A stretch of DNA of 52,609 nt from a virus. A program made the translations under genes and the position numbers. Positions 1 through 52,609 of this stretch are shown here, piece by piece. The notes under the pieces are model-generated. The model saw only the letters and a list, made by a program, of their open reading frames with translations. It was not told the DNA's origin and did not search any database. Each line of letters begins with the position of its first letter. Position 1 is the first letter of the stretch. Location: the IMG/VR virus record IMGVR_UViG_3300042691_009302, positions 1 through 52,609 of that record. One strand, 5' to 3'.

Positions 1-78
1 TGAAGCTCTGCCTTTAGCATTAAGTCCACCTGATGCAGACTTACCCTCTTTTCTTTGCCAAGCTGGTGACTTTGCCAT
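1..78 (-). CDS. Small conserved phage protein, DUF6321-like, cut by the window edge
   Basis: Twenty-six codons are visible, reading MAKSPAWQRKEGK then SASGGLNAKGRAS, and the frame runs off the left edge, so the C-terminus is missing. The W-Q-R-x-E-G-K and G-G-L-N-A-K-G-R-A-S pattern is typical of a short basic protein (DUF6321-type) that I recall from many crAss-like and other Bacteroidota phages; its function is not known to me. The start lies 2 bases after the TAA of the preceding 49-codon gene, so the two are surely co-transcribed. Like its two small neighbours it begins Met-Ala-Lys. The family call is from memory of the motif and fairly confident; no role is claimed. Confidence 0.75.
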   Translation of the reverse strand, partial: MAKSPAWQRKEGKSASGGLNAKGRAS

Positions 79-80
79 GA

Positions 81-230
81 TTATTTTTTCTTTGCTGTCT
101 TAGCAGCTTGTTTAAATTGTTTAGATGTAGGTGCTCCTTTAGATCCTACTTTTCTCATTTTTTCTCCACTGCCTGCAGCTATTCTAGCTCTCTTTGCATG
201 GATGTTTGCGTAAAGTCCTGCTTTTGCCAT
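81..230 (-). CDS. Small basic conserved crAss-like phage protein (49 aa)
   Basis: The protein starts MAKAGLYANIHAKRARI and ends in a run of lysines. It is very basic, has no membrane segment and no cysteine. Short proteins with the pattern M-A-K-x-G-L-Y-A-N-I-x-A-K-R recur in crAss-like phages; their function is not established to my knowledge. The frame can be extended upstream to position 302, but that start would lie inside the end of the adhesin gene. The ATG at 228-230 leaves a 2-base gap after the TAA at 233-235, matches the tight packing here and matches the family N-terminus, so I chose it. The charge would fit binding to DNA, RNA or packaged proteins, but that is inference. Confidence 0.82.
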   Translation of the reverse strand: MAKAGLYANIHAKRARIAAGSGEKMRKVGSKGAPTSKQFKQAAKTAKKK

Positions 231-232
231 AA

Positions 233-1576
233 TTATAATTGTTGTCTTCTCATTCCTAAAAATAAAATACCTAAAGATTTGCTCACTGCTCTTGTTGTCC
301 AATTACTTCCACCTGGAGTATTTGTAGGATTATAGATTACAAATGCTTGATTAGAATTAGCTTCTGTACTAGTCCAATAAGATTGAGTTGGGTCTAATAA
401 AGCTTCGTATTCAGGAACTTGTTGTATCTGAACTAATGCTTCATCAACTGCTGGTATATACCAATCATTATATCCATAAGTATAAATACTAGGTGATGCA
501 ATATAATCAACTGGTGGACTACAAGCGTTAGAAACCATTAACTGTGTATTAGCATATCCATTTTGAGGATCACTTGCACCTATAATTATTCCATCACACC
601 CCCAAACATCAGCACCAATATATGGGACACCTACATCATTGTATCCAGTAATACCTTCTGTACCAGTATTTTCAAGTAACATACCTCCACCAAATAACTG
701 ACCTCTTACTAAGCTATCATTGTCAATTATTCTAGCAGTAAGTCCATTACCTAAAGTAGTAACTCCACCATTAGGAGAACAATTTCCATCATAACTAAAA
801 TAAGAATAAAGTGGATTAGCAAGGTCTAAAGTATATGTCCAATAATAAGCATAAATACCTATAGAATAACCACCAGTTGTAGGAGAAATAGCACCACCAG
901 GTACTATTTCAAAATCATATAAATTAGCAGCATCTGTATTTGGTGCAGTCCACACTCCTAATGAAACATTCTTTAATCCACACAACAATTGAGATTGACT
1001 ATTTAAATAATTATTTAATACATCCCATTCCCAATAAGTTGGTATGTGATAACCACTAGGAGCTAAGTTTCTAGGATCCTGCATAGCATATGAATTATAC
1101 CATTTACCATAAATAGCTTCAGTAGTAGGATCATCATTATAATACCTGTATGCTCCTGTTTGTGAAGCTGCATAGCTATCCCACTCTGATTGATTAGTTG
1201 CAAAAGGAATAGGATCACCATTTCTGTAAGTAGAAACATTAAGGTTCTTGGTACTCCACACTTGAGTTCCTACAGTTGTAACTGGAGTAGTTCCTCCACA
1301 AGTCAAAGCTTGATATAACTTTCTAAGGTATGCTGGATAGATTTTAGTTTTGTATTTAAGCAATACTCTCCACAATGCCTCAGATTCCCCTAATTCACAA
1401 TACTTTACAAGTTGCTCATAAAGATCTCTCATGTCTCTATACTTCCAATTGTAAAGTCCACCTCTAAGAGCTGGGTTCTTTACATCATTATAAGCTTCAT
1501 AACCACTTCCTATGTAGGGTTTGTTATTTAGCTTAAGGATAGCATTCCATAAGTTTTGTTTATCAGTGGGTGTCAT
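233..1576 (-). CDS. FISUMP/DUF1566-type adhesin, probable receptor-binding tail tip protein (447 aa)
   Basis: Residues 1 to about 90 form a charged helical domain (Trp, Tyr and Leu rich) that could anchor the protein to the tail. From about residue 100 there is a clear FISUMP domain (Fibrobacter succinogenes major paralogous domain): GTQVWSTKNLNV, then YRNGDPIP, GAYRYYNDDP, YGKWYNSYAM, DPRNLAPSGYHIPTYWEW. The second half resembles DUF1566: NDWYIPAVDEA near residue 375 and QSYWTSTEANS near residue 405. Both families are generally thought to adopt C-type-lectin-like folds used in surface binding. The start overlaps the stop of the upstream small gene as ATGA. Position at the end of the tail cluster and domain content suggest host recognition; this is inference, not shown directly. 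Confidence 0.8.
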   Translation of the reverse strand: MTPTDKQNLWNAILKLNNKPYIGSGYEAYNDVKNPALRGGLYNWKYRDMRDLYEQLVKYCELGESEALWRVLLKYKTKIYPAYLRKLYQALTCGGTTPVTTVGTQVWSTKNLNVSTYRNGDPIPFATNQSEWDSYAASQTGAYRYYNDDPTTEAIYGKWYNSYAMQDPRNLAPSGYHIPTYWEWDVLNNYLNSQSQLLCGLKNVSLGVWTAPNTDAANLYDFEIVPGGAISPTTGGYSIGIYAYYWTYTLDLANPLYSYFSYDGNCSPNGGVTTLGNGLTARIIDNDSLVRGQLFGGGMLLENTGTEGITGYNDVGVPYIGADVWGCDGIIIGASDPQNGYANTQLMVSNACSPPVDYIASPSIYTYGYNDWYIPAVDEALVQIQQVPEYEALLDPTQSYWTSTEANSNQAFVIYNPTNTPGGSNWTTRAVSKSLGILFLGMRRQQL

Positions 1577-1722
1577 TTGCCTTGTCTGTTATAAAGTTTC
1601 TTATAGTTCTTGCTAGTCTTCAGGCCACTGGTTTTCTTCTTAGAATGAACCCCTGGTCTTCTGACTTTAGCCTTCTTAATGAATCTTTTAACTATACTAC
1701 TACTTGATTTAGTTTTAGCCAT
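1573..1722 (-). CDS. Small Lys/Arg-rich conserved phage protein (49 aa)
   Basis: This short gene starts MAKTKSSSSIVKRFIKKAK and contains PGVHSKKKTSGLKTSKNYK followed by KLYNRQGK. About two fifths of the residues are Lys or Arg. The V-H-S-K-x-K ... S-K-N-Y-K-K-x-Y-x-x-Q-G pattern is one I recognise from small proteins of crAss-like and other Bacteroidota phages; function unknown. Its TGA (1573-1575) overlaps the ATG of the adhesin gene (1574-1576), a 4-base translational-coupling overlap, which strongly supports it as a real gene. Upstream there are 26 bases between it and the end of the nuclease megaprotein. It could bind nucleic acid, but nothing proves that. Confidence 0.82.
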   Translation of the reverse strand: MAKTKSSSSIVKRFIKKAKVRRPGVHSKKKTSGLKTSKNYKKLYNRQGK

Positions 1723-1748
1723 ACTATAATATACTAATTTTTATTTTA

Positions 1749-4700
1749 TTAATCAGTCTTGCGGAATTGTTTTTTAACTGCAAACTCTGGTTCAAAGAAG
1801 TCTAAAGCATTCTCTATACCACTTAATTGCAACATGTTAGCAATTGCTTTAGGGGTATCTCTTTCATATCTGTAAGAGTCTTTTTGATAGTATCCTCGTT
1901 TGTGAGCATATTCTGAATCAAATAACTCATAACTTAAATAGTAACCAGTGTTCTCTACTAACTTAGATATTGTTTTACCTTCGTTAAATGCTGAAGTAAA
2001 TGTAGCAAAGTTAGAAATAAAATCATCTGCTTTTCCTATGTAAGGAATCCAAACCATTGATCTTGATTCATTTGCAACCTTGGCCATGAGTCTCATACTA
2101 TTCATCTGAGCCCACGTTAATTCTTTGTCCTTATCCTCATCATCGTCTGTTCCATATAACAGTCCTCTCAATGACACATATGCAAATGTTGCTAAGAATG
2201 CAAATAAGATTTCTCTTCTTACTTGGCCAGCTTTTGATTTGTAATATTCATTGTATTTAGCACCACCAATCTTAGTAGATAAGAATTCTGGCAATAACTG
2301 AGAAGCTCCTTGCAGCATTCCTTTATCACCAAAGATTTTAAAGAACGCTGTCCACCAACCCATCTGCATATCACCTGCTACCCAGTTCTTAGGATCACCT
2401 ATACCAAAAGCACCTTTAAAACGATTCTCAATAAATGGTTCTAGATACTTACGGAAGAACATAAGCAAGACCCCAAACATACTACTTTCAATTTTAGTTT
2501 GATTTTGATCTGCATAGTTACCTTGGTATTGTAAGTATTCTTGATGAGTTCTATTTCTAATAGCTTCTAAATCCTCCATAGTCATAGCAACATCATATCT
2601 TATTCCTGGAGTAGCTAGACCTGAATCAACTAATGCTTCATAAGCACTTACAGTAACAAGCTTACCTTCTTGATCTTTTTTGAGTATAGGATTACCATTT
2701 TGATCCAACATTTTAGTTTTACCATCAGGCTGCATTTCATATACATTAAACTTATGTGCACTCAGATTTTTGAGTAGTGTACTCATGGCAATTTCCATCT
2801 CACCTTTATCCTGAATTACATATGCTAAATCTCCAAATGAAAATGCTCTATTCAATAATCTTTGACTAAGACTTCTATTAGCAGTAGCTAACACCTTATC
2901 CATAGAGTTCATAGTAGGATTGAAGTATCTAAGAATTTTTGTAGATAGACTTACTTGATCTACTTTACCCCAATCTAATATTACATTGTATAAGAAACCA
3001 TCTTTACCATACATTTGAAGTTTTGCAAAAGCCCAATCTTTCCAAGTACCTAAGCCCCTATCACCCTGAGTAGATAAGAACATCTGAACATTACCAGACA
3101 CTAAGTTACCACCTTGCATTGCAGGATCAAATGCTAAACGACCCCAACTAATTGCAGACATAAATTGTCTGAATAGTTTTCTTCTTGCAAATGTTTTTTC
3201 TGCATTGTCTGGAGCATCGTATGTTTTACCATATACAAACTTGTTTTGCTCAAACTCAAAGATCTCAATTACTTTATCAATTTGTCTAGCTGCAACCTCA
3301 TTGCCTTGTACTTTTGTTTTTATATCTTTCAATAACTCAATAACAGGAGATATGGCTAAGTTAGCTTCTTCCATAGATTGATAAATCTCATATTGCATAC
3401 CCCACTTTAAAACAGCATTGATACCATCTTTAGTTCCTAAGGATGCTGGTAATTTATAATTATGTGAGAATCTAATTCTGTGCTGTCCTGCAATACCATA
3501 CTTGTTACTTGCTTCATCTAGTTTAGAACCACCAAATACAATATTATTATTAATCCATTCTCTAGCTTCTCTCTTAGCTCCTTCTAAACCATCAGTCATT
3601 AATGTATCATAAGCAGATTGTGTATCTCCTGGGAAGAAGAAGCCAAGCTTATTTGCTGACATATCTACTTGCTTATTGTAGTATTCATCCATGATGTATG
3701 TGTTAAAGAAATCTAGCACTTCTTTATTCTGAGCCATTTCTCTATACTTAGGATTTACCCACTTAGCATTTGGTGCAATATCAAATCTACCTGTTTCTTT
3801 ATTGTACATAATTCCTTTAGGACTAGGATATCCACCTTGTCCATATCTTCTTTTTTCTAAAGTAGGACTGTACTCTGGATTGTATGCAGCAGGTTTATAA
3901 GTTCTAGTTCTGTAATAAGAATTAGGTACTCTAATCATCAAGTTAGGATCTGTAGGTACAGCCATTGTATTAAACTTACGAGGAGCTGAATCTACTTTAC
4001 CTTTTGATGCTATTGTACCTATCGTATATTTAACTGTGTTATTACGATCATACCAAATTTTAAACTCTTGTTCTTTAATTGCATACTGTTGTTTCAACTT
4101 GCTGATTTCATCAGGATCTGTAATAACACCTATTTCATTATCTATTCTAATTAGTTCTTTAATCCTATCATCTAATTCCTTATCAAACTCTGGTTTATTT
4201 TGAGTAGATTTTATTTTAGCCATTTCATTTTTAATCCTTCTTAGCTCTTTCTTATCAGCATAAGATAAAGCAGAAAATGCTCCAGAATCTTCTTCATAAA
4301 ACGCTGCAATTTCTTTTTCAATTTCCATTAACTCTTCATAGTCTTCTTCACTCATGTACAAAGGATTGTATATTGAAGTACTACTATATCTACTAACAAA
4401 TCTATGTTTAGACATTAGCTTTCTTCTTTCTTCATACAACTCATCTAAGTAAGGATCACCTATGCTACTTAATATATCTCTTCTTTGTTGCATTAAAGCT
4501 TCATAGTCTCTAACCCAATCAGGGTTAGGAACTAAATCACTATTTAAATCTAACCAAATTTTATACTCCTTACTATTCTCACCATACTCTTTTAAGACTT
4601 GATTTCTAGCATACTCAAATCCACCATCATTTACATGATACTCATAATACTCATCTCGTTTTTTAAATATCTCTTGAAGAGTTGGATCATCATTGATAGC

Positions 4701-7700
4701 TTGCTTTCTTAATTTAGATATTTGATATTCTAAACTTTTAATTTCCAATCTACCTGACTCATCAATATTCCAATCTTTATTATTGGCCTTTGCTCTAATA
4801 GTGTTAATCTTAGTATTAAGTTCTTCAATTTGCTCATAAATTTCTTCAGGTAATGAAACTTCAAGCATGTATAACTCAGGAACTAATTTAGGATTACTAT
4901 TTTCTACTAAATAGTTAGTATACTGTTTCCTTAATTCTTTTTTCCTTTCATCTAATTTTTTATACTCTTCTTTCTTCTTGTCATCAGACACATTAGAATC
5001 TTTAATTGCTTGTCTTTCTTTGGCAAATTGTGATAGCTTATAATCAAACTCATCTATCTTTTCTATATAAAAAGGATCAATTGGTCCTCTAAATGACAGA
5101 TAATCTTCGTACTCACCTGTCTCAAAGTTCTTGACTCTAATTACTTGACTGATTGCTTCATTAGCTGCTTGATTACTACCAAACATGCTTGCAAACTTTT
5201 TAGTTAAAGATCCTACTTTGATCTTTTCCATTCTATCAAAGAATCTCATGTTTGCTTCTTGTGTCATCTTAACAAAGTAATTAGCCATTGCTGTAATAGC
5301 TAATTCAGAGTTACCATAAGATGCTCTAAAGTCATCACCAGTTAAACTACCAAAACCTTTTAAAATAGTAGAACCTAAATAAAAACCACTTTCAGGATTA
5401 TGTATAATGTTATCTACATAGTCCTTTATCATTTCCTTATCAAAAGTTTTATACTGTAAGAAGTAATTTATTTTATCTAGTTTCTTTTGAGCTTCTTCTT
5501 TCATGGCATCTGTAATAGTAGTAGCAGTTGCTGAAGATTGACTACCTATTATTTTTCTAAGTACTTTGCCAAGAACAAATTTACTTTTTGCAAATACACT
5601 AGCATCACCTGCAACTATTCTCTCAAGCTTTTCTTTTTCATGCTCATACATTAATTCAGCAGACTTAAGCATATCCTCCACATTTTTTTTAGGTAATGAT
5701 AAAAGTACTTCACTAAACTGCTGCGATGCTAGATCTAAGAAATATGTTTGACCTTTCTCAATAATAGTTATTGATTCATTGATTTCTCTAATTACAGGAT
5801 TGTCTTCATTAACATTTGCAAGTAACGCATCTTTAAAGTCTAGTAAAAAACTTTTAAGATCATTGTATTGTTTATTTCTTATACCTAATTTAGTAAGAGC
5901 TGTTTTAAAGTTTTCTTCTGTTGCTATTTTTTCAGAACTATCTCTTAAATTTTTAGCTAACTGTTTTGTTTTATCTAATACACCTTTTAAAATTAATTCA
6001 TCTGGTAATTTTTTTACTTCTTCACCTTCTCTAAAAGTTTTATCAAACCAATCTCTTGTTTCTCTGATAAGCTGTTTTCTTTCACGAAGCTCTTTTATCT
6101 TAGGTTCATCAGCCTTGTTAACAGACATTCTACCTAACTCATCATTTATTTGACGTAGCTGTGTATCAATTTGATTTTTTAATTTTTCAATTATCAATTT
6201 TACTTTTTCAGCAGGGATTGTTGCAATGTCACTAAGATCTCTTTCTACATTGTTTACAGCATCATCAAAGCTTCCTTCGTTTTCAACAGGTATTGATGAA
6301 TACAATGCTTGCAATACTCGTGTGTACAAAGGATTAACTTCATTAGTAGGTACACCATTTTCATCTAATCTAGTAATCAAACCAAACTCACCTTCAATAG
6401 GAACTTCTGCAACAAACATTCTATCATACACAAAATTATTATCCTTACTAGCATAATAGTTTGATTTCTCAGGAGAATAAAGAATATTAATAATTGAATC
6501 ACCTTTACTTTGAATTCCCATTTGAGCTAGTATTCTTTTATAAGCTCCAATCTGAGCTAAGAATCCACTAGCTTTACTTCTACCAGGAAATCTTTGAAAT
6601 GCTGGATGAACACCATCTGATAAGGCTGTACTAAAGTATTGATTAAAAATTGCATTATGAGAATACCTTGTCATTGGTACATTAGACTTTGTTGTTTTAA
6701 AGTCTTTTACTGCTACACTACCATCTTTTCTAATGATGATAAAATCAAGTCGACCATCTACAACTCTATCCATAGAGTCAAGACCATAGATTGTAATCTC
6801 TGGAATAATAACTTCACCTTTACTAAAAGACTCATTGACAATACCTACAATATTAATAATATCATCAGATAGCTTTTCTTGTAGTATTTTACCAACTACT
6901 TTACCTTTCTCATCTAATCCTTCTATGTTGATCAAATCACTATTTTCTTCATAGAAACTAGCAAAGTATCCAGGATTATTATTTAAAATTTGTAATGGTG
7001 TGTATCCTGTTTCAAGAGCTGTAAGCATTAAGTCTTCCATGAAAGCATGTAAGAATGTACCAAACTGTTGAAACTTTAAAAACTTTTCAGATAGTGATTC
7101 AGGGAATAATGGACTACCTACAAACTTAGTTACAGATACTGTTTGAGCATCACTCTCTAATAACTGAATATACTCCTGTGTATTAGTTAATAATTTCTCA
7201 GCTGTAGCAACCATTAAAGCTGCTGAAGGATCTTTTTTTAATCTTATAATGATTCTTTTTAATCTATTGATTTGATCTTCTGCCCTTTCAATTTTTATTT
7301 GCTTAAGTGGTTTCTTTTCCACTTCTGCTTGTTGTTGATTTAAAGAGTCAGGATCATATTCTTCTGTACCAGGGTCAATGTTATATCTAACTCCTGTTGT
7401 TTCTAATCCTGTAAATACTACATCATTTATATTTAAGTACGCAGCTACTTCACCTAAAGTTGCATTTAAAGGTATCTTACTAATATCACCACGAGGTGAA
7501 TCAATTACCATATCAAATACATCGTTTAGTTTTTCAACGAACCACTTAAAAAACATACGAGCTAATTTTAAGAAGCTGCTACTTTCAATTCCTTCTGGTC
7601 TTTCACTTCTTTCTCTAAAGTATGCATCTCTTAAACCTCTTGTTACAGATTCAATATCTCTAGTTGATTGATCAAATCCATTTTGGTCTGAGTAGTCTAA

Positions 7701-8624
7701 GTCAACAGTAGCTGTTATGTATGGAGAGTTTGTTTGTACTTCGATTAATAGTTTGTCAAACAAATTTTTGTTTTCAGATTTTAAACTATCTACAAACAAG
7801 TGCAACACTTCTTCTAATGCTGTTGCTGAAGTTACTCTACCTTTTACTAAGTATATTTTATTTTTATATGCAAAACCATTAATCTGTTTACCTTTAGTAA
7901 TCAATGGTTGGAGATTGTTATTCTCCTTAAGCATTGTAGCTAATTTCTTTTCAGTAATCCATTCTACAGTTGCACCTTTGAATTTTGATAACAAAGGCTC
8001 TATCACTGCTTGTATTACATCTTGTTCTTTTGAAAAATATTGATCTTCCATATCTCCAGGTATAACCTGAGTAGGTATGGTTGTATTTTCAATAGGTCTT
8101 TCAGATAATGAAATAGCGTAGATGGCTTCCCCATTTACCATATTCACAGCTTTCTTTGAAACCTGAACTTGAGGATACATCTGCTGCATACCAACAATTA
8201 TCTTATCTACTTCTTCTTGTGTAAAGTTCTTGACAGATCTAACAGCAACACCTAACTTATTAGGTGCAAACTCAATGTACTTACTTACTAATTCAATTGG
8301 ACTAAGTGTTCTATCTAACATCCAATTTTTATGGTAATGTTTATTTGCTTCGTAGTATATACCATGAATAGCATCTATCTCATATAATGTTTCTTTTTCC
8401 CAACTTATATTTGATGACATATCATTGAGAATATCACCTTTCTTATGGTTTTTTATAATATCTCTTTCTATACCATATGCTTCTTTGAGATACGTTTTTA
8501 AGTTAGTATGAATAACTGATAAAATAGATTGATTTAAAATTTTACCACGACCATTTATAGCACCTGCTTTAATAAACTCAGAGTGTATTGCTTTCTTTGC
8601 ACTACCTATTTGACATACTTTCAT
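1749..8624 (-). CDS. Giant virion/polyvalent protein with RecB/Cas4-type nuclease domain and coiled coils (2291 aa)
   Basis: The N-terminus begins MKVCQIGSAKKAIHSEF. Around residues 240-290 there is a degenerate zincin-like segment in which ALEEVLHLF (E271-E272-x-x-H275) replaces HExxH. A PD-(D/E)xK nuclease of the RecB/Cas4 type follows with all motifs visible: GTFLHAFME (H526, E530), GRLDF (D627), KDFKT (D641, K643) and QIGAY (Q691, Y695). Residues about 780-1500 are dominated by charged coiled coil. The last 600 residues contain large aromatic-rich segments and one hydrophobic helix near residue 2140, followed by an acidic stretch. This multidomain plan fits the 'polyvalent' proteins that phages eject with their DNA. 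The nuclease could act on host or competitor DNA or on the phage's own; its target is unknown. The start is the first ATG, 12 bases after the previous stop. Confidence 0.8.
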   Translation of the reverse strand: MKVCQIGSAKKAIHSEFIKAGAINGRGKILNQSILSVIHTNLKTYLKEAYGIERDIIKNHKKGDILNDMSSNISWEKETLYEIDAIHGIYYEANKHYHKNWMLDRTLSPIELVSKYIEFAPNKLGVAVRSVKNFTQEEVDKIIVGMQQMYPQVQVSKKAVNMVNGEAIYAISLSERPIENTTIPTQVIPGDMEDQYFSKEQDVIQAVIEPLLSKFKGATVEWITEKKLATMLKENNNLQPLITKGKQINGFAYKNKIYLVKGRVTSATALEEVLHLFVDSLKSENKNLFDKLLIEVQTNSPYITATVDLDYSDQNGFDQSTRDIESVTRGLRDAYFRERSERPEGIESSSFLKLARMFFKWFVEKLNDVFDMVIDSPRGDISKIPLNATLGEVAAYLNINDVVFTGLETTGVRYNIDPGTEEYDPDSLNQQQAEVEKKPLKQIKIERAEDQINRLKRIIIRLKKDPSAALMVATAEKLLTNTQEYIQLLESDAQTVSVTKFVGSPLFPESLSEKFLKFQQFGTFLHAFMEDLMLTALETGYTPLQILNNNPGYFASFYEENSDLINIEGLDEKGKVVGKILQEKLSDDIINIVGIVNESFSKGEVIIPEITIYGLDSMDRVVDGRLDFIIIRKDGSVAVKDFKTTKSNVPMTRYSHNAIFNQYFSTALSDGVHPAFQRFPGRSKASGFLAQIGAYKRILAQMGIQSKGDSIINILYSPEKSNYYASKDNNFVYDRMFVAEVPIEGEFGLITRLDENGVPTNEVNPLYTRVLQALYSSIPVENEGSFDDAVNNVERDLSDIATIPAEKVKLIIEKLKNQIDTQLRQINDELGRMSVNKADEPKIKELRERKQLIRETRDWFDKTFREGEEVKKLPDELILKGVLDKTKQLAKNLRDSSEKIATEENFKTALTKLGIRNKQYNDLKSFLLDFKDALLANVNEDNPVIREINESITIIEKGQTYFLDLASQQFSEVLLSLPKKNVEDMLKSAELMYEHEKEKLERIVAGDASVFAKSKFVLGKVLRKIIGSQSSATATTITDAMKEEAQKKLDKINYFLQYKTFDKEMIKDYVDNIIHNPESGFYLGSTILKGFGSLTGDDFRASYGNSELAITAMANYFVKMTQEANMRFFDRMEKIKVGSLTKKFASMFGSNQAANEAISQVIRVKNFETGEYEDYLSFRGPIDPFYIEKIDEFDYKLSQFAKERQAIKDSNVSDDKKKEEYKKLDERKKELRKQYTNYLVENSNPKLVPELYMLEVSLPEEIYEQIEELNTKINTIRAKANNKDWNIDESGRLEIKSLEYQISKLRKQAINDDPTLQEIFKKRDEYYEYHVNDGGFEYARNQVLKEYGENSKEYKIWLDLNSDLVPNPDWVRDYEALMQQRRDILSSIGDPYLDELYEERRKLMSKHRFVSRYSSTSIYNPLYMSEEDYEELMEIEKEIAAFYEEDSGAFSALSYADKKELRRIKNEMAKIKSTQNKPEFDKELDDRIKELIRIDNEIGVITDPDEISKLKQQYAIKEQEFKIWYDRNNTVKYTIGTIASKGKVDSAPRKFNTMAVPTDPNLMIRVPNSYYRTRTYKPAAYNPEYSPTLEKRRYGQGGYPSPKGIMYNKETGRFDIAPNAKWVNPKYREMAQNKEVLDFFNTYIMDEYYNKQVDMSANKLGFFFPGDTQSAYDTLMTDGLEGAKREAREWINNNIVFGGSKLDEASNKYGIAGQHRIRFSHNYKLPASLGTKDGINAVLKWGMQYEIYQSMEEANLAISPVIELLKDIKTKVQGNEVAARQIDKVIEIFEFEQNKFVYGKTYDAPDNAEKTFARRKLFRQFMSAISWGRLAFDPAMQGGNLVSGNVQMFLSTQGDRGLGTWKDWAFAKLQMYGKDGFLYNVILDWGKVDQVSLSTKILRYFNPTMNSMDKVLATANRSLSQRLLNRAFSFGDLAYVIQDKGEMEIAMSTLLKNLSAHKFNVYEMQPDGKTKMLDQNGNPILKKDQEGKLVTVSAYEALVDSGLATPGIRYDVAMTMEDLEAIRNRTHQEYLQYQGNYADQNQTKIESSMFGVLLMFFRKYLEPFIENRFKGAFGIGDPKNWVAGDMQMGWWTAFFKIFGDKGMLQGASQLLPEFLSTKIGGAKYNEYYKSKAGQVRREILFAFLATFAYVSLRGLLYGTDDDEDKDKELTWAQMNSMRLMAKVANESRSMVWIPYIGKADDFISNFATFTSAFNEGKTISKLVENTGYYLSYELFDSEYAHKRGYYQKDSYRYERDTPKAIANMLQLSGIENALDFFEPEFAVKKQFRKTD

Positions 8625-8636
8625 ATTAAATATTTT

Positions 8637-10604
8637 TTATAAACAGAATGGATTATCAGATTCATCTGTTTTATTTCTTTCAATTTCTTCTTGCCACTCC
8701 CCAAAACCTTCCCATGCATCTAAATCTTCAATATCTTCTTCAGCAGCTTCTGCTGGTTTGAATTCAATTACATAATTACTATCTGAGTAGTTTGTAAAGT
8801 CGATTCCTTTATATCCTCGATTCATTAAAAATCTAAAGAACTCTTTTTGGTTTTCTAATCCTTCTTTAGAATTATCTAATAGATCAAATGATTTTCCTGT
8901 TAATCTTCTATACTCAAGAAACTCATTAGTATACTCAGGAGAATATCCTTGCAGGAAGTATGCTGTATTTACTTCTACAGCTCTTACATTAGATCCATAC
9001 TCCATAGCTTCTTCTTGACTTGTTGTATAATAATTAAACATTCTATTGTCTACTTTACCACTAACTCCTTGATACACAGTCTTTTTCTCACCAAATGCAT
9101 CTTCCATTAAATTACTTGCACTAGATTCATAATTAAAATGAGCAAACTCTTTGTAGTAAAAGTTATACGAATCTAATGATTTTGTATAAGGTACAAACAC
9201 TCTCCAATCAGCAAAGTCTTTTGCCCTACCCATTTTTAACTTTGCAATCATAATTTCTTTCCACAACTTAAAATAGTTTTCATGCTCTTCTTGTAGAGGT
9301 GTTAGTCGTACAAAAAAATCAATATTATATCCAGTTCCTTTAATATAGTCTCCTTTATTATGTTTTCTTCTTTGTTTTTCTTTTACGTTAAAAGATTTTT
9401 TTGTCACAGGATCTTTTCTATAGAAACTAACTTCTTCTTCATGATAACCATCTGAATCATAAAACTCTCCATCAATAACACCTATTACAGTCAAACTTTC
9501 AAAATCATATTTATGTTCTTTACCATAAAAAGCACTCACTAATTTATAATTAGGATAAACTTCTTTAAACTGATTATACCAATTAAATTGTTGTAACCAT
9601 TTATCAACTTGATTTCTATCTTTAGGTGGTTGACCACTCCATACATCATAGATTGGATCAATATTCTCACCATCTGGTGAACTTAAATCAAAAGGTACTA
9701 CAAAATCTAAATCGTGAATTGACTCTTCAAGAGTTCTGTATACTGTACCTGCTCTTCTTAATGCAAGACTTCCTGTAGATACTAGACCTAATGCTTGAGC
9801 CCTGGTTAATATTTGATTTGCTCTAGGGTCAGATTCAACTGTTTCTTTATAATATTTTCTAACAGCATCTTCTGAAATTTTATAATTATAATACTCATAA
9901 TTTCTATCAAGAATTTCATTTGCTATTGAAGTACCTATATCATCAAGATCCTGTTCAGCTTGTTTTTTTGTTTTAAAATGTATCTTATATCCTGACAAGA
10001 AGTTTTCAATCCATCTCATGATTTTTTCCCATATTGTAAAGTCTTCACTAGTCCATTTAGTGTCTAGTCTCTTTACAAATTCTTGTCTATTGAAATAATA
10101 ATCTTCAATATGTTCTTTTAAGAAATCCACAATGACTAAGTCATTAATTGTTCTAGCCCACTTATTTTTATCTTTAATCCAACCACTTCTAAATGAATTA
10201 CTTGTAGCATGAAATCTCCATCTAGATTTAAATTTATCCCATTTTCTAATAGCGTATCTAAGATCATTTGCTAACTTATCATTTTCTTTACCTAACATTT
10301 TATATGCAAAGTATGCAACTTCTGAAGTAATTGATTCTCCTTTATTATATGCAATCATTTTAGCAACTAAATCAGAAGCTGTATATGCATTAATGTTTAG
10401 TTCCTTTTGTATATTCTGATACTCAACAGCATCAATACCAAAGTCTTTTAGAAAACCATTTATTAATTGATCATTTAGTGAAGTGTAATAACTCTCAGGG
10501 ACAGATCCTTCATGCTTGTCCCATAGATAGTGAGCCATTTTAAGACCTTGAACTTCTACAAGTCTAATCCACTCTTTTGAACTTTTATTTGGGCAATTAG
10601 CCAT
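8637..10604 (-). CDS. Polyvalent protein: nucleotidyltransferase fold plus ADP-ribosyltransferase-like domain (655 aa)
   Basis: It begins MANCPNKSSKEW...YLWDKHEG, an N-terminal module I associate with giant crAss-like virion proteins. A polymerase-beta-type nucleotidyltransferase signature lies at STGSLALRR (G278-S279), HDLDFVV (D298, D300) and YNIDFFV (D429), giving the G-S, D-x-D and third-Asp set of this fold. The C-terminal part (about 508-620) has VYQG near 511, YYTTSQEEAMEYGS, NRGYKGIDF and YVIEFKP (E614), which resembles the ART domains found in phage polyvalent proteins; the usual H-x-G is Q-G here. The gene sits 1 base after the RNA-polymerase megagene and 12 bases before the nuclease megagene, so all three are made together. 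Substrates are unknown. The nucleotidyltransferase call is fairly firm, the ART call less so. Confidence 0.75.
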   Translation of the reverse strand: MANCPNKSSKEWIRLVEVQGLKMAHYLWDKHEGSVPESYYTSLNDQLINGFLKDFGIDAVEYQNIQKELNINAYTASDLVAKMIAYNKGESITSEVAYFAYKMLGKENDKLANDLRYAIRKWDKFKSRWRFHATSNSFRSGWIKDKNKWARTINDLVIVDFLKEHIEDYYFNRQEFVKRLDTKWTSEDFTIWEKIMRWIENFLSGYKIHFKTKKQAEQDLDDIGTSIANEILDRNYEYYNYKISEDAVRKYYKETVESDPRANQILTRAQALGLVSTGSLALRRAGTVYRTLEESIHDLDFVVPFDLSSPDGENIDPIYDVWSGQPPKDRNQVDKWLQQFNWYNQFKEVYPNYKLVSAFYGKEHKYDFESLTVIGVIDGEFYDSDGYHEEEVSFYRKDPVTKKSFNVKEKQRRKHNKGDYIKGTGYNIDFFVRLTPLQEEHENYFKLWKEIMIAKLKMGRAKDFADWRVFVPYTKSLDSYNFYYKEFAHFNYESSASNLMEDAFGEKKTVYQGVSGKVDNRMFNYYTTSQEEAMEYGSNVRAVEVNTAYFLQGYSPEYTNEFLEYRRLTGKSFDLLDNSKEGLENQKEFFRFLMNRGYKGIDFTNYSDSNYVIEFKPAEAAEEDIEDLDAWEGFGEWQEEIERNKTDESDNPFCL

Positions 10605-10605
10605 A

Positions 10606-13600
10606 TCAACATAATTTTTTTAATATTTCACCAACTTGAGAAGGACTGTATCCTAGTTCTCCTAATAATTTACTATTTATTTGAGTAATGTTATATGACT
10701 TACCATCACGAAGTGTCATTGTATTAGGAGCTGTAGTTTCAGGATTACGTCCCCAATAGTTATATCCTTTAGAAGTTTTTCCTGAAGGTGTACCTAATCC
10801 CTCTTGGACTAAAGCTTCTCCTTCTACATTCCAAGATCTATTTGCATCAGCAGTAGAATCCATTATAACAGTACCTCCTGATTCTAACACTTCTCTTGCA
10901 TTTTCAATAGTACTTTCTATTGCATCTTCTGTAGCAACACGATTACCATTTACACTAACAAAAGCTATAGTATTTTCATCAATTACACCTTCGTAGTTTA
11001 CAGGAATACCTTGACTTTTTGCATCTTGCTCATATTGGAAAGTACTTGTATTTGGTTTACCATAACCAATAAAGTGATTAGCTAAACTAGCTTTACCTTG
11101 GTCTTTGCCTTTCTTATCAATTGAAATTGTAAATCCTTTTTTACGATTAGCTGATTGCCCAGTTGTTTTACTCTTATCTCTATTGTTTACAAAATTAGCA
11201 AGTACATCAGCATGAGAGAAGTAACCACCTTTCACCATAGTACCATTCAGTTGCTCTACAGATTTAGGTTCGTAGTAAAGGAATGTTTTACCATCAAGAG
11301 CTCCTGATCTAATTTGATCAATGATCCAAGCTCTTCTTTTAATACCATCTTCTTTACTAATTTCTGAATTACCTGGCCACTCTCTGTTGCCAGCAATCCA
11401 ATCTCTATATGCTTGAGATGCTTCTGCAATAGTTCCAAATGCTGTCTTATTATCTACAACATCAGTTCTACCTTGTCTCTTACTACCAATAAAAGGATTA
11501 CCAAATTGTTCTATCTGATTACCTTTTCTCATTACCATTACACCTTTATCAGAGTACACTGGTAAATTCTTAACATCATTCCACTTAACAGTATTGTCTA
11601 CTTTAGCTTTTACTTCAGGACTTTGAATTGCAGCTGCATTATTAGCTGCAGTTGGTTTACCTTTAGTATATGAAACAAGCCACATTGTACTAGTTTTTCT
11701 AGCAGGTGATAACCACTCTTTCATTTTAGGATCAACTTGCATTTCTTCAAATGAAGAAAATCCTAACTTGTTTGCAAATAGATTCATTTGATCTGTAGTC
11801 ATGATTTTACCATTCACATAAAGTTTAGAAGTTCCTGCTGGTACACTATACTCTTCAATAGTACTAGTAACCATAATCTTCTCACCATTCAATGAATAAT
11901 TCTGACCTCTCATTCTATTTGCAATTATACCACTATCTACTTTAATATAACTACTTTGATCAAGAATATGAGCAGATGAAGGAAGCGATGGTAAAGAAAC
12001 TTCTGAAGTAATACTTTTATATCCTAATACACCATTTCTAATTTCAGTTGCTGCTTTATTCGAAAATGCATTTGGAAGAATTCTATCTAATCCTTGTCTA
12101 CCAACTATCTTATACTTTGCTGTATTACCTCGTAGTAAGTAGTTAAAGTCTTCTGTGCTTTGGTACGCAGTAAATAAGTTTTCAAAGAACTGATTATTAA
12201 ACGGCTTTCCATCAATTTCAGTTAATATAAATAGCTGACCACCTTCATAACTATTAATTTGATATAAAGGAAATCCATACTCTCCTTTTCTTGTAGGATA
12301 AATACCCTGAGATTTTAATAACCTATCTGTTTCTTGTTTAAAGTCTTGAGGTACATCTGTTAAATCAAAGTATAACTCTCCTCTTTCATCACCTTTCCAG
12401 AACTCAAACTTAGTAGTTTTAGATTCAGTTAATCCTTGTGTAATTCTTAAATTACTAGCAGGAATGGTTTTATTTGTATCAACATTAAACTCATATACGT
12501 ATTTGTAATTTTTAGGAAGTATCTTATCTACAATCGATCTGAATAAACTAAGTTCTATATCTGAGAATTTACCTGGAGAAAACTTACCTTTATCTTTACC
12601 AACTGGTTTATAAAAACTCATTCTAATACTAGGACTACTTGTTGCATTTCTAGTTACTACAGATACAAGCTTTGTAAGAACTGACTCTAAAGCTTTCTGA
12701 GATGTTTCACCTATTCCCTTAGACTTATCCATGTAATAGATCTCTGAAAACATTTCATCTAAACCTCTAAGATATTTTTCTAAGTTATCAGCACTGCTGT
12801 TATCAATACTATAAAGTTTAGATTGAATAAGATCTAATCTACCACTAATGTATTTAAACAAATCAGGTGCAATTACTTTTAAGTATCCACCTGTTCTTGA
12901 CATAGCACCATCTCTTACAATACCATGAACTGCAAGTTTTATTGCTTTCTCATGTATATCATTATCATTATCATAAACTAATTGATAAAAATCATTAATC
13001 AATCTTTCTTGTAACTCTGGTGATACTTTATCTCCTGCAATAGAACTTAATACTTCTACACTTCCTTCTCCTTTATAAGTAGCTGGTTTTAGAACAAGTG
13101 AATTTAAAAATTCGTTATTAGGAAATAGTTCTTGTAGATAAAGCAAATCATTTTCAATAGTATTATTCAACCAATATTCTGAAGTCATTGCATCAGTTAA
13201 AAGTTTCAAGAATGTTTCTTCTACTGTAGGATTTGTTTTATCCATTTTTGAAACTACATCTTCAGCATACTTACCTAAAGTAGTCAGTGCTAATACAGAT
13301 TTTAATTCTGAAATTACAACCTCTTGACTAACAGATCTATCTTGTGCAAATAAACCAGTGATTGCTTTGAATAAATTAGTTTCATCTAATAGTAATTGCT
13401 TAGACTTATCAATCATATCAGGTATAGCCACTTCAGCTAATGTACTTAATGATGGATTGTCTTTTAAAATATCAGTGGCATTTTCAAACATCTCATTGTT
13501 TTTGATAAACTTAACTGCATCTTTTATTTTAGTTAAGCTATCAAACGATGGTCTAATTTGCTTATAGACATTTGTAACTGTTGATATTTTAAATGAAGTA

Positions 13601-16600
13601 GCATTACCAACTGCTAACATCTTATTATAAAAAGATAGTAAAACAATACCTGCTAAATCATCAGGAAGTATTTCTTCTTTTCTTCCCTTTTTAACTGAAA
13701 CAGAAATATTAAAATCAGATGGCTTATCAGATCTCAACACTGTACCACTTTGAATATCTTTAAATGATATAGTAGTCTTAGAATGATCAATTTCAAAATC
13801 TGATTTCTTAGATGTTTCAGATGGTTGTAATAGACCAAGCTCTTGTAGTCTTGTAAAGTTTTCAGTTATCAAATAACCAAGTTCGTTATTTAAAAATGTA
13901 CTAAATCCTATTTTGAAGAATCCAGTTCTAGAATAACTTGGATCATTCTGAATATTAAACTTGTTGATTAAATTACTGAATATATCAACAGAATTAATTA
14001 GTCTAGCAAATTGAGGAGGGTATCCATAAATGTAAAGAGCATTTATTAAAGAGCTGTTGATTCTGCTAATATTTAATGGACCTAAAGCTTGATGACTAGG
14101 ATCATCCACTGACATACTAATCGCACCACCTACTAGTTCTACTGCATTTTCTAAAGGATTTTTAGTATCTATCTTCTTACCATTATACTTAAACTTGAAA
14201 GTATAAGGATCTGTTAACTTAACTTTTGAAGAAGATAACAAAGCTGCTGCTTTATTCTGATTAGCATTAGCACCAACAGAATCTTGTGATCCATTATTTA
14301 TGGCACGAATTCTACCAATAGTTTGTGGTAAGAATGGATTTGCCTTATCTATATTTTTAAACTTAGTAACCTGACTTACTATTTCTCTATCTGATAAATA
14401 CTGATTAATATACTGAGCAGAGTTTGCATTTTTGATAAATCGCTCATATACTTTTGGATTAGATAATAGTTTAATCTTTAAGTCTAATATTTCATTCTGT
14501 AACACTGGTGTAACTGGTGTACCTTCTTTTACAGAGAACTCATAAAGCTCTTCTTTAGTACTAGGTAGTCCATACTCTGTTAATACATTTACCACAGATA
14601 CAAGCTTCTCCATTAAACTTAGTGTATTCGAAACTTGCATCATATCACCTTGGATAAGATTTTCATCAAAGTCCCAAATAGCTTTAATATGTGGACCGAA
14701 GTTACCTGCAATATTTTGCAATGATAATCTTCTATATCCCATGTTAGCACTTTGCTTTTTAATATCTGCTTCTATCAAATCTTGGAAAGCAGGATCTTCA
14801 GCCATAAAGTGTAAGTACTCTACAAACTTAGCTTCTGATAAAGTCAAACCATACTTTGCACGATATAAATCATAATCACCATACTTAAGTAGTTCACCAC
14901 GAACTGTTCTGTAATAGTCTTGAACATCAGCATACAACGAGTCAATATCTAAGTCAGACCCAGCCCACTTGTGAACTTGAATAGGTACTATAATAGAGTT
15001 ACCATAAGTAGCATCGATGTAGTCTACAACTTTTGCAGATACTAAAGATCTGTGAGCTTCTGTAGGGATACGAGAACCTAAAAATTCTGAGTAGAGTTTT
15101 TCGAAGAATTCTACTTCTTGAGGACTACTTGCAAGTTCTCTTGGTATAATTACTTCTATGACTATCCTAGTTAACTTTCCATTTTTATCATACTCTTCTT
15201 TTACAGTAGGATATCTTGTTCTGTAACCTTCGTATAATTCAGGGTTAGCATCTAAATCAGTTCTAGATACAACATTATCATTATCATCTACTACTACTTT
15301 ATAACCTGCTCCAGAAACGTGGAAGAACTTCTTACCTGCTACCTTAGGTCCAAATAGATTGTTATTGAATATACTAAAGAAATAAAACAAAGGAGTTTTA
15401 CCTAAGATTGGTAAGTTCATATTAAACTTATTCTTACCATCTTGTAACTCGTAGTACTTTAAAATATTTGTTCCTGCACCTTGTTTTATTAAACCTGCTT
15501 GTATTGCTTTTGTTACAACAGTAGCTACATCATTTACTTTAAATCTTCTTTTTAAGAACTGCATTCTGGCATTGATGATCTGATTTTGTTTATCAGCCAT
15601 TTGCCCAACTTCTTTAAACTCTTTAGGATCTAATTGAGAAGGTAGTAATAACTTCTTCTGAATAGCATCTGTATTTGTACCTTTTATATTTCCAGTCTTA
15701 ACCTGCTCATATACAAACGAACTAGGAATACCTATTTTGTTATAAGACAAGTTAATATAACCATTTTCTACTGAAGGTACTTCGCCACCCATTAAAGGAT
15801 GACCTTCTGTGATACCTTGTTCTAGTAATGGTAAGTTTACAACTATTGGAGATACAGTTCCTCTCTTACTAACATTCTCATCAAATGTCACATCTGTTCT
15901 GTGAAACTCCAAAGAGTTTAACATTATATGAAGAAACTCACGACCTTTTTTAGGTTTGAAGTAACTATGAATTTCTTGAATGATTCTTTCATATTTTTCA
16001 ATAGGTGTCTCCCCTTCTTCAAGAGAATAATTATTAAAATTGATACCATCTAATTCATCATATAATTTACCAATAACTTCAGGATCACCAGTTACATAAC
16101 TAACATCTGTTCTATTAATGTAATGTTCAGAATCTTTTAAGTAGTAAGTAGGATCTGCTACCACTGGTTTATCTGAGTTCAATACAATGTCATTATCTCT
16201 TAACAACTTAATTTCAGCAGCTGTTAGTGTAGTGTATCTTACTTTCTTTATAATTTTTTCTAACTGACTACCTTTAACTAAGATTCCATCTTTTAGATAA
16301 TTCTTAATTCTTCTAGTAATAGCACTCCAAGCTTGACCATCTGCAATAGGAAATTCTTCAGATTGCTCTGAAGGACTTGTTGTCATTGGTGCAGATAGAT
16401 TAGAAGTATTTAAGTAACCATTGAATTGCTTAAAGAATGATACAGTTAACATATCATCTCTTTCGTCTATTGTAACATTACGATTGTTGTTACCAGCAGC
16501 TACTCCTGACTTTTGTCGTTTAAAGTATTGAACAAAGTTCTTAATACCTACTGCAATGTTACCATCAAATACTTGATTTACAAATAGAGAGTTAAACCAT

Positions 16601-19600
16601 GTATTATAAAGGAAGTCTCTCAAGAATGCTTCTTTTCTTTCTTTCGTTCCCTTTTCTTCTCTTATATAACTAGTTCCCTTTTTTTCATCTTCTACTCTAG
16701 TATACCCTGTAAGCTTTTGTCTTTTACGATCAACAAAAACATTTAATGGTAAATCATCAAATCCAATATCTAATGAATTTAAATAGTCATAAAAATCATC
16801 AACAGCATCTTCACCATAATTGTATAACTCATCTGATAAAACATCATTTACTGTTTTTCCTGTATCAACTCCAGTTTCATCATAAAACTTTTGAGCAATA
16901 GCTTCTTCAAATGATAAGTTATTAGTAGCTGCTGTTATTAATGCTTCTTTTAGTTTTTGTCTAGTTGATACTTTAACAGGATCAGAGTATTCATTTTCTT
17001 CTACTTCAAAAAAGTCTTTTAGATAATTGAAGTTGTAAGCTCTAAGTTTAGGATTTACAGTGTCTGTACTACCATCGTATGATGTAATTACATTGTAACC
17101 TTCATGTCTAATTTTAACATCATCTCTACTACTCCACTCATTCCATATTTCTTCAAACTCTTGCTTTACTAACTTCTTAAAGTTATCTATAATCAGTTGG
17201 TCATTAGAATTATAATCATAATATAATCCTGTAACATTAAACTGAGTACTAGTTGCTTCTAACTGAGTAATAGCTCTATCAAATAAAGTAATTGTTTGAC
17301 CATAGTTTCCAGTAACTGTTCTTCTATTGGCAAACATTCCTAGTAGAGATAGCATGTATCCTTTCTCTCCAAGACCCTTGAATGTACTTTTGTTATAGAC
17401 ACCATTGTATTCCTGATACAAACCACCAGCAATGGAGATATCCATTAACTCTAAAAACATTTTTATAGAATCATTTTCAATTGCTTCTTTGGTTTTCTCA
17501 CCAGTAATTGGAGTAGGATTTATTGCAGTACTAAGCCAAGGGTTATTACGAAACCAATTGTTTAACAAAGGATAAATGTAATTTAAACCTTTTTCAAAAC
17601 CTTTTTGTTGTAACTGACTAATGATTTGTATGCTGGGAACATAAGGTACAAACTGACTAATAGGTTTGTTGTCTTGATTCAAGACCATTGTACCACTTAA
17701 TCCTGGTTCATACTTTGAATGGAATATAGCAATATTACGATATTCATTTGTTAAGGTGCGAATAGTACTATCTTTTACAGAATCAGGTTTACCAATACTA
17801 TTAAGAACACCTAAGTATGCTTTTAAAAACTTTGGCATATCCAAATAACTATTGGACTCTACAAATTTTTGATCTGTTCCAATTATCTTTTCTACTTTAG
17901 ATAACAAAGCAGACTGCTTTCTGTAGTTAGGATCTTTAGTACTTAATCGTTTAAATTGTTTTTTAACAACAGCTGCAACTGAAAATTCAATTACATTTAC
18001 TGGAATATTTAATTGACCTAATGATGTAAGTCTATAGATATAAGCAATCGCATTATTTAGTTCAGTTACTGTAGTAGGTACATTAAAGTTATAAAGATTA
18101 AGCTCATCAATTAGTTTATCTAGCTCATCTTGATAAATTACATTTAATGTTCTTCTAGCAGCCACTGATAAATTATTCAAAACAACATTTACATCATTCT
18201 TTTGAATTAAATTGTCAACACTATATTGATTTTTAATAGGTGATAATTCGCTACTCTCTTTTACTTCTCTAGTTACTTCTTCAAAGTTTGTATCAATAGA
18301 TACAGCTAACACTTCTTTTTGTGCATAGAAGAATACATTATGAAACATATTAAAGAATCCTTCTCCTACTGCTCTAGTAGGTTTAAAGTTTTCATCTAAT
18401 TGTGCTTGCTCATTTAATGTATCATACACTGCCTTTAATGAATTGTATTTATCAATCATTTTAGACATGTCTTGAGGAATACGTCCTAACTCATTTTCTA
18501 GTTTTGATTTTTCAAATCTATCAATGTGTAAGCGTAAGTACTCAATGTGATCTACAAGATGACTTATAATATCTTCTTTAGGTACATTAACTGTTATTTT
18601 TCTGATGATGTTTATTACATTTTTACTGTTCACCATCTTGTCGAACTTGATACCAGTTTCAGCATCTTCGAACTCATACTTTATATACTTGATTAACTTT
18701 TGGAATTCTTTACTACCATCATAAGGTTTATATGTAAGAATACCTTCATCATCGTATTGTCTATCTCCTACAGTTTCTTCACTTTGTAATTCAATAGTAT
18801 CACTGTTTTCACTTTCAGGAGAAGACTCTCTATCATAATCATCTTCTTCAGAAGATGTATCTTCTTTTACTAAACTAACACTTTCAAATCTATCCTTTAC
18901 TTCTTTTAAAGTTTTATTATAAGCCTCAATAGAAGTCTCATGATTTGGCTCTACTTTATTTAAATCGTAATTGTCGTACCTAGGATTTGATGAGTTATTC
19001 TCTAACATAAAGTTCTCTAGTATGTTCTCTCTATGTGCAGCACCCATCATAAAACGCATGGCTCTAAACATAGGCTCATACTTTTCAATGAACCTTTTAC
19101 TATTAGACGAATCATCTTTTACAAAGTTACTTGCTCTGAAGTAGTAGATAAGTTCTTCTGTTACTTCATTGAATACTGCTTGAAAACTTTCTGGAGAACC
19201 TTTCTGAATATCATAAGATCTCTTGAGCATCTCTCTAGTGATTCTATCAACAAGTTGATCAGTAGTGTAGCTATCAACTTGCTTTCCAATTACATCTCCT
19301 TCTGCATCTATAGACGTTGGTATAAATGTTAATTCATATGCTCTTGGAGCTACCATTTCATCTCCAATTACATTATGGTATTTACCATTATCGATTGATC
19401 TGTATAATTGATCAATTGATTCTTTTGCTGTTCTATAAGACTTGCCTCTAAAGAAATCTATTAGTTTAGATAATCCTTCATATAATCTTTGAAGTAGTTT
19501 GTTTTTTGGTTCTACTTTATTTAGTTTATACTCTCTAAAGCCCTCAGCTAAATACTCTTCATAAATGTAATCTGCAATTTGAGCATCGTCTATACCACTA

Positions 19601-22600
19601 TATCTTCTGTCTTTTCTAAACTGATCAAAGTAAACATTCTCACCACGCATTCTAATATATATCCTACCATCAGCTGTTTGCTTAGGTTCTCCAACCATGC
19701 TTCTCACAAGAGCCAAATACTTAGCTCTTTCTTCTTGTGTCAAACTAAGTCTAAATACAGCATGGAATGCTTCATGATAAACTACACCTGCAACCTTTAA
19801 TGCAGAATTAAGCGTGATTACTCTATTCTCATAGTATCCTAATGCAAAACCATTTACGTCTTCATTAGTCATGTCTTCAGATTTGTGTTCAACAGTAGAA
19901 CCTAAAAATCTTTTGACATCCTCAATCTCTGCTGCAATTCTTTCATCAGATACTTTCTGTAAACCTTTTAGTGCAGATACAATACTGAATGTTCTTTTTT
20001 TAATTTTTGGTTTAACTTCTTCTGTAACTTCAGTCTCAGCAGAAGGTCTTACTCCTACTGGTGCTGGTTTACTATTTGCTAAAGTATCACCTGTGATTAC
20101 AGCAGGTCTAGCAACTGATAGCTTTAACATATTGTTTGCATTCTTAACACCAAATACTGAGTAACTCACTAATGGGTTAATACTTTCTGCTTTAGTTCTA
20201 AGTTTAAACTCCTCACTTGTATTAGTTCCAAATATTGTATTTCTAAACTGAGTAGGATCTGCTATGTATGGATTTTTACCAGCTCCTACCTCTATACCAT
20301 GTCTATCAAGAATACTATTTAGTTGAGAGTTTATATTATTCACAGAACCTCTAAAAAGATCATTTAAATTTTGAATTGCTTGATTAGCTTCTAGACTTAA
20401 AGATTCTTTATTCTTTTTAATCTTTTCAGCTAACATTGCACCTAAAGTAATTCTATCTTCTACAGATTTAAATTCTCCAGGTTTAATACCTAATTCTCTA
20501 TAAAGTGTATCTAGATTTTTTGAAATATCAGCAAAGTTAAATGAAAAAGAAACCCTTAGTTTTTTATCATTAAACTCTTGATTCAAAGGATACTCTTCAG
20601 TAGCTCTAAATGTAATACCAAACATAGGTTCACCACCAACCATTTTTAAAAATTCAACATTGGCAAGTAAACCAGATTCAGCTAATGCATTAAAGCCCCA
20701 TCCACTATTGTTAAAAGTTTGAATAAACTCAGAAATATCTGCTGCATTATCTCCTAAAAACTCAGGTCGATATTGCATAGCACTAAATAAAACAGATAAG
20801 AAATCAACAACTTGAGTTTCATCTGTGATATAATTAATTTTTACCATAGGATGCGTATGCCATTTATTAGCCATACGTACTAAATAAAAATAATTATACG
20901 TAGATAGATTTGGAGAATTTGCGTTTTGTGTTAAGCTGTTTATATTAACTCCTTCTCTTTCAAATAATTCTTGGAATGTAATAGGATTATCAAAGTCATC
21001 AATTGGTTGATATCCTGTTTCAATAGAAGACTCAAATCGAATACCATTTGGTGTTTTCTTAATTACACCAACAACATTTTCTGTACGTATTGTACTAGGA
21101 ATTATTTGACCATACAATACTTTAGCAACACGAGTTGTTATTACAGAACTAGTAGATTCTAATTTTGATTTTAGATTGCTTAAGTTGTCTTCTGGTTTAG
21201 TTGAAGTAAAATCATACTTCATAAATACATTAGCTATATCAATATATTGCTTGTATAAATCAGTAGGTACTTCAATAGCTTCTTCATTCTCACTCATCAA
21301 ATCTAAAATTGTATTTTTTAGATTTTTAATTCTTTGAACAGCTAGTTTTAAATTATGCAGCTCTGTATCATTTGGTGCAACATACTCATAAGTTTGTGCT
21401 TTCTGTTCTTTTGAATAAGGTTTCCATTGAAATAATCTTAAAGATACTTTTAAGATATCTAAGTCAGCCTGACTATCCCAATCTATATACCTAGTTTCAC
21501 CATTAGGATATACAAAACCTAAATCATCTATACCTCTAATATAATCCCAGTTAATACCTTCTGAATCTGATAAAATTAAATCTACACTAGATTTAGAATT
21601 TAAAAAAGTAACAATAGGTTGTCTAGGATTTAATGCTAAAAAGTTAATTTGATTTCTTCTTAATTGATTTTCAAAATTAATATTATACCCTAAAGCTCTT
21701 AATCGCTCTACTCTTCTTTTGTTTATCGCACTTCTTCTTCTATCTGCAATAAGTCTTATTTGACTTTGTAGACCAGTGCCTGGCTTTAAATTATCTGCTA
21801 TTCTTTGATGCCCTGGTTTGTTATCTAATTTAGCATCTTTAGCAACACCTTCTGGATATATTCTTACATTATCAAAATCTAAACCTGAAGATTTTAGATT
21901 AGTATTTAATCTTAACAGATCTCCATAGTTATTAACTACATGTAAGTTTTCAGTGGTTTCATAATAAGGCCTTACATAATCATTAGGCTTTACTACATAC
22001 TCTTCTAATAATTCTAAGTTTGTACCATCGAAGTCTTCAGGTACTACATAATACTTATCATTAATAAATAATGCTTCAATTAAATTACCACTCTCTTGTC
22101 TAATTAAGAAAACATTCTTACCAATATTATCAATTGAACTAATGTCTATAAATTCAGTTGATAAAGTAGTGTCTGATAAATTTTCTTTTTCTGTTTCAAT
22201 AATAGCAAGAGCCGTTGCTTTAACACTAGTATCTTTTTTAGAACTTAATGCTTTAGCAAAATTATCTAGAATTTGAATCTTCTGCTTATTCGAAAAATCT
22301 CTTGATTGATTAAGTATTCGCTGAACCTCATTTAAAAGAGATAACACTTGATTACTTTTATCTGAACTATTAAGCTTTACTAGAATATCGTTAATCTTTT
22401 GAAGAGGAGTTTTTTCAGAAGGAGTTGGTGCTATCTTTCCTGTAAGCAAATCTTCAAGATTATTTTTTTCTAATTTCATAGGTGCTTTCCCTGCCTCTAC
22501 AGCACTCTTCTCTTCACCTATACTGAATCCTTCAGCTTTTTCTAATGTACCAAAACGAGAAATGATTCTATCACTTTTTGGAGATACTCTGACAACTACA

Positions 22601-23601
22601 TCAGAATCTTTAATATAAGCTTTAGTACCAGTAAGGACTGTAAATCCTTTGCTTGTTAGTTGTCTTATTTCATTTAATACAATCTCATTTATTTCACCTT
22701 TGTGATCATGCTCTACTACATAACGATATATGAAATCACCATCTGTCTCACCTGGATTCTTTTTAAATTCAGGATGTCTTCTTTGCATTTCTGCAATCAT
22801 TAATTGATCTGAATCAACAACACCAGGATTAGATTTTACAAAAGTAGATTTACCAGCACCAGGAGTAGCATAGATTAACTTACCTCTAAACTCAGGTTTA
22901 AGAGTAGTAGGTAATTGTAAAGGAGTACTTGTTGTAGGTGTTTCATCAGAAACAACAGGTCTAGGACTTTCTAATTTAGCTAATTGTTTTTCAGCATCTT
23001 CTAAAGTTTGTTTAGCACTTTTTATTGTTTCATCATATTCAGCAATATCTTTTTCTAGTTTTTCTACTAATGCTGGATTTGTTGCAAGATTTTTTCGACT
23101 TACAAGACCTTTTCTTTCTTGTTCGTATCCTGGTATAATATCATCTTTATAACTTGCTATAACTGCCTTTAAAGATTCTATTCTCTTTAATGTTTTTTCA
23201 GAAACAGGAGAAGGTTCAGCAGGAGGTGGAGTAATCTCAGTTGGAGATTCTGCAACAGGTCCTTCTAAAGAAGCAGTTGTAATTTCTTTATTAGATAAGA
23301 TATCATCAATACTTTGTAGTAAAACTTTGTAATCTGCATTAGGATCTGTTAACTTATCATATACTAAATCACTAATTTTTGCAGGCAATCCTTCTGTGAC
23401 AATATCATCTTCTAACTTAAGAGCATTATTATAAGATAACCCCATAAACCAAATAGCATGAACCTTTGCCTCTTCATCTACACCACGAAGATTCATAATA
23501 CTTATTATTGAGTTTCTATAAAATCTGTAAGTTTCTCTATCAAACTGAAGAGACTTGTCAAACAATTTTTGAAGTTTTTCGTAAGGAATTCTACAAGACA
23601 T
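10606..23601 (-). CDS. Virion-packaged single-chain RNA polymerase megaprotein of crAss-like phage (4331 aa)
   Basis: Domains in order, numbered from MSCRIPYEKL: a helical N-terminus; coiled coil about 130-210; a P-loop NTPase (ATPGAGKST, K251); a zincin with HEAFH at 1276-1280 and a downstream glutamate-rich EEYLAEGF; a very acidic linker near 1600; a large region leading to the RNA polymerase core with WAGSDLDIDSLYA (D2883, D2885, D2887), the D-x-D-x-D metal-binding loop of the second double-psi beta-barrel; and a C-terminal DUF4326-like module (FGNPFIG near 4031, SHADVLA near 4127) plus another small alpha/beta module. The crAss-like family enzyme is known to be packaged and to transcribe early genes after ejection. 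The frame is open from 23631, but that ATG lies inside the preceding gene. The ATG at 23601 leaves a 7-base gap and gives an M-x-C start like its neighbours, so I prefer it. Confidence 0.85.
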   Translation of the reverse strand: MSCRIPYEKLQKLFDKSLQFDRETYRFYRNSIISIMNLRGVDEEAKVHAIWFMGLSYNNALKLEDDIVTEGLPAKISDLVYDKLTDPNADYKVLLQSIDDILSNKEITTASLEGPVAESPTEITPPPAEPSPVSEKTLKRIESLKAVIASYKDDIIPGYEQERKGLVSRKNLATNPALVEKLEKDIAEYDETIKSAKQTLEDAEKQLAKLESPRPVVSDETPTTSTPLQLPTTLKPEFRGKLIYATPGAGKSTFVKSNPGVVDSDQLMIAEMQRRHPEFKKNPGETDGDFIYRYVVEHDHKGEINEIVLNEIRQLTSKGFTVLTGTKAYIKDSDVVVRVSPKSDRIISRFGTLEKAEGFSIGEEKSAVEAGKAPMKLEKNNLEDLLTGKIAPTPSEKTPLQKINDILVKLNSSDKSNQVLSLLNEVQRILNQSRDFSNKQKIQILDNFAKALSSKKDTSVKATALAIIETEKENLSDTTLSTEFIDISSIDNIGKNVFLIRQESGNLIEALFINDKYYVVPEDFDGTNLELLEEYVVKPNDYVRPYYETTENLHVVNNYGDLLRLNTNLKSSGLDFDNVRIYPEGVAKDAKLDNKPGHQRIADNLKPGTGLQSQIRLIADRRRSAINKRRVERLRALGYNINFENQLRRNQINFLALNPRQPIVTFLNSKSSVDLILSDSEGINWDYIRGIDDLGFVYPNGETRYIDWDSQADLDILKVSLRLFQWKPYSKEQKAQTYEYVAPNDTELHNLKLAVQRIKNLKNTILDLMSENEEAIEVPTDLYKQYIDIANVFMKYDFTSTKPEDNLSNLKSKLESTSSVITTRVAKVLYGQIIPSTIRTENVVGVIKKTPNGIRFESSIETGYQPIDDFDNPITFQELFEREGVNINSLTQNANSPNLSTYNYFYLVRMANKWHTHPMVKINYITDETQVVDFLSVLFSAMQYRPEFLGDNAADISEFIQTFNNSGWGFNALAESGLLANVEFLKMVGGEPMFGITFRATEEYPLNQEFNDKKLRVSFSFNFADISKNLDTLYRELGIKPGEFKSVEDRITLGAMLAEKIKKNKESLSLEANQAIQNLNDLFRGSVNNINSQLNSILDRHGIEVGAGKNPYIADPTQFRNTIFGTNTSEEFKLRTKAESINPLVSYSVFGVKNANNMLKLSVARPAVITGDTLANSKPAPVGVRPSAETEVTEEVKPKIKKRTFSIVSALKGLQKVSDERIAAEIEDVKRFLGSTVEHKSEDMTNEDVNGFALGYYENRVITLNSALKVAGVVYHEAFHAVFRLSLTQEERAKYLALVRSMVGEPKQTADGRIYIRMRGENVYFDQFRKDRRYSGIDDAQIADYIYEEYLAEGFREYKLNKVEPKNKLLQRLYEGLSKLIDFFRGKSYRTAKESIDQLYRSIDNGKYHNVIGDEMVAPRAYELTFIPTSIDAEGDVIGKQVDSYTTDQLVDRITREMLKRSYDIQKGSPESFQAVFNEVTEELIYYFRASNFVKDDSSNSKRFIEKYEPMFRAMRFMMGAAHRENILENFMLENNSSNPRYDNYDLNKVEPNHETSIEAYNKTLKEVKDRFESVSLVKEDTSSEEDDYDRESSPESENSDTIELQSEETVGDRQYDDEGILTYKPYDGSKEFQKLIKYIKYEFEDAETGIKFDKMVNSKNVINIIRKITVNVPKEDIISHLVDHIEYLRLHIDRFEKSKLENELGRIPQDMSKMIDKYNSLKAVYDTLNEQAQLDENFKPTRAVGEGFFNMFHNVFFYAQKEVLAVSIDTNFEEVTREVKESSELSPIKNQYSVDNLIQKNDVNVVLNNLSVAARRTLNVIYQDELDKLIDELNLYNFNVPTTVTELNNAIAYIYRLTSLGQLNIPVNVIEFSVAAVVKKQFKRLSTKDPNYRKQSALLSKVEKIIGTDQKFVESNSYLDMPKFLKAYLGVLNSIGKPDSVKDSTIRTLTNEYRNIAIFHSKYEPGLSGTMVLNQDNKPISQFVPYVPSIQIISQLQQKGFEKGLNYIYPLLNNWFRNNPWLSTAINPTPITGEKTKEAIENDSIKMFLELMDISIAGGLYQEYNGVYNKSTFKGLGEKGYMLSLLGMFANRRTVTGNYGQTITLFDRAITQLEATSTQFNVTGLYYDYNSNDQLIIDNFKKLVKQEFEEIWNEWSSRDDVKIRHEGYNVITSYDGSTDTVNPKLRAYNFNYLKDFFEVEENEYSDPVKVSTRQKLKEALITAATNNLSFEEAIAQKFYDETGVDTGKTVNDVLSDELYNYGEDAVDDFYDYLNSLDIGFDDLPLNVFVDRKRQKLTGYTRVEDEKKGTSYIREEKGTKERKEAFLRDFLYNTWFNSLFVNQVFDGNIAVGIKNFVQYFKRQKSGVAAGNNNRNVTIDERDDMLTVSFFKQFNGYLNTSNLSAPMTTSPSEQSEEFPIADGQAWSAITRRIKNYLKDGILVKGSQLEKIIKKVRYTTLTAAEIKLLRDNDIVLNSDKPVVADPTYYLKDSEHYINRTDVSYVTGDPEVIGKLYDELDGINFNNYSLEEGETPIEKYERIIQEIHSYFKPKKGREFLHIMLNSLEFHRTDVTFDENVSKRGTVSPIVVNLPLLEQGITEGHPLMGGEVPSVENGYINLSYNKIGIPSSFVYEQVKTGNIKGTNTDAIQKKLLLPSQLDPKEFKEVGQMADKQNQIINARMQFLKRRFKVNDVATVVTKAIQAGLIKQGAGTNILKYYELQDGKNKFNMNLPILGKTPLFYFFSIFNNNLFGPKVAGKKFFHVSGAGYKVVVDDNDNVVSRTDLDANPELYEGYRTRYPTVKEEYDKNGKLTRIVIEVIIPRELASSPQEVEFFEKLYSEFLGSRIPTEAHRSLVSAKVVDYIDATYGNSIIVPIQVHKWAGSDLDIDSLYADVQDYYRTVRGELLKYGDYDLYRAKYGLTLSEAKFVEYLHFMAEDPAFQDLIEADIKKQSANMGYRRLSLQNIAGNFGPHIKAIWDFDENLIQGDMMQVSNTLSLMEKLVSVVNVLTEYGLPSTKEELYEFSVKEGTPVTPVLQNEILDLKIKLLSNPKVYERFIKNANSAQYINQYLSDREIVSQVTKFKNIDKANPFLPQTIGRIRAINNGSQDSVGANANQNKAAALLSSSKVKLTDPYTFKFKYNGKKIDTKNPLENAVELVGGAISMSVDDPSHQALGPLNISRINSSLINALYIYGYPPQFARLINSVDIFSNLINKFNIQNDPSYSRTGFFKIGFSTFLNNELGYLITENFTRLQELGLLQPSETSKKSDFEIDHSKTTISFKDIQSGTVLRSDKPSDFNISVSVKKGRKEEILPDDLAGIVLLSFYNKMLAVGNATSFKISTVTNVYKQIRPSFDSLTKIKDAVKFIKNNEMFENATDILKDNPSLSTLAEVAIPDMIDKSKQLLLDETNLFKAITGLFAQDRSVSQEVVISELKSVLALTTLGKYAEDVVSKMDKTNPTVEETFLKLLTDAMTSEYWLNNTIENDLLYLQELFPNNEFLNSLVLKPATYKGEGSVEVLSSIAGDKVSPELQERLINDFYQLVYDNDNDIHEKAIKLAVHGIVRDGAMSRTGGYLKVIAPDLFKYISGRLDLIQSKLYSIDNSSADNLEKYLRGLDEMFSEIYYMDKSKGIGETSQKALESVLTKLVSVVTRNATSSPSIRMSFYKPVGKDKGKFSPGKFSDIELSLFRSIVDKILPKNYKYVYEFNVDTNKTIPASNLRITQGLTESKTTKFEFWKGDERGELYFDLTDVPQDFKQETDRLLKSQGIYPTRKGEYGFPLYQINSYEGGQLFILTEIDGKPFNNQFFENLFTAYQSTEDFNYLLRGNTAKYKIVGRQGLDRILPNAFSNKAATEIRNGVLGYKSITSEVSLPSLPSSAHILDQSSYIKVDSGIIANRMRGQNYSLNGEKIMVTSTIEEYSVPAGTSKLYVNGKIMTTDQMNLFANKLGFSSFEEMQVDPKMKEWLSPARKTSTMWLVSYTKGKPTAANNAAAIQSPEVKAKVDNTVKWNDVKNLPVYSDKGVMVMRKGNQIEQFGNPFIGSKRQGRTDVVDNKTAFGTIAEASQAYRDWIAGNREWPGNSEISKEDGIKRRAWIIDQIRSGALDGKTFLYYEPKSVEQLNGTMVKGGYFSHADVLANFVNNRDKSKTTGQSANRKKGFTISIDKKGKDQGKASLANHFIGYGKPNTSTFQYEQDAKSQGIPVNYEGVIDENTIAFVSVNGNRVATEDAIESTIENAREVLESGGTVIMDSTADANRSWNVEGEALVQEGLGTPSGKTSKGYNYWGRNPETTAPNTMTLRDGKSYNITQINSKLLGELGYSPSQVGEILKKLC

Positions 23602-23608
23602 AGTTATA

Positions 23609-26600
23609 TTACATATTACAGTTAAGTCCATTTATAAGATCATCATCTTCAAATGGATTTGTATCTATTTTATTATTTTGATTTTCTTGACTTCTAGTAG
23701 AGTCATATTGTGAAAAGTCTAATGCTTCTTTGATTGAAGAATCTGTAAACAAAGTAACAGTTTCACCTTTCATTAAATCTTCAATCTGCACAGCAGTTTC
23801 TCTGTGCATTTTGTCATAAGCATCCTTTACGTGCTTTTCAGCACCTTCGATTGACGAGCTTCCGTCATTCTTTGGAGTACTTGGTTGAGTTTTTTTGGTT
23901 CCAGATTTCTTGTTAATCTTAGTAGTTTTAGCTTTTTTCTCGCCAGCTTTTCGCTTTCTTGGTTGCTTGTTTGTGTTTTGTTTTCCATCTTTTTTAGAAA
24001 TAGGATTTATAACAGACTTACTTAGATAATCAAGAGCATCAATTACACTCTTATTTGAAGCATCTAATTTATTTAATTTTTCAACAGCTTTTACAGCCCA
24101 GTCAAATAATTTTGTTCTATCTTCTAAGCTAACATTTTTTCTATTTTTAGGAGTAGTGAACTCTGAGAATATTTGAATAATATCAGAAGGAACTTCTGTA
24201 TCTAATATTTTTTCAATCTCTTCATTTATTTCATCCTGAGTATATGATGCTGTAGGTTTTACTTGAACACCAGGTTTTGGAGATACAACATCAGGTTGAC
24301 CTGTTAAGTCTTCTGCTAAATCAATACCAGCATCTAACTCTTCTTCTGTAAATTCTTCAGGTGCTTTGTTTTGTAAATCAAGAAATAGTCTTACAAGTGT
24401 AAGATACTGAGCATCAATTCCAAAAGGATTCATTGCAGCAACTTCCATGGAAAGTTTATATGGAATGTTACCTGAACTTTCAATACTTATTATTTCACCA
24501 CTCTCGTTTCTATTTACTGTGTAAGTTACTCCATCTATCTTTAAAGAAGCCTCATCAATATATTCTACATGGTGCTCTCTAACAACTTCTGTATTAGGAT
24601 TGACACCAGTAATTCTTTTTTCAGCTTCTGTAAGACTATCATCTACTAACTCTACACCAGGAAAATCAGATAACAATAAAGAGTTTGCTTGATCTACTAA
24701 TATAAACTTTCCAGTTACTGTATCTTGTTCCCAAGTAAATTGCTGATCTACAGAAACATCTGAACCTAACTCTTGAGTACTATTATCTTCAAATTCAATA
24801 AAATATATAGGAGCGTCTTTACCTTCTTTTTTTCTAAGGACTCCTTTCTTACCACTAACTAATACTTCTTTATCTATTAGATTTCTAAGCTTCCTGCTCT
24901 GAATAATTATCATCTCTTGTTGTTCAGCAGCTTGTTCTTCAGGAGCCTCTTGAGGATTAGCTTCATTGTAAAGTGCTTGTTCTACTTTAGTAGCAAACTG
25001 AGTTAATTGAGCACGAGTAATATTTTGAAAATCAAAATCTTCTCCAAAGTAATCTTTTAAATCTTGTTCAGTAAAAGTATGCGTGATTTGATTCTCACCA
25101 TCCACATCTACATACTCACGAGTTATATCAGTGTTTAGTTCAGTATCCTCATCAAAATTTACAAAGTAGTGATCTAAAATATATTGTTGAACTTCTGCAT
25201 CATCCATTGCTGCAAGATTAGCAGGTAAGGATCTAGCTAAGTTCTCCATATCTTTTAGAATAGCAGCTCTTCTCTCTGCTTCTTTTTCAAGATCTTCTGC
25301 ACGTTTCTTTTCTCTATTCTTGTTTTCGTCTTCTGTTAGCTTATTAATTTTTTCAATATGATTATAAACCTTTGCAATAGTATCTAATGTAGCCATTGGT
25401 GATCTTGCGATTCTCAATAACTCATCCATATCTTGTGGATTGTTTTTGATATACTCAGCAAACACTTCGCTTTCACTAGCTATGTTTTTATATTCATTAT
25501 GAACTAATCTTGCAAATGCACCAACTCTTGCATCCTGATAAGCATGCATGATATTAATAGAGTTTCTAGTATCAGAAAGTAAATTAACAGCATCAATGTA
25601 TTCTCGCGAATCTCGTGTAAGTTTTTGATAATCATTAATATCTTGTAATACACTTTCTACTTCTGTAAGAACTGCAGGATTGTTTAATCCATTCTGTTTA
25701 TTCTTTATAGTGTAATACTCAGTTAATATATCTCTTAACTTAATTTTCTTTTCTTGAGTTGCTTGTGAAAAGTTAATAGGAACCATTAACTTTTGTTCTG
25801 GATCTGTAGGATCTTCTATCTCCTCATACGATTCGCTGTTCCACTCTTCAAGTAATTCTAATTCTCTTTTTTTATCTTTAATTAAATCTAATGTTTGCTG
25901 ACTCTTTGTTCCAGTAGCTTCTTCTAAGATTTCAATTTCATTCTTTAATATATTAGCTTGAACCTCTGCTGTATTGTGATCAGTGACATTATTAAAAGTA
26001 GTGGTAGATGCTTGACCAATTGATTTATTTTTTTCTGAAATAGTTCTTGCAATATCAGCAGCTCTTATTATACCATCTTGTGATTTAGCTTCATTAAATG
26101 CAATAGTATGTATTGCATCTTGCAAAGCTGCTTGTGCTATACTATGCTTTTGTTTTGCGTGAGGATCATTTGCAAATGTGTCTATTGTAAAGTATCTAGC
26201 AAATTGACTATTATATTTTTCATAGATGTCACCATATCTATCTAACTTATTAGTTAAATCTGCAATAAAATCTGCAGGAGATGTCATACCATATTCTGTA
26301 ACATTTATACCAGTAGCTTCTTTAAATTCTTCAACACTAAACTCACTACCATAAGCATTTAAGAATTCTTTAAATGCATCAAATGTTCCCATTCTTTTTG
26401 CATCAAGAGCATGTGTTATAATTGCAGAAGATCTATTGTTAAAGTATTCGTACTTTGCACCAGACGAACCTGCCTCAACCATTGCTCTATTAAAAGCAGC
26501 TTGTTTCTTAATAGACTCAATTGGCTTCTTTAATACTTCATCAGGATCAGCAAGAAACTGATTGTAAGACTCTAGAGTTCGCTTTAAAGCTTCTTTGTGC

Positions 26601-28291
26601 TCTTTACTTGTCTTCACTGTTTGTGCAACTGCTGAAATACTACCTGTCACAGGACTTGTTATAAATCCTGTTATAGCACCTTGTAAGAAAGTTTTCCAAC
26701 CTGTCTTAGTAAGTTGTGAACTAACAGCTTCATTAAAGCTATCTCCCCAAGTAGCGACTTTACCATCATACACTTTATTATAGTAGTCTCTCAAATGAAC
26801 TTGAGAACCTTCTTGAATAAGTTCTTGAACCCCTTCTAATACTTGAAATTTTCCAACACCTCTAACAAAATCAAAACCTAATTCTTTAGCTAAGGTTTTA
26901 GCTCCAAATACTTTTTTGATATCAGGTGCATGAGCTAAAGAACCAAAATAACCACGAGTATATTGTTTAGCAATTGTTTTATTAGCAGCATCCTTTCCTA
27001 AAACAGTAAAGTATCTTTCACCTTCTTTAGATAAAAGATTTAAATACTTACCATCTACTCCAAGATTTCTAAACATATTACCAAATACCATCTTGTTCAT
27101 TATAGCAAGAACAGCAACATTGGTCCCAAAATTTTTACCAGCTGCTTCTACAGCTAGTCTTCTCATTTTATCATACTCAGCAGCACTAGGATCTTTACCA
27201 TTGTTTCTAGGATCATCTCTATATTTTTTTAGATAATCATCCATAAGATCACCATACTGGCTACCCATTTCTATACTTGATTCACTTGCTGCAAAATTCC
27301 ACTCTCCAAAAGTTCTTCTTAAACCACCAGCACCCATTCTTAAAACTTCTGATCTAGTAAGAGCAATACTACCTGCAGCAGCACGAGCTTGTTCTTCAGC
27401 TCTAATCATAGATCCTGTCTCTGCTAAAGCTCCAACAATTGGAATATTACTTGCAACTTCTAAAGCTTCATCAAATGCATCCTTTCCACCAACTCTATTT
27501 AACACTCCATTTTGAACAAGATCTCTTGTAGATTCAAGCATTGATTTTTCTTTCAATCCTGAATTTACAGCAGAGCCTGTTTCAACAGCTTGAGTAATAC
27601 TTTTTGCAGTAGCTCCTGCTTTGAATAAAGAAGGTAACTTTAAAGCTAGTTTACTAACACCTGTTCCTAAAGCCATCTCAGCTCCAAATCCTGCAAGTGT
27701 ACCAAAAGTAAATCCTGTATTTTGAAGTGCCTCTGCAAGAAAATGTTTTGAAAAAATATCGTTCTCTGTTCCTGGTTGAGAAAAGATTGGATTTTCTATT
27801 TGCACTCTTTTTTGTTCATCAGCAAGTATTGCTAATTCATCTTCACTTGGTTTAAGATAAGTAGTGTTTAAGTTAAGCAAAGCTCTACCTGCTCTAGTCC
27901 ATCCTTTTAAATATTCATAACCACCAGTCTCTGCATTATCTAACATACCAGAAAGTCCAGTAGTTACAGCATCCCACATAGTCCAATTTCTAGCAGCAGC
28001 AAGATCACGATTTACAGTTGGATCCATCGATGCATTGTACACAGAAGTACCTTCATATCGAGTTATTGCATCGCTGTCATAACCTTTACTTACATTATGT
28101 AGTGATGGTATTCCTGCGCCAGATTGTTGATATGCTGAACTAAATAAATCTGGATTGTCTAGTACTGAAGAATATGTAGCTGCTGATGGAGGTTCATTAC
28201 TTGTTCTTATTTTCTCTATTTCATTTGTGTTTTCTAAAGGAGTAGATAAGCCAAAGTCTGAAATATTTATACTATCAAATGTATTTTCCAT
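23609..28291 (-). CDS. Large virion protein, probable ejected/cargo protein with hydrophobic and Lys-rich segments (1560 aa)
   Basis: I do not recognise an enzymatic domain. The first 120 residues are polar and low in structure-forming residues. Gly/Ala-rich hydrophobic stretches lie near 190-215 (FGTLAGFGAEMALGTG) and near 540-560 (LQGAITGFITSPVTG), which could insert in or line a membrane. The middle (about 560-1050) is mostly helical, with a strong coiled coil about 1000-1025 rich in Glu, Lys and Arg. A Lys/Arg-rich stretch lies about 1430-1470 (QPRKRKAGEKKAKTTK). It sits directly before the RNA polymerase megagene, where crAss-like phages carry packaged virion proteins. A role as a cargo protein that helps translocate DNA or other proteins is inference from position and composition. 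Confidence 0.65.
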   Translation of the reverse strand: MENTFDSINISDFGLSTPLENTNEIEKIRTSNEPPSAATYSSVLDNPDLFSSAYQQSGAGIPSLHNVSKGYDSDAITRYEGTSVYNASMDPTVNRDLAAARNWTMWDAVTTGLSGMLDNAETGGYEYLKGWTRAGRALLNLNTTYLKPSEDELAILADEQKRVQIENPIFSQPGTENDIFSKHFLAEALQNTGFTFGTLAGFGAEMALGTGVSKLALKLPSLFKAGATAKSITQAVETGSAVNSGLKEKSMLESTRDLVQNGVLNRVGGKDAFDEALEVASNIPIVGALAETGSMIRAEEQARAAAGSIALTRSEVLRMGAGGLRRTFGEWNFAASESSIEMGSQYGDLMDDYLKKYRDDPRNNGKDPSAAEYDKMRRLAVEAAGKNFGTNVAVLAIMNKMVFGNMFRNLGVDGKYLNLLSKEGERYFTVLGKDAANKTIAKQYTRGYFGSLAHAPDIKKVFGAKTLAKELGFDFVRGVGKFQVLEGVQELIQEGSQVHLRDYYNKVYDGKVATWGDSFNEAVSSQLTKTGWKTFLQGAITGFITSPVTGSISAVAQTVKTSKEHKEALKRTLESYNQFLADPDEVLKKPIESIKKQAAFNRAMVEAGSSGAKYEYFNNRSSAIITHALDAKRMGTFDAFKEFLNAYGSEFSVEEFKEATGINVTEYGMTSPADFIADLTNKLDRYGDIYEKYNSQFARYFTIDTFANDPHAKQKHSIAQAALQDAIHTIAFNEAKSQDGIIRAADIARTISEKNKSIGQASTTTFNNVTDHNTAEVQANILKNEIEILEEATGTKSQQTLDLIKDKKRELELLEEWNSESYEEIEDPTDPEQKLMVPINFSQATQEKKIKLRDILTEYYTIKNKQNGLNNPAVLTEVESVLQDINDYQKLTRDSREYIDAVNLLSDTRNSINIMHAYQDARVGAFARLVHNEYKNIASESEVFAEYIKNNPQDMDELLRIARSPMATLDTIAKVYNHIEKINKLTEDENKNREKKRAEDLEKEAERRAAILKDMENLARSLPANLAAMDDAEVQQYILDHYFVNFDEDTELNTDITREYVDVDGENQITHTFTEQDLKDYFGEDFDFQNITRAQLTQFATKVEQALYNEANPQEAPEEQAAEQQEMIIIQSRKLRNLIDKEVLVSGKKGVLRKKEGKDAPIYFIEFEDNSTQELGSDVSVDQQFTWEQDTVTGKFILVDQANSLLLSDFPGVELVDDSLTEAEKRITGVNPNTEVVREHHVEYIDEASLKIDGVTYTVNRNESGEIISIESSGNIPYKLSMEVAAMNPFGIDAQYLTLVRLFLDLQNKAPEEFTEEELDAGIDLAEDLTGQPDVVSPKPGVQVKPTASYTQDEINEEIEKILDTEVPSDIIQIFSEFTTPKNRKNVSLEDRTKLFDWAVKAVEKLNKLDASNKSVIDALDYLSKSVINPISKKDGKQNTNKQPRKRKAGEKKAKTTKINKKSGTKKTQPSTPKNDGSSSIEGAEKHVKDAYDKMHRETAVQIEDLMKGETVTLFTDSSIKEALDFSQYDSTRSQENQNNKIDTNPFEDDDLINGLNCNM

Positions 28292-28293
28292 TA

Positions 28294-30984
28294 CTAATTA
28301 GTGTTATTGTTATATCCATCTGGATTCTCTGTAGTATTTGCTTTAACACTTCTGTCATGTTCTCTTTTTTGATTTCCAACTTGTTTGTTTATATCATTGA
28401 TTTTACTAGTCAAAGTTTGCAAAATCTTGTAGCTTTCTGTATTTGGATCATTTCTAAAATTATTGATATCAACACCCATTGTATATTCTTTTGGTTTTCC
28501 ATTTACTGTAACACCAACATGAAGTCTTCCATCTTGTCCAAATTGAAGATAGCCATCGTCAATAGCATGACCACGTAAACTTGCTGGAAATTTTACAGGA
28601 ATATTTCTTCCATTGTTTATACCACTTACTAATCCTTCTTCAATCCATTGAGAAGCATTGAATCCTTTATTGAATATAATATCAGGTAATTCTGATAGCT
28701 GTCCAAACTTCTTACTTGAGTATTCTTTACCATTAGATGTAAAGTAATTTGTTCCTCTCCACATACCCATTGCATCTTCTTCTTTAACATAAAACGACAA
28801 ATTCCCATTATCTGATTTAATTAAAGTTTTACCTTTCTTATCCATCTTTAAAGGAAGATTTATCTTCATATAAGATTCACCATCAATGACATACTTACTA
28901 GCAGTCCAAGTACCTGCTGAAAATACATTTTCTAACTCTGTACCACTGTTTGCATATTCTTCTCTAATCTTTGCCATAGCATCACTATCAGGACCACTTT
29001 TACTATCTTCTGTACCACTAACAAATGTTGCAAGATTAAGAACTTGATCAAGTGCACTGTAAATGTATTTGTTTTTTTCAGGGTTTACATTTATCTCAAA
29101 TTCTGTATTTGATTGAGCTGTTTGTTTTTTCCAATAACCATAGTTAGGTATAATTCGTTGATATAGTGCATCTCTTTCAACATCACTTAAGTCTGTACGT
29201 ATAGTTCCATCTGGATTCCAATACTTAGTACTAGCCCACTCTGTACCTTTAATGTTTTTAAGTTTACCAGCATATCCATTTTGACTTTGAACATATTGTT
29301 CATAGTATCCATTAGATTGCTTTACAATGCTATTAGCAGATTCCCACTGCTTGTGATCTCCTTTAAATTGACTCACTCCTCTAGCAATAAGTTTTAATAC
29401 TTGATAAGGGCTATCTATGCTAGATACGTTTCCATCAACTTGTCTTAAGTAAGCCAACGCTGTTTTATATTCTGGACTAGCTTTTAAATCTTTATTATCA
29501 TAGTTATCAATTACATATCGCAAAGCATCAGCTGTTTCTGTATACTTTAAATCTGTAACTTTAAGACCTGCAGCTGTTGCTAAAACTGTTTCATCAAGAT
29601 ACCCAGCAATACTATTTTCAAATAATCTAGTTTTTGTTGATTGAAAATTATTAAGTGGATCATTTGCATCTTTTTGAATCTCTACACCTGATGCTGTAAC
29701 AGAAAGTATTTCACCTGTATCTATTGCAAGTTGTCTTTTCTTATCAGCCTTGTCCTGGATTTGCTTCATTTTATTATCATGCTTAATTTGCTCTAAAGCT
29801 TTTTTAAACGCATGATCTTCATCCTGAAGTACTTTCTTGTTTACTTCTATTTTATGACCTACTTTAGCATTTGCAAATCCTTCTGCCCAACCCTTAGCTA
29901 TATTATCTTTTAAAGTTCCTAGCATAGCATATTCAGGATTATTCATAAACTGCTGAAAAGAAGTCTCAAGATCTTGTTCTGTCCCAGACTGATTTGATTT
30001 TGCATCTGCTATTTCTTTTTGATAAGTAACTCTTAAGTCTTTTAGCTGATTATACATTGATTCATCATCACTACCTTTTGGAATTTTGTTATGCCAATAG
30101 TTGTTAAGATCCTTCATTTGTTTATCAATAGTTGCAACACCATTGTTTAATGAAGTCATATAATCTGTGTAGTTATTATATACTTGAAGTGAGTTATTTT
30201 TTGCAACTTGTTGAAAAGCTGATTCTTTAGTCATATTAGGATCACTACCCATTAATGCATCAACTTGTTGTCTAACATTAACTTTACCAGTAACTAACAA
30301 TTGCTCATCATAATTACTACCTAATTGTGTTCTTGCCCACTGAGTAAAGTTTGGAACAGCTTGTTTACCATTCAGATCTGTAACAATATAAGCACCTGTT
30401 AAATGATCAACCTTTATTTCTAACTTTTGTTTAGCAGCAGCCTCATTTAAGATATTCTGAATATTAGCAAAAGGAACAAATCTTTGTACACCTACTTTGT
30501 ATATACTGCCATCTCCACGCTTTGCATTCTTCATGTCTTGATCATTATAATCCATAGCTCTAGCCATTGTTGGACTATACTGAGATCGAACTTTTTCATC
30601 TGTCGACATTCTTGTTTGCTCCATCTTACCACGCTCTGACTCTTGCATCATAGTAGTATTTAAATCAGTAACAAACTCAGAATCTTTGATTAATGGATCC
30701 ATCAATACATTTGCTACTTGAACATTAGCAGGATTAGAAAAATCTACTCCACTAAGATTATTTAAATACGAATCTATTTTTTTAAAATACTCTGATCTAA
30801 ATTTTACATTATCGTCAGATCTTATTTTAGCATTAAGTAGAGAATTAATTGTAGATTTATATTTATTAAATCCATCAAGATATCTATTTTCAAGAGAAGC
30901 AGCTGCTTTGGTAAGCATGCTATAATCAGGAGCTTCTGTTTGAATATCTGCTATAACTGATGTTGGTCTAAACCCTGTTGCCAT
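28294..30984 (-). CDS. Helical virion protein, probable internal cargo component (896 aa)
   Basis: The protein is mostly polar and helical, begins MATGFRPTSVIADIQTEAPD, and has no recognised catalytic motif, signal peptide or membrane segment. Helical stretches with regularly spaced Leu/Ile occur about 25-90 and 270-420, with a Lys-rich coiled coil near 385-420 (HAFKKALEQIKHDNKMKQ). It ends in an Asn-rich tail. The stop is TAG, the only one among the complete genes here, followed at once in frame by TAA. The next gene starts 2 bases later. Placement between structural genes and the packaged polymerase suggests an internal or ejected virion protein; that is inference. Confidence 0.62.
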   Translation of the reverse strand: MATGFRPTSVIADIQTEAPDYSMLTKAAASLENRYLDGFNKYKSTINSLLNAKIRSDDNVKFRSEYFKKIDSYLNNLSGVDFSNPANVQVANVLMDPLIKDSEFVTDLNTTMMQESERGKMEQTRMSTDEKVRSQYSPTMARAMDYNDQDMKNAKRGDGSIYKVGVQRFVPFANIQNILNEAAAKQKLEIKVDHLTGAYIVTDLNGKQAVPNFTQWARTQLGSNYDEQLLVTGKVNVRQQVDALMGSDPNMTKESAFQQVAKNNSLQVYNNYTDYMTSLNNGVATIDKQMKDLNNYWHNKIPKGSDDESMYNQLKDLRVTYQKEIADAKSNQSGTEQDLETSFQQFMNNPEYAMLGTLKDNIAKGWAEGFANAKVGHKIEVNKKVLQDEDHAFKKALEQIKHDNKMKQIQDKADKKRQLAIDTGEILSVTASGVEIQKDANDPLNNFQSTKTRLFENSIAGYLDETVLATAAGLKVTDLKYTETADALRYVIDNYDNKDLKASPEYKTALAYLRQVDGNVSSIDSPYQVLKLIARGVSQFKGDHKQWESANSIVKQSNGYYEQYVQSQNGYAGKLKNIKGTEWASTKYWNPDGTIRTDLSDVERDALYQRIIPNYGYWKKQTAQSNTEFEINVNPEKNKYIYSALDQVLNLATFVSGTEDSKSGPDSDAMAKIREEYANSGTELENVFSAGTWTASKYVIDGESYMKINLPLKMDKKGKTLIKSDNGNLSFYVKEEDAMGMWRGTNYFTSNGKEYSSKKFGQLSELPDIIFNKGFNASQWIEEGLVSGINNGRNIPVKFPASLRGHAIDDGYLQFGQDGRLHVGVTVNGKPKEYTMGVDINNFRNDPNTESYKILQTLTSKINDINKQVGNQKREHDRSVKANTTENPDGYNNNTN

Positions 30985-31012
30985 TTTTATATTTTTATTC
31001 TATGAATTATTT

Positions 31013-34000
31013 TTAATCGACATCATATGGTGAGTATGCTATATCACCAGTTCCTGCTTTACTTTTAGTCATAGCACCCCTAGCATACTCTGTTGCCATT
31101 TTAGCTGCGTCTTTAGTATTACCACCAGTCATTGGTAGAAATCTTGCATAAGCAGCATCCCAAATAGCTTGATAACTTGATCCACCTCCTGTAGGGCTAT
31201 ATCCAATATTTGGTGCTGTACCTCTTACTTGATATCCCCACGGAGACACATCAACATTAGGATACTGAGCTTCTGTTGCAGCTTGCCATAACATACTCTT
31301 ATGTAAAGGCCCTATTGTTTTAGCAATACCAGCATCTTTCTTATTTAAGTCTCTAGTTAATGCTTCACTGTATGCATTTGCTTTATCAAGATATTCTAAA
31401 TCTCCAGAAAGATTAATCTTATTAGCTTCATTAAGTGCATTAGCATTATACGCAGCACTCTTTAAATAAATATCGTCATTTAATGCACGATTTTGAGCAA
31501 TGAGTTTAGTAGCTGCATCTAATGCTTTTCCTACCACTCCTGTCGAAGAAGCTCTAGCTGCAGGGCCAGTACCTTCTCCTTGAACATTTTGAGTTACTTG
31601 ACTTAAGAATTCAAGGTTAGGATCTTTGTACAAAGGACTTACTAAGCTAGGATACATATCATAATCTGCAATTTCATATCTAGGTATTCTTTGACCTAGT
31701 GCTGCTTGATATGCAGCTAACTCTCCAGGGAAAGGTTCTCCTAATCCATAGTATCTGCTTGGTTGAAATTGAGGATTAGGTGCAGTTGCAGAAGTGTTAG
31801 TTGTTGTACCATCATCATCTTTCTTTTTCTTCTCAGTCTTAGTTATCGGAGTAACTATAGGCACTCCTTGCACTTTTCTACCTTTAATTTTTCCGCTTGT
31901 TGTTAACTTACCAGTAGCATCTCTCTCCTTTGCATCGTTAAAGTAATACTCACCAGTTATTGGCTTGTAATATGCATCATCATAAGTGCTAACTAACCAT
32001 TCATCAGGATCTTGTCTACCTTCACTCTTAGCCCACTTTTCATAAGCTTCAGGCCAATCACTAGACTCATTTCTATATTTAGAAAGTAATTGTGCATCCT
32101 TTACCCATCCATCATATCCTCCTGGATAATTCTTCCATTGATCTTTAAATGCTGGATGATCTTTATACCAAGCTAAAACTTTAGTATCCATATCTGCAGG
32201 ATCATCACTACCACCAATCCAAAAAGAATTTGGAGTATTTACATACACTTCACCTATGCTAGGATCATTAACTTGACTACCTGCAGCATTACCATAAATA
32301 TTTAAAAAAGGAGCATAACTTAAATCAAATCCTTTAGCTTTTAATGCATTAATTGTATTTTGAGTTGCATATGGAAATGCATCAGGATCGTGACGATTTG
32401 CATTCTTAACTTCTCCTTTCTTCTTGTAAGTAATTAGATTATTCTCACCACCTAGTTTTTTGATTTGATCTGATGATTTCTTTCCTCTATTATATAAATA
32501 CACTTTACCATCTCGATCCATACTATCAATTCTCGCTTGACTATAACCAATAGCTCTAAGATATTTATCTAGTTTTTCATCATCTGATAACTCTTTTGTA
32601 GAACCTTGAGTAGTAGATCCCTGAGTAGTGTCTTTTACTCCGTTATTCTTAAGTGATTTAGATATACTATCTTGATAACTATTAGTGATGTTTAATTCAT
32701 CCATATCATATGGTACTGGAGTAACATCTTTAGTAGTAGTTGTAGTAGGACTACTTTCGCCATTAGTTGGTATAAACTCACCAGACTTACCAAAGTCTAC
32801 TTGATCATGATCATCTGTAGCCCAATTATATAAACTACGTCCTGCATTTGAAATATCTTCAGAAAGATAATCACCAACAAGACCTAGACCAGCACCTATT
32901 AAACCAAGTCTACCACCTTTACTTCCTAAAAATCTACGAAATGGACTTTGATTAACGTGTGTTAAAGGACCTACTATTGGTTGAGGTGTAAAGGGTTTAC
33001 GTCTTATTTTATCCCACAAAGGTTGCTTAGTCGTACCTAAAGGTTGAAGATCTTGCCAAGGTCTTTTTCTAAAAGACCAAGTACCCCACTCTAACAATTT
33101 TTTACCTGCAGGTTTTAAAAAAGTTTGTGCAATTGAATTAGGAGAATACATATCAAGTATACCAAGTTCTCCAAAGATTGGAGATTTTGGTCCAAGTATA
33201 TATTTACCACCTCTATATACTTTACCATATGGATTATAGTTTCTAGGTAATCCTGCTGCAGCTAATGCAGCACCACCAATTAAAGGCCACTTATAACCAT
33301 CCACACTTCTAGGACCAGTTGCATACATAGGAATTGAAAGCATGCCAGGCATAGCTCCCCCTATCATTGTTGGACTATCTGATGTATATGAAGTTGGCTG
33401 ATTAGGATTCTCTGCAAGTTTTCTATTTATATAATCTTCTGTTAAAACAGACTCATAAGGTTGTTCTTCTTCTCCATAAATAGCTGGTCTTACAATATTG
33501 TTATTTATATCAGAACCTATTGACATTAAACCAACAGGACTAAACCCTAATGCTAAATTGTATAAATTAGATCTTTCATTATCAACACCAAATATATTAC
33601 GAGCAGGATCTTGAAATTGATCTGATAAATTCCATCTATTACCTTGTTGTTGTTTATATTGATCATATGCACGAAAATCTGACATAGTCACTTGACCATC
33701 ACCATCATAGTCCATTCCAAAGTCATTAGGAGGAGTTGTTCTATCTGCTACAATTTCTGGTCCTTGCATATAGTTTACCCAATTCCCTGTACTAGGATCC
33801 ATATACCAATGCTCACCTCTTGAGTTTTGAAAGATATCTCCAAATTCAGGATCTGTTCCTACATAGGCTAAGTCATTTGGATTAGGTGTAAATGCTTCAG
33901 TGTCTCTACTAGGAGGTAATGCTCTCATAGGAACTTGTGGGCCTTGTTCTGATACTTCACTTTGCTCTGCACCTTGATATCTAGCAAGTCCACCTTTTCT

Positions 34001-34633
34001 GTATTTTACAACACCACCTTTTCTCATCATTTGTTTTTGACCACCTCCAGATTGTGGTGCTCCTTGTAGTAGAGGCATTGCTATAGCAGGGATACCATCA
34101 GGGAATCCTTTCATACCTTCTTGAATAAGAGCAAGTTGTCCCAACTTCTTCATGTTGTTATCAATCATAAGTTGAGCAGTCTTCTTATCCATAGGATCTG
34201 AGTCAGGATCATTTAAGATCTGCTTATACCTATTAAGGTCATATCTCTGAGCTACCTTAGCAGGAGTGACAGCCTTTTTACTAGACATATTAAAAATGCC
34301 TTTTAACAAGTCTTCATTCTTAATTCTCAACTTACTATAGTCAGAGAATACAAAGCTACCATCAGGAACATTTAAAGGAGTACCACCATGACTGTGTCTT
34401 TTACCACCAATCTTGGCATGTTCTACCATACCATCGTTGTCAAGGTCTCCAATAACAGTTTCTCCTCTCTCAGCTTCAATAGTAGCTTCGTCTCTTGGTA
34501 CAGGAGAAAGTGTAGTACCTACATTATTACTTGCTGTTTTATTTTCGTAGTTCCAAATACTACCTGTCACAAGGCCATAGTTGCGCTGGTCTCCCATGCT
34601 ACCACCTCTGACTCTATTAATCTTTACTTTCAT
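31013..34633 (-). CDS. Large virion structural protein with EF-hand-like loops (1206 aa)
   Basis: The N-terminus (about 40-100) has AERGETVIGDLDNDGMVE, GGKRHSHGGTPLNVPDG and SFVFSDY, a module I associate with large structural proteins of crAss-like phages. The DLDNDG there (D63, D65, D67) and DYDGDGQVTMSD near residue 305 look like calcium-binding loops; the second has the twelve-residue D-x-D-x-D-G pattern with Asp at position 12. A Lys/Gly motif (MRKGGVVKYRKGGLARYQG) lies near 205. Gly/Ala-rich hydrophobic stretches occur near 450-465 and 575-590, and a Thr/Ser-rich linker near 630. There is no enzymatic motif. A 64-base gap with an inverted repeat precedes the start, the widest gap in the cluster. 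Function is probably tail or internal virion structure. Confidence 0.65.
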   Translation of the reverse strand: MKVKINRVRGGSMGDQRNYGLVTGSIWNYENKTASNNVGTTLSPVPRDEATIEAERGETVIGDLDNDGMVEHAKIGGKRHSHGGTPLNVPDGSFVFSDYSKLRIKNEDLLKGIFNMSSKKAVTPAKVAQRYDLNRYKQILNDPDSDPMDKKTAQLMIDNNMKKLGQLALIQEGMKGFPDGIPAIAMPLLQGAPQSGGGQKQMMRKGGVVKYRKGGLARYQGAEQSEVSEQGPQVPMRALPPSRDTEAFTPNPNDLAYVGTDPEFGDIFQNSRGEHWYMDPSTGNWVNYMQGPEIVADRTTPPNDFGMDYDGDGQVTMSDFRAYDQYKQQQGNRWNLSDQFQDPARNIFGVDNERSNLYNLALGFSPVGLMSIGSDINNNIVRPAIYGEEEQPYESVLTEDYINRKLAENPNQPTSYTSDSPTMIGGAMPGMLSIPMYATGPRSVDGYKWPLIGGAALAAAGLPRNYNPYGKVYRGGKYILGPKSPIFGELGILDMYSPNSIAQTFLKPAGKKLLEWGTWSFRKRPWQDLQPLGTTKQPLWDKIRRKPFTPQPIVGPLTHVNQSPFRRFLGSKGGRLGLIGAGLGLVGDYLSEDISNAGRSLYNWATDDHDQVDFGKSGEFIPTNGESSPTTTTTKDVTPVPYDMDELNITNSYQDSISKSLKNNGVKDTTQGSTTQGSTKELSDDEKLDKYLRAIGYSQARIDSMDRDGKVYLYNRGKKSSDQIKKLGGENNLITYKKKGEVKNANRHDPDAFPYATQNTINALKAKGFDLSYAPFLNIYGNAAGSQVNDPSIGEVYVNTPNSFWIGGSDDPADMDTKVLAWYKDHPAFKDQWKNYPGGYDGWVKDAQLLSKYRNESSDWPEAYEKWAKSEGRQDPDEWLVSTYDDAYYKPITGEYYFNDAKERDATGKLTTSGKIKGRKVQGVPIVTPITKTEKKKKDDDGTTTNTSATAPNPQFQPSRYYGLGEPFPGELAAYQAALGQRIPRYEIADYDMYPSLVSPLYKDPNLEFLSQVTQNVQGEGTGPAARASSTGVVGKALDAATKLIAQNRALNDDIYLKSAAYNANALNEANKINLSGDLEYLDKANAYSEALTRDLNKKDAGIAKTIGPLHKSMLWQAATEAQYPNVDVSPWGYQVRGTAPNIGYSPTGGGSSYQAIWDAAYARFLPMTGGNTKDAAKMATEYARGAMTKSKAGTGDIAYSPYDVD

Positions 34634-34697
34634 AAACTTTTAAAATTTATTTTTGTAAATGCTACCTATTTAAATTTACAAATATTTTGTGAAATTA
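34634..34697. promoter_or_regulatory. 64-base intergenic gap with inverted repeat, possible operator, promoter or RNA hairpin
   Basis: This is the widest gap between genes inside the cluster. It holds a perfect 9-base inverted repeat, tttgtaaat at 34652-34660 and atttacaaa at 34674-34682, with a 13-base spacer. No T-tract follows on the minus strand, so a simple terminator is unlikely. It lies 18 bases upstream of the ATG of the 1206-residue gene, where a stem could influence translation or a dimeric regulator could bind. Confidence 0.4.
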
Positions 34698-37277
34698 TCA
34701 AATAAATTCTACACTTCCTCCTGCCGCATAGACTGATCTGATGAAATTATCTCTTTCTTGAGGAGTCATACCATCTAAATCTACTTCAGCTCCATCTTCA
34801 TAATAGTCTAAGATACTACCACCATTTCTTGAAATGGCATTATTTAGCAATCTAGGCATATAAGCATCAGTAGCAAAGTTACCAGGTTGTGATGTATAAG
34901 CTGGATCATATCCTCTTGCATTAGTAGCACCAAGATAGTTAATTGATTTACCAGCTGTTTGAGCATAAGGAGTTCTATTTAAAGTAGTACGATTTTTCAT
35001 ATTTTCATATTGCTGATCGTAAGCATTCTGTTCATCTATTGATGAATTAAGTCCTGATTGAACAGCAAATGTTTTATAAGGATTAGTAGGTGTATAATAT
35101 GAAAACTTCCAATCATAATCGTTATTCCACATACCACCTGGTTTGTATTGAGTCATACCACCATAGTCAAATGTAGGGTTTCTTTTTCTTTTCGCTCTTT
35201 TGTATTTCTCACCCCAACCTCTTCCGCTATAATCTTCTTCATCTCTACCTTGATTGTAATGTCTTAATGCTCTATTTTGATTACTATACAAGTCATTGCT
35301 AAATGTAGGATCACCTTGCATAGTGTACATATCAGCAACTCTCATCTCATCATTTGTTCTATCCCAACCTTTTCCTCTATCATATCTTGGACCTTCTTGA
35401 TCAATACCTTCATTGAAATGTCTCAAAGCTCTCTCTGGGTTATTGTACTTTCTCCAATCAAATATATCAGAACCACCAATCATATTACTATATTTAGGAT
35501 CAGCGAATTCTTGAAATTGTCTTTCATCTTGCCAACCTTTTCCTTTCAAGTCTCCAGAAAGTCCTCTGTTGTAATGTCTTAGTGCTCTGTCTTGATTACG
35601 ATAGCGTTTTGAATCAAAACGTGTATCATCATTCATAACACTCATATCCCAATCTTTTCTGTATTGTGCAGAAGTTTCTGCATCAGGACCTGTAGTGTTA
35701 GTAGTTGCATTTGGATCAGGAGTTGTTCCACTAGCATTTGGATCAGTGCCTCCTGGCCCTTGAGTGTTGTTAGTGTTAGTTGTATTAGTAGTAGAAGTAC
35801 TTCCTTGATTAGTTGTACCTGCACCTTGATTACCATACATATCTGACATAGCACCAAAATATCCTGGAACTGCTGCCATTGCTGCAGCACCTTTAGATTT
35901 AAAGTCCCATCTATCACCTAAACCACGATCACCTTGACCAGGAAACTTACCTTTAAACTTAGGTCTTCCCATCATCATACCTGCACCTAATCCTGCACCA
36001 CTATTACCAAAGATACCTTGCATTAAACTAAATGCAGCAGCTCCTTTAGGTCCTAACATATTACCCATGCTTTGACCTTGCAAATAGTTATTATAAAATC
36101 CATAAGGATCCATTCCACCAGCAGCACCAGCACCTTGGTTAGCAGTGCCTTGGTTAGCAGCACCTTGATTGTTAGCACCAGGGCTACCAGGTGTTCTATT
36201 TGAATTAGCCACTCCAGGATTATTACCATATTTTGCATCAAGTTTGTCACGTTCTTCTGGTGTTACATACGTTTCTTCACCATTTGCATCTACATAATAA
36301 TAATCATTATAATCTCGATTAAATTTTATTTCTCTATTTTGACCACTTGGATCTTCATATTTAGTATTTGGATCATCATACCCACCACCTGGCGCATACG
36401 TTTTTAATCCACCACCTTCTTTCAAATACTTTTGAAATTCATCTAAGTGATTAAACTTACCTTTCTTCTTTTTCTTTGGATTGTGATTCATACCACCTTT
36501 CTTCATCATTTCATATGCTCTATCAATATCAGATTGTCCACCATATTGATCACTAGTAGCTCCACCTTGTGCAAACATAAAGTTAGGTGTAGTTTGACCA
36601 GGTCTACCATAAGGTATAGCTTGAGGAAATTGTTCATTAAATGCTTGTCCTCCTTGAGCTTTGTAATACCAATTAAGATTCTGAGCTTGTGGTGATGGAT
36701 TATAATTATCAAAACATTCAATGCAAGGTTCTCCACCCATCTCAGCCATAGCCATACCTTGTTGATCCATCATTGCTTGTTGATCCATCATACCTTGTGG
36801 GTCTTCTTCACCCATCATAGCTTGTTGTTCAGGCCCACCTTGTTCTTGTTGCTGAGCCATCATCTGTTGTAATTGTTGAATTACACTAGTTAATAGTTGT
36901 TCTGCATCTTTTGCAGGAATTCCAGCATCAACAAGTTGTTTCATTACTTCTTGAGGATCTGCTCCTTGTTGCAACATTTGAGCAACTTGCATAACTATTT
37001 GTTGCTGTTGATCTTGAGAGGCAGCTCCTCCTTCTTGCATAGTATTCATTTTCTTATTTTTATTAGCTGGTACTTCAAATATTGTTTGCCCTGGCATAGA
37101 AACATCTGTGGATCCACCTGGGATATGATATAAGTTTCCATAAGGGTCTCCTGCAAAGGTATCATCATTGATGAATTTATAAGTAGTAGATGTATTATTT
37201 CTATCCCCTTTGATGATAGCTCCATTTAATGGATCTTGGTATAACCCATTTTGGTTTGTTTTAAATTGAATTGCCAT
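34698..37277 (-). CDS. Repeat-containing virion protein with Gln-rich and Asn/Thr-rich regions (859 aa)
   Basis: Layout: a compact N-terminus to about 80; a Gln/Met-rich helical region about 85-190 (QQIVMQVAQMLQQGADPQEV...) ending in a Cys-x-x-Cys pair (EPCIECF); a Gly/Lys-rich part with KKGGMNHNPKKKKKGK; NQG repeats near 370; a Gly/Met-rich stretch; a Thr/Asn-rich linker near 490-535; then three copies of a roughly 53-residue repeat (R-A-L-R-H-[YF]-N-x-G ... G-[KR]-G-W) about 545-690. Several GG-x-x-x-x-x-G motifs recur, including near the C-terminus. I recognise no enzyme. It is encoded 8 bases after the kinase-like giant gene. Low complexity and internal repeats suit a flexible structural or cargo role. 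Confidence 0.62.
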   Translation of the reverse strand: MAIQFKTNQNGLYQDPLNGAIIKGDRNNTSTTYKFINDDTFAGDPYGNLYHIPGGSTDVSMPGQTIFEVPANKNKKMNTMQEGGAASQDQQQQIVMQVAQMLQQGADPQEVMKQLVDAGIPAKDAEQLLTSVIQQLQQMMAQQQEQGGPEQQAMMGEEDPQGMMDQQAMMDQQGMAMAEMGGEPCIECFDNYNPSPQAQNLNWYYKAQGGQAFNEQFPQAIPYGRPGQTTPNFMFAQGGATSDQYGGQSDIDRAYEMMKKGGMNHNPKKKKKGKFNHLDEFQKYLKEGGGLKTYAPGGGYDDPNTKYEDPSGQNREIKFNRDYNDYYYVDANGEETYVTPEERDKLDAKYGNNPGVANSNRTPGSPGANNQGAANQGTANQGAGAAGGMDPYGFYNNYLQGQSMGNMLGPKGAAAFSLMQGIFGNSGAGLGAGMMMGRPKFKGKFPGQGDRGLGDRWDFKSKGAAAMAAVPGYFGAMSDMYGNQGAGTTNQGSTSTTNTTNTNNTQGPGGTDPNASGTTPDPNATTNTTGPDAETSAQYRKDWDMSVMNDDTRFDSKRYRNQDRALRHYNRGLSGDLKGKGWQDERQFQEFADPKYSNMIGGSDIFDWRKYNNPERALRHFNEGIDQEGPRYDRGKGWDRTNDEMRVADMYTMQGDPTFSNDLYSNQNRALRHYNQGRDEEDYSGRGWGEKYKRAKRKRNPTFDYGGMTQYKPGGMWNNDYDWKFSYYTPTNPYKTFAVQSGLNSSIDEQNAYDQQYENMKNRTTLNRTPYAQTAGKSINYLGATNARGYDPAYTSQPGNFATDAYMPRLLNNAISRNGGSILDYYEDGAEVDLDGMTPQERDNFIRSVYAAGGSVEFI
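35190..35640 (-). repeat. Three coding repeats of about 53 residues
   Basis: Within the 859-residue protein three units share a core: QDRALRHYNRG, PERALRHFNEG and QNRALRHYNQG, each followed after a short acidic or Gly-rich stretch by GKGW or GRGW. The copies differ at many positions, so they are an old duplication rather than a recent tandem repeat. The conserved Arg, His and Trp suggest a binding surface repeated three times. Confidence 0.7.
36131..36175 (-). repeat. 15-base coding repeat giving (x-x)ANQG units
   Basis: Near-identical 15-base units (core ccttggttagcag) encode the NQGAANQGTANQG stretch of the 859-residue protein. Such short repeats are likely to vary in copy number between strains. 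Confidence 0.55.
36758..36793 (-). repeat. 18-base tandem repeat encoding MMDQQ units
   Basis: Two copies of an 18-base unit (cttgttgatccatcat plus two variable bases) encode MMDQQAMMDQQGM in the Gln/Met-rich part of the 859-residue protein. Confidence 0.6.
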
Positions 37278-37285
37278 ATGTTCTA

Positions 37286-40200
37286 TTATTTAAATAAATT
37301 ATTAAAGTTAAATTGACTGCGTAGTGTACTATCTAGTTTTTGTTGTTTTGCATCTTCTTCTCTTTTCTTTTGTTCTCTTTGCTGTTTAATTAAAGCTGAT
37401 CTCTTTCTTAAAAATGCTCTACGATCTTCTCCAGGTTCATATATGCTTTTATAAAATTGTTCAAAAGTAGATGCCTCTTTTTTAGAAAAACCAAATTTTT
37501 CTGTAAACTCTTTATCTGATAGTTTTAAACTTTGATCGTACTGTTCTTTCATTTTCTCTTTTTCATCTTCTTTTATATTTTGATCAACTTTTTTAATTAA
37601 CTCAAGACCACCATACGCTATTCCTATTGATGCACCCAATATTGCAGGAGCTCCTATCATATACCCAAGTTTTTGATTTACTTTTACATATCGACTATAT
37701 TTTTTTGACAGATCATCTATTTGTTGTTGATATGCTGCTCTTTCTATTTCTAAATTTGCTATCTTTTTGTGTAGCTCATTTACTTCTTCACTTCTGTCTA
37801 TGCCTTTATTTTTATTAATTGCTGATTGTTTTACATTTTCTATTTTTCTTTGTATTCTTCCCTCTATTTGTTGAATTTGATGATCTAGTTCAGCAATCTT
37901 ATTATTAGTTTTTCCCATAGTATGATCTAATTTTAAATTAATATCTTTTAATTTATTTTTGATCATATAAAATATTTCTTTTTCTGTTTTATTTTTCAAG
38001 TTTGTATTTGGAAATACTTTATTCAAATCTAACTGAGTAGTTTGTTTATAGTAATCATTTCTAGTACGTGCACTTGTTGGTACAGGTGCTATAACTTTTC
38101 CTGTTTGATTATCTTTAGAAATAAAATATTCAACAGCATCTAATGTTTCATCAAAATCTGTTAATGTAGATGTATATATTGACTCACCATAATCAGTTGT
38201 AGTGATTATTCTTTTACCTGTTAAATCAGAATATTCTTTTAAAACGGCTCTCATTTTATCTAAAGGAATATCAGTAGCTACAGCACTAATAAACTCATTA
38301 CCTGAATTTGGAATATAACCTCTAAAAGAACCATTAAAAGAATATTTATCTAAAATTGATTTTACTATTTCTCGTTCTTCTTGTGAAAAAGTCTTAAGTC
38401 CAGATGTTTGATTTTCTATACTATTTACAAAATCTAAAACATTATCAGTTTTTAAATTATTTAATCCTACTTGTTTATGACCATAAAAGTCATAACCATA
38501 TACACCAGAGTTTCCAAGAACTACGTGATTTTGTCCTGCACCCATAGCCATACCACCTTGTGCATGAGGATCCCAATCTTTAAAAGCTGCTTCAATTTCT
38601 TCAGGTGTCAATATTTTTCCAGAATTACTAATTCTACCAACACCTCTGCTTAATGTAGTTCTGTTAATATAATAATCATTTAAAGCTAGTTGCATTCTTT
38701 TAGGATCAGCTGCAACAAGATTTATATCACCTCTAAAACCAATTGTTTTTAAAACAACTTTATTTTGTCCTACATCACTTAATTGTTCTACAGTAAATTG
38801 AGGACCTACTGTTCCTTTTTCTCCAACAATACTTTTAATAAATCTTTGCTGAGCTTCTGTAACAACCTCAACATCACCATAGTTAATGTATACATCAGGT
38901 CTAAGAGTATGCTTTCCTTTACCAGGTAAAGCTGTATTAATCTCCATAGAATCCATAACAGTTTTTACTTCTGGTTTTATACCATTTATCAACTCATCTG
39001 GAGTATATGGAATTTCCATTGGTTTACCTGTTTTAATAGACTCTCTATTTAATTTAAAATATTCTTCTGGAAAAGTTTGTCTAAATAATTCTTCAGCTCT
39101 TCGACCAGTAGCTTTACCAGCTCCATTTTGTTCAACAATTACAAAACCAACTTCACCTTTATTTTTAGTGCCAATCATTCCTTGACCATTTGCTAATTCA
39201 TGTGTAACAACATTTTCTCCTTTATTTACTAAAGGATATTTGTTTGCAACATTTTTTTCATAATTAGTTTGACTAATTAATACTTCAGCATCATCAGGAA
39301 TATGAACAAGGTCTGCATCTGAAACACCACGAGAACTACCAAAGACTTTTCCTCCAGTATTAGATTCTAACCATGCATTATTACTTTTTAAAGTAGGAAC
39401 TAAGTTTTCACTTATTATAGGTGTTATTTGATTATTTCCAAAAGTAGATTGAACAACATTATCTCCTTCTTTTGTCAGCATTGCACCAGATGTACCTGGT
39501 AATTGTACTTTTACTTTTATTTTTTTACCTGTAGCAAAATCAAATATTTCAGTTTCTCCTGTTGTAACAGCTCTAGAAAAAGGTGAACCCTCTGTTATAA
39601 GTAAACCATTCTCACCTAGATTACTAACATTTTGACTAAATATTTTTTCATTTTTAAGAATCCCTCTGTATTTACCTAATTGATTTTGTAAGAATACAAA
39701 ATTAGGATCATTACTATTTTTACTGTAAAAATAATTTTTTATTTTTTGATACTGATTATCAAATCTATTTCGTTCTATATCTATTAGTCGATTTTTTGAT
39801 TTCCATAATTCAGTATCAATCTTACTAGAAAGAGTTTCAGGTTCTCTCATTTGTTTTAATATACGACCTGGATTTAATACATCCATTGTTGATTGAACAG
39901 GCTTGCTTAATATTACTCTATTACCAAACTGTGTAGCAGCGTTTTTACTTTGATTAAACAAGGTTCTACCTTCATTTATGGCATTAGCTCCAAAACGAAT
40001 AGTTGAAGGATTTAACCATATAGGCATTGAATTGAGAGCAGCACTAAGATAGTCTCCTCTTTCTATATCTCCTGGCACATGACCAGCAAATCCCGCACCC
40101 ATAATATTTTGTCCTGTAAGCCAAGGTATCTCTGTACCACCAACTACAGCAGGTGCTGATAATGCATCCATTATAGGAGTTGTGTAAGGAAGAGCAGCCA

Positions 40201-43200
40201 TACCTGCAGCTGTTAATCCTTCTAAAGCAGCAGCTCCTGTTAAAGCTATAGCAGGCCAATTTAAAGGATCAGCTATTCCAGTAGCTGCAGCATCAGGAAT
40301 TTTAAATCCTAACTCAACATCTGAAGGTATGTATTGACCATTTACAGTTTGACCAACTTCTCTAAAAGATTTTCCATCTTCTAATTCTTTTGCTCTCTTA
40401 TTTCTAAGAGCAGTAAATCTATCCTCTTGAATTTTAACATCTAAAGGATTCATGTTATATTGACTAGCAACACCTTTTATTCTTTCAGATTCCTTTTGTT
40501 GATATTCTAACATTGCTTGGTCATTTATACCCTGCATTATTTGTTTATCACTTTGTCTTTTATTACCTAGTATGTTATTTGATTTAGGTGTTTGATCAGC
40601 TTTTGGTTTTTGATCTGGATTAGCTGCATACCACTTCTTTATTTGCTCTAGTGGATCTTCTCCTTCATTTCCTGATTGTGCTCTACGTAATGTACCACCT
40701 TTTCTCTGTACACTATTAATATTATTTACTGTACTCTGCCATCTATTCTTTATCAGATTATGATAATTCATATAATCTGCATTTCCTACAGGAGGAGTCT
40801 TACTAAGTTTTAATTGTAGATTTGCTTGATTCCAAGCATCGAGACCAGAATTTTTTATTAGATTATTATTTATTCTTCTTCCAATATCTGTCTGTATTTG
40901 CTTAAGTCTATAATTCCCTTTATTTTTAAATATCTCTTTAAAAGCATTAGTAGCATCATCATATGACATATTTTTATTTACATCTGATAGTACATGACTT
41001 TGCCATCCACTTTTACTTGTAGATGCTCCAGGTGTCAAATCAATAACACCAAAAGATTTTGTTTCAGGATTATAGATTAAATTTCCATGACCTTGGATAT
41101 CAAAACCTACATCATTTACTCTAAGTTTTTCTAATGTATTTTTTAAACCTTGCCAAGAAGATTGAGGAATTCCAGTAATTTGTTTACTTGATAAATTAAA
41201 AAAAGGTGTCCCCTCTACTTTTGACATTAATTCAAAATTAAACTTAGGAATATCTGAACCACTTTTAAATTTGTCTTCCCATTCAAGAAATGCAGCTGTT
41301 GATTTAGGATTTTCAGCATTTATGAATGATTTATGGTATATAGGATATTCATTTCCAACAGGACGAGGAATATCTTCAAATCTATATTTATTAAAATCAA
41401 CACCTATTATGTCATCTACTCTTTTTGCGTCTGACATTTTCCAAACGTGCTTAGGAAAATTTTTAAATGTATAAGCACTACCAAAACCACCTTTACCTAA
41501 ATCATCTGCAATTTGATAATTTGTCCAATTAGTTGGACTAATATGACTTTCAAATAAACGATTAGTTAAGTTTTGACCAAGCAGCCTAGGAGTAATATTT
41601 GATTGTAAAACTCTTGGAACTACTGACTGTCCAACAAAAGGCAATGCACTTAATCCTGCAGTTAATGCTGCATTCTTATAATCACCTTGTGCTCCTAAAA
41701 TACCTGATTGACCTAATCCATATCCTACATTCCAACCCATAGGTAGCATAGACATTCCTATCATACCTGGAGCATACATAAGTGGATTTTCAAAAGCAGT
41801 TTTAGTTGTGTTCTGAATTATCTGTTTAGTTCTTTTATCAGCTCCAGCATATTGAGTATCTGTAGGATCTCTTCTTACACCCCTTGTGTAATCCTCAGTA
41901 GCCATTTGTTGAGTTGCTGCATCAGCAGGCTTGCCTTTAATAAACCTTAGTTCTCCTGTGGTAGGATTGAATGCAGCCTTTCCTGAGTATACCATGCTTC
42001 TAATTTGATCATTGTATCTCGCATTATCGTGATATACAGCGTGATTATCAAAGTAGCCAGGATTAGATTCATAAGACATAAATCCTTCAGGTAGTTTTTC
42101 TTTACCACCTTGAGCTTTAGTTAAACCACCTTTTTTTTGTTTTTGTGTATTGTTTGTATTTTTATAATTATTTATATCAAATTCTCCATAATGCTGACCA
42201 TCAGGTATCTTTTTATTTATAACAGCATTTTGTATAATATTTGTTTTTTGATCATCTGATAAAAAAGGCATAACTCCAACTGCTGAACCAAATGCATTAT
42301 TATACATATCTTCTCCTGATTCTCTTACAGTCTCCCAAAGAGGACGATCAGAACGATTAGGATTATTATAATAAGTCATAATCTCATGACCTAACCCTAA
42401 TGCATTTGCGCCAAGAAATCCAGTAAATTGAGGAATACCAGTAGGTTTTAAAAATGAAGGAAATTGCTGTTGAATATTTTCTGCAGTATATCTTGAAGCT
42501 AGAGCATGTCTAAGATTATCTGTAGGCATACCTTCTAATCCTTTAATTTGTCTATCTATTTCAAACTCATCAGTAGTTTTAACTGCTCTTTTTTGAGGAT
42601 ACTTTAATTTTTTATCTATTTTTTCTTCAAGTGTAATAGGTTCTTGATTCTTAGTTCTATTAAATTGACTTACAATACCTGCTACTGAAGGATCATTTAT
42701 TAATTGAGGAAATTGATTAACTAATTGTTCCATTTCATGCTGACCCATAACACCTTTACTTCTAGCAGTTATGTATCGAGCTTTAGCTTGTTCATATCCA
42801 GATTGAGCTCTAGGTAGTGAACCACCTTCTTTAGCATATTGAATATTATCAAGCATTTGATTTTGATCAGGCTCATTTCTAGATATGGTGTTTAACATAT
42901 CTATAATTTGATCATCTGAATAAACTTTTCTAAGGTCATCTAATGATTGTAAATAATCAACATTATCAAACATTCCTTTAAAAGCACGTTGTTTAAAAGG
43001 ATTATAAATATTTTTTTTATTAAGCGCAAATCTTATCTCATTTAATCGTGCTCTTGTTTCAGTAGGATCTGATACATATTTTTGAAAATCAGTAAATTTA
43101 TTTGGGTCCCCTGAATTAATTAAAGCATATTTTGACATTAAATCTAAATCAGATAGAGGTATTAAATCATTACCCATATCACCAATATGACTGTACTCGT

Positions 43201-43978
43201 GTACTGAAGTCTCCCCCATTTCATCAACAGTCATAGGTGTTCCATTTTCATAATTAGAAGCTAATTTAACATATGCTGTATCTGGATTAATTCTTTGATC
43301 TAATAATTGAGTATAAGGATTACTAGGCTCATAACCATACATTTCTCTATAACCTTTAGGTTTATAAGTAGGTTTAAAGCGGCTTAATTGCTTATAATTA
43401 AATAATTCAGCATTCTCTGTATCATGGTAAGCTTGACCAACTATAGTTGGAACACCACTTGTCATACTATTAGGTCTCGATCTATATTGTCTATTAAGCT
43501 CTTTAAAAGTATAAATATCAGGATCTACACTATTCATATTTTGTAATCTAAGATCCTTCATCATCTCCCATAATGGAGGCATTACCATAACATTACTTTT
43601 GTCACGGTCCCCAAGCAAGTAGTCATACTTCATTAAAGGCCTACTATATTCGGTTTGATATGGGTATAGACTACTGGTAGTATTATTTGTAGTAAATATT
43701 CCACGAACATTATCCTTTAATATAGACTTTTTTAGCATTTCCTGAGCCATTGGAGAATTTGTCCAATCTTCCATAAACTGCTTTCCTTCAAATGTACCAC
43801 TTGATTGTGGAGTTACAACTACATTTTTTAAAACACAATCTTGTAATTCTTCACTCCACATCTGACCTTCAGGACATTGTCCTTTATTTCCAGATTGAGC
43901 TTTAGGTAAAGGCAATGCACCACCAGAGCGCATAAATTTCTTTTGTTGAAAAAGTTGAAGAAGCTTGTCAGTTTTCAT
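37286..43978 (-). CDS. Multidomain virion megaprotein: zincin, kinase-like domain, coiled coil and membrane segment (2230 aa)
   Basis: A zincin lies in the first segment (SVHEYSHIGD, H260-E261-x-x-H264). A protein-kinase-like domain follows about 820-985: Gly-rich loop LGKGGFGSAY (G828, G830, G833), a beta-3-like HVWKMSD near 850, catalytic-loop-like DIQGHGNLIYN (H964, N966) and VIDLTPG (D980). A hydrophobic Ala-rich region lies about 1240-1285. The C-terminus has a long coiled coil (about 2020-2100), a membrane-type helix (YMIGAPAILGASIGIAYGG) and a charged tail. A motif GG-L-x-[RK]-AQSG appears at about 19-30, 385-394, 617-625 and 1094-1103, dividing the chain. The start overlaps the upstream stop as ATGA. 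It is probably packaged in or on the virion; whether the kinase-like domain is active is open. Confidence 0.72.
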   Translation of the reverse strand: MKTDKLLQLFQQKKFMRSGGALPLPKAQSGNKGQCPEGQMWSEELQDCVLKNVVVTPQSSGTFEGKQFMEDWTNSPMAQEMLKKSILKDNVRGIFTTNNTTSSLYPYQTEYSRPLMKYDYLLGDRDKSNVMVMPPLWEMMKDLRLQNMNSVDPDIYTFKELNRQYRSRPNSMTSGVPTIVGQAYHDTENAELFNYKQLSRFKPTYKPKGYREMYGYEPSNPYTQLLDQRINPDTAYVKLASNYENGTPMTVDEMGETSVHEYSHIGDMGNDLIPLSDLDLMSKYALINSGDPNKFTDFQKYVSDPTETRARLNEIRFALNKKNIYNPFKQRAFKGMFDNVDYLQSLDDLRKVYSDDQIIDMLNTISRNEPDQNQMLDNIQYAKEGGSLPRAQSGYEQAKARYITARSKGVMGQHEMEQLVNQFPQLINDPSVAGIVSQFNRTKNQEPITLEEKIDKKLKYPQKRAVKTTDEFEIDRQIKGLEGMPTDNLRHALASRYTAENIQQQFPSFLKPTGIPQFTGFLGANALGLGHEIMTYYNNPNRSDRPLWETVRESGEDMYNNAFGSAVGVMPFLSDDQKTNIIQNAVINKKIPDGQHYGEFDINNYKNTNNTQKQKKGGLTKAQGGKEKLPEGFMSYESNPGYFDNHAVYHDNARYNDQIRSMVYSGKAAFNPTTGELRFIKGKPADAATQQMATEDYTRGVRRDPTDTQYAGADKRTKQIIQNTTKTAFENPLMYAPGMIGMSMLPMGWNVGYGLGQSGILGAQGDYKNAALTAGLSALPFVGQSVVPRVLQSNITPRLLGQNLTNRLFESHISPTNWTNYQIADDLGKGGFGSAYTFKNFPKHVWKMSDAKRVDDIIGVDFNKYRFEDIPRPVGNEYPIYHKSFINAENPKSTAAFLEWEDKFKSGSDIPKFNFELMSKVEGTPFFNLSSKQITGIPQSSWQGLKNTLEKLRVNDVGFDIQGHGNLIYNPETKSFGVIDLTPGASTSKSGWQSHVLSDVNKNMSYDDATNAFKEIFKNKGNYRLKQIQTDIGRRINNNLIKNSGLDAWNQANLQLKLSKTPPVGNADYMNYHNLIKNRWQSTVNNINSVQRKGGTLRRAQSGNEGEDPLEQIKKWYAANPDQKPKADQTPKSNNILGNKRQSDKQIMQGINDQAMLEYQQKESERIKGVASQYNMNPLDVKIQEDRFTALRNKRAKELEDGKSFREVGQTVNGQYIPSDVELGFKIPDAAATGIADPLNWPAIALTGAAALEGLTAAGMAALPYTTPIMDALSAPAVVGGTEIPWLTGQNIMGAGFAGHVPGDIERGDYLSAALNSMPIWLNPSTIRFGANAINEGRTLFNQSKNAATQFGNRVILSKPVQSTMDVLNPGRILKQMREPETLSSKIDTELWKSKNRLIDIERNRFDNQYQKIKNYFYSKNSNDPNFVFLQNQLGKYRGILKNEKIFSQNVSNLGENGLLITEGSPFSRAVTTGETEIFDFATGKKIKVKVQLPGTSGAMLTKEGDNVVQSTFGNNQITPIISENLVPTLKSNNAWLESNTGGKVFGSSRGVSDADLVHIPDDAEVLISQTNYEKNVANKYPLVNKGENVVTHELANGQGMIGTKNKGEVGFVIVEQNGAGKATGRRAEELFRQTFPEEYFKLNRESIKTGKPMEIPYTPDELINGIKPEVKTVMDSMEINTALPGKGKHTLRPDVYINYGDVEVVTEAQQRFIKSIVGEKGTVGPQFTVEQLSDVGQNKVVLKTIGFRGDINLVAADPKRMQLALNDYYINRTTLSRGVGRISNSGKILTPEEIEAAFKDWDPHAQGGMAMGAGQNHVVLGNSGVYGYDFYGHKQVGLNNLKTDNVLDFVNSIENQTSGLKTFSQEEREIVKSILDKYSFNGSFRGYIPNSGNEFISAVATDIPLDKMRAVLKEYSDLTGKRIITTTDYGESIYTSTLTDFDETLDAVEYFISKDNQTGKVIAPVPTSARTRNDYYKQTTQLDLNKVFPNTNLKNKTEKEIFYMIKNKLKDINLKLDHTMGKTNNKIAELDHQIQQIEGRIQRKIENVKQSAINKNKGIDRSEEVNELHKKIANLEIERAAYQQQIDDLSKKYSRYVKVNQKLGYMIGAPAILGASIGIAYGGLELIKKVDQNIKEDEKEKMKEQYDQSLKLSDKEFTEKFGFSKKEASTFEQFYKSIYEPGEDRRAFLRKRSALIKQQREQKKREEDAKQQKLDSTLRSQFNFNNLFK

Positions 43979-46900
43979 CGTGGACTTAATGTTTCTTTTG
44001 TTGTTACTACTTTTAAATTCATTCTTTCAGAACCTGAACGTAACTTCCTAAGTATTACTCTATTTCCATAGTGTCTAAACTTCTTTCTCTGCAATGGAGA
44101 TTTAAAGTAGTCTACTGCTTGAGGATTTAGATTTTTTCTATAGCCGTTGCATTCGGTTATAAAGTTAGTAATTTCTAAGCCATCAAACTCACCTCTATTT
44201 CTAGTGGTATCCCAAAACTGATTAAATCTATACTTATTCTCTTCTTTAGCCACATGAATATCTATACTATCTGGATTTATTCTAGGATAGTTTAATAGAG
44301 CCACAGGGTTATTTTTAGGTTTAATATGTAAATTTAATAAACCAGATGTTTGTTCTGTATTATAAACTAATGCTTGATCAAAGTTTCCATCTAATACGTG
44401 GTAGCGATCTGCGCAATTCATATTATACTTGAACACCTCTAGGTAATATTCAATACTCTTTATACTTGTCACTGTTGTACCAGTGTTTACTGGGAACTCA
44501 ATTTCCCAACCATAGTTTACACCATAGTAATTATTGTAGCTATCACAAACGCTATTGTGTTTCCAAAAACCATTGTCTTTGATAGAGTAAAAATGCTCAT
44601 TAGATGATATCAATAAATCAGGATACCAATCGTGGAAACTCACCCACATTTTTACTTTAGGATCATAGCTTATTGTCCAACAGCAATTTTCAAAGTAATC
44701 TGTATCACTTGGATCAATATACTTAAAGTCTTCTGTGTTTATAGGAATGCTTGTTGAAACAAACTTATTTACAATACTTAATGCAATTGTTGCTGGCACT
44801 TTAGGATCAGCTAATACAATCTCAATTGTAAAACTACTACTTCCAATATTTTGAATAACTCTTTCTACATTAGGTGCACCTTTGATTGCATTTGCTACAC
44901 ATGATACAAAATCACCAATAGGATCAGCACTGTTGTATGTACAAATGTTAATATTGTAACCATTGACTGTACCTCTTATTTCATAGCCATCTTGAATATC
45001 AAAAGTAGAACCTGGTCCATAAGTAAGTTTAAAGTTATATGAATAAGATTTTACTTTAAACTCTTTCCTTTCAGGTATGTACTCAATATCTTTTCCAGAA
45101 CCTACTGTTATACCAGGAAGTAACTTGTAATCTTTCTTAGAAAAATATACAATCTCATATTGACTATCGTATGATGTTTGGCAACCTATTCCTTTAATTG
45201 TATTATCAATAAGTGAATACTCAGGAAAAGTATCTAGTAGATTATATTTTAAGTTTTCTGCAAACCAATATCTCATACCATTAACTGATATATCGACTAT
45301 TTGATTTCCAGCTAACTGCATTACTTTACGATTTCTTTGACTAATCCAGAATATACCAAATGGTGTATTTATAACACTTCTTGTATCTTGGCAAGAACCA
45401 TATTCAAGTTCTAAGTCAGCATTAGTAAGAGCTTGGAATGCTTGATTAAATAATCCACCATCTCCTATGGTTATTTTGTTTCCAGTAGAACTTATTAGTT
45501 CATCTACTCCATTAATAGTAGTAGGGACTGCATCTTCAAAAAGAATAGCAGAACCTGTTCTATTAATTGGCTTCACACTAGTAACTACATTTTCAAAATC
45601 CTTATAGTTATTAGCTAAGAATATTCTCCAGTTATCTCTAGATTGTTCATACTGCTGTTGCAAACTATAAACCATTCTAGTAGGATAATACTGCAAACAA
45701 GTTTCTGCAACATCAGGGTTAAATTCACGAGATAACATTTTACCCCAAGAAATATAACTAGCTGCTACTTTAGATGCTGATAAACTATAATCGTACTTAA
45801 AGTACTCAGGAACTTTGATTATATCTGTTCTGAATAATGAATACAAATCATTATATCCATAAGGATTATAAAATTGCTCAGGTATTTGAGCACCATAATC
45901 TCTACAAGAAAGATTAATTTCAGATTCACAATAGAAATCTCTTACTCCATTTATAAACAGATAAAAATATCCATTCTTAATATAGAAAGTTTTCTTTAAT
46001 AAATTTTGAAGTTGAAATCCATATTGACTTGGATCTCTATCTAAATGGAAAAATTTACTTGGTCCTGTAACCCAATTTACAATACTACCTATTGGATTAA
46101 CTACATACTGTCCATACTTTTGAGCAAAGTCTAAGAAAGCTTTGGTAGAACTTAAAGATAGTTTGGGGAATGTAGGTCTAATAGAAATGTCATTAAAATC
46201 TAAGTCTTCAAATGCAGACCAATATCTAGGATAAGGAACATTAGCATAAAACTTATAATTAAAGTCTGTTCCATCAGGAGCATCAAACAACCAATTATTA
46301 AATAAAGGAAAAGAGTTCTTTTCTGTGTAGCGATTGATATACACATCTCCTCTAAAACATACAGATGAGGTATGTGGTTTGCCAGCAGTTAAAACAACTT
46401 TCTCTACACAATCTGATATTGGAAGTTGAACAATAGAAGGTAATTGTCCATATGCACTTTTCAAATCTAATTTAAGACCACCATAATAAGATGCTATTGG
46501 CATACTATAATTTTGATCAGGACTCTTCCAACTCTTTAATTGATTTACTGTTTGTCTACTTCGATCTGTTACAGAAGGATTTGCCAATATTTTAGTTGTA
46601 TTAAACATTACAGTATTTGGTCTGTAAAGATTATTAACAACATAAGTAGGATCAAATGTTTGTACAGTAGATCTTATGTATCTAGCAGATTTAATTTCTC
46701 TTCTATAGTTTTGAGCAATTGGAATTTTGTAGTTATTATAAAATCCATGACTATTGTATTGAAGTGCATACTGTCTAAAAGGTAGCAATTCCATTAATGC
46801 TTTCATTGCATTACCAAATCCTTGAGCAAGTAAAAATCCACCAATGGTAATAATCATATTCATCTGAGTAATGAAACTCATAAACTCTGCAATGATACCA

Positions 46901-49269
46901 GGCTTTCTAGTATTAGTATTTAATACACTTAAGTCAGTACTTTCTGTATTTAATTGTGGTAATGATATTGCAGAATCTGTTCCTGTAGAAGTACCAACCT
47001 TAACACCACCTGATGTTTGAGTACCTCCCAATGCTGTAGTAGCAGCAGCTGCAGCAGCACCACCAGGACCTCCAGCAGCAGCAACAGCTGCAGTAGTAAG
47101 ACCACCAACTAAACTTCTGTTATTACCTTTTACTGTAGTCTTCTTACCAAGTAATCCATGAATTGCTGTACCAAGACCAATTAGCAAACATCCTAAGAAA
47201 GCACCATGAGAAGGTATTTTATGTTTAGGGTGTCCATAAGGTTGAACGTATGTACCATAAGAAGTTCCATAGTATTGACCATAAACTCTAATCTCATTTG
47301 GATTCAAGTAAGCACCTCTAAAGTTAAACTCAGGACTATGAAAAGTAAAGTAATCCTTTTTGTAAGTAGTCATTGGAAAACTTGAGTCATCATGATCTTT
47401 TGGATTTGTAGGCTCATACCATGCATTAGCACGTAAGAACATATCAGGCTCAAGAGAGTTGTATGGATAGTTTTGATATAGTGCTTTTGCATTAGGTTGA
47501 TTAGGTACATTATACTCATACATATTGTTGATAATGCCTTTAGCAACAACAGTTCTATTACCTTCTCTACTACCTCTTAAGATTTCATATCCTATGATAG
47601 ACTTAATTACTTTTCCATCTTGATCTACAGGAGGTTTGATATTCTCAAATTTAATCCCCATGATTTGAATAGTCTTTGATGTATCATTATAGATTTGAGA
47701 TATTACATCATCTGGAAATTTATGATGACGTATAGGCATACCACACAAATCATAATCAGGATAATATTGTGGAGGAACGTGAACTGGATTATTTACTTGT
47801 ACTGACCAATTATATGGTGGATTACTTGTGATATTACTCCACGTGTATGCTGAGGAGTTGTAGATATTTGGTTTTACAGGATATCTATCTTCTGATTCCC
47901 AATAGGACATATACCCAGTATTCTTAATAGCAGCTCCATCAGGTAGTGTTCCAACACCACCTAAACTAATTGCTGTATTATATACTTTCCACTTAGGTGC
48001 AGATTGACCTGCATTGTCATAAGGTAATAAGTCAGGATTAGATGAAGTAACAAGTGGATTATCCCAACCTGGTTTCAGTGGTCTTCCAGGAATATGATAC
48101 GATGCTGATTTATCACCAGTCTTATACACCCATCTAATAAAGAAAGAGTATATCTCATCTCTCATATATCCTGTCTCATTATTACCTTTTATATAGTAAT
48201 CTGCAGAATATTCTGCTTGCACCCATTTAGTGACAATCTGATTAGCAAGTGGTTGATAATTAAAATCAAACTTACTTCTCATACCTGTTCTCAATAAAGT
48301 AAAGTTTAATAAAAACATCTTATCAGATGTTTCATATATCACTTGATTTAATGGAATATCTTCTAAAGGTATTTCAATTAAAGTATCATTGTTATTATCA
48401 ATATGCAGGTTGGTTTGAGCAGTGCTATAATAACCAACTCTACGTGCGCGAGTAGTTTCATTAATGGTGCTAATTAACACCACTTCATATTCTTCAAAGT
48501 TTCTATCAATTGTACTAAACTGTAAATCAACAGATCCTCCATTGTTTTCATGAGTCCATATTGATACAAGATTACTTACATTGAAATAGTCAGTAACTCT
48601 AAGTCCATTGATAGAATAAGCAACAGCTACTTGATATGATCCATTAAATAATGTACCAGCACTTGATGATTTTACTAATTCAAAACAAGGAGTGTCTATT
48701 AAGTAATGAAGTCTTGTTTTATCACAATCTAATCTAGGAGGATCAAAGTAAACAGGAATTGGACAATCTGGAGTGCCTGTGTATTTTTCTATTTGTAAAG
48801 GGATTCTATCAAGATTGACAGCTCTATCAGGATTTAAACCATCTGACCAAAACACAGTATAACTACAATCATAATTTGATTGAATAGCTCCTGTAATTAA
48901 ATTAGATCTTTTAAAATTTAAACAAGTAGCAGATATTAATCTTTCATATGTACAATCTGTCTCTGTAAAAATACCAACTTCACTTGTTATATCGTTTGTA
49001 GAAAATACAACCCAAGTAGTGGCATCTCTTCTAATTAAACCAATAATATCAAAATTAGTAGATACGCAATATTGATTAGAAGGCTCATTACCAATAGTAC
49101 CAGTATCTCCTAAATTAGAACTTGTAACAGCATTAATAGCATTAATCCACACACCTTCTGGTACATAAGAATCATTAAAATCCTTATAGAGACCTTTGGT
49201 ATAAGTGTTTTGTTTTACACTATTTACATCCTGTGTCTTGCCTGTATTATTATTTTGTTGTTCCGCCAT
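43975..49269 (-). CDS. Large tail protein, probable distal barrel/muzzle component (1764 aa)
   Basis: The protein is long, aromatic-rich and mainly beta in character, beginning with a polar Asn/Gln tail then KGLYKDFNDSYVPEGVWINA, a start I associate with the large tail protein of crAss-like phages. Cysteines are unusually common for a virion protein. Hydrophobic, Gly/Ala-rich segments lie in the middle (about 685-760, including AAVAAAGGPGGAAAAAATT, and about 795-825). By position, after two connector-type genes and before the packaged giant proteins, it matches the muzzle protein of the crAss001-type tail; that equivalence is inference. Its start overlaps the end of the small metallopeptidase gene by 20 bases. 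It ends with ATGA coupling to the next gene. Confidence 0.68.
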   Translation of the reverse strand: MAEQQNNNTGKTQDVNSVKQNTYTKGLYKDFNDSYVPEGVWINAINAVTSSNLGDTGTIGNEPSNQYCVSTNFDIIGLIRRDATTWVVFSTNDITSEVGIFTETDCTYERLISATCLNFKRSNLITGAIQSNYDCSYTVFWSDGLNPDRAVNLDRIPLQIEKYTGTPDCPIPVYFDPPRLDCDKTRLHYLIDTPCFELVKSSSAGTLFNGSYQVAVAYSINGLRVTDYFNVSNLVSIWTHENNGGSVDLQFSTIDRNFEEYEVVLISTINETTRARRVGYYSTAQTNLHIDNNNDTLIEIPLEDIPLNQVIYETSDKMFLLNFTLLRTGMRSKFDFNYQPLANQIVTKWVQAEYSADYYIKGNNETGYMRDEIYSFFIRWVYKTGDKSASYHIPGRPLKPGWDNPLVTSSNPDLLPYDNAGQSAPKWKVYNTAISLGGVGTLPDGAAIKNTGYMSYWESEDRYPVKPNIYNSSAYTWSNITSNPPYNWSVQVNNPVHVPPQYYPDYDLCGMPIRHHKFPDDVISQIYNDTSKTIQIMGIKFENIKPPVDQDGKVIKSIIGYEILRGSREGNRTVVAKGIINNMYEYNVPNQPNAKALYQNYPYNSLEPDMFLRANAWYEPTNPKDHDDSSFPMTTYKKDYFTFHSPEFNFRGAYLNPNEIRVYGQYYGTSYGTYVQPYGHPKHKIPSHGAFLGCLLIGLGTAIHGLLGKKTTVKGNNRSLVGGLTTAAVAAAGGPGGAAAAAATTALGGTQTSGGVKVGTSTGTDSAISLPQLNTESTDLSVLNTNTRKPGIIAEFMSFITQMNMIITIGGFLLAQGFGNAMKALMELLPFRQYALQYNSHGFYNNYKIPIAQNYRREIKSARYIRSTVQTFDPTYVVNNLYRPNTVMFNTTKILANPSVTDRSRQTVNQLKSWKSPDQNYSMPIASYYGGLKLDLKSAYGQLPSIVQLPISDCVEKVVLTAGKPHTSSVCFRGDVYINRYTEKNSFPLFNNWLFDAPDGTDFNYKFYANVPYPRYWSAFEDLDFNDISIRPTFPKLSLSSTKAFLDFAQKYGQYVVNPIGSIVNWVTGPSKFFHLDRDPSQYGFQLQNLLKKTFYIKNGYFYLFINGVRDFYCESEINLSCRDYGAQIPEQFYNPYGYNDLYSLFRTDIIKVPEYFKYDYSLSASKVAASYISWGKMLSREFNPDVAETCLQYYPTRMVYSLQQQYEQSRDNWRIFLANNYKDFENVVTSVKPINRTGSAILFEDAVPTTINGVDELISSTGNKITIGDGGLFNQAFQALTNADLELEYGSCQDTRSVINTPFGIFWISQRNRKVMQLAGNQIVDISVNGMRYWFAENLKYNLLDTFPEYSLIDNTIKGIGCQTSYDSQYEIVYFSKKDYKLLPGITVGSGKDIEYIPERKEFKVKSYSYNFKLTYGPGSTFDIQDGYEIRGTVNGYNINICTYNSADPIGDFVSCVANAIKGAPNVERVIQNIGSSSFTIEIVLADPKVPATIALSIVNKFVSTSIPINTEDFKYIDPSDTDYFENCCWTISYDPKVKMWVSFHDWYPDLLISSNEHFYSIKDNGFWKHNSVCDSYNNYYGVNYGWEIEFPVNTGTTVTSIKSIEYYLEVFKYNMNCADRYHVLDGNFDQALVYNTEQTSGLLNLHIKPKNNPVALLNYPRINPDSIDIHVAKEENKYRFNQFWDTTRNRGEFDGLEITNFITECNGYRKNLNPQAVDYFKSPLQRKKFRHYGNRVILRKLRSGSERMNLKVVTTKETLSPR

Positions 49270-49654
49270 TTTGATTATCTACTTTTTCAAATTCTTTTTT
49301 GACTTTTTCACTACCTAAGAATTTATAAAACTCTTCACATAGAAACCCCATCAACCAAGCACATGTTTCTTCATCTGTAATATCTCTATCTTCTGCTATT
49401 CTTTTGGCAGCATGAAATAACTCATGACCTATTGTATTATGATTAAGAAACTTAGTATCTATCATTACGATGTATAAACCACCATCAACAGTAATAGTAA
49501 TACCCTCTGCTTCTGCTGCAGGAGTACCAGGAATTAATGTTCCCTTTGCATATTTCTTTTGTAAATACTTTTCTGACTTTCCCATCTCAGTTGTTACTAC
49601 AAATAAGATAGAGCAATTGAATGTATTTACTCTTACTTTTTTAGTAATTCTCAT
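49250..49654 (-). CDS. Small zincin-type metallopeptidase-like protein (134 aa)
   Basis: The centre of the protein reads NHNTIGHELFHAAKR, a canonical zinc-binding HExxH (H77-E78-L-F-H81), followed by DEETCAWLMGFLCEEFYKFL, where E95 or E96 could be the third ligand. The preceding GGLYIVMIDTKF is a likely edge strand. A similar arrangement occurs in small zincin-like proteins of Bacteroidota phages. There is no signal peptide, so it acts inside the cell or within the virion. It overlaps both neighbours (14 and 20 bases) between connector and muzzle-type genes, which suggests a role in virion assembly or maturation, but the substrate is unknown. The motif is clear; proteolytic activity is inferred. 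Confidence 0.8.
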   Translation of the reverse strand: MRITKKVRVNTFNCSILFVVTTEMGKSEKYLQKKYAKGTLIPGTPAAEAEGITITVDGGLYIVMIDTKFLNHNTIGHELFHAAKRIAEDRDITDEETCAWLMGFLCEEFYKFLGSEKVKKEFEKVDNQNGGTTK

Positions 49655-50753
49655 AAGGTCCCCTTACAGTTTTAAATCCACCATACCACGCATAACTATT
49701 AAACATATTATAATACTTAGCATACATAGCTTTTCTATTTTTCTCCCACACTCTCTTCATCTCACCATAATCAGGAGTATTAATAAAGCTTAATGCATTG
49801 TTTCTAGCAGGTCTAAGTTTACCTTGAATAAGCTGTAACTTTTGACTAGTGTTCTCTCCATTTAAAAATAAGTTCTCAAGAATTCTTTCTTTAAGAGCAT
49901 ACTCATAGTATTCATTAACTACAGGATGATCAAGCACTAATAAGTTGCCTTCATCATCTTCCATTACAGATTCATAATTAATGTATACTCTACCTTCATT
50001 AAAGTTTATAGTATGAATAAAACCATCTCTTATCTTAAGTCTGTAATTATAAGAACCTACATTTCTTAAGTTACACTCTGGTTCTCCATAGTTGTAGGGA
50101 AGTATTTCAATAGGAACTGGTCTAGGAAACTCTCTAATTAATCCTGGTCTTGTCTCTGTAATCTTACAACCATCTGGACAATTGTCTAAACTAATAGAAC
50201 AATTGGCCACAATATTAGCAGCAGCAATAATGTTAATTCTTGCACCTGCGTAGTGTTCAAATACTTTAATCTTTACTTGATCAGGATTGATGATTACATA
50301 TTCAAAGTTTACATAATCTTTATTTGAATTTTGAACAGTAAGTACAATATTAGTTGAAGCTAAGTTGTGAGTTACAATGTTATCACCAACAGATAGATCT
50401 GCTACTTGGATCAATGGTCTTGCATTTGTAATCTCTGCAAGTTTTAACATTTGATCATACATTGTCTGAACTTGTGATGATACACAACTTGTATATGTAT
50501 CATTACTAACTCCACACAACATTGCAAAATTCATTACATAAAAATCAGCAGGAAGTTTAGCTCTGCCATTTTTTACTTCTATCATTTTACCTCTAGACTG
50601 ATTAATCTTTAAACCAAGTTCATAATTGATCTTAATCGCAATCTTTAATAATTCTTGAGGATTGATAAAGTTATCTTGATCAAAAGTGTAAAAGTCACTT
50701 CTAACAGAATTCATTAAATCATCAAAGTTTCTATATTGGAGTTCTGTCTTCAT
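49641..50753 (-). CDS. Tail connector/ring-type structural protein (370 aa)
   Basis: The N-terminus is helical (about 1-55), followed by KLPADFYVMNFAML, a strand-rich core with clustered cysteines, and a C-terminal helical part (GRVYINYES, then LVLDHPVVNEYYEYALKERI near 270-290). I associate the pattern of a helical start, 'LPxDFY', and 'DHPxxNEYYEYAxKxRI' with the connector or ring proteins of crAss-like phages that stack below the portal. Its ATG overlaps the previous stop by 1 base, and it is adjacent to another protein of the same general type. No enzymatic motif is visible. Exact position in the tail cannot be read from sequence. Confidence 0.66.
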   Translation of the reverse strand: MKTELQYRNFDDLMNSVRSDFYTFDQDNFINPQELLKIAIKINYELGLKINQSRGKMIEVKNGRAKLPADFYVMNFAMLCGVSNDTYTSCVSSQVQTMYDQMLKLAEITNARPLIQVADLSVGDNIVTHNLASTNIVLTVQNSNKDYVNFEYVIINPDQVKIKVFEHYAGARINIIAAANIVANCSISLDNCPDGCKITETRPGLIREFPRPVPIEILPYNYGEPECNLRNVGSYNYRLKIRDGFIHTINFNEGRVYINYESVMEDDEGNLLVLDHPVVNEYYEYALKERILENLFLNGENTSQKLQLIQGKLRPARNNALSFINTPDYGEMKRVWEKNRKAMYAKYYNMFNSYAWYGGFKTVRGPYENY

Positions 50754-51427
50754 TACTTAGTATTGCTTAAGAAGTCTTGATTAATATCTTGAGGAACTTG
50801 TAAACTAGTAGTTAAATCTTTCATTACATTTTGTTCCATTTCTGCGTAGAGATACATAGGTACTGAGAATGGCTCATCTTGTCTGTATATACAATCGTGT
50901 TCTGTATCACAGTTATAAATACCAATTCCAGATCTAAATAAACCTTCTACTTTAATTGCTGGCCAATCTACACTAGGTATGTAGATGTAATCATTTACAA
51001 TATAGTAATAAGGAGTCTTGTTATATTTAAATGTCTTCTGCTTAATCATAGCTTGATAAGTAGAAGGATAAGTTAAAGTAAGTGGAGTAGTTCCATCTAT
51101 ACTTGTAATTGATCTTATGATTGGACCATAGCTACCCTCATACGCAGGAGGAATTTTATCCTTGCTTCTCTTTATAGTACAACCTGATTCTATACAAAAA
51201 CAACCAGTGTCTGCCTTATCTACATCGATTAAACAAAAATAATCTAGGGTATGAAATATACTATTATACTTTCTAAGTATACCCTTATCATCCTCTCTCT
51301 TAATGAGCCATGATACGTGTTTAAGAATTAGAGAAAAGATATATCTATCTGTAACAAAGGCATCTATGTTTACAGATTTAATCTGATTTCTAATTCTACT
51401 AATTGCTTCTGATACTGTTGCTACCAT
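50753..51427 (-). CDS. Tail connector/ring-type structural protein (224 aa)
   Basis: The start, MVATVSEAISRIRNQIKS, begins a helical domain (about 1-50) followed by LDYFCLIDVDKADTGCFC and a beta-rich core (SIDGTTPLTLTYPSTY, YYYIVNDYIYIPSVDW). A short N-terminal helical bundle followed by a cysteine-containing strand region is a pattern I recall from crAss-like structural proteins annotated as connector or tail-tubular (P22 gp4-like). It begins at the last base of the muramidase stop codon and ends 1 base into the next gene, so the three are tightly coupled. A joining role between portal and tail barrel is inferred from family memory and from context. Confidence 0.62.
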   Translation of the reverse strand: MVATVSEAISRIRNQIKSVNIDAFVTDRYIFSLILKHVSWLIKREDDKGILRKYNSIFHTLDYFCLIDVDKADTGCFCIESGCTIKRSKDKIPPAYEGSYGPIIRSITSIDGTTPLTLTYPSTYQAMIKQKTFKYNKTPYYYIVNDYIYIPSVDWPAIKVEGLFRSGIGIYNCDTEHDCIYRQDEPFSVPMYLYAEMEQNVMKDLTTSLQVPQDINQDFLSNTK

Positions 51428-51969
51428 TATTTACAAGTTTTACCAAAGTAATAATCTGCTTCGTCTTTTCTTCTTTTAACTAATCCAGCAAGTGTTTTGC
51501 CATCAGCTTTGATCCACTTATTGAATTCAATTCTAATTGTTTCATCTTCAGGATCTGCATTTACTTTTTTAAGTAATGTGCTCTTCTTAAGATTACCAAT
51601 TCCTACATTGTATGTAAAGCTAACTAATGCATCAAACTGACAATCATTTAACTCTACTCTAATAACATCTGACACCATACCAGCAAACTGATTTAGTACA
51701 TCTGAGAATAGTTTCTCAGCTTCTGACTTAGTGATAGTCTCTCCAGGTTTAACAGGAGTACCATCAGCATAGAATGTATTGCCATAGCCAATAGTCCACA
51801 CACCTCCTGCATCAGGATATGCTTTAGACATATAGCCTTCAAACTTCTTAATCTTTTGAGTCATCTCATCTGATACACTATATACACCAGTAAGCTGCTC
51901 AGTCTCTTCTTTGATTTCATGAACACCTTTGATAAGGCCTCTTAGGAAAGTTAATAATGCTTTCATCAT
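51427..51969 (-). CDS. GH24 phage muramidase (T4/P21-type lysozyme), 180 aa
   Basis: The enzyme cleaves the glycan strands of peptidoglycan between MurNAc and GlcNAc. The catalytic set is intact with the P21-type spacing E-x8-D-x5-T: KKFEGYMSKAYPDAGGVWTIGYGNT gives E44, D53 and T59. FDALVSFTYNVGIGNLKKST and the C-terminal GLVKRRKDEADYYFG are also family hallmarks. Length is normal for the family. There is no convincing signal peptide; residues 1-30 are a modest amphipathic helix. Its location beside connector genes rather than a lysis cassette leaves open whether it is the endolysin or a virion-associated lysozyme; I see no holin in the window. Tandem ATGs at 51969 and 51966 are both possible; the first overlaps the previous stop as ATGA. 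Confidence 0.92.
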   Translation of the reverse strand: MMKALLTFLRGLIKGVHEIKEETEQLTGVYSVSDEMTQKIKKFEGYMSKAYPDAGGVWTIGYGNTFYADGTPVKPGETITKSEAEKLFSDVLNQFAGMVSDVIRVELNDCQFDALVSFTYNVGIGNLKKSTLLKKVNADPEDETIRIEFNKWIKADGKTLAGLVKRRKDEADYYFGKTCK

Positions 51970-52544
51970 AGTTCTAATGGATTATAATCTTTTAATCTTT
52001 CTTTATCAATTACTTTCTTTTCTTCTTGGTAGAGATACTTTCTGTATAGCCTTGCTACTTTTAAAGTATGATCTACTTGAATGTATTTTTTCCAATTCTC
52101 TGGATACTCAACTCCTACTTTCTTAGTTAACTCCCTACAACCCTTAAATCCCCACAAGTCATTAAACTTAAATTTATACTTAGTTTCATAGTTAGTATAA
52201 AATATCTTAGCTAAATAATTATCGCTCTCCCAGTTTCTATGTTGTATTACTTTAAGATAATGATCTGTTGTTTTAAAGTCTACATTCTTTCTCACTTTAG
52301 GTTGACAAGTACCAAGAAACATATAGCCAAGTTGCTCTGGTAGTTCAATACCATCTCTAAAATCAACAATTGCATCTGCGATAGCTTTATTAGCTTCAAC
52401 AATTATCTTTTTGATTTTATGCTCGTTCGTTACTTTAGAATCAGGATGCTCTGCTATTTCACTTAGCCACTCTGCTGATAAAGTATTGAATCGAGGAGCT
52501 TTATATCTAGGTCCTTTTCTATTCAGTTTAATTGCACTCTTCAT
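51966..52544 (-). CDS. Conserved phage protein of unknown function (192 aa)
   Basis: A basic protein rich in Lys, Tyr and Trp, beginning MKSAIKLNRKGPRYKAPRF. The central part has ELPEQLGYMFLGTC and the later part WGFKGCRELTKKVG followed by YPENWKKYI, a pattern I have seen in crAss-like and related Bacteroidota phages without an assigned function. No catalytic motif, signal peptide or membrane segment is visible. It is the first gene of the cluster in this window, with 65 AT-rich bases upstream, and its TGA overlaps the muramidase start. The basic, aromatic composition would allow nucleic-acid contact or a role in assembly, but neither is shown. Confidence 0.7.
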   Translation of the reverse strand: MKSAIKLNRKGPRYKAPRFNTLSAEWLSEIAEHPDSKVTNEHKIKKIIVEANKAIADAIVDFRDGIELPEQLGYMFLGTCQPKVRKNVDFKTTDHYLKVIQHRNWESDNYLAKIFYTNYETKYKFKFNDLWGFKGCRELTKKVGVEYPENWKKYIQVDHTLKVARLYRKYLYQEEKKVIDKERLKDYNPLEL

Positions 52545-52609
52545 ATATAATTTACAAAATTTTTTTGATTTTTGAAAGTAAATTTTTAAAGTTTATAGTT
52601 GTAGTTAAA
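52545..52609 (-). promoter_or_regulatory. AT-rich leader, possible promoter region of the late gene cluster
   Basis: About 65 bases, nearly all A or T, precede the first gene seen here. Read on the minus strand they contain TTTGTAAAT six bases upstream of the ATG. The same 9-mer occurs in the inverted repeat before the 1206-residue gene. I see no exact Bacteroidota consensus (TTG with TAnnTTTG at the right spacing), so a promoter is only a candidate. The sequence continues beyond the window. Confidence 0.3.

Follow-up and report, generated by a model that had tools for sequence, protein, structure and literature searches.

Crass-like phages such as phi14:2 and crAss001 are known to package their RNA polymerase (RNAP) in the virion and to use it for early-gene transcription (PMC10172136, PMC10136315), and according to one review (PMC10136315) an RNAP chain reaching ~6000 aa is a hallmark. 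Virions of crAss001 contain gp47, gp49, and gp50, the tail channel measures <50 angstrom at several points, and inter-subunit disulfides are present in the mature tail (PMC10172136). Because of the narrow channel, the cargo must be partly unfolded. The ordered and complete passage of a multi-megadalton cargo through such a channel is a puzzle that crassviruses share with other podoviruses.

RNAP chains in GenBank reach 4,070 aa in Carjivirus communis, 4,098 aa in R. jaberico, 4,245 aa in cr3_1, and 5,801 aa in cr130_1, and dozens of relatives in IMG/VR have RNAP chains of 3.5-5.5 kaa in one frame. An RNAP within a giant chain is ordinary for crAss-like phages and is not a new finding. In phi14:2, the RNAP (KC821624 gp077; gp66 in the literature) is a protein of 2,180 aa whose neighbors gp076 and gp078 are virion proteins detected by mass spectrometry (MS). 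The structure 6VR4 is that of the phi14:2 virion RNA polymerase, reported by Drobysheva and colleagues in 2021.

Here we analyzed a viral DNA of 52,609 nucleotides (IMG/VR virus record IMGVR_UViG_3300042691_009302, positions 1 to 52,609), hereafter called the window, which encodes a zincin-like module and an RNAP core in one chain. This chain shares with the phi14:2 RNAP a homologous single-chain core, the GSDxDxD loop, and a matching fold, whereas the phi14:2 protein keeps both partners separate, has no fused zincin-like module, and lacks a C-terminal extension as long as that of the window chain.

Results

An RNA polymerase core lies midway in a giant chain

A single open frame of 4,331 codons without an internal stop occupies the minus strand at 10606-23601 of the window. 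Two ATGs are available: the first gives 23631..10606 and 4,341 aa (long form), and the second gives 23601..10606 and 4,331 aa (short form); residue numbers refer to the long form unless the short form is stated. The second ATG (23601) is the likelier start, because it lies 8 bases past the upstream stop and yields an MSC start as in relatives. The start at 23631 was rejected, since it would run into the upstream gene and bring in one stray cysteine. A preliminary description of this DNA had placed a DLDID loop at residues 2883-2887, with ~2,880 residues before it and ~1,440 after it in one open frame. These figures are correct for the second ATG, and the catalytic aspartate loop (14941..14955, minus strand) becomes residues 2893-2897 in the long form. 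The loop lies within the family context LGSRIPTEAHRS...KWAGSDLDIDSLY (in the window GSDLDIDSLY, with GYRIPTE preceding GSDxDxD), whose G, S, and three D were invariant in an alignment with six RNAPs (phi14:2, crAss001, p-crAssphage, R. jaberico, cr3_1, and cr130_1). A second D-x-D-x-D at residue 3554 was dismissed as a chance occurrence, being outside the GSDxDxD family context.

Single-sequence searches of Pfam, PHROGs, and PDB gave no match for the giant chain, and a single-sequence scan for its close relatives found none; in the whole 52.6-kb fragment, the matches were limited to an endolysin and a handful of structural PHROGs. A search with a seven-sequence alignment of the RNAP core recovered >400 relatives. 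By tblastn, the region matched annotated RNAP subunits of named phages, the best being an RNAP catalytic subunit (E 5e-9). When a 32-sequence profile of residues 2100-3299 (13735..17334, minus strand) was compared with the whole PDB, the sole chain matched was 6vr4_A, the phi14:2 RNAP (E 2.9e-136). The AlphaFold model of the same residues (pLDDT 73.4, pTM 0.75) again gave 6vr4_A as the best Foldseek match (E 1.6e-20, TMq 0.54, 1,238 alignment columns), followed far more weakly by mostly other multisubunit-type RNAPs; no T7-like single-subunit RNAP fold (N4-type, Schitoviridae) was among the Foldseek matches listed. The core aligned without interruption to 6VR4 701-1792, a stretch that should span both double-psi barrels. 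The tblastn matches, the GSDxDxD context, the PDB profile match, and the fold match bear out the earlier assignment to a crAss-like (phi14:2-type) RNA polymerase, and structure prediction, which had been proposed as its check, matched 6VR4 and did not refute it. The polymerase is also, as described, one part midway in a much larger chain, which by homology is very probably virion cargo.

A zincin-like module precedes the polymerase core

Residues 1261-1421 (19369..19851, minus strand) are homologous to crAss001 gp47 2133-2293 (E 1e-7). They carry HEAFH (1286-1290) and E1359; the H, E, and H of the motif and this glutamate, 69 residues after the second His, were invariant in 24 of 24 sequences. 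The module is separated from the catalytic loop by ~1,600 residues, a spacing kept in many relatives. As its model was too weak (pLDDT 64) and had no significant PDB match, we call it a zincin (gluzincin)-like module with reference to the HExxH...E motif and the gp47 homology. These two modules reside in separate crAss001 proteins, gp47 and gp50; the gp47 homology inside the RNAP chain thus indicates that the window genome has fused what crAss001 keeps apart.

The N-terminal extension contains a Walker A-like ATPGAGKS(T) (residues 255-262; 22846..22869, minus strand) followed by VVDSDQLM; it matched no Pfam family and is poorly conserved in relatives. No Pfam domain name was found for the C-terminal extension, of which ~residues 4176-4279 (within 10609-12231, minus strand) resemble a hypothetical protein (134 aa) that the Vibrio phages SUMAE and VPALA encode, outside the crassviruses (38% identity, E 3e-4). 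Other motifs of the HExxH form were also seen. A 2,230-aa structural-block protein of the window (37286-43978, minus strand) has HEYSH at residue 260. A second HExxH of another type (HELLH/HEIMH) is found 800-2,350 residues past the RNAP loop, or in the next protein, in L042, L045, L061, L063, L076, L082, phi14:2 gp76 (L008), and cr130_1 gp80 (L004), and is absent from the window.

Cysteines face each other at the junctions of four cargo proteins

The RNAP chain is the second of four consecutive cargo proteins encoded on the minus strand by tightly packed genes with few-base gaps: a 1,560-aa protein (23609..28291), the fused zincin-like and RNAP chain (10606..23601; 4,331 aa), a 655-aa protein (8637..10604), and a 2,291-aa protein (1749..8624), the last weakly similar to crAss001 gp49 (E 0.001) and phi14:2 gp76 (E 7e-4). 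Within these 8,837 residues there are six cysteines and no more; every one lies at one of the three junctions (...NCNM / MSC...KLC / MANC...FCL / MKVC...), none at the free start or the free end. At junction 1, Cys1558, the sole cysteine of the first protein (23618..23620), faces Cys3 of the RNAP chain in the short form (MSC; 23593..23595). At junction 2, the last residue of the RNAP chain, Cys4331 in the short form and its only other cysteine (10609..10611), faces Cys4 of the 655-aa protein (MANC; 10593..10595). At junction 3, Cys654 of that protein (8643..8645), which has no cysteines beyond these two, faces Cys4, the sole cysteine of the 2,291-aa protein (MKVC; 8613..8615). The N-terminal cysteine is absent from the first protein and the C-terminal one from the fourth. 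Given six cysteines, the chance of such a placement is ~9e-16.

End cysteines follow gene splits among relatives

The end-cysteine rule is obeyed by almost every one of ~200 related loci, as well as by phi14:2 and crAss001. Nearly all chains of the relatives carry a cysteine close to the C-terminus, among the final few residues. The phi14:2 proteins gp78, gp77, and gp76 have one, two, and one cysteines, placed as in the window (gp77: MAC...QECK). The crAss001 proteins gp47, gp50, and gp49 show the same end placement, with one extra internal cysteine in gp50; gp47 is opposite in strand to gp50 and gp49, and the junction pair is still present.

In the first set of 79 loci, of which the window was one, scored with cutoffs chosen after the first examples (first 8 and last 15 residues), both cysteines of the downstream junction were present in 59 loci, and neither was present in 12 that also had no downstream protein; two were undecidable (one contig edge, one broken gene), and there was no clean contradiction. 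On the upstream side, both were present in 35 and neither in 27, with one contig edge. The rule was then fixed in writing (residues 2-7 and last 12) before 118 new loci were fetched, to which the script applied residues 2-8 and last 15. Downstream, 96/114 of these had both and 12/114 neither, with six nominal exceptions; upstream, 41 had both, 32 had neither, and 22 were nominal exceptions. Among the latter, seven had an opposite-strand giant protein ending in cysteine, three had a cysteine placed 18-32 residues before the end, and further ones were at contig edges or had a frameshift. An opposite-strand partner, a cysteine just past the cutoff, a frameshift, or a contig edge accounts for most of the nominal exceptions. 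L112 stands as a true exception, with a crAss-type RNAP and ten cysteines, not one of them terminal; L211, L108, and L134 may be exceptions; and L095, L099, L109, and L110 have no upstream partner within the fetched stretch.

Internal cysteines were rare in complete chains of the first set (87/223,290 residues, 0.039%, versus about 5.4-5.7% in the terminal windows) and in the new loci (0.054%), although several occur in some chains, including those of p-crAss-type and crAss001-type gut phages. In complete chains, N-terminal cysteines were solely at positions 3-5 and C-terminal ones mostly within the last four residues. In control ORFs, terminal cysteines were at background levels.

Where a protein has no partner, its end cysteine is missing, and in fused pairs both cysteines of the junction are gone. 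Cysteine is completely absent from the fully fused single proteins of L048 (4,730 aa) and L052 (5,472 aa). Linkers of 193, 195, and 142 aa each contain just two, one near each end, and unrelated genes between chain members encode none at their ends. A recurring non-cargo protein between chain members, with a start like MKQVEVESGELALKNSFGDIVIIP and no end cysteines, was seen in L054 (15521-17404), L210 (14898-16628), and L211 (12261-15749). Separately, p-crAssphage gp47 (L003 4691-7264), an 857-aa cargo protein, has one cysteine near its C-terminus (KQSCR), and the next protein has no N-terminal cysteine to match it.

Because the loci are related, the raw counts overstate their independence. 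In the RNAP-core tree, the end-cysteine state changed six times downstream and ten times upstream, and every independent, well-supported contrast agreed with the presence of a partner cysteine (6/6 and 7/7), leaving 13 independent contrasts.

Discussion

Facing cysteines that are present only with a partner, and that are replaced by a peptide bond in fusions, are best read as couplings. We propose, with a probability of roughly two in three, that the end cysteines form head-to-tail disulfides that join the ejected cargo into one thread, which is reduced by the host cytoplasm. The RNAP chain, with its zincin-like module and two-barrel core in one polypeptide, would be the catalytic component of the crassvirus virion RNA polymerase and would be packaged with the 1,560-aa protein encoded just before it and the 655- and 2,291-aa proteins encoded after it. 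The facing cysteines would form their disulfides in the mature virion, after lysis, and the cargo, ejected through the tail partly unfolded, would leave as one continuous thread of ~8,840 residues with order and stoichiometry kept. The reducing cytoplasm would then uncouple the thread, and the released subunits would refold into a transcribing complex. Peptide fusion would do the job of the disulfide, hence the loss of both cysteines from fused pairs, and the thread would not be cross-linkable, because cysteines are otherwise purged. The RNAP homology and fold match, the order of the domains, and the cysteine rule with its link to gene splits are observed, and from them we infer that the cysteines may bond, when they may do so, in which direction the thread may be ejected, and that reduction may release it. 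Several points weigh against coupling: some chains have a number of internal cysteines, L112 breaks the rule, the anaerobic gut is a poor site for thiol oxidation, although the crAss001 tail has disulfides, and C- and N-terminal cysteines from wrong partners could pair.

An ordinary giant virion RNAP whose end cysteines are a conserved signature with a non-covalent role, such as a shared metal site or the docking of neighboring termini, is compatible with the established RNAP identity (PDB profile and Foldseek match to 6VR4), and a paired metal or docking site would likewise need one cysteine per partner and none on free ends. We regard this reading as unlikely, since a usual zinc site needs more than one cysteine per side, no conserved His, Asp, or second Cys lies beside the end cysteine in the listed termini, and the near-absence of other cysteines over thousands of residues better suits thiol pairing. 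That the end cysteines are a DNA-level by-product of overlapping stop and start signals at packed gene borders, as the few-base gaps in the window might suggest, was rejected as scarcely credible: the pair persists in crAss001 with gp47 and gp50 on opposite strands, so gene overlap is not the cause; an MSC-starting protein of L177 lies ~6 kb downstream; equally packed intervening non-cargo genes lack the end cysteines; and control ORFs are at background levels.

The preliminary description had also raised the question of whether the chain is cut into pieces. A polyprotein from which the zincin-like module cuts gp47-like and RNAP pieces, at assembly or after ejection, would fit the gluzincin-type HExxH with its invariant E ~1,600 residues ahead of the catalytic loop and the separate gp47 and gp50 of crAss001. 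We nevertheless consider it quite improbable, because no cleavage site or conserved linker was found in the chain, relatives differ in fusion state yet keep the modules, and modeling did not confirm the zincin fold. No evidence of cutting emerged, and fused genomes, set beside split ones, point the opposite way: separate proteins seem to be coupled by cysteines, and fused ones lose them.

If the head-to-tail disulfide thread exists, it would settle order, stoichiometry, and release together, with injected proteins like railway wagons joined end to end and released in the host, and sequence alone would predict the proteins that share a thread and the start and end of each chain. With slightly more caution, we think it probable that single terminal disulfides, releasable by redox, string together head to tail the proteins ejected by crassviruses and perhaps by other phages with more than one injected protein, that evolution can exchange disulfide for peptide bond and the reverse, and that other cysteines are purged against cross-linking. 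The coupling model is testable with the cultured phages crAss001 and phi14:2. The computed monoisotopic M of putative disulfide-linked peptides is 1992.017 for crAss001 gp50 ICGANTLYEL with gp49 CAIIPQVR, 1812.823 for crAss001 gp47 CNS with gp50 CITTNSTIEELAAK, and 1155.454 for phi14:2 GEDSNTIC with ACK. Joined end to end, gp47, gp50, and gp49 of crAss001 would add up to ~694 kDa (262 + 277 + 155), and their phi14:2 counterparts to ~611 kDa. No mention of terminal cysteines was found in the literature searched, a search that did not extend to Drobysheva 2021, and earlier notice is possible; the near-universal end-cysteine rule in crassvirus ejection cargo and the coupling model seem to be new.

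Among described phages, cr130_1 (Suoliviridae) shares the domain order of the window chain: its gp79 (5,801 aa) has the HEAFH module, ~1,590 residues, GSDFDID, and ~1,570 residues, and its C-terminal cysteine faces the N-terminal cysteine of gp80, as in the window. It differs in a longer N-terminal part, recoded TAG, and more internal cysteines. Carjivirus communis (p-crAssphage) also has a giant RNAP chain with a zincin module upstream and junction cysteines at the end of gp45 and the start of gp44, but there the RNAP is fused with the downstream subunit instead, the zincin protein is separate, and the C-terminal cysteine is absent. Outside the crassviruses, the ejection proteins of three unrelated podoviruses are free of cysteine, namely gp50, gp51, and gp52 of N4 (L089), gp15 and gp16 of T7 (L090), and gp7, gp16, and gp20 of P22 (L091); T7 gp14 has one cysteine, at position 2. 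The N4 virion RNAP gp50 (3,500 aa) is a giant ejected single-chain RNAP, cysteine-free like the fully fused crassvirus chains, but it has an unrelated T7-like fold and no coupling cysteines, and the T7 gp15/gp16 and P22 gp7/gp16/gp20 proteins pass through the tail with neither end cysteines nor an RNAP. Being purged of cysteine therefore seems to characterize ejected threads, and the purge in N4, T7, and P22 suggests a wider rule that would be useful for spotting such proteins in metagenomes.
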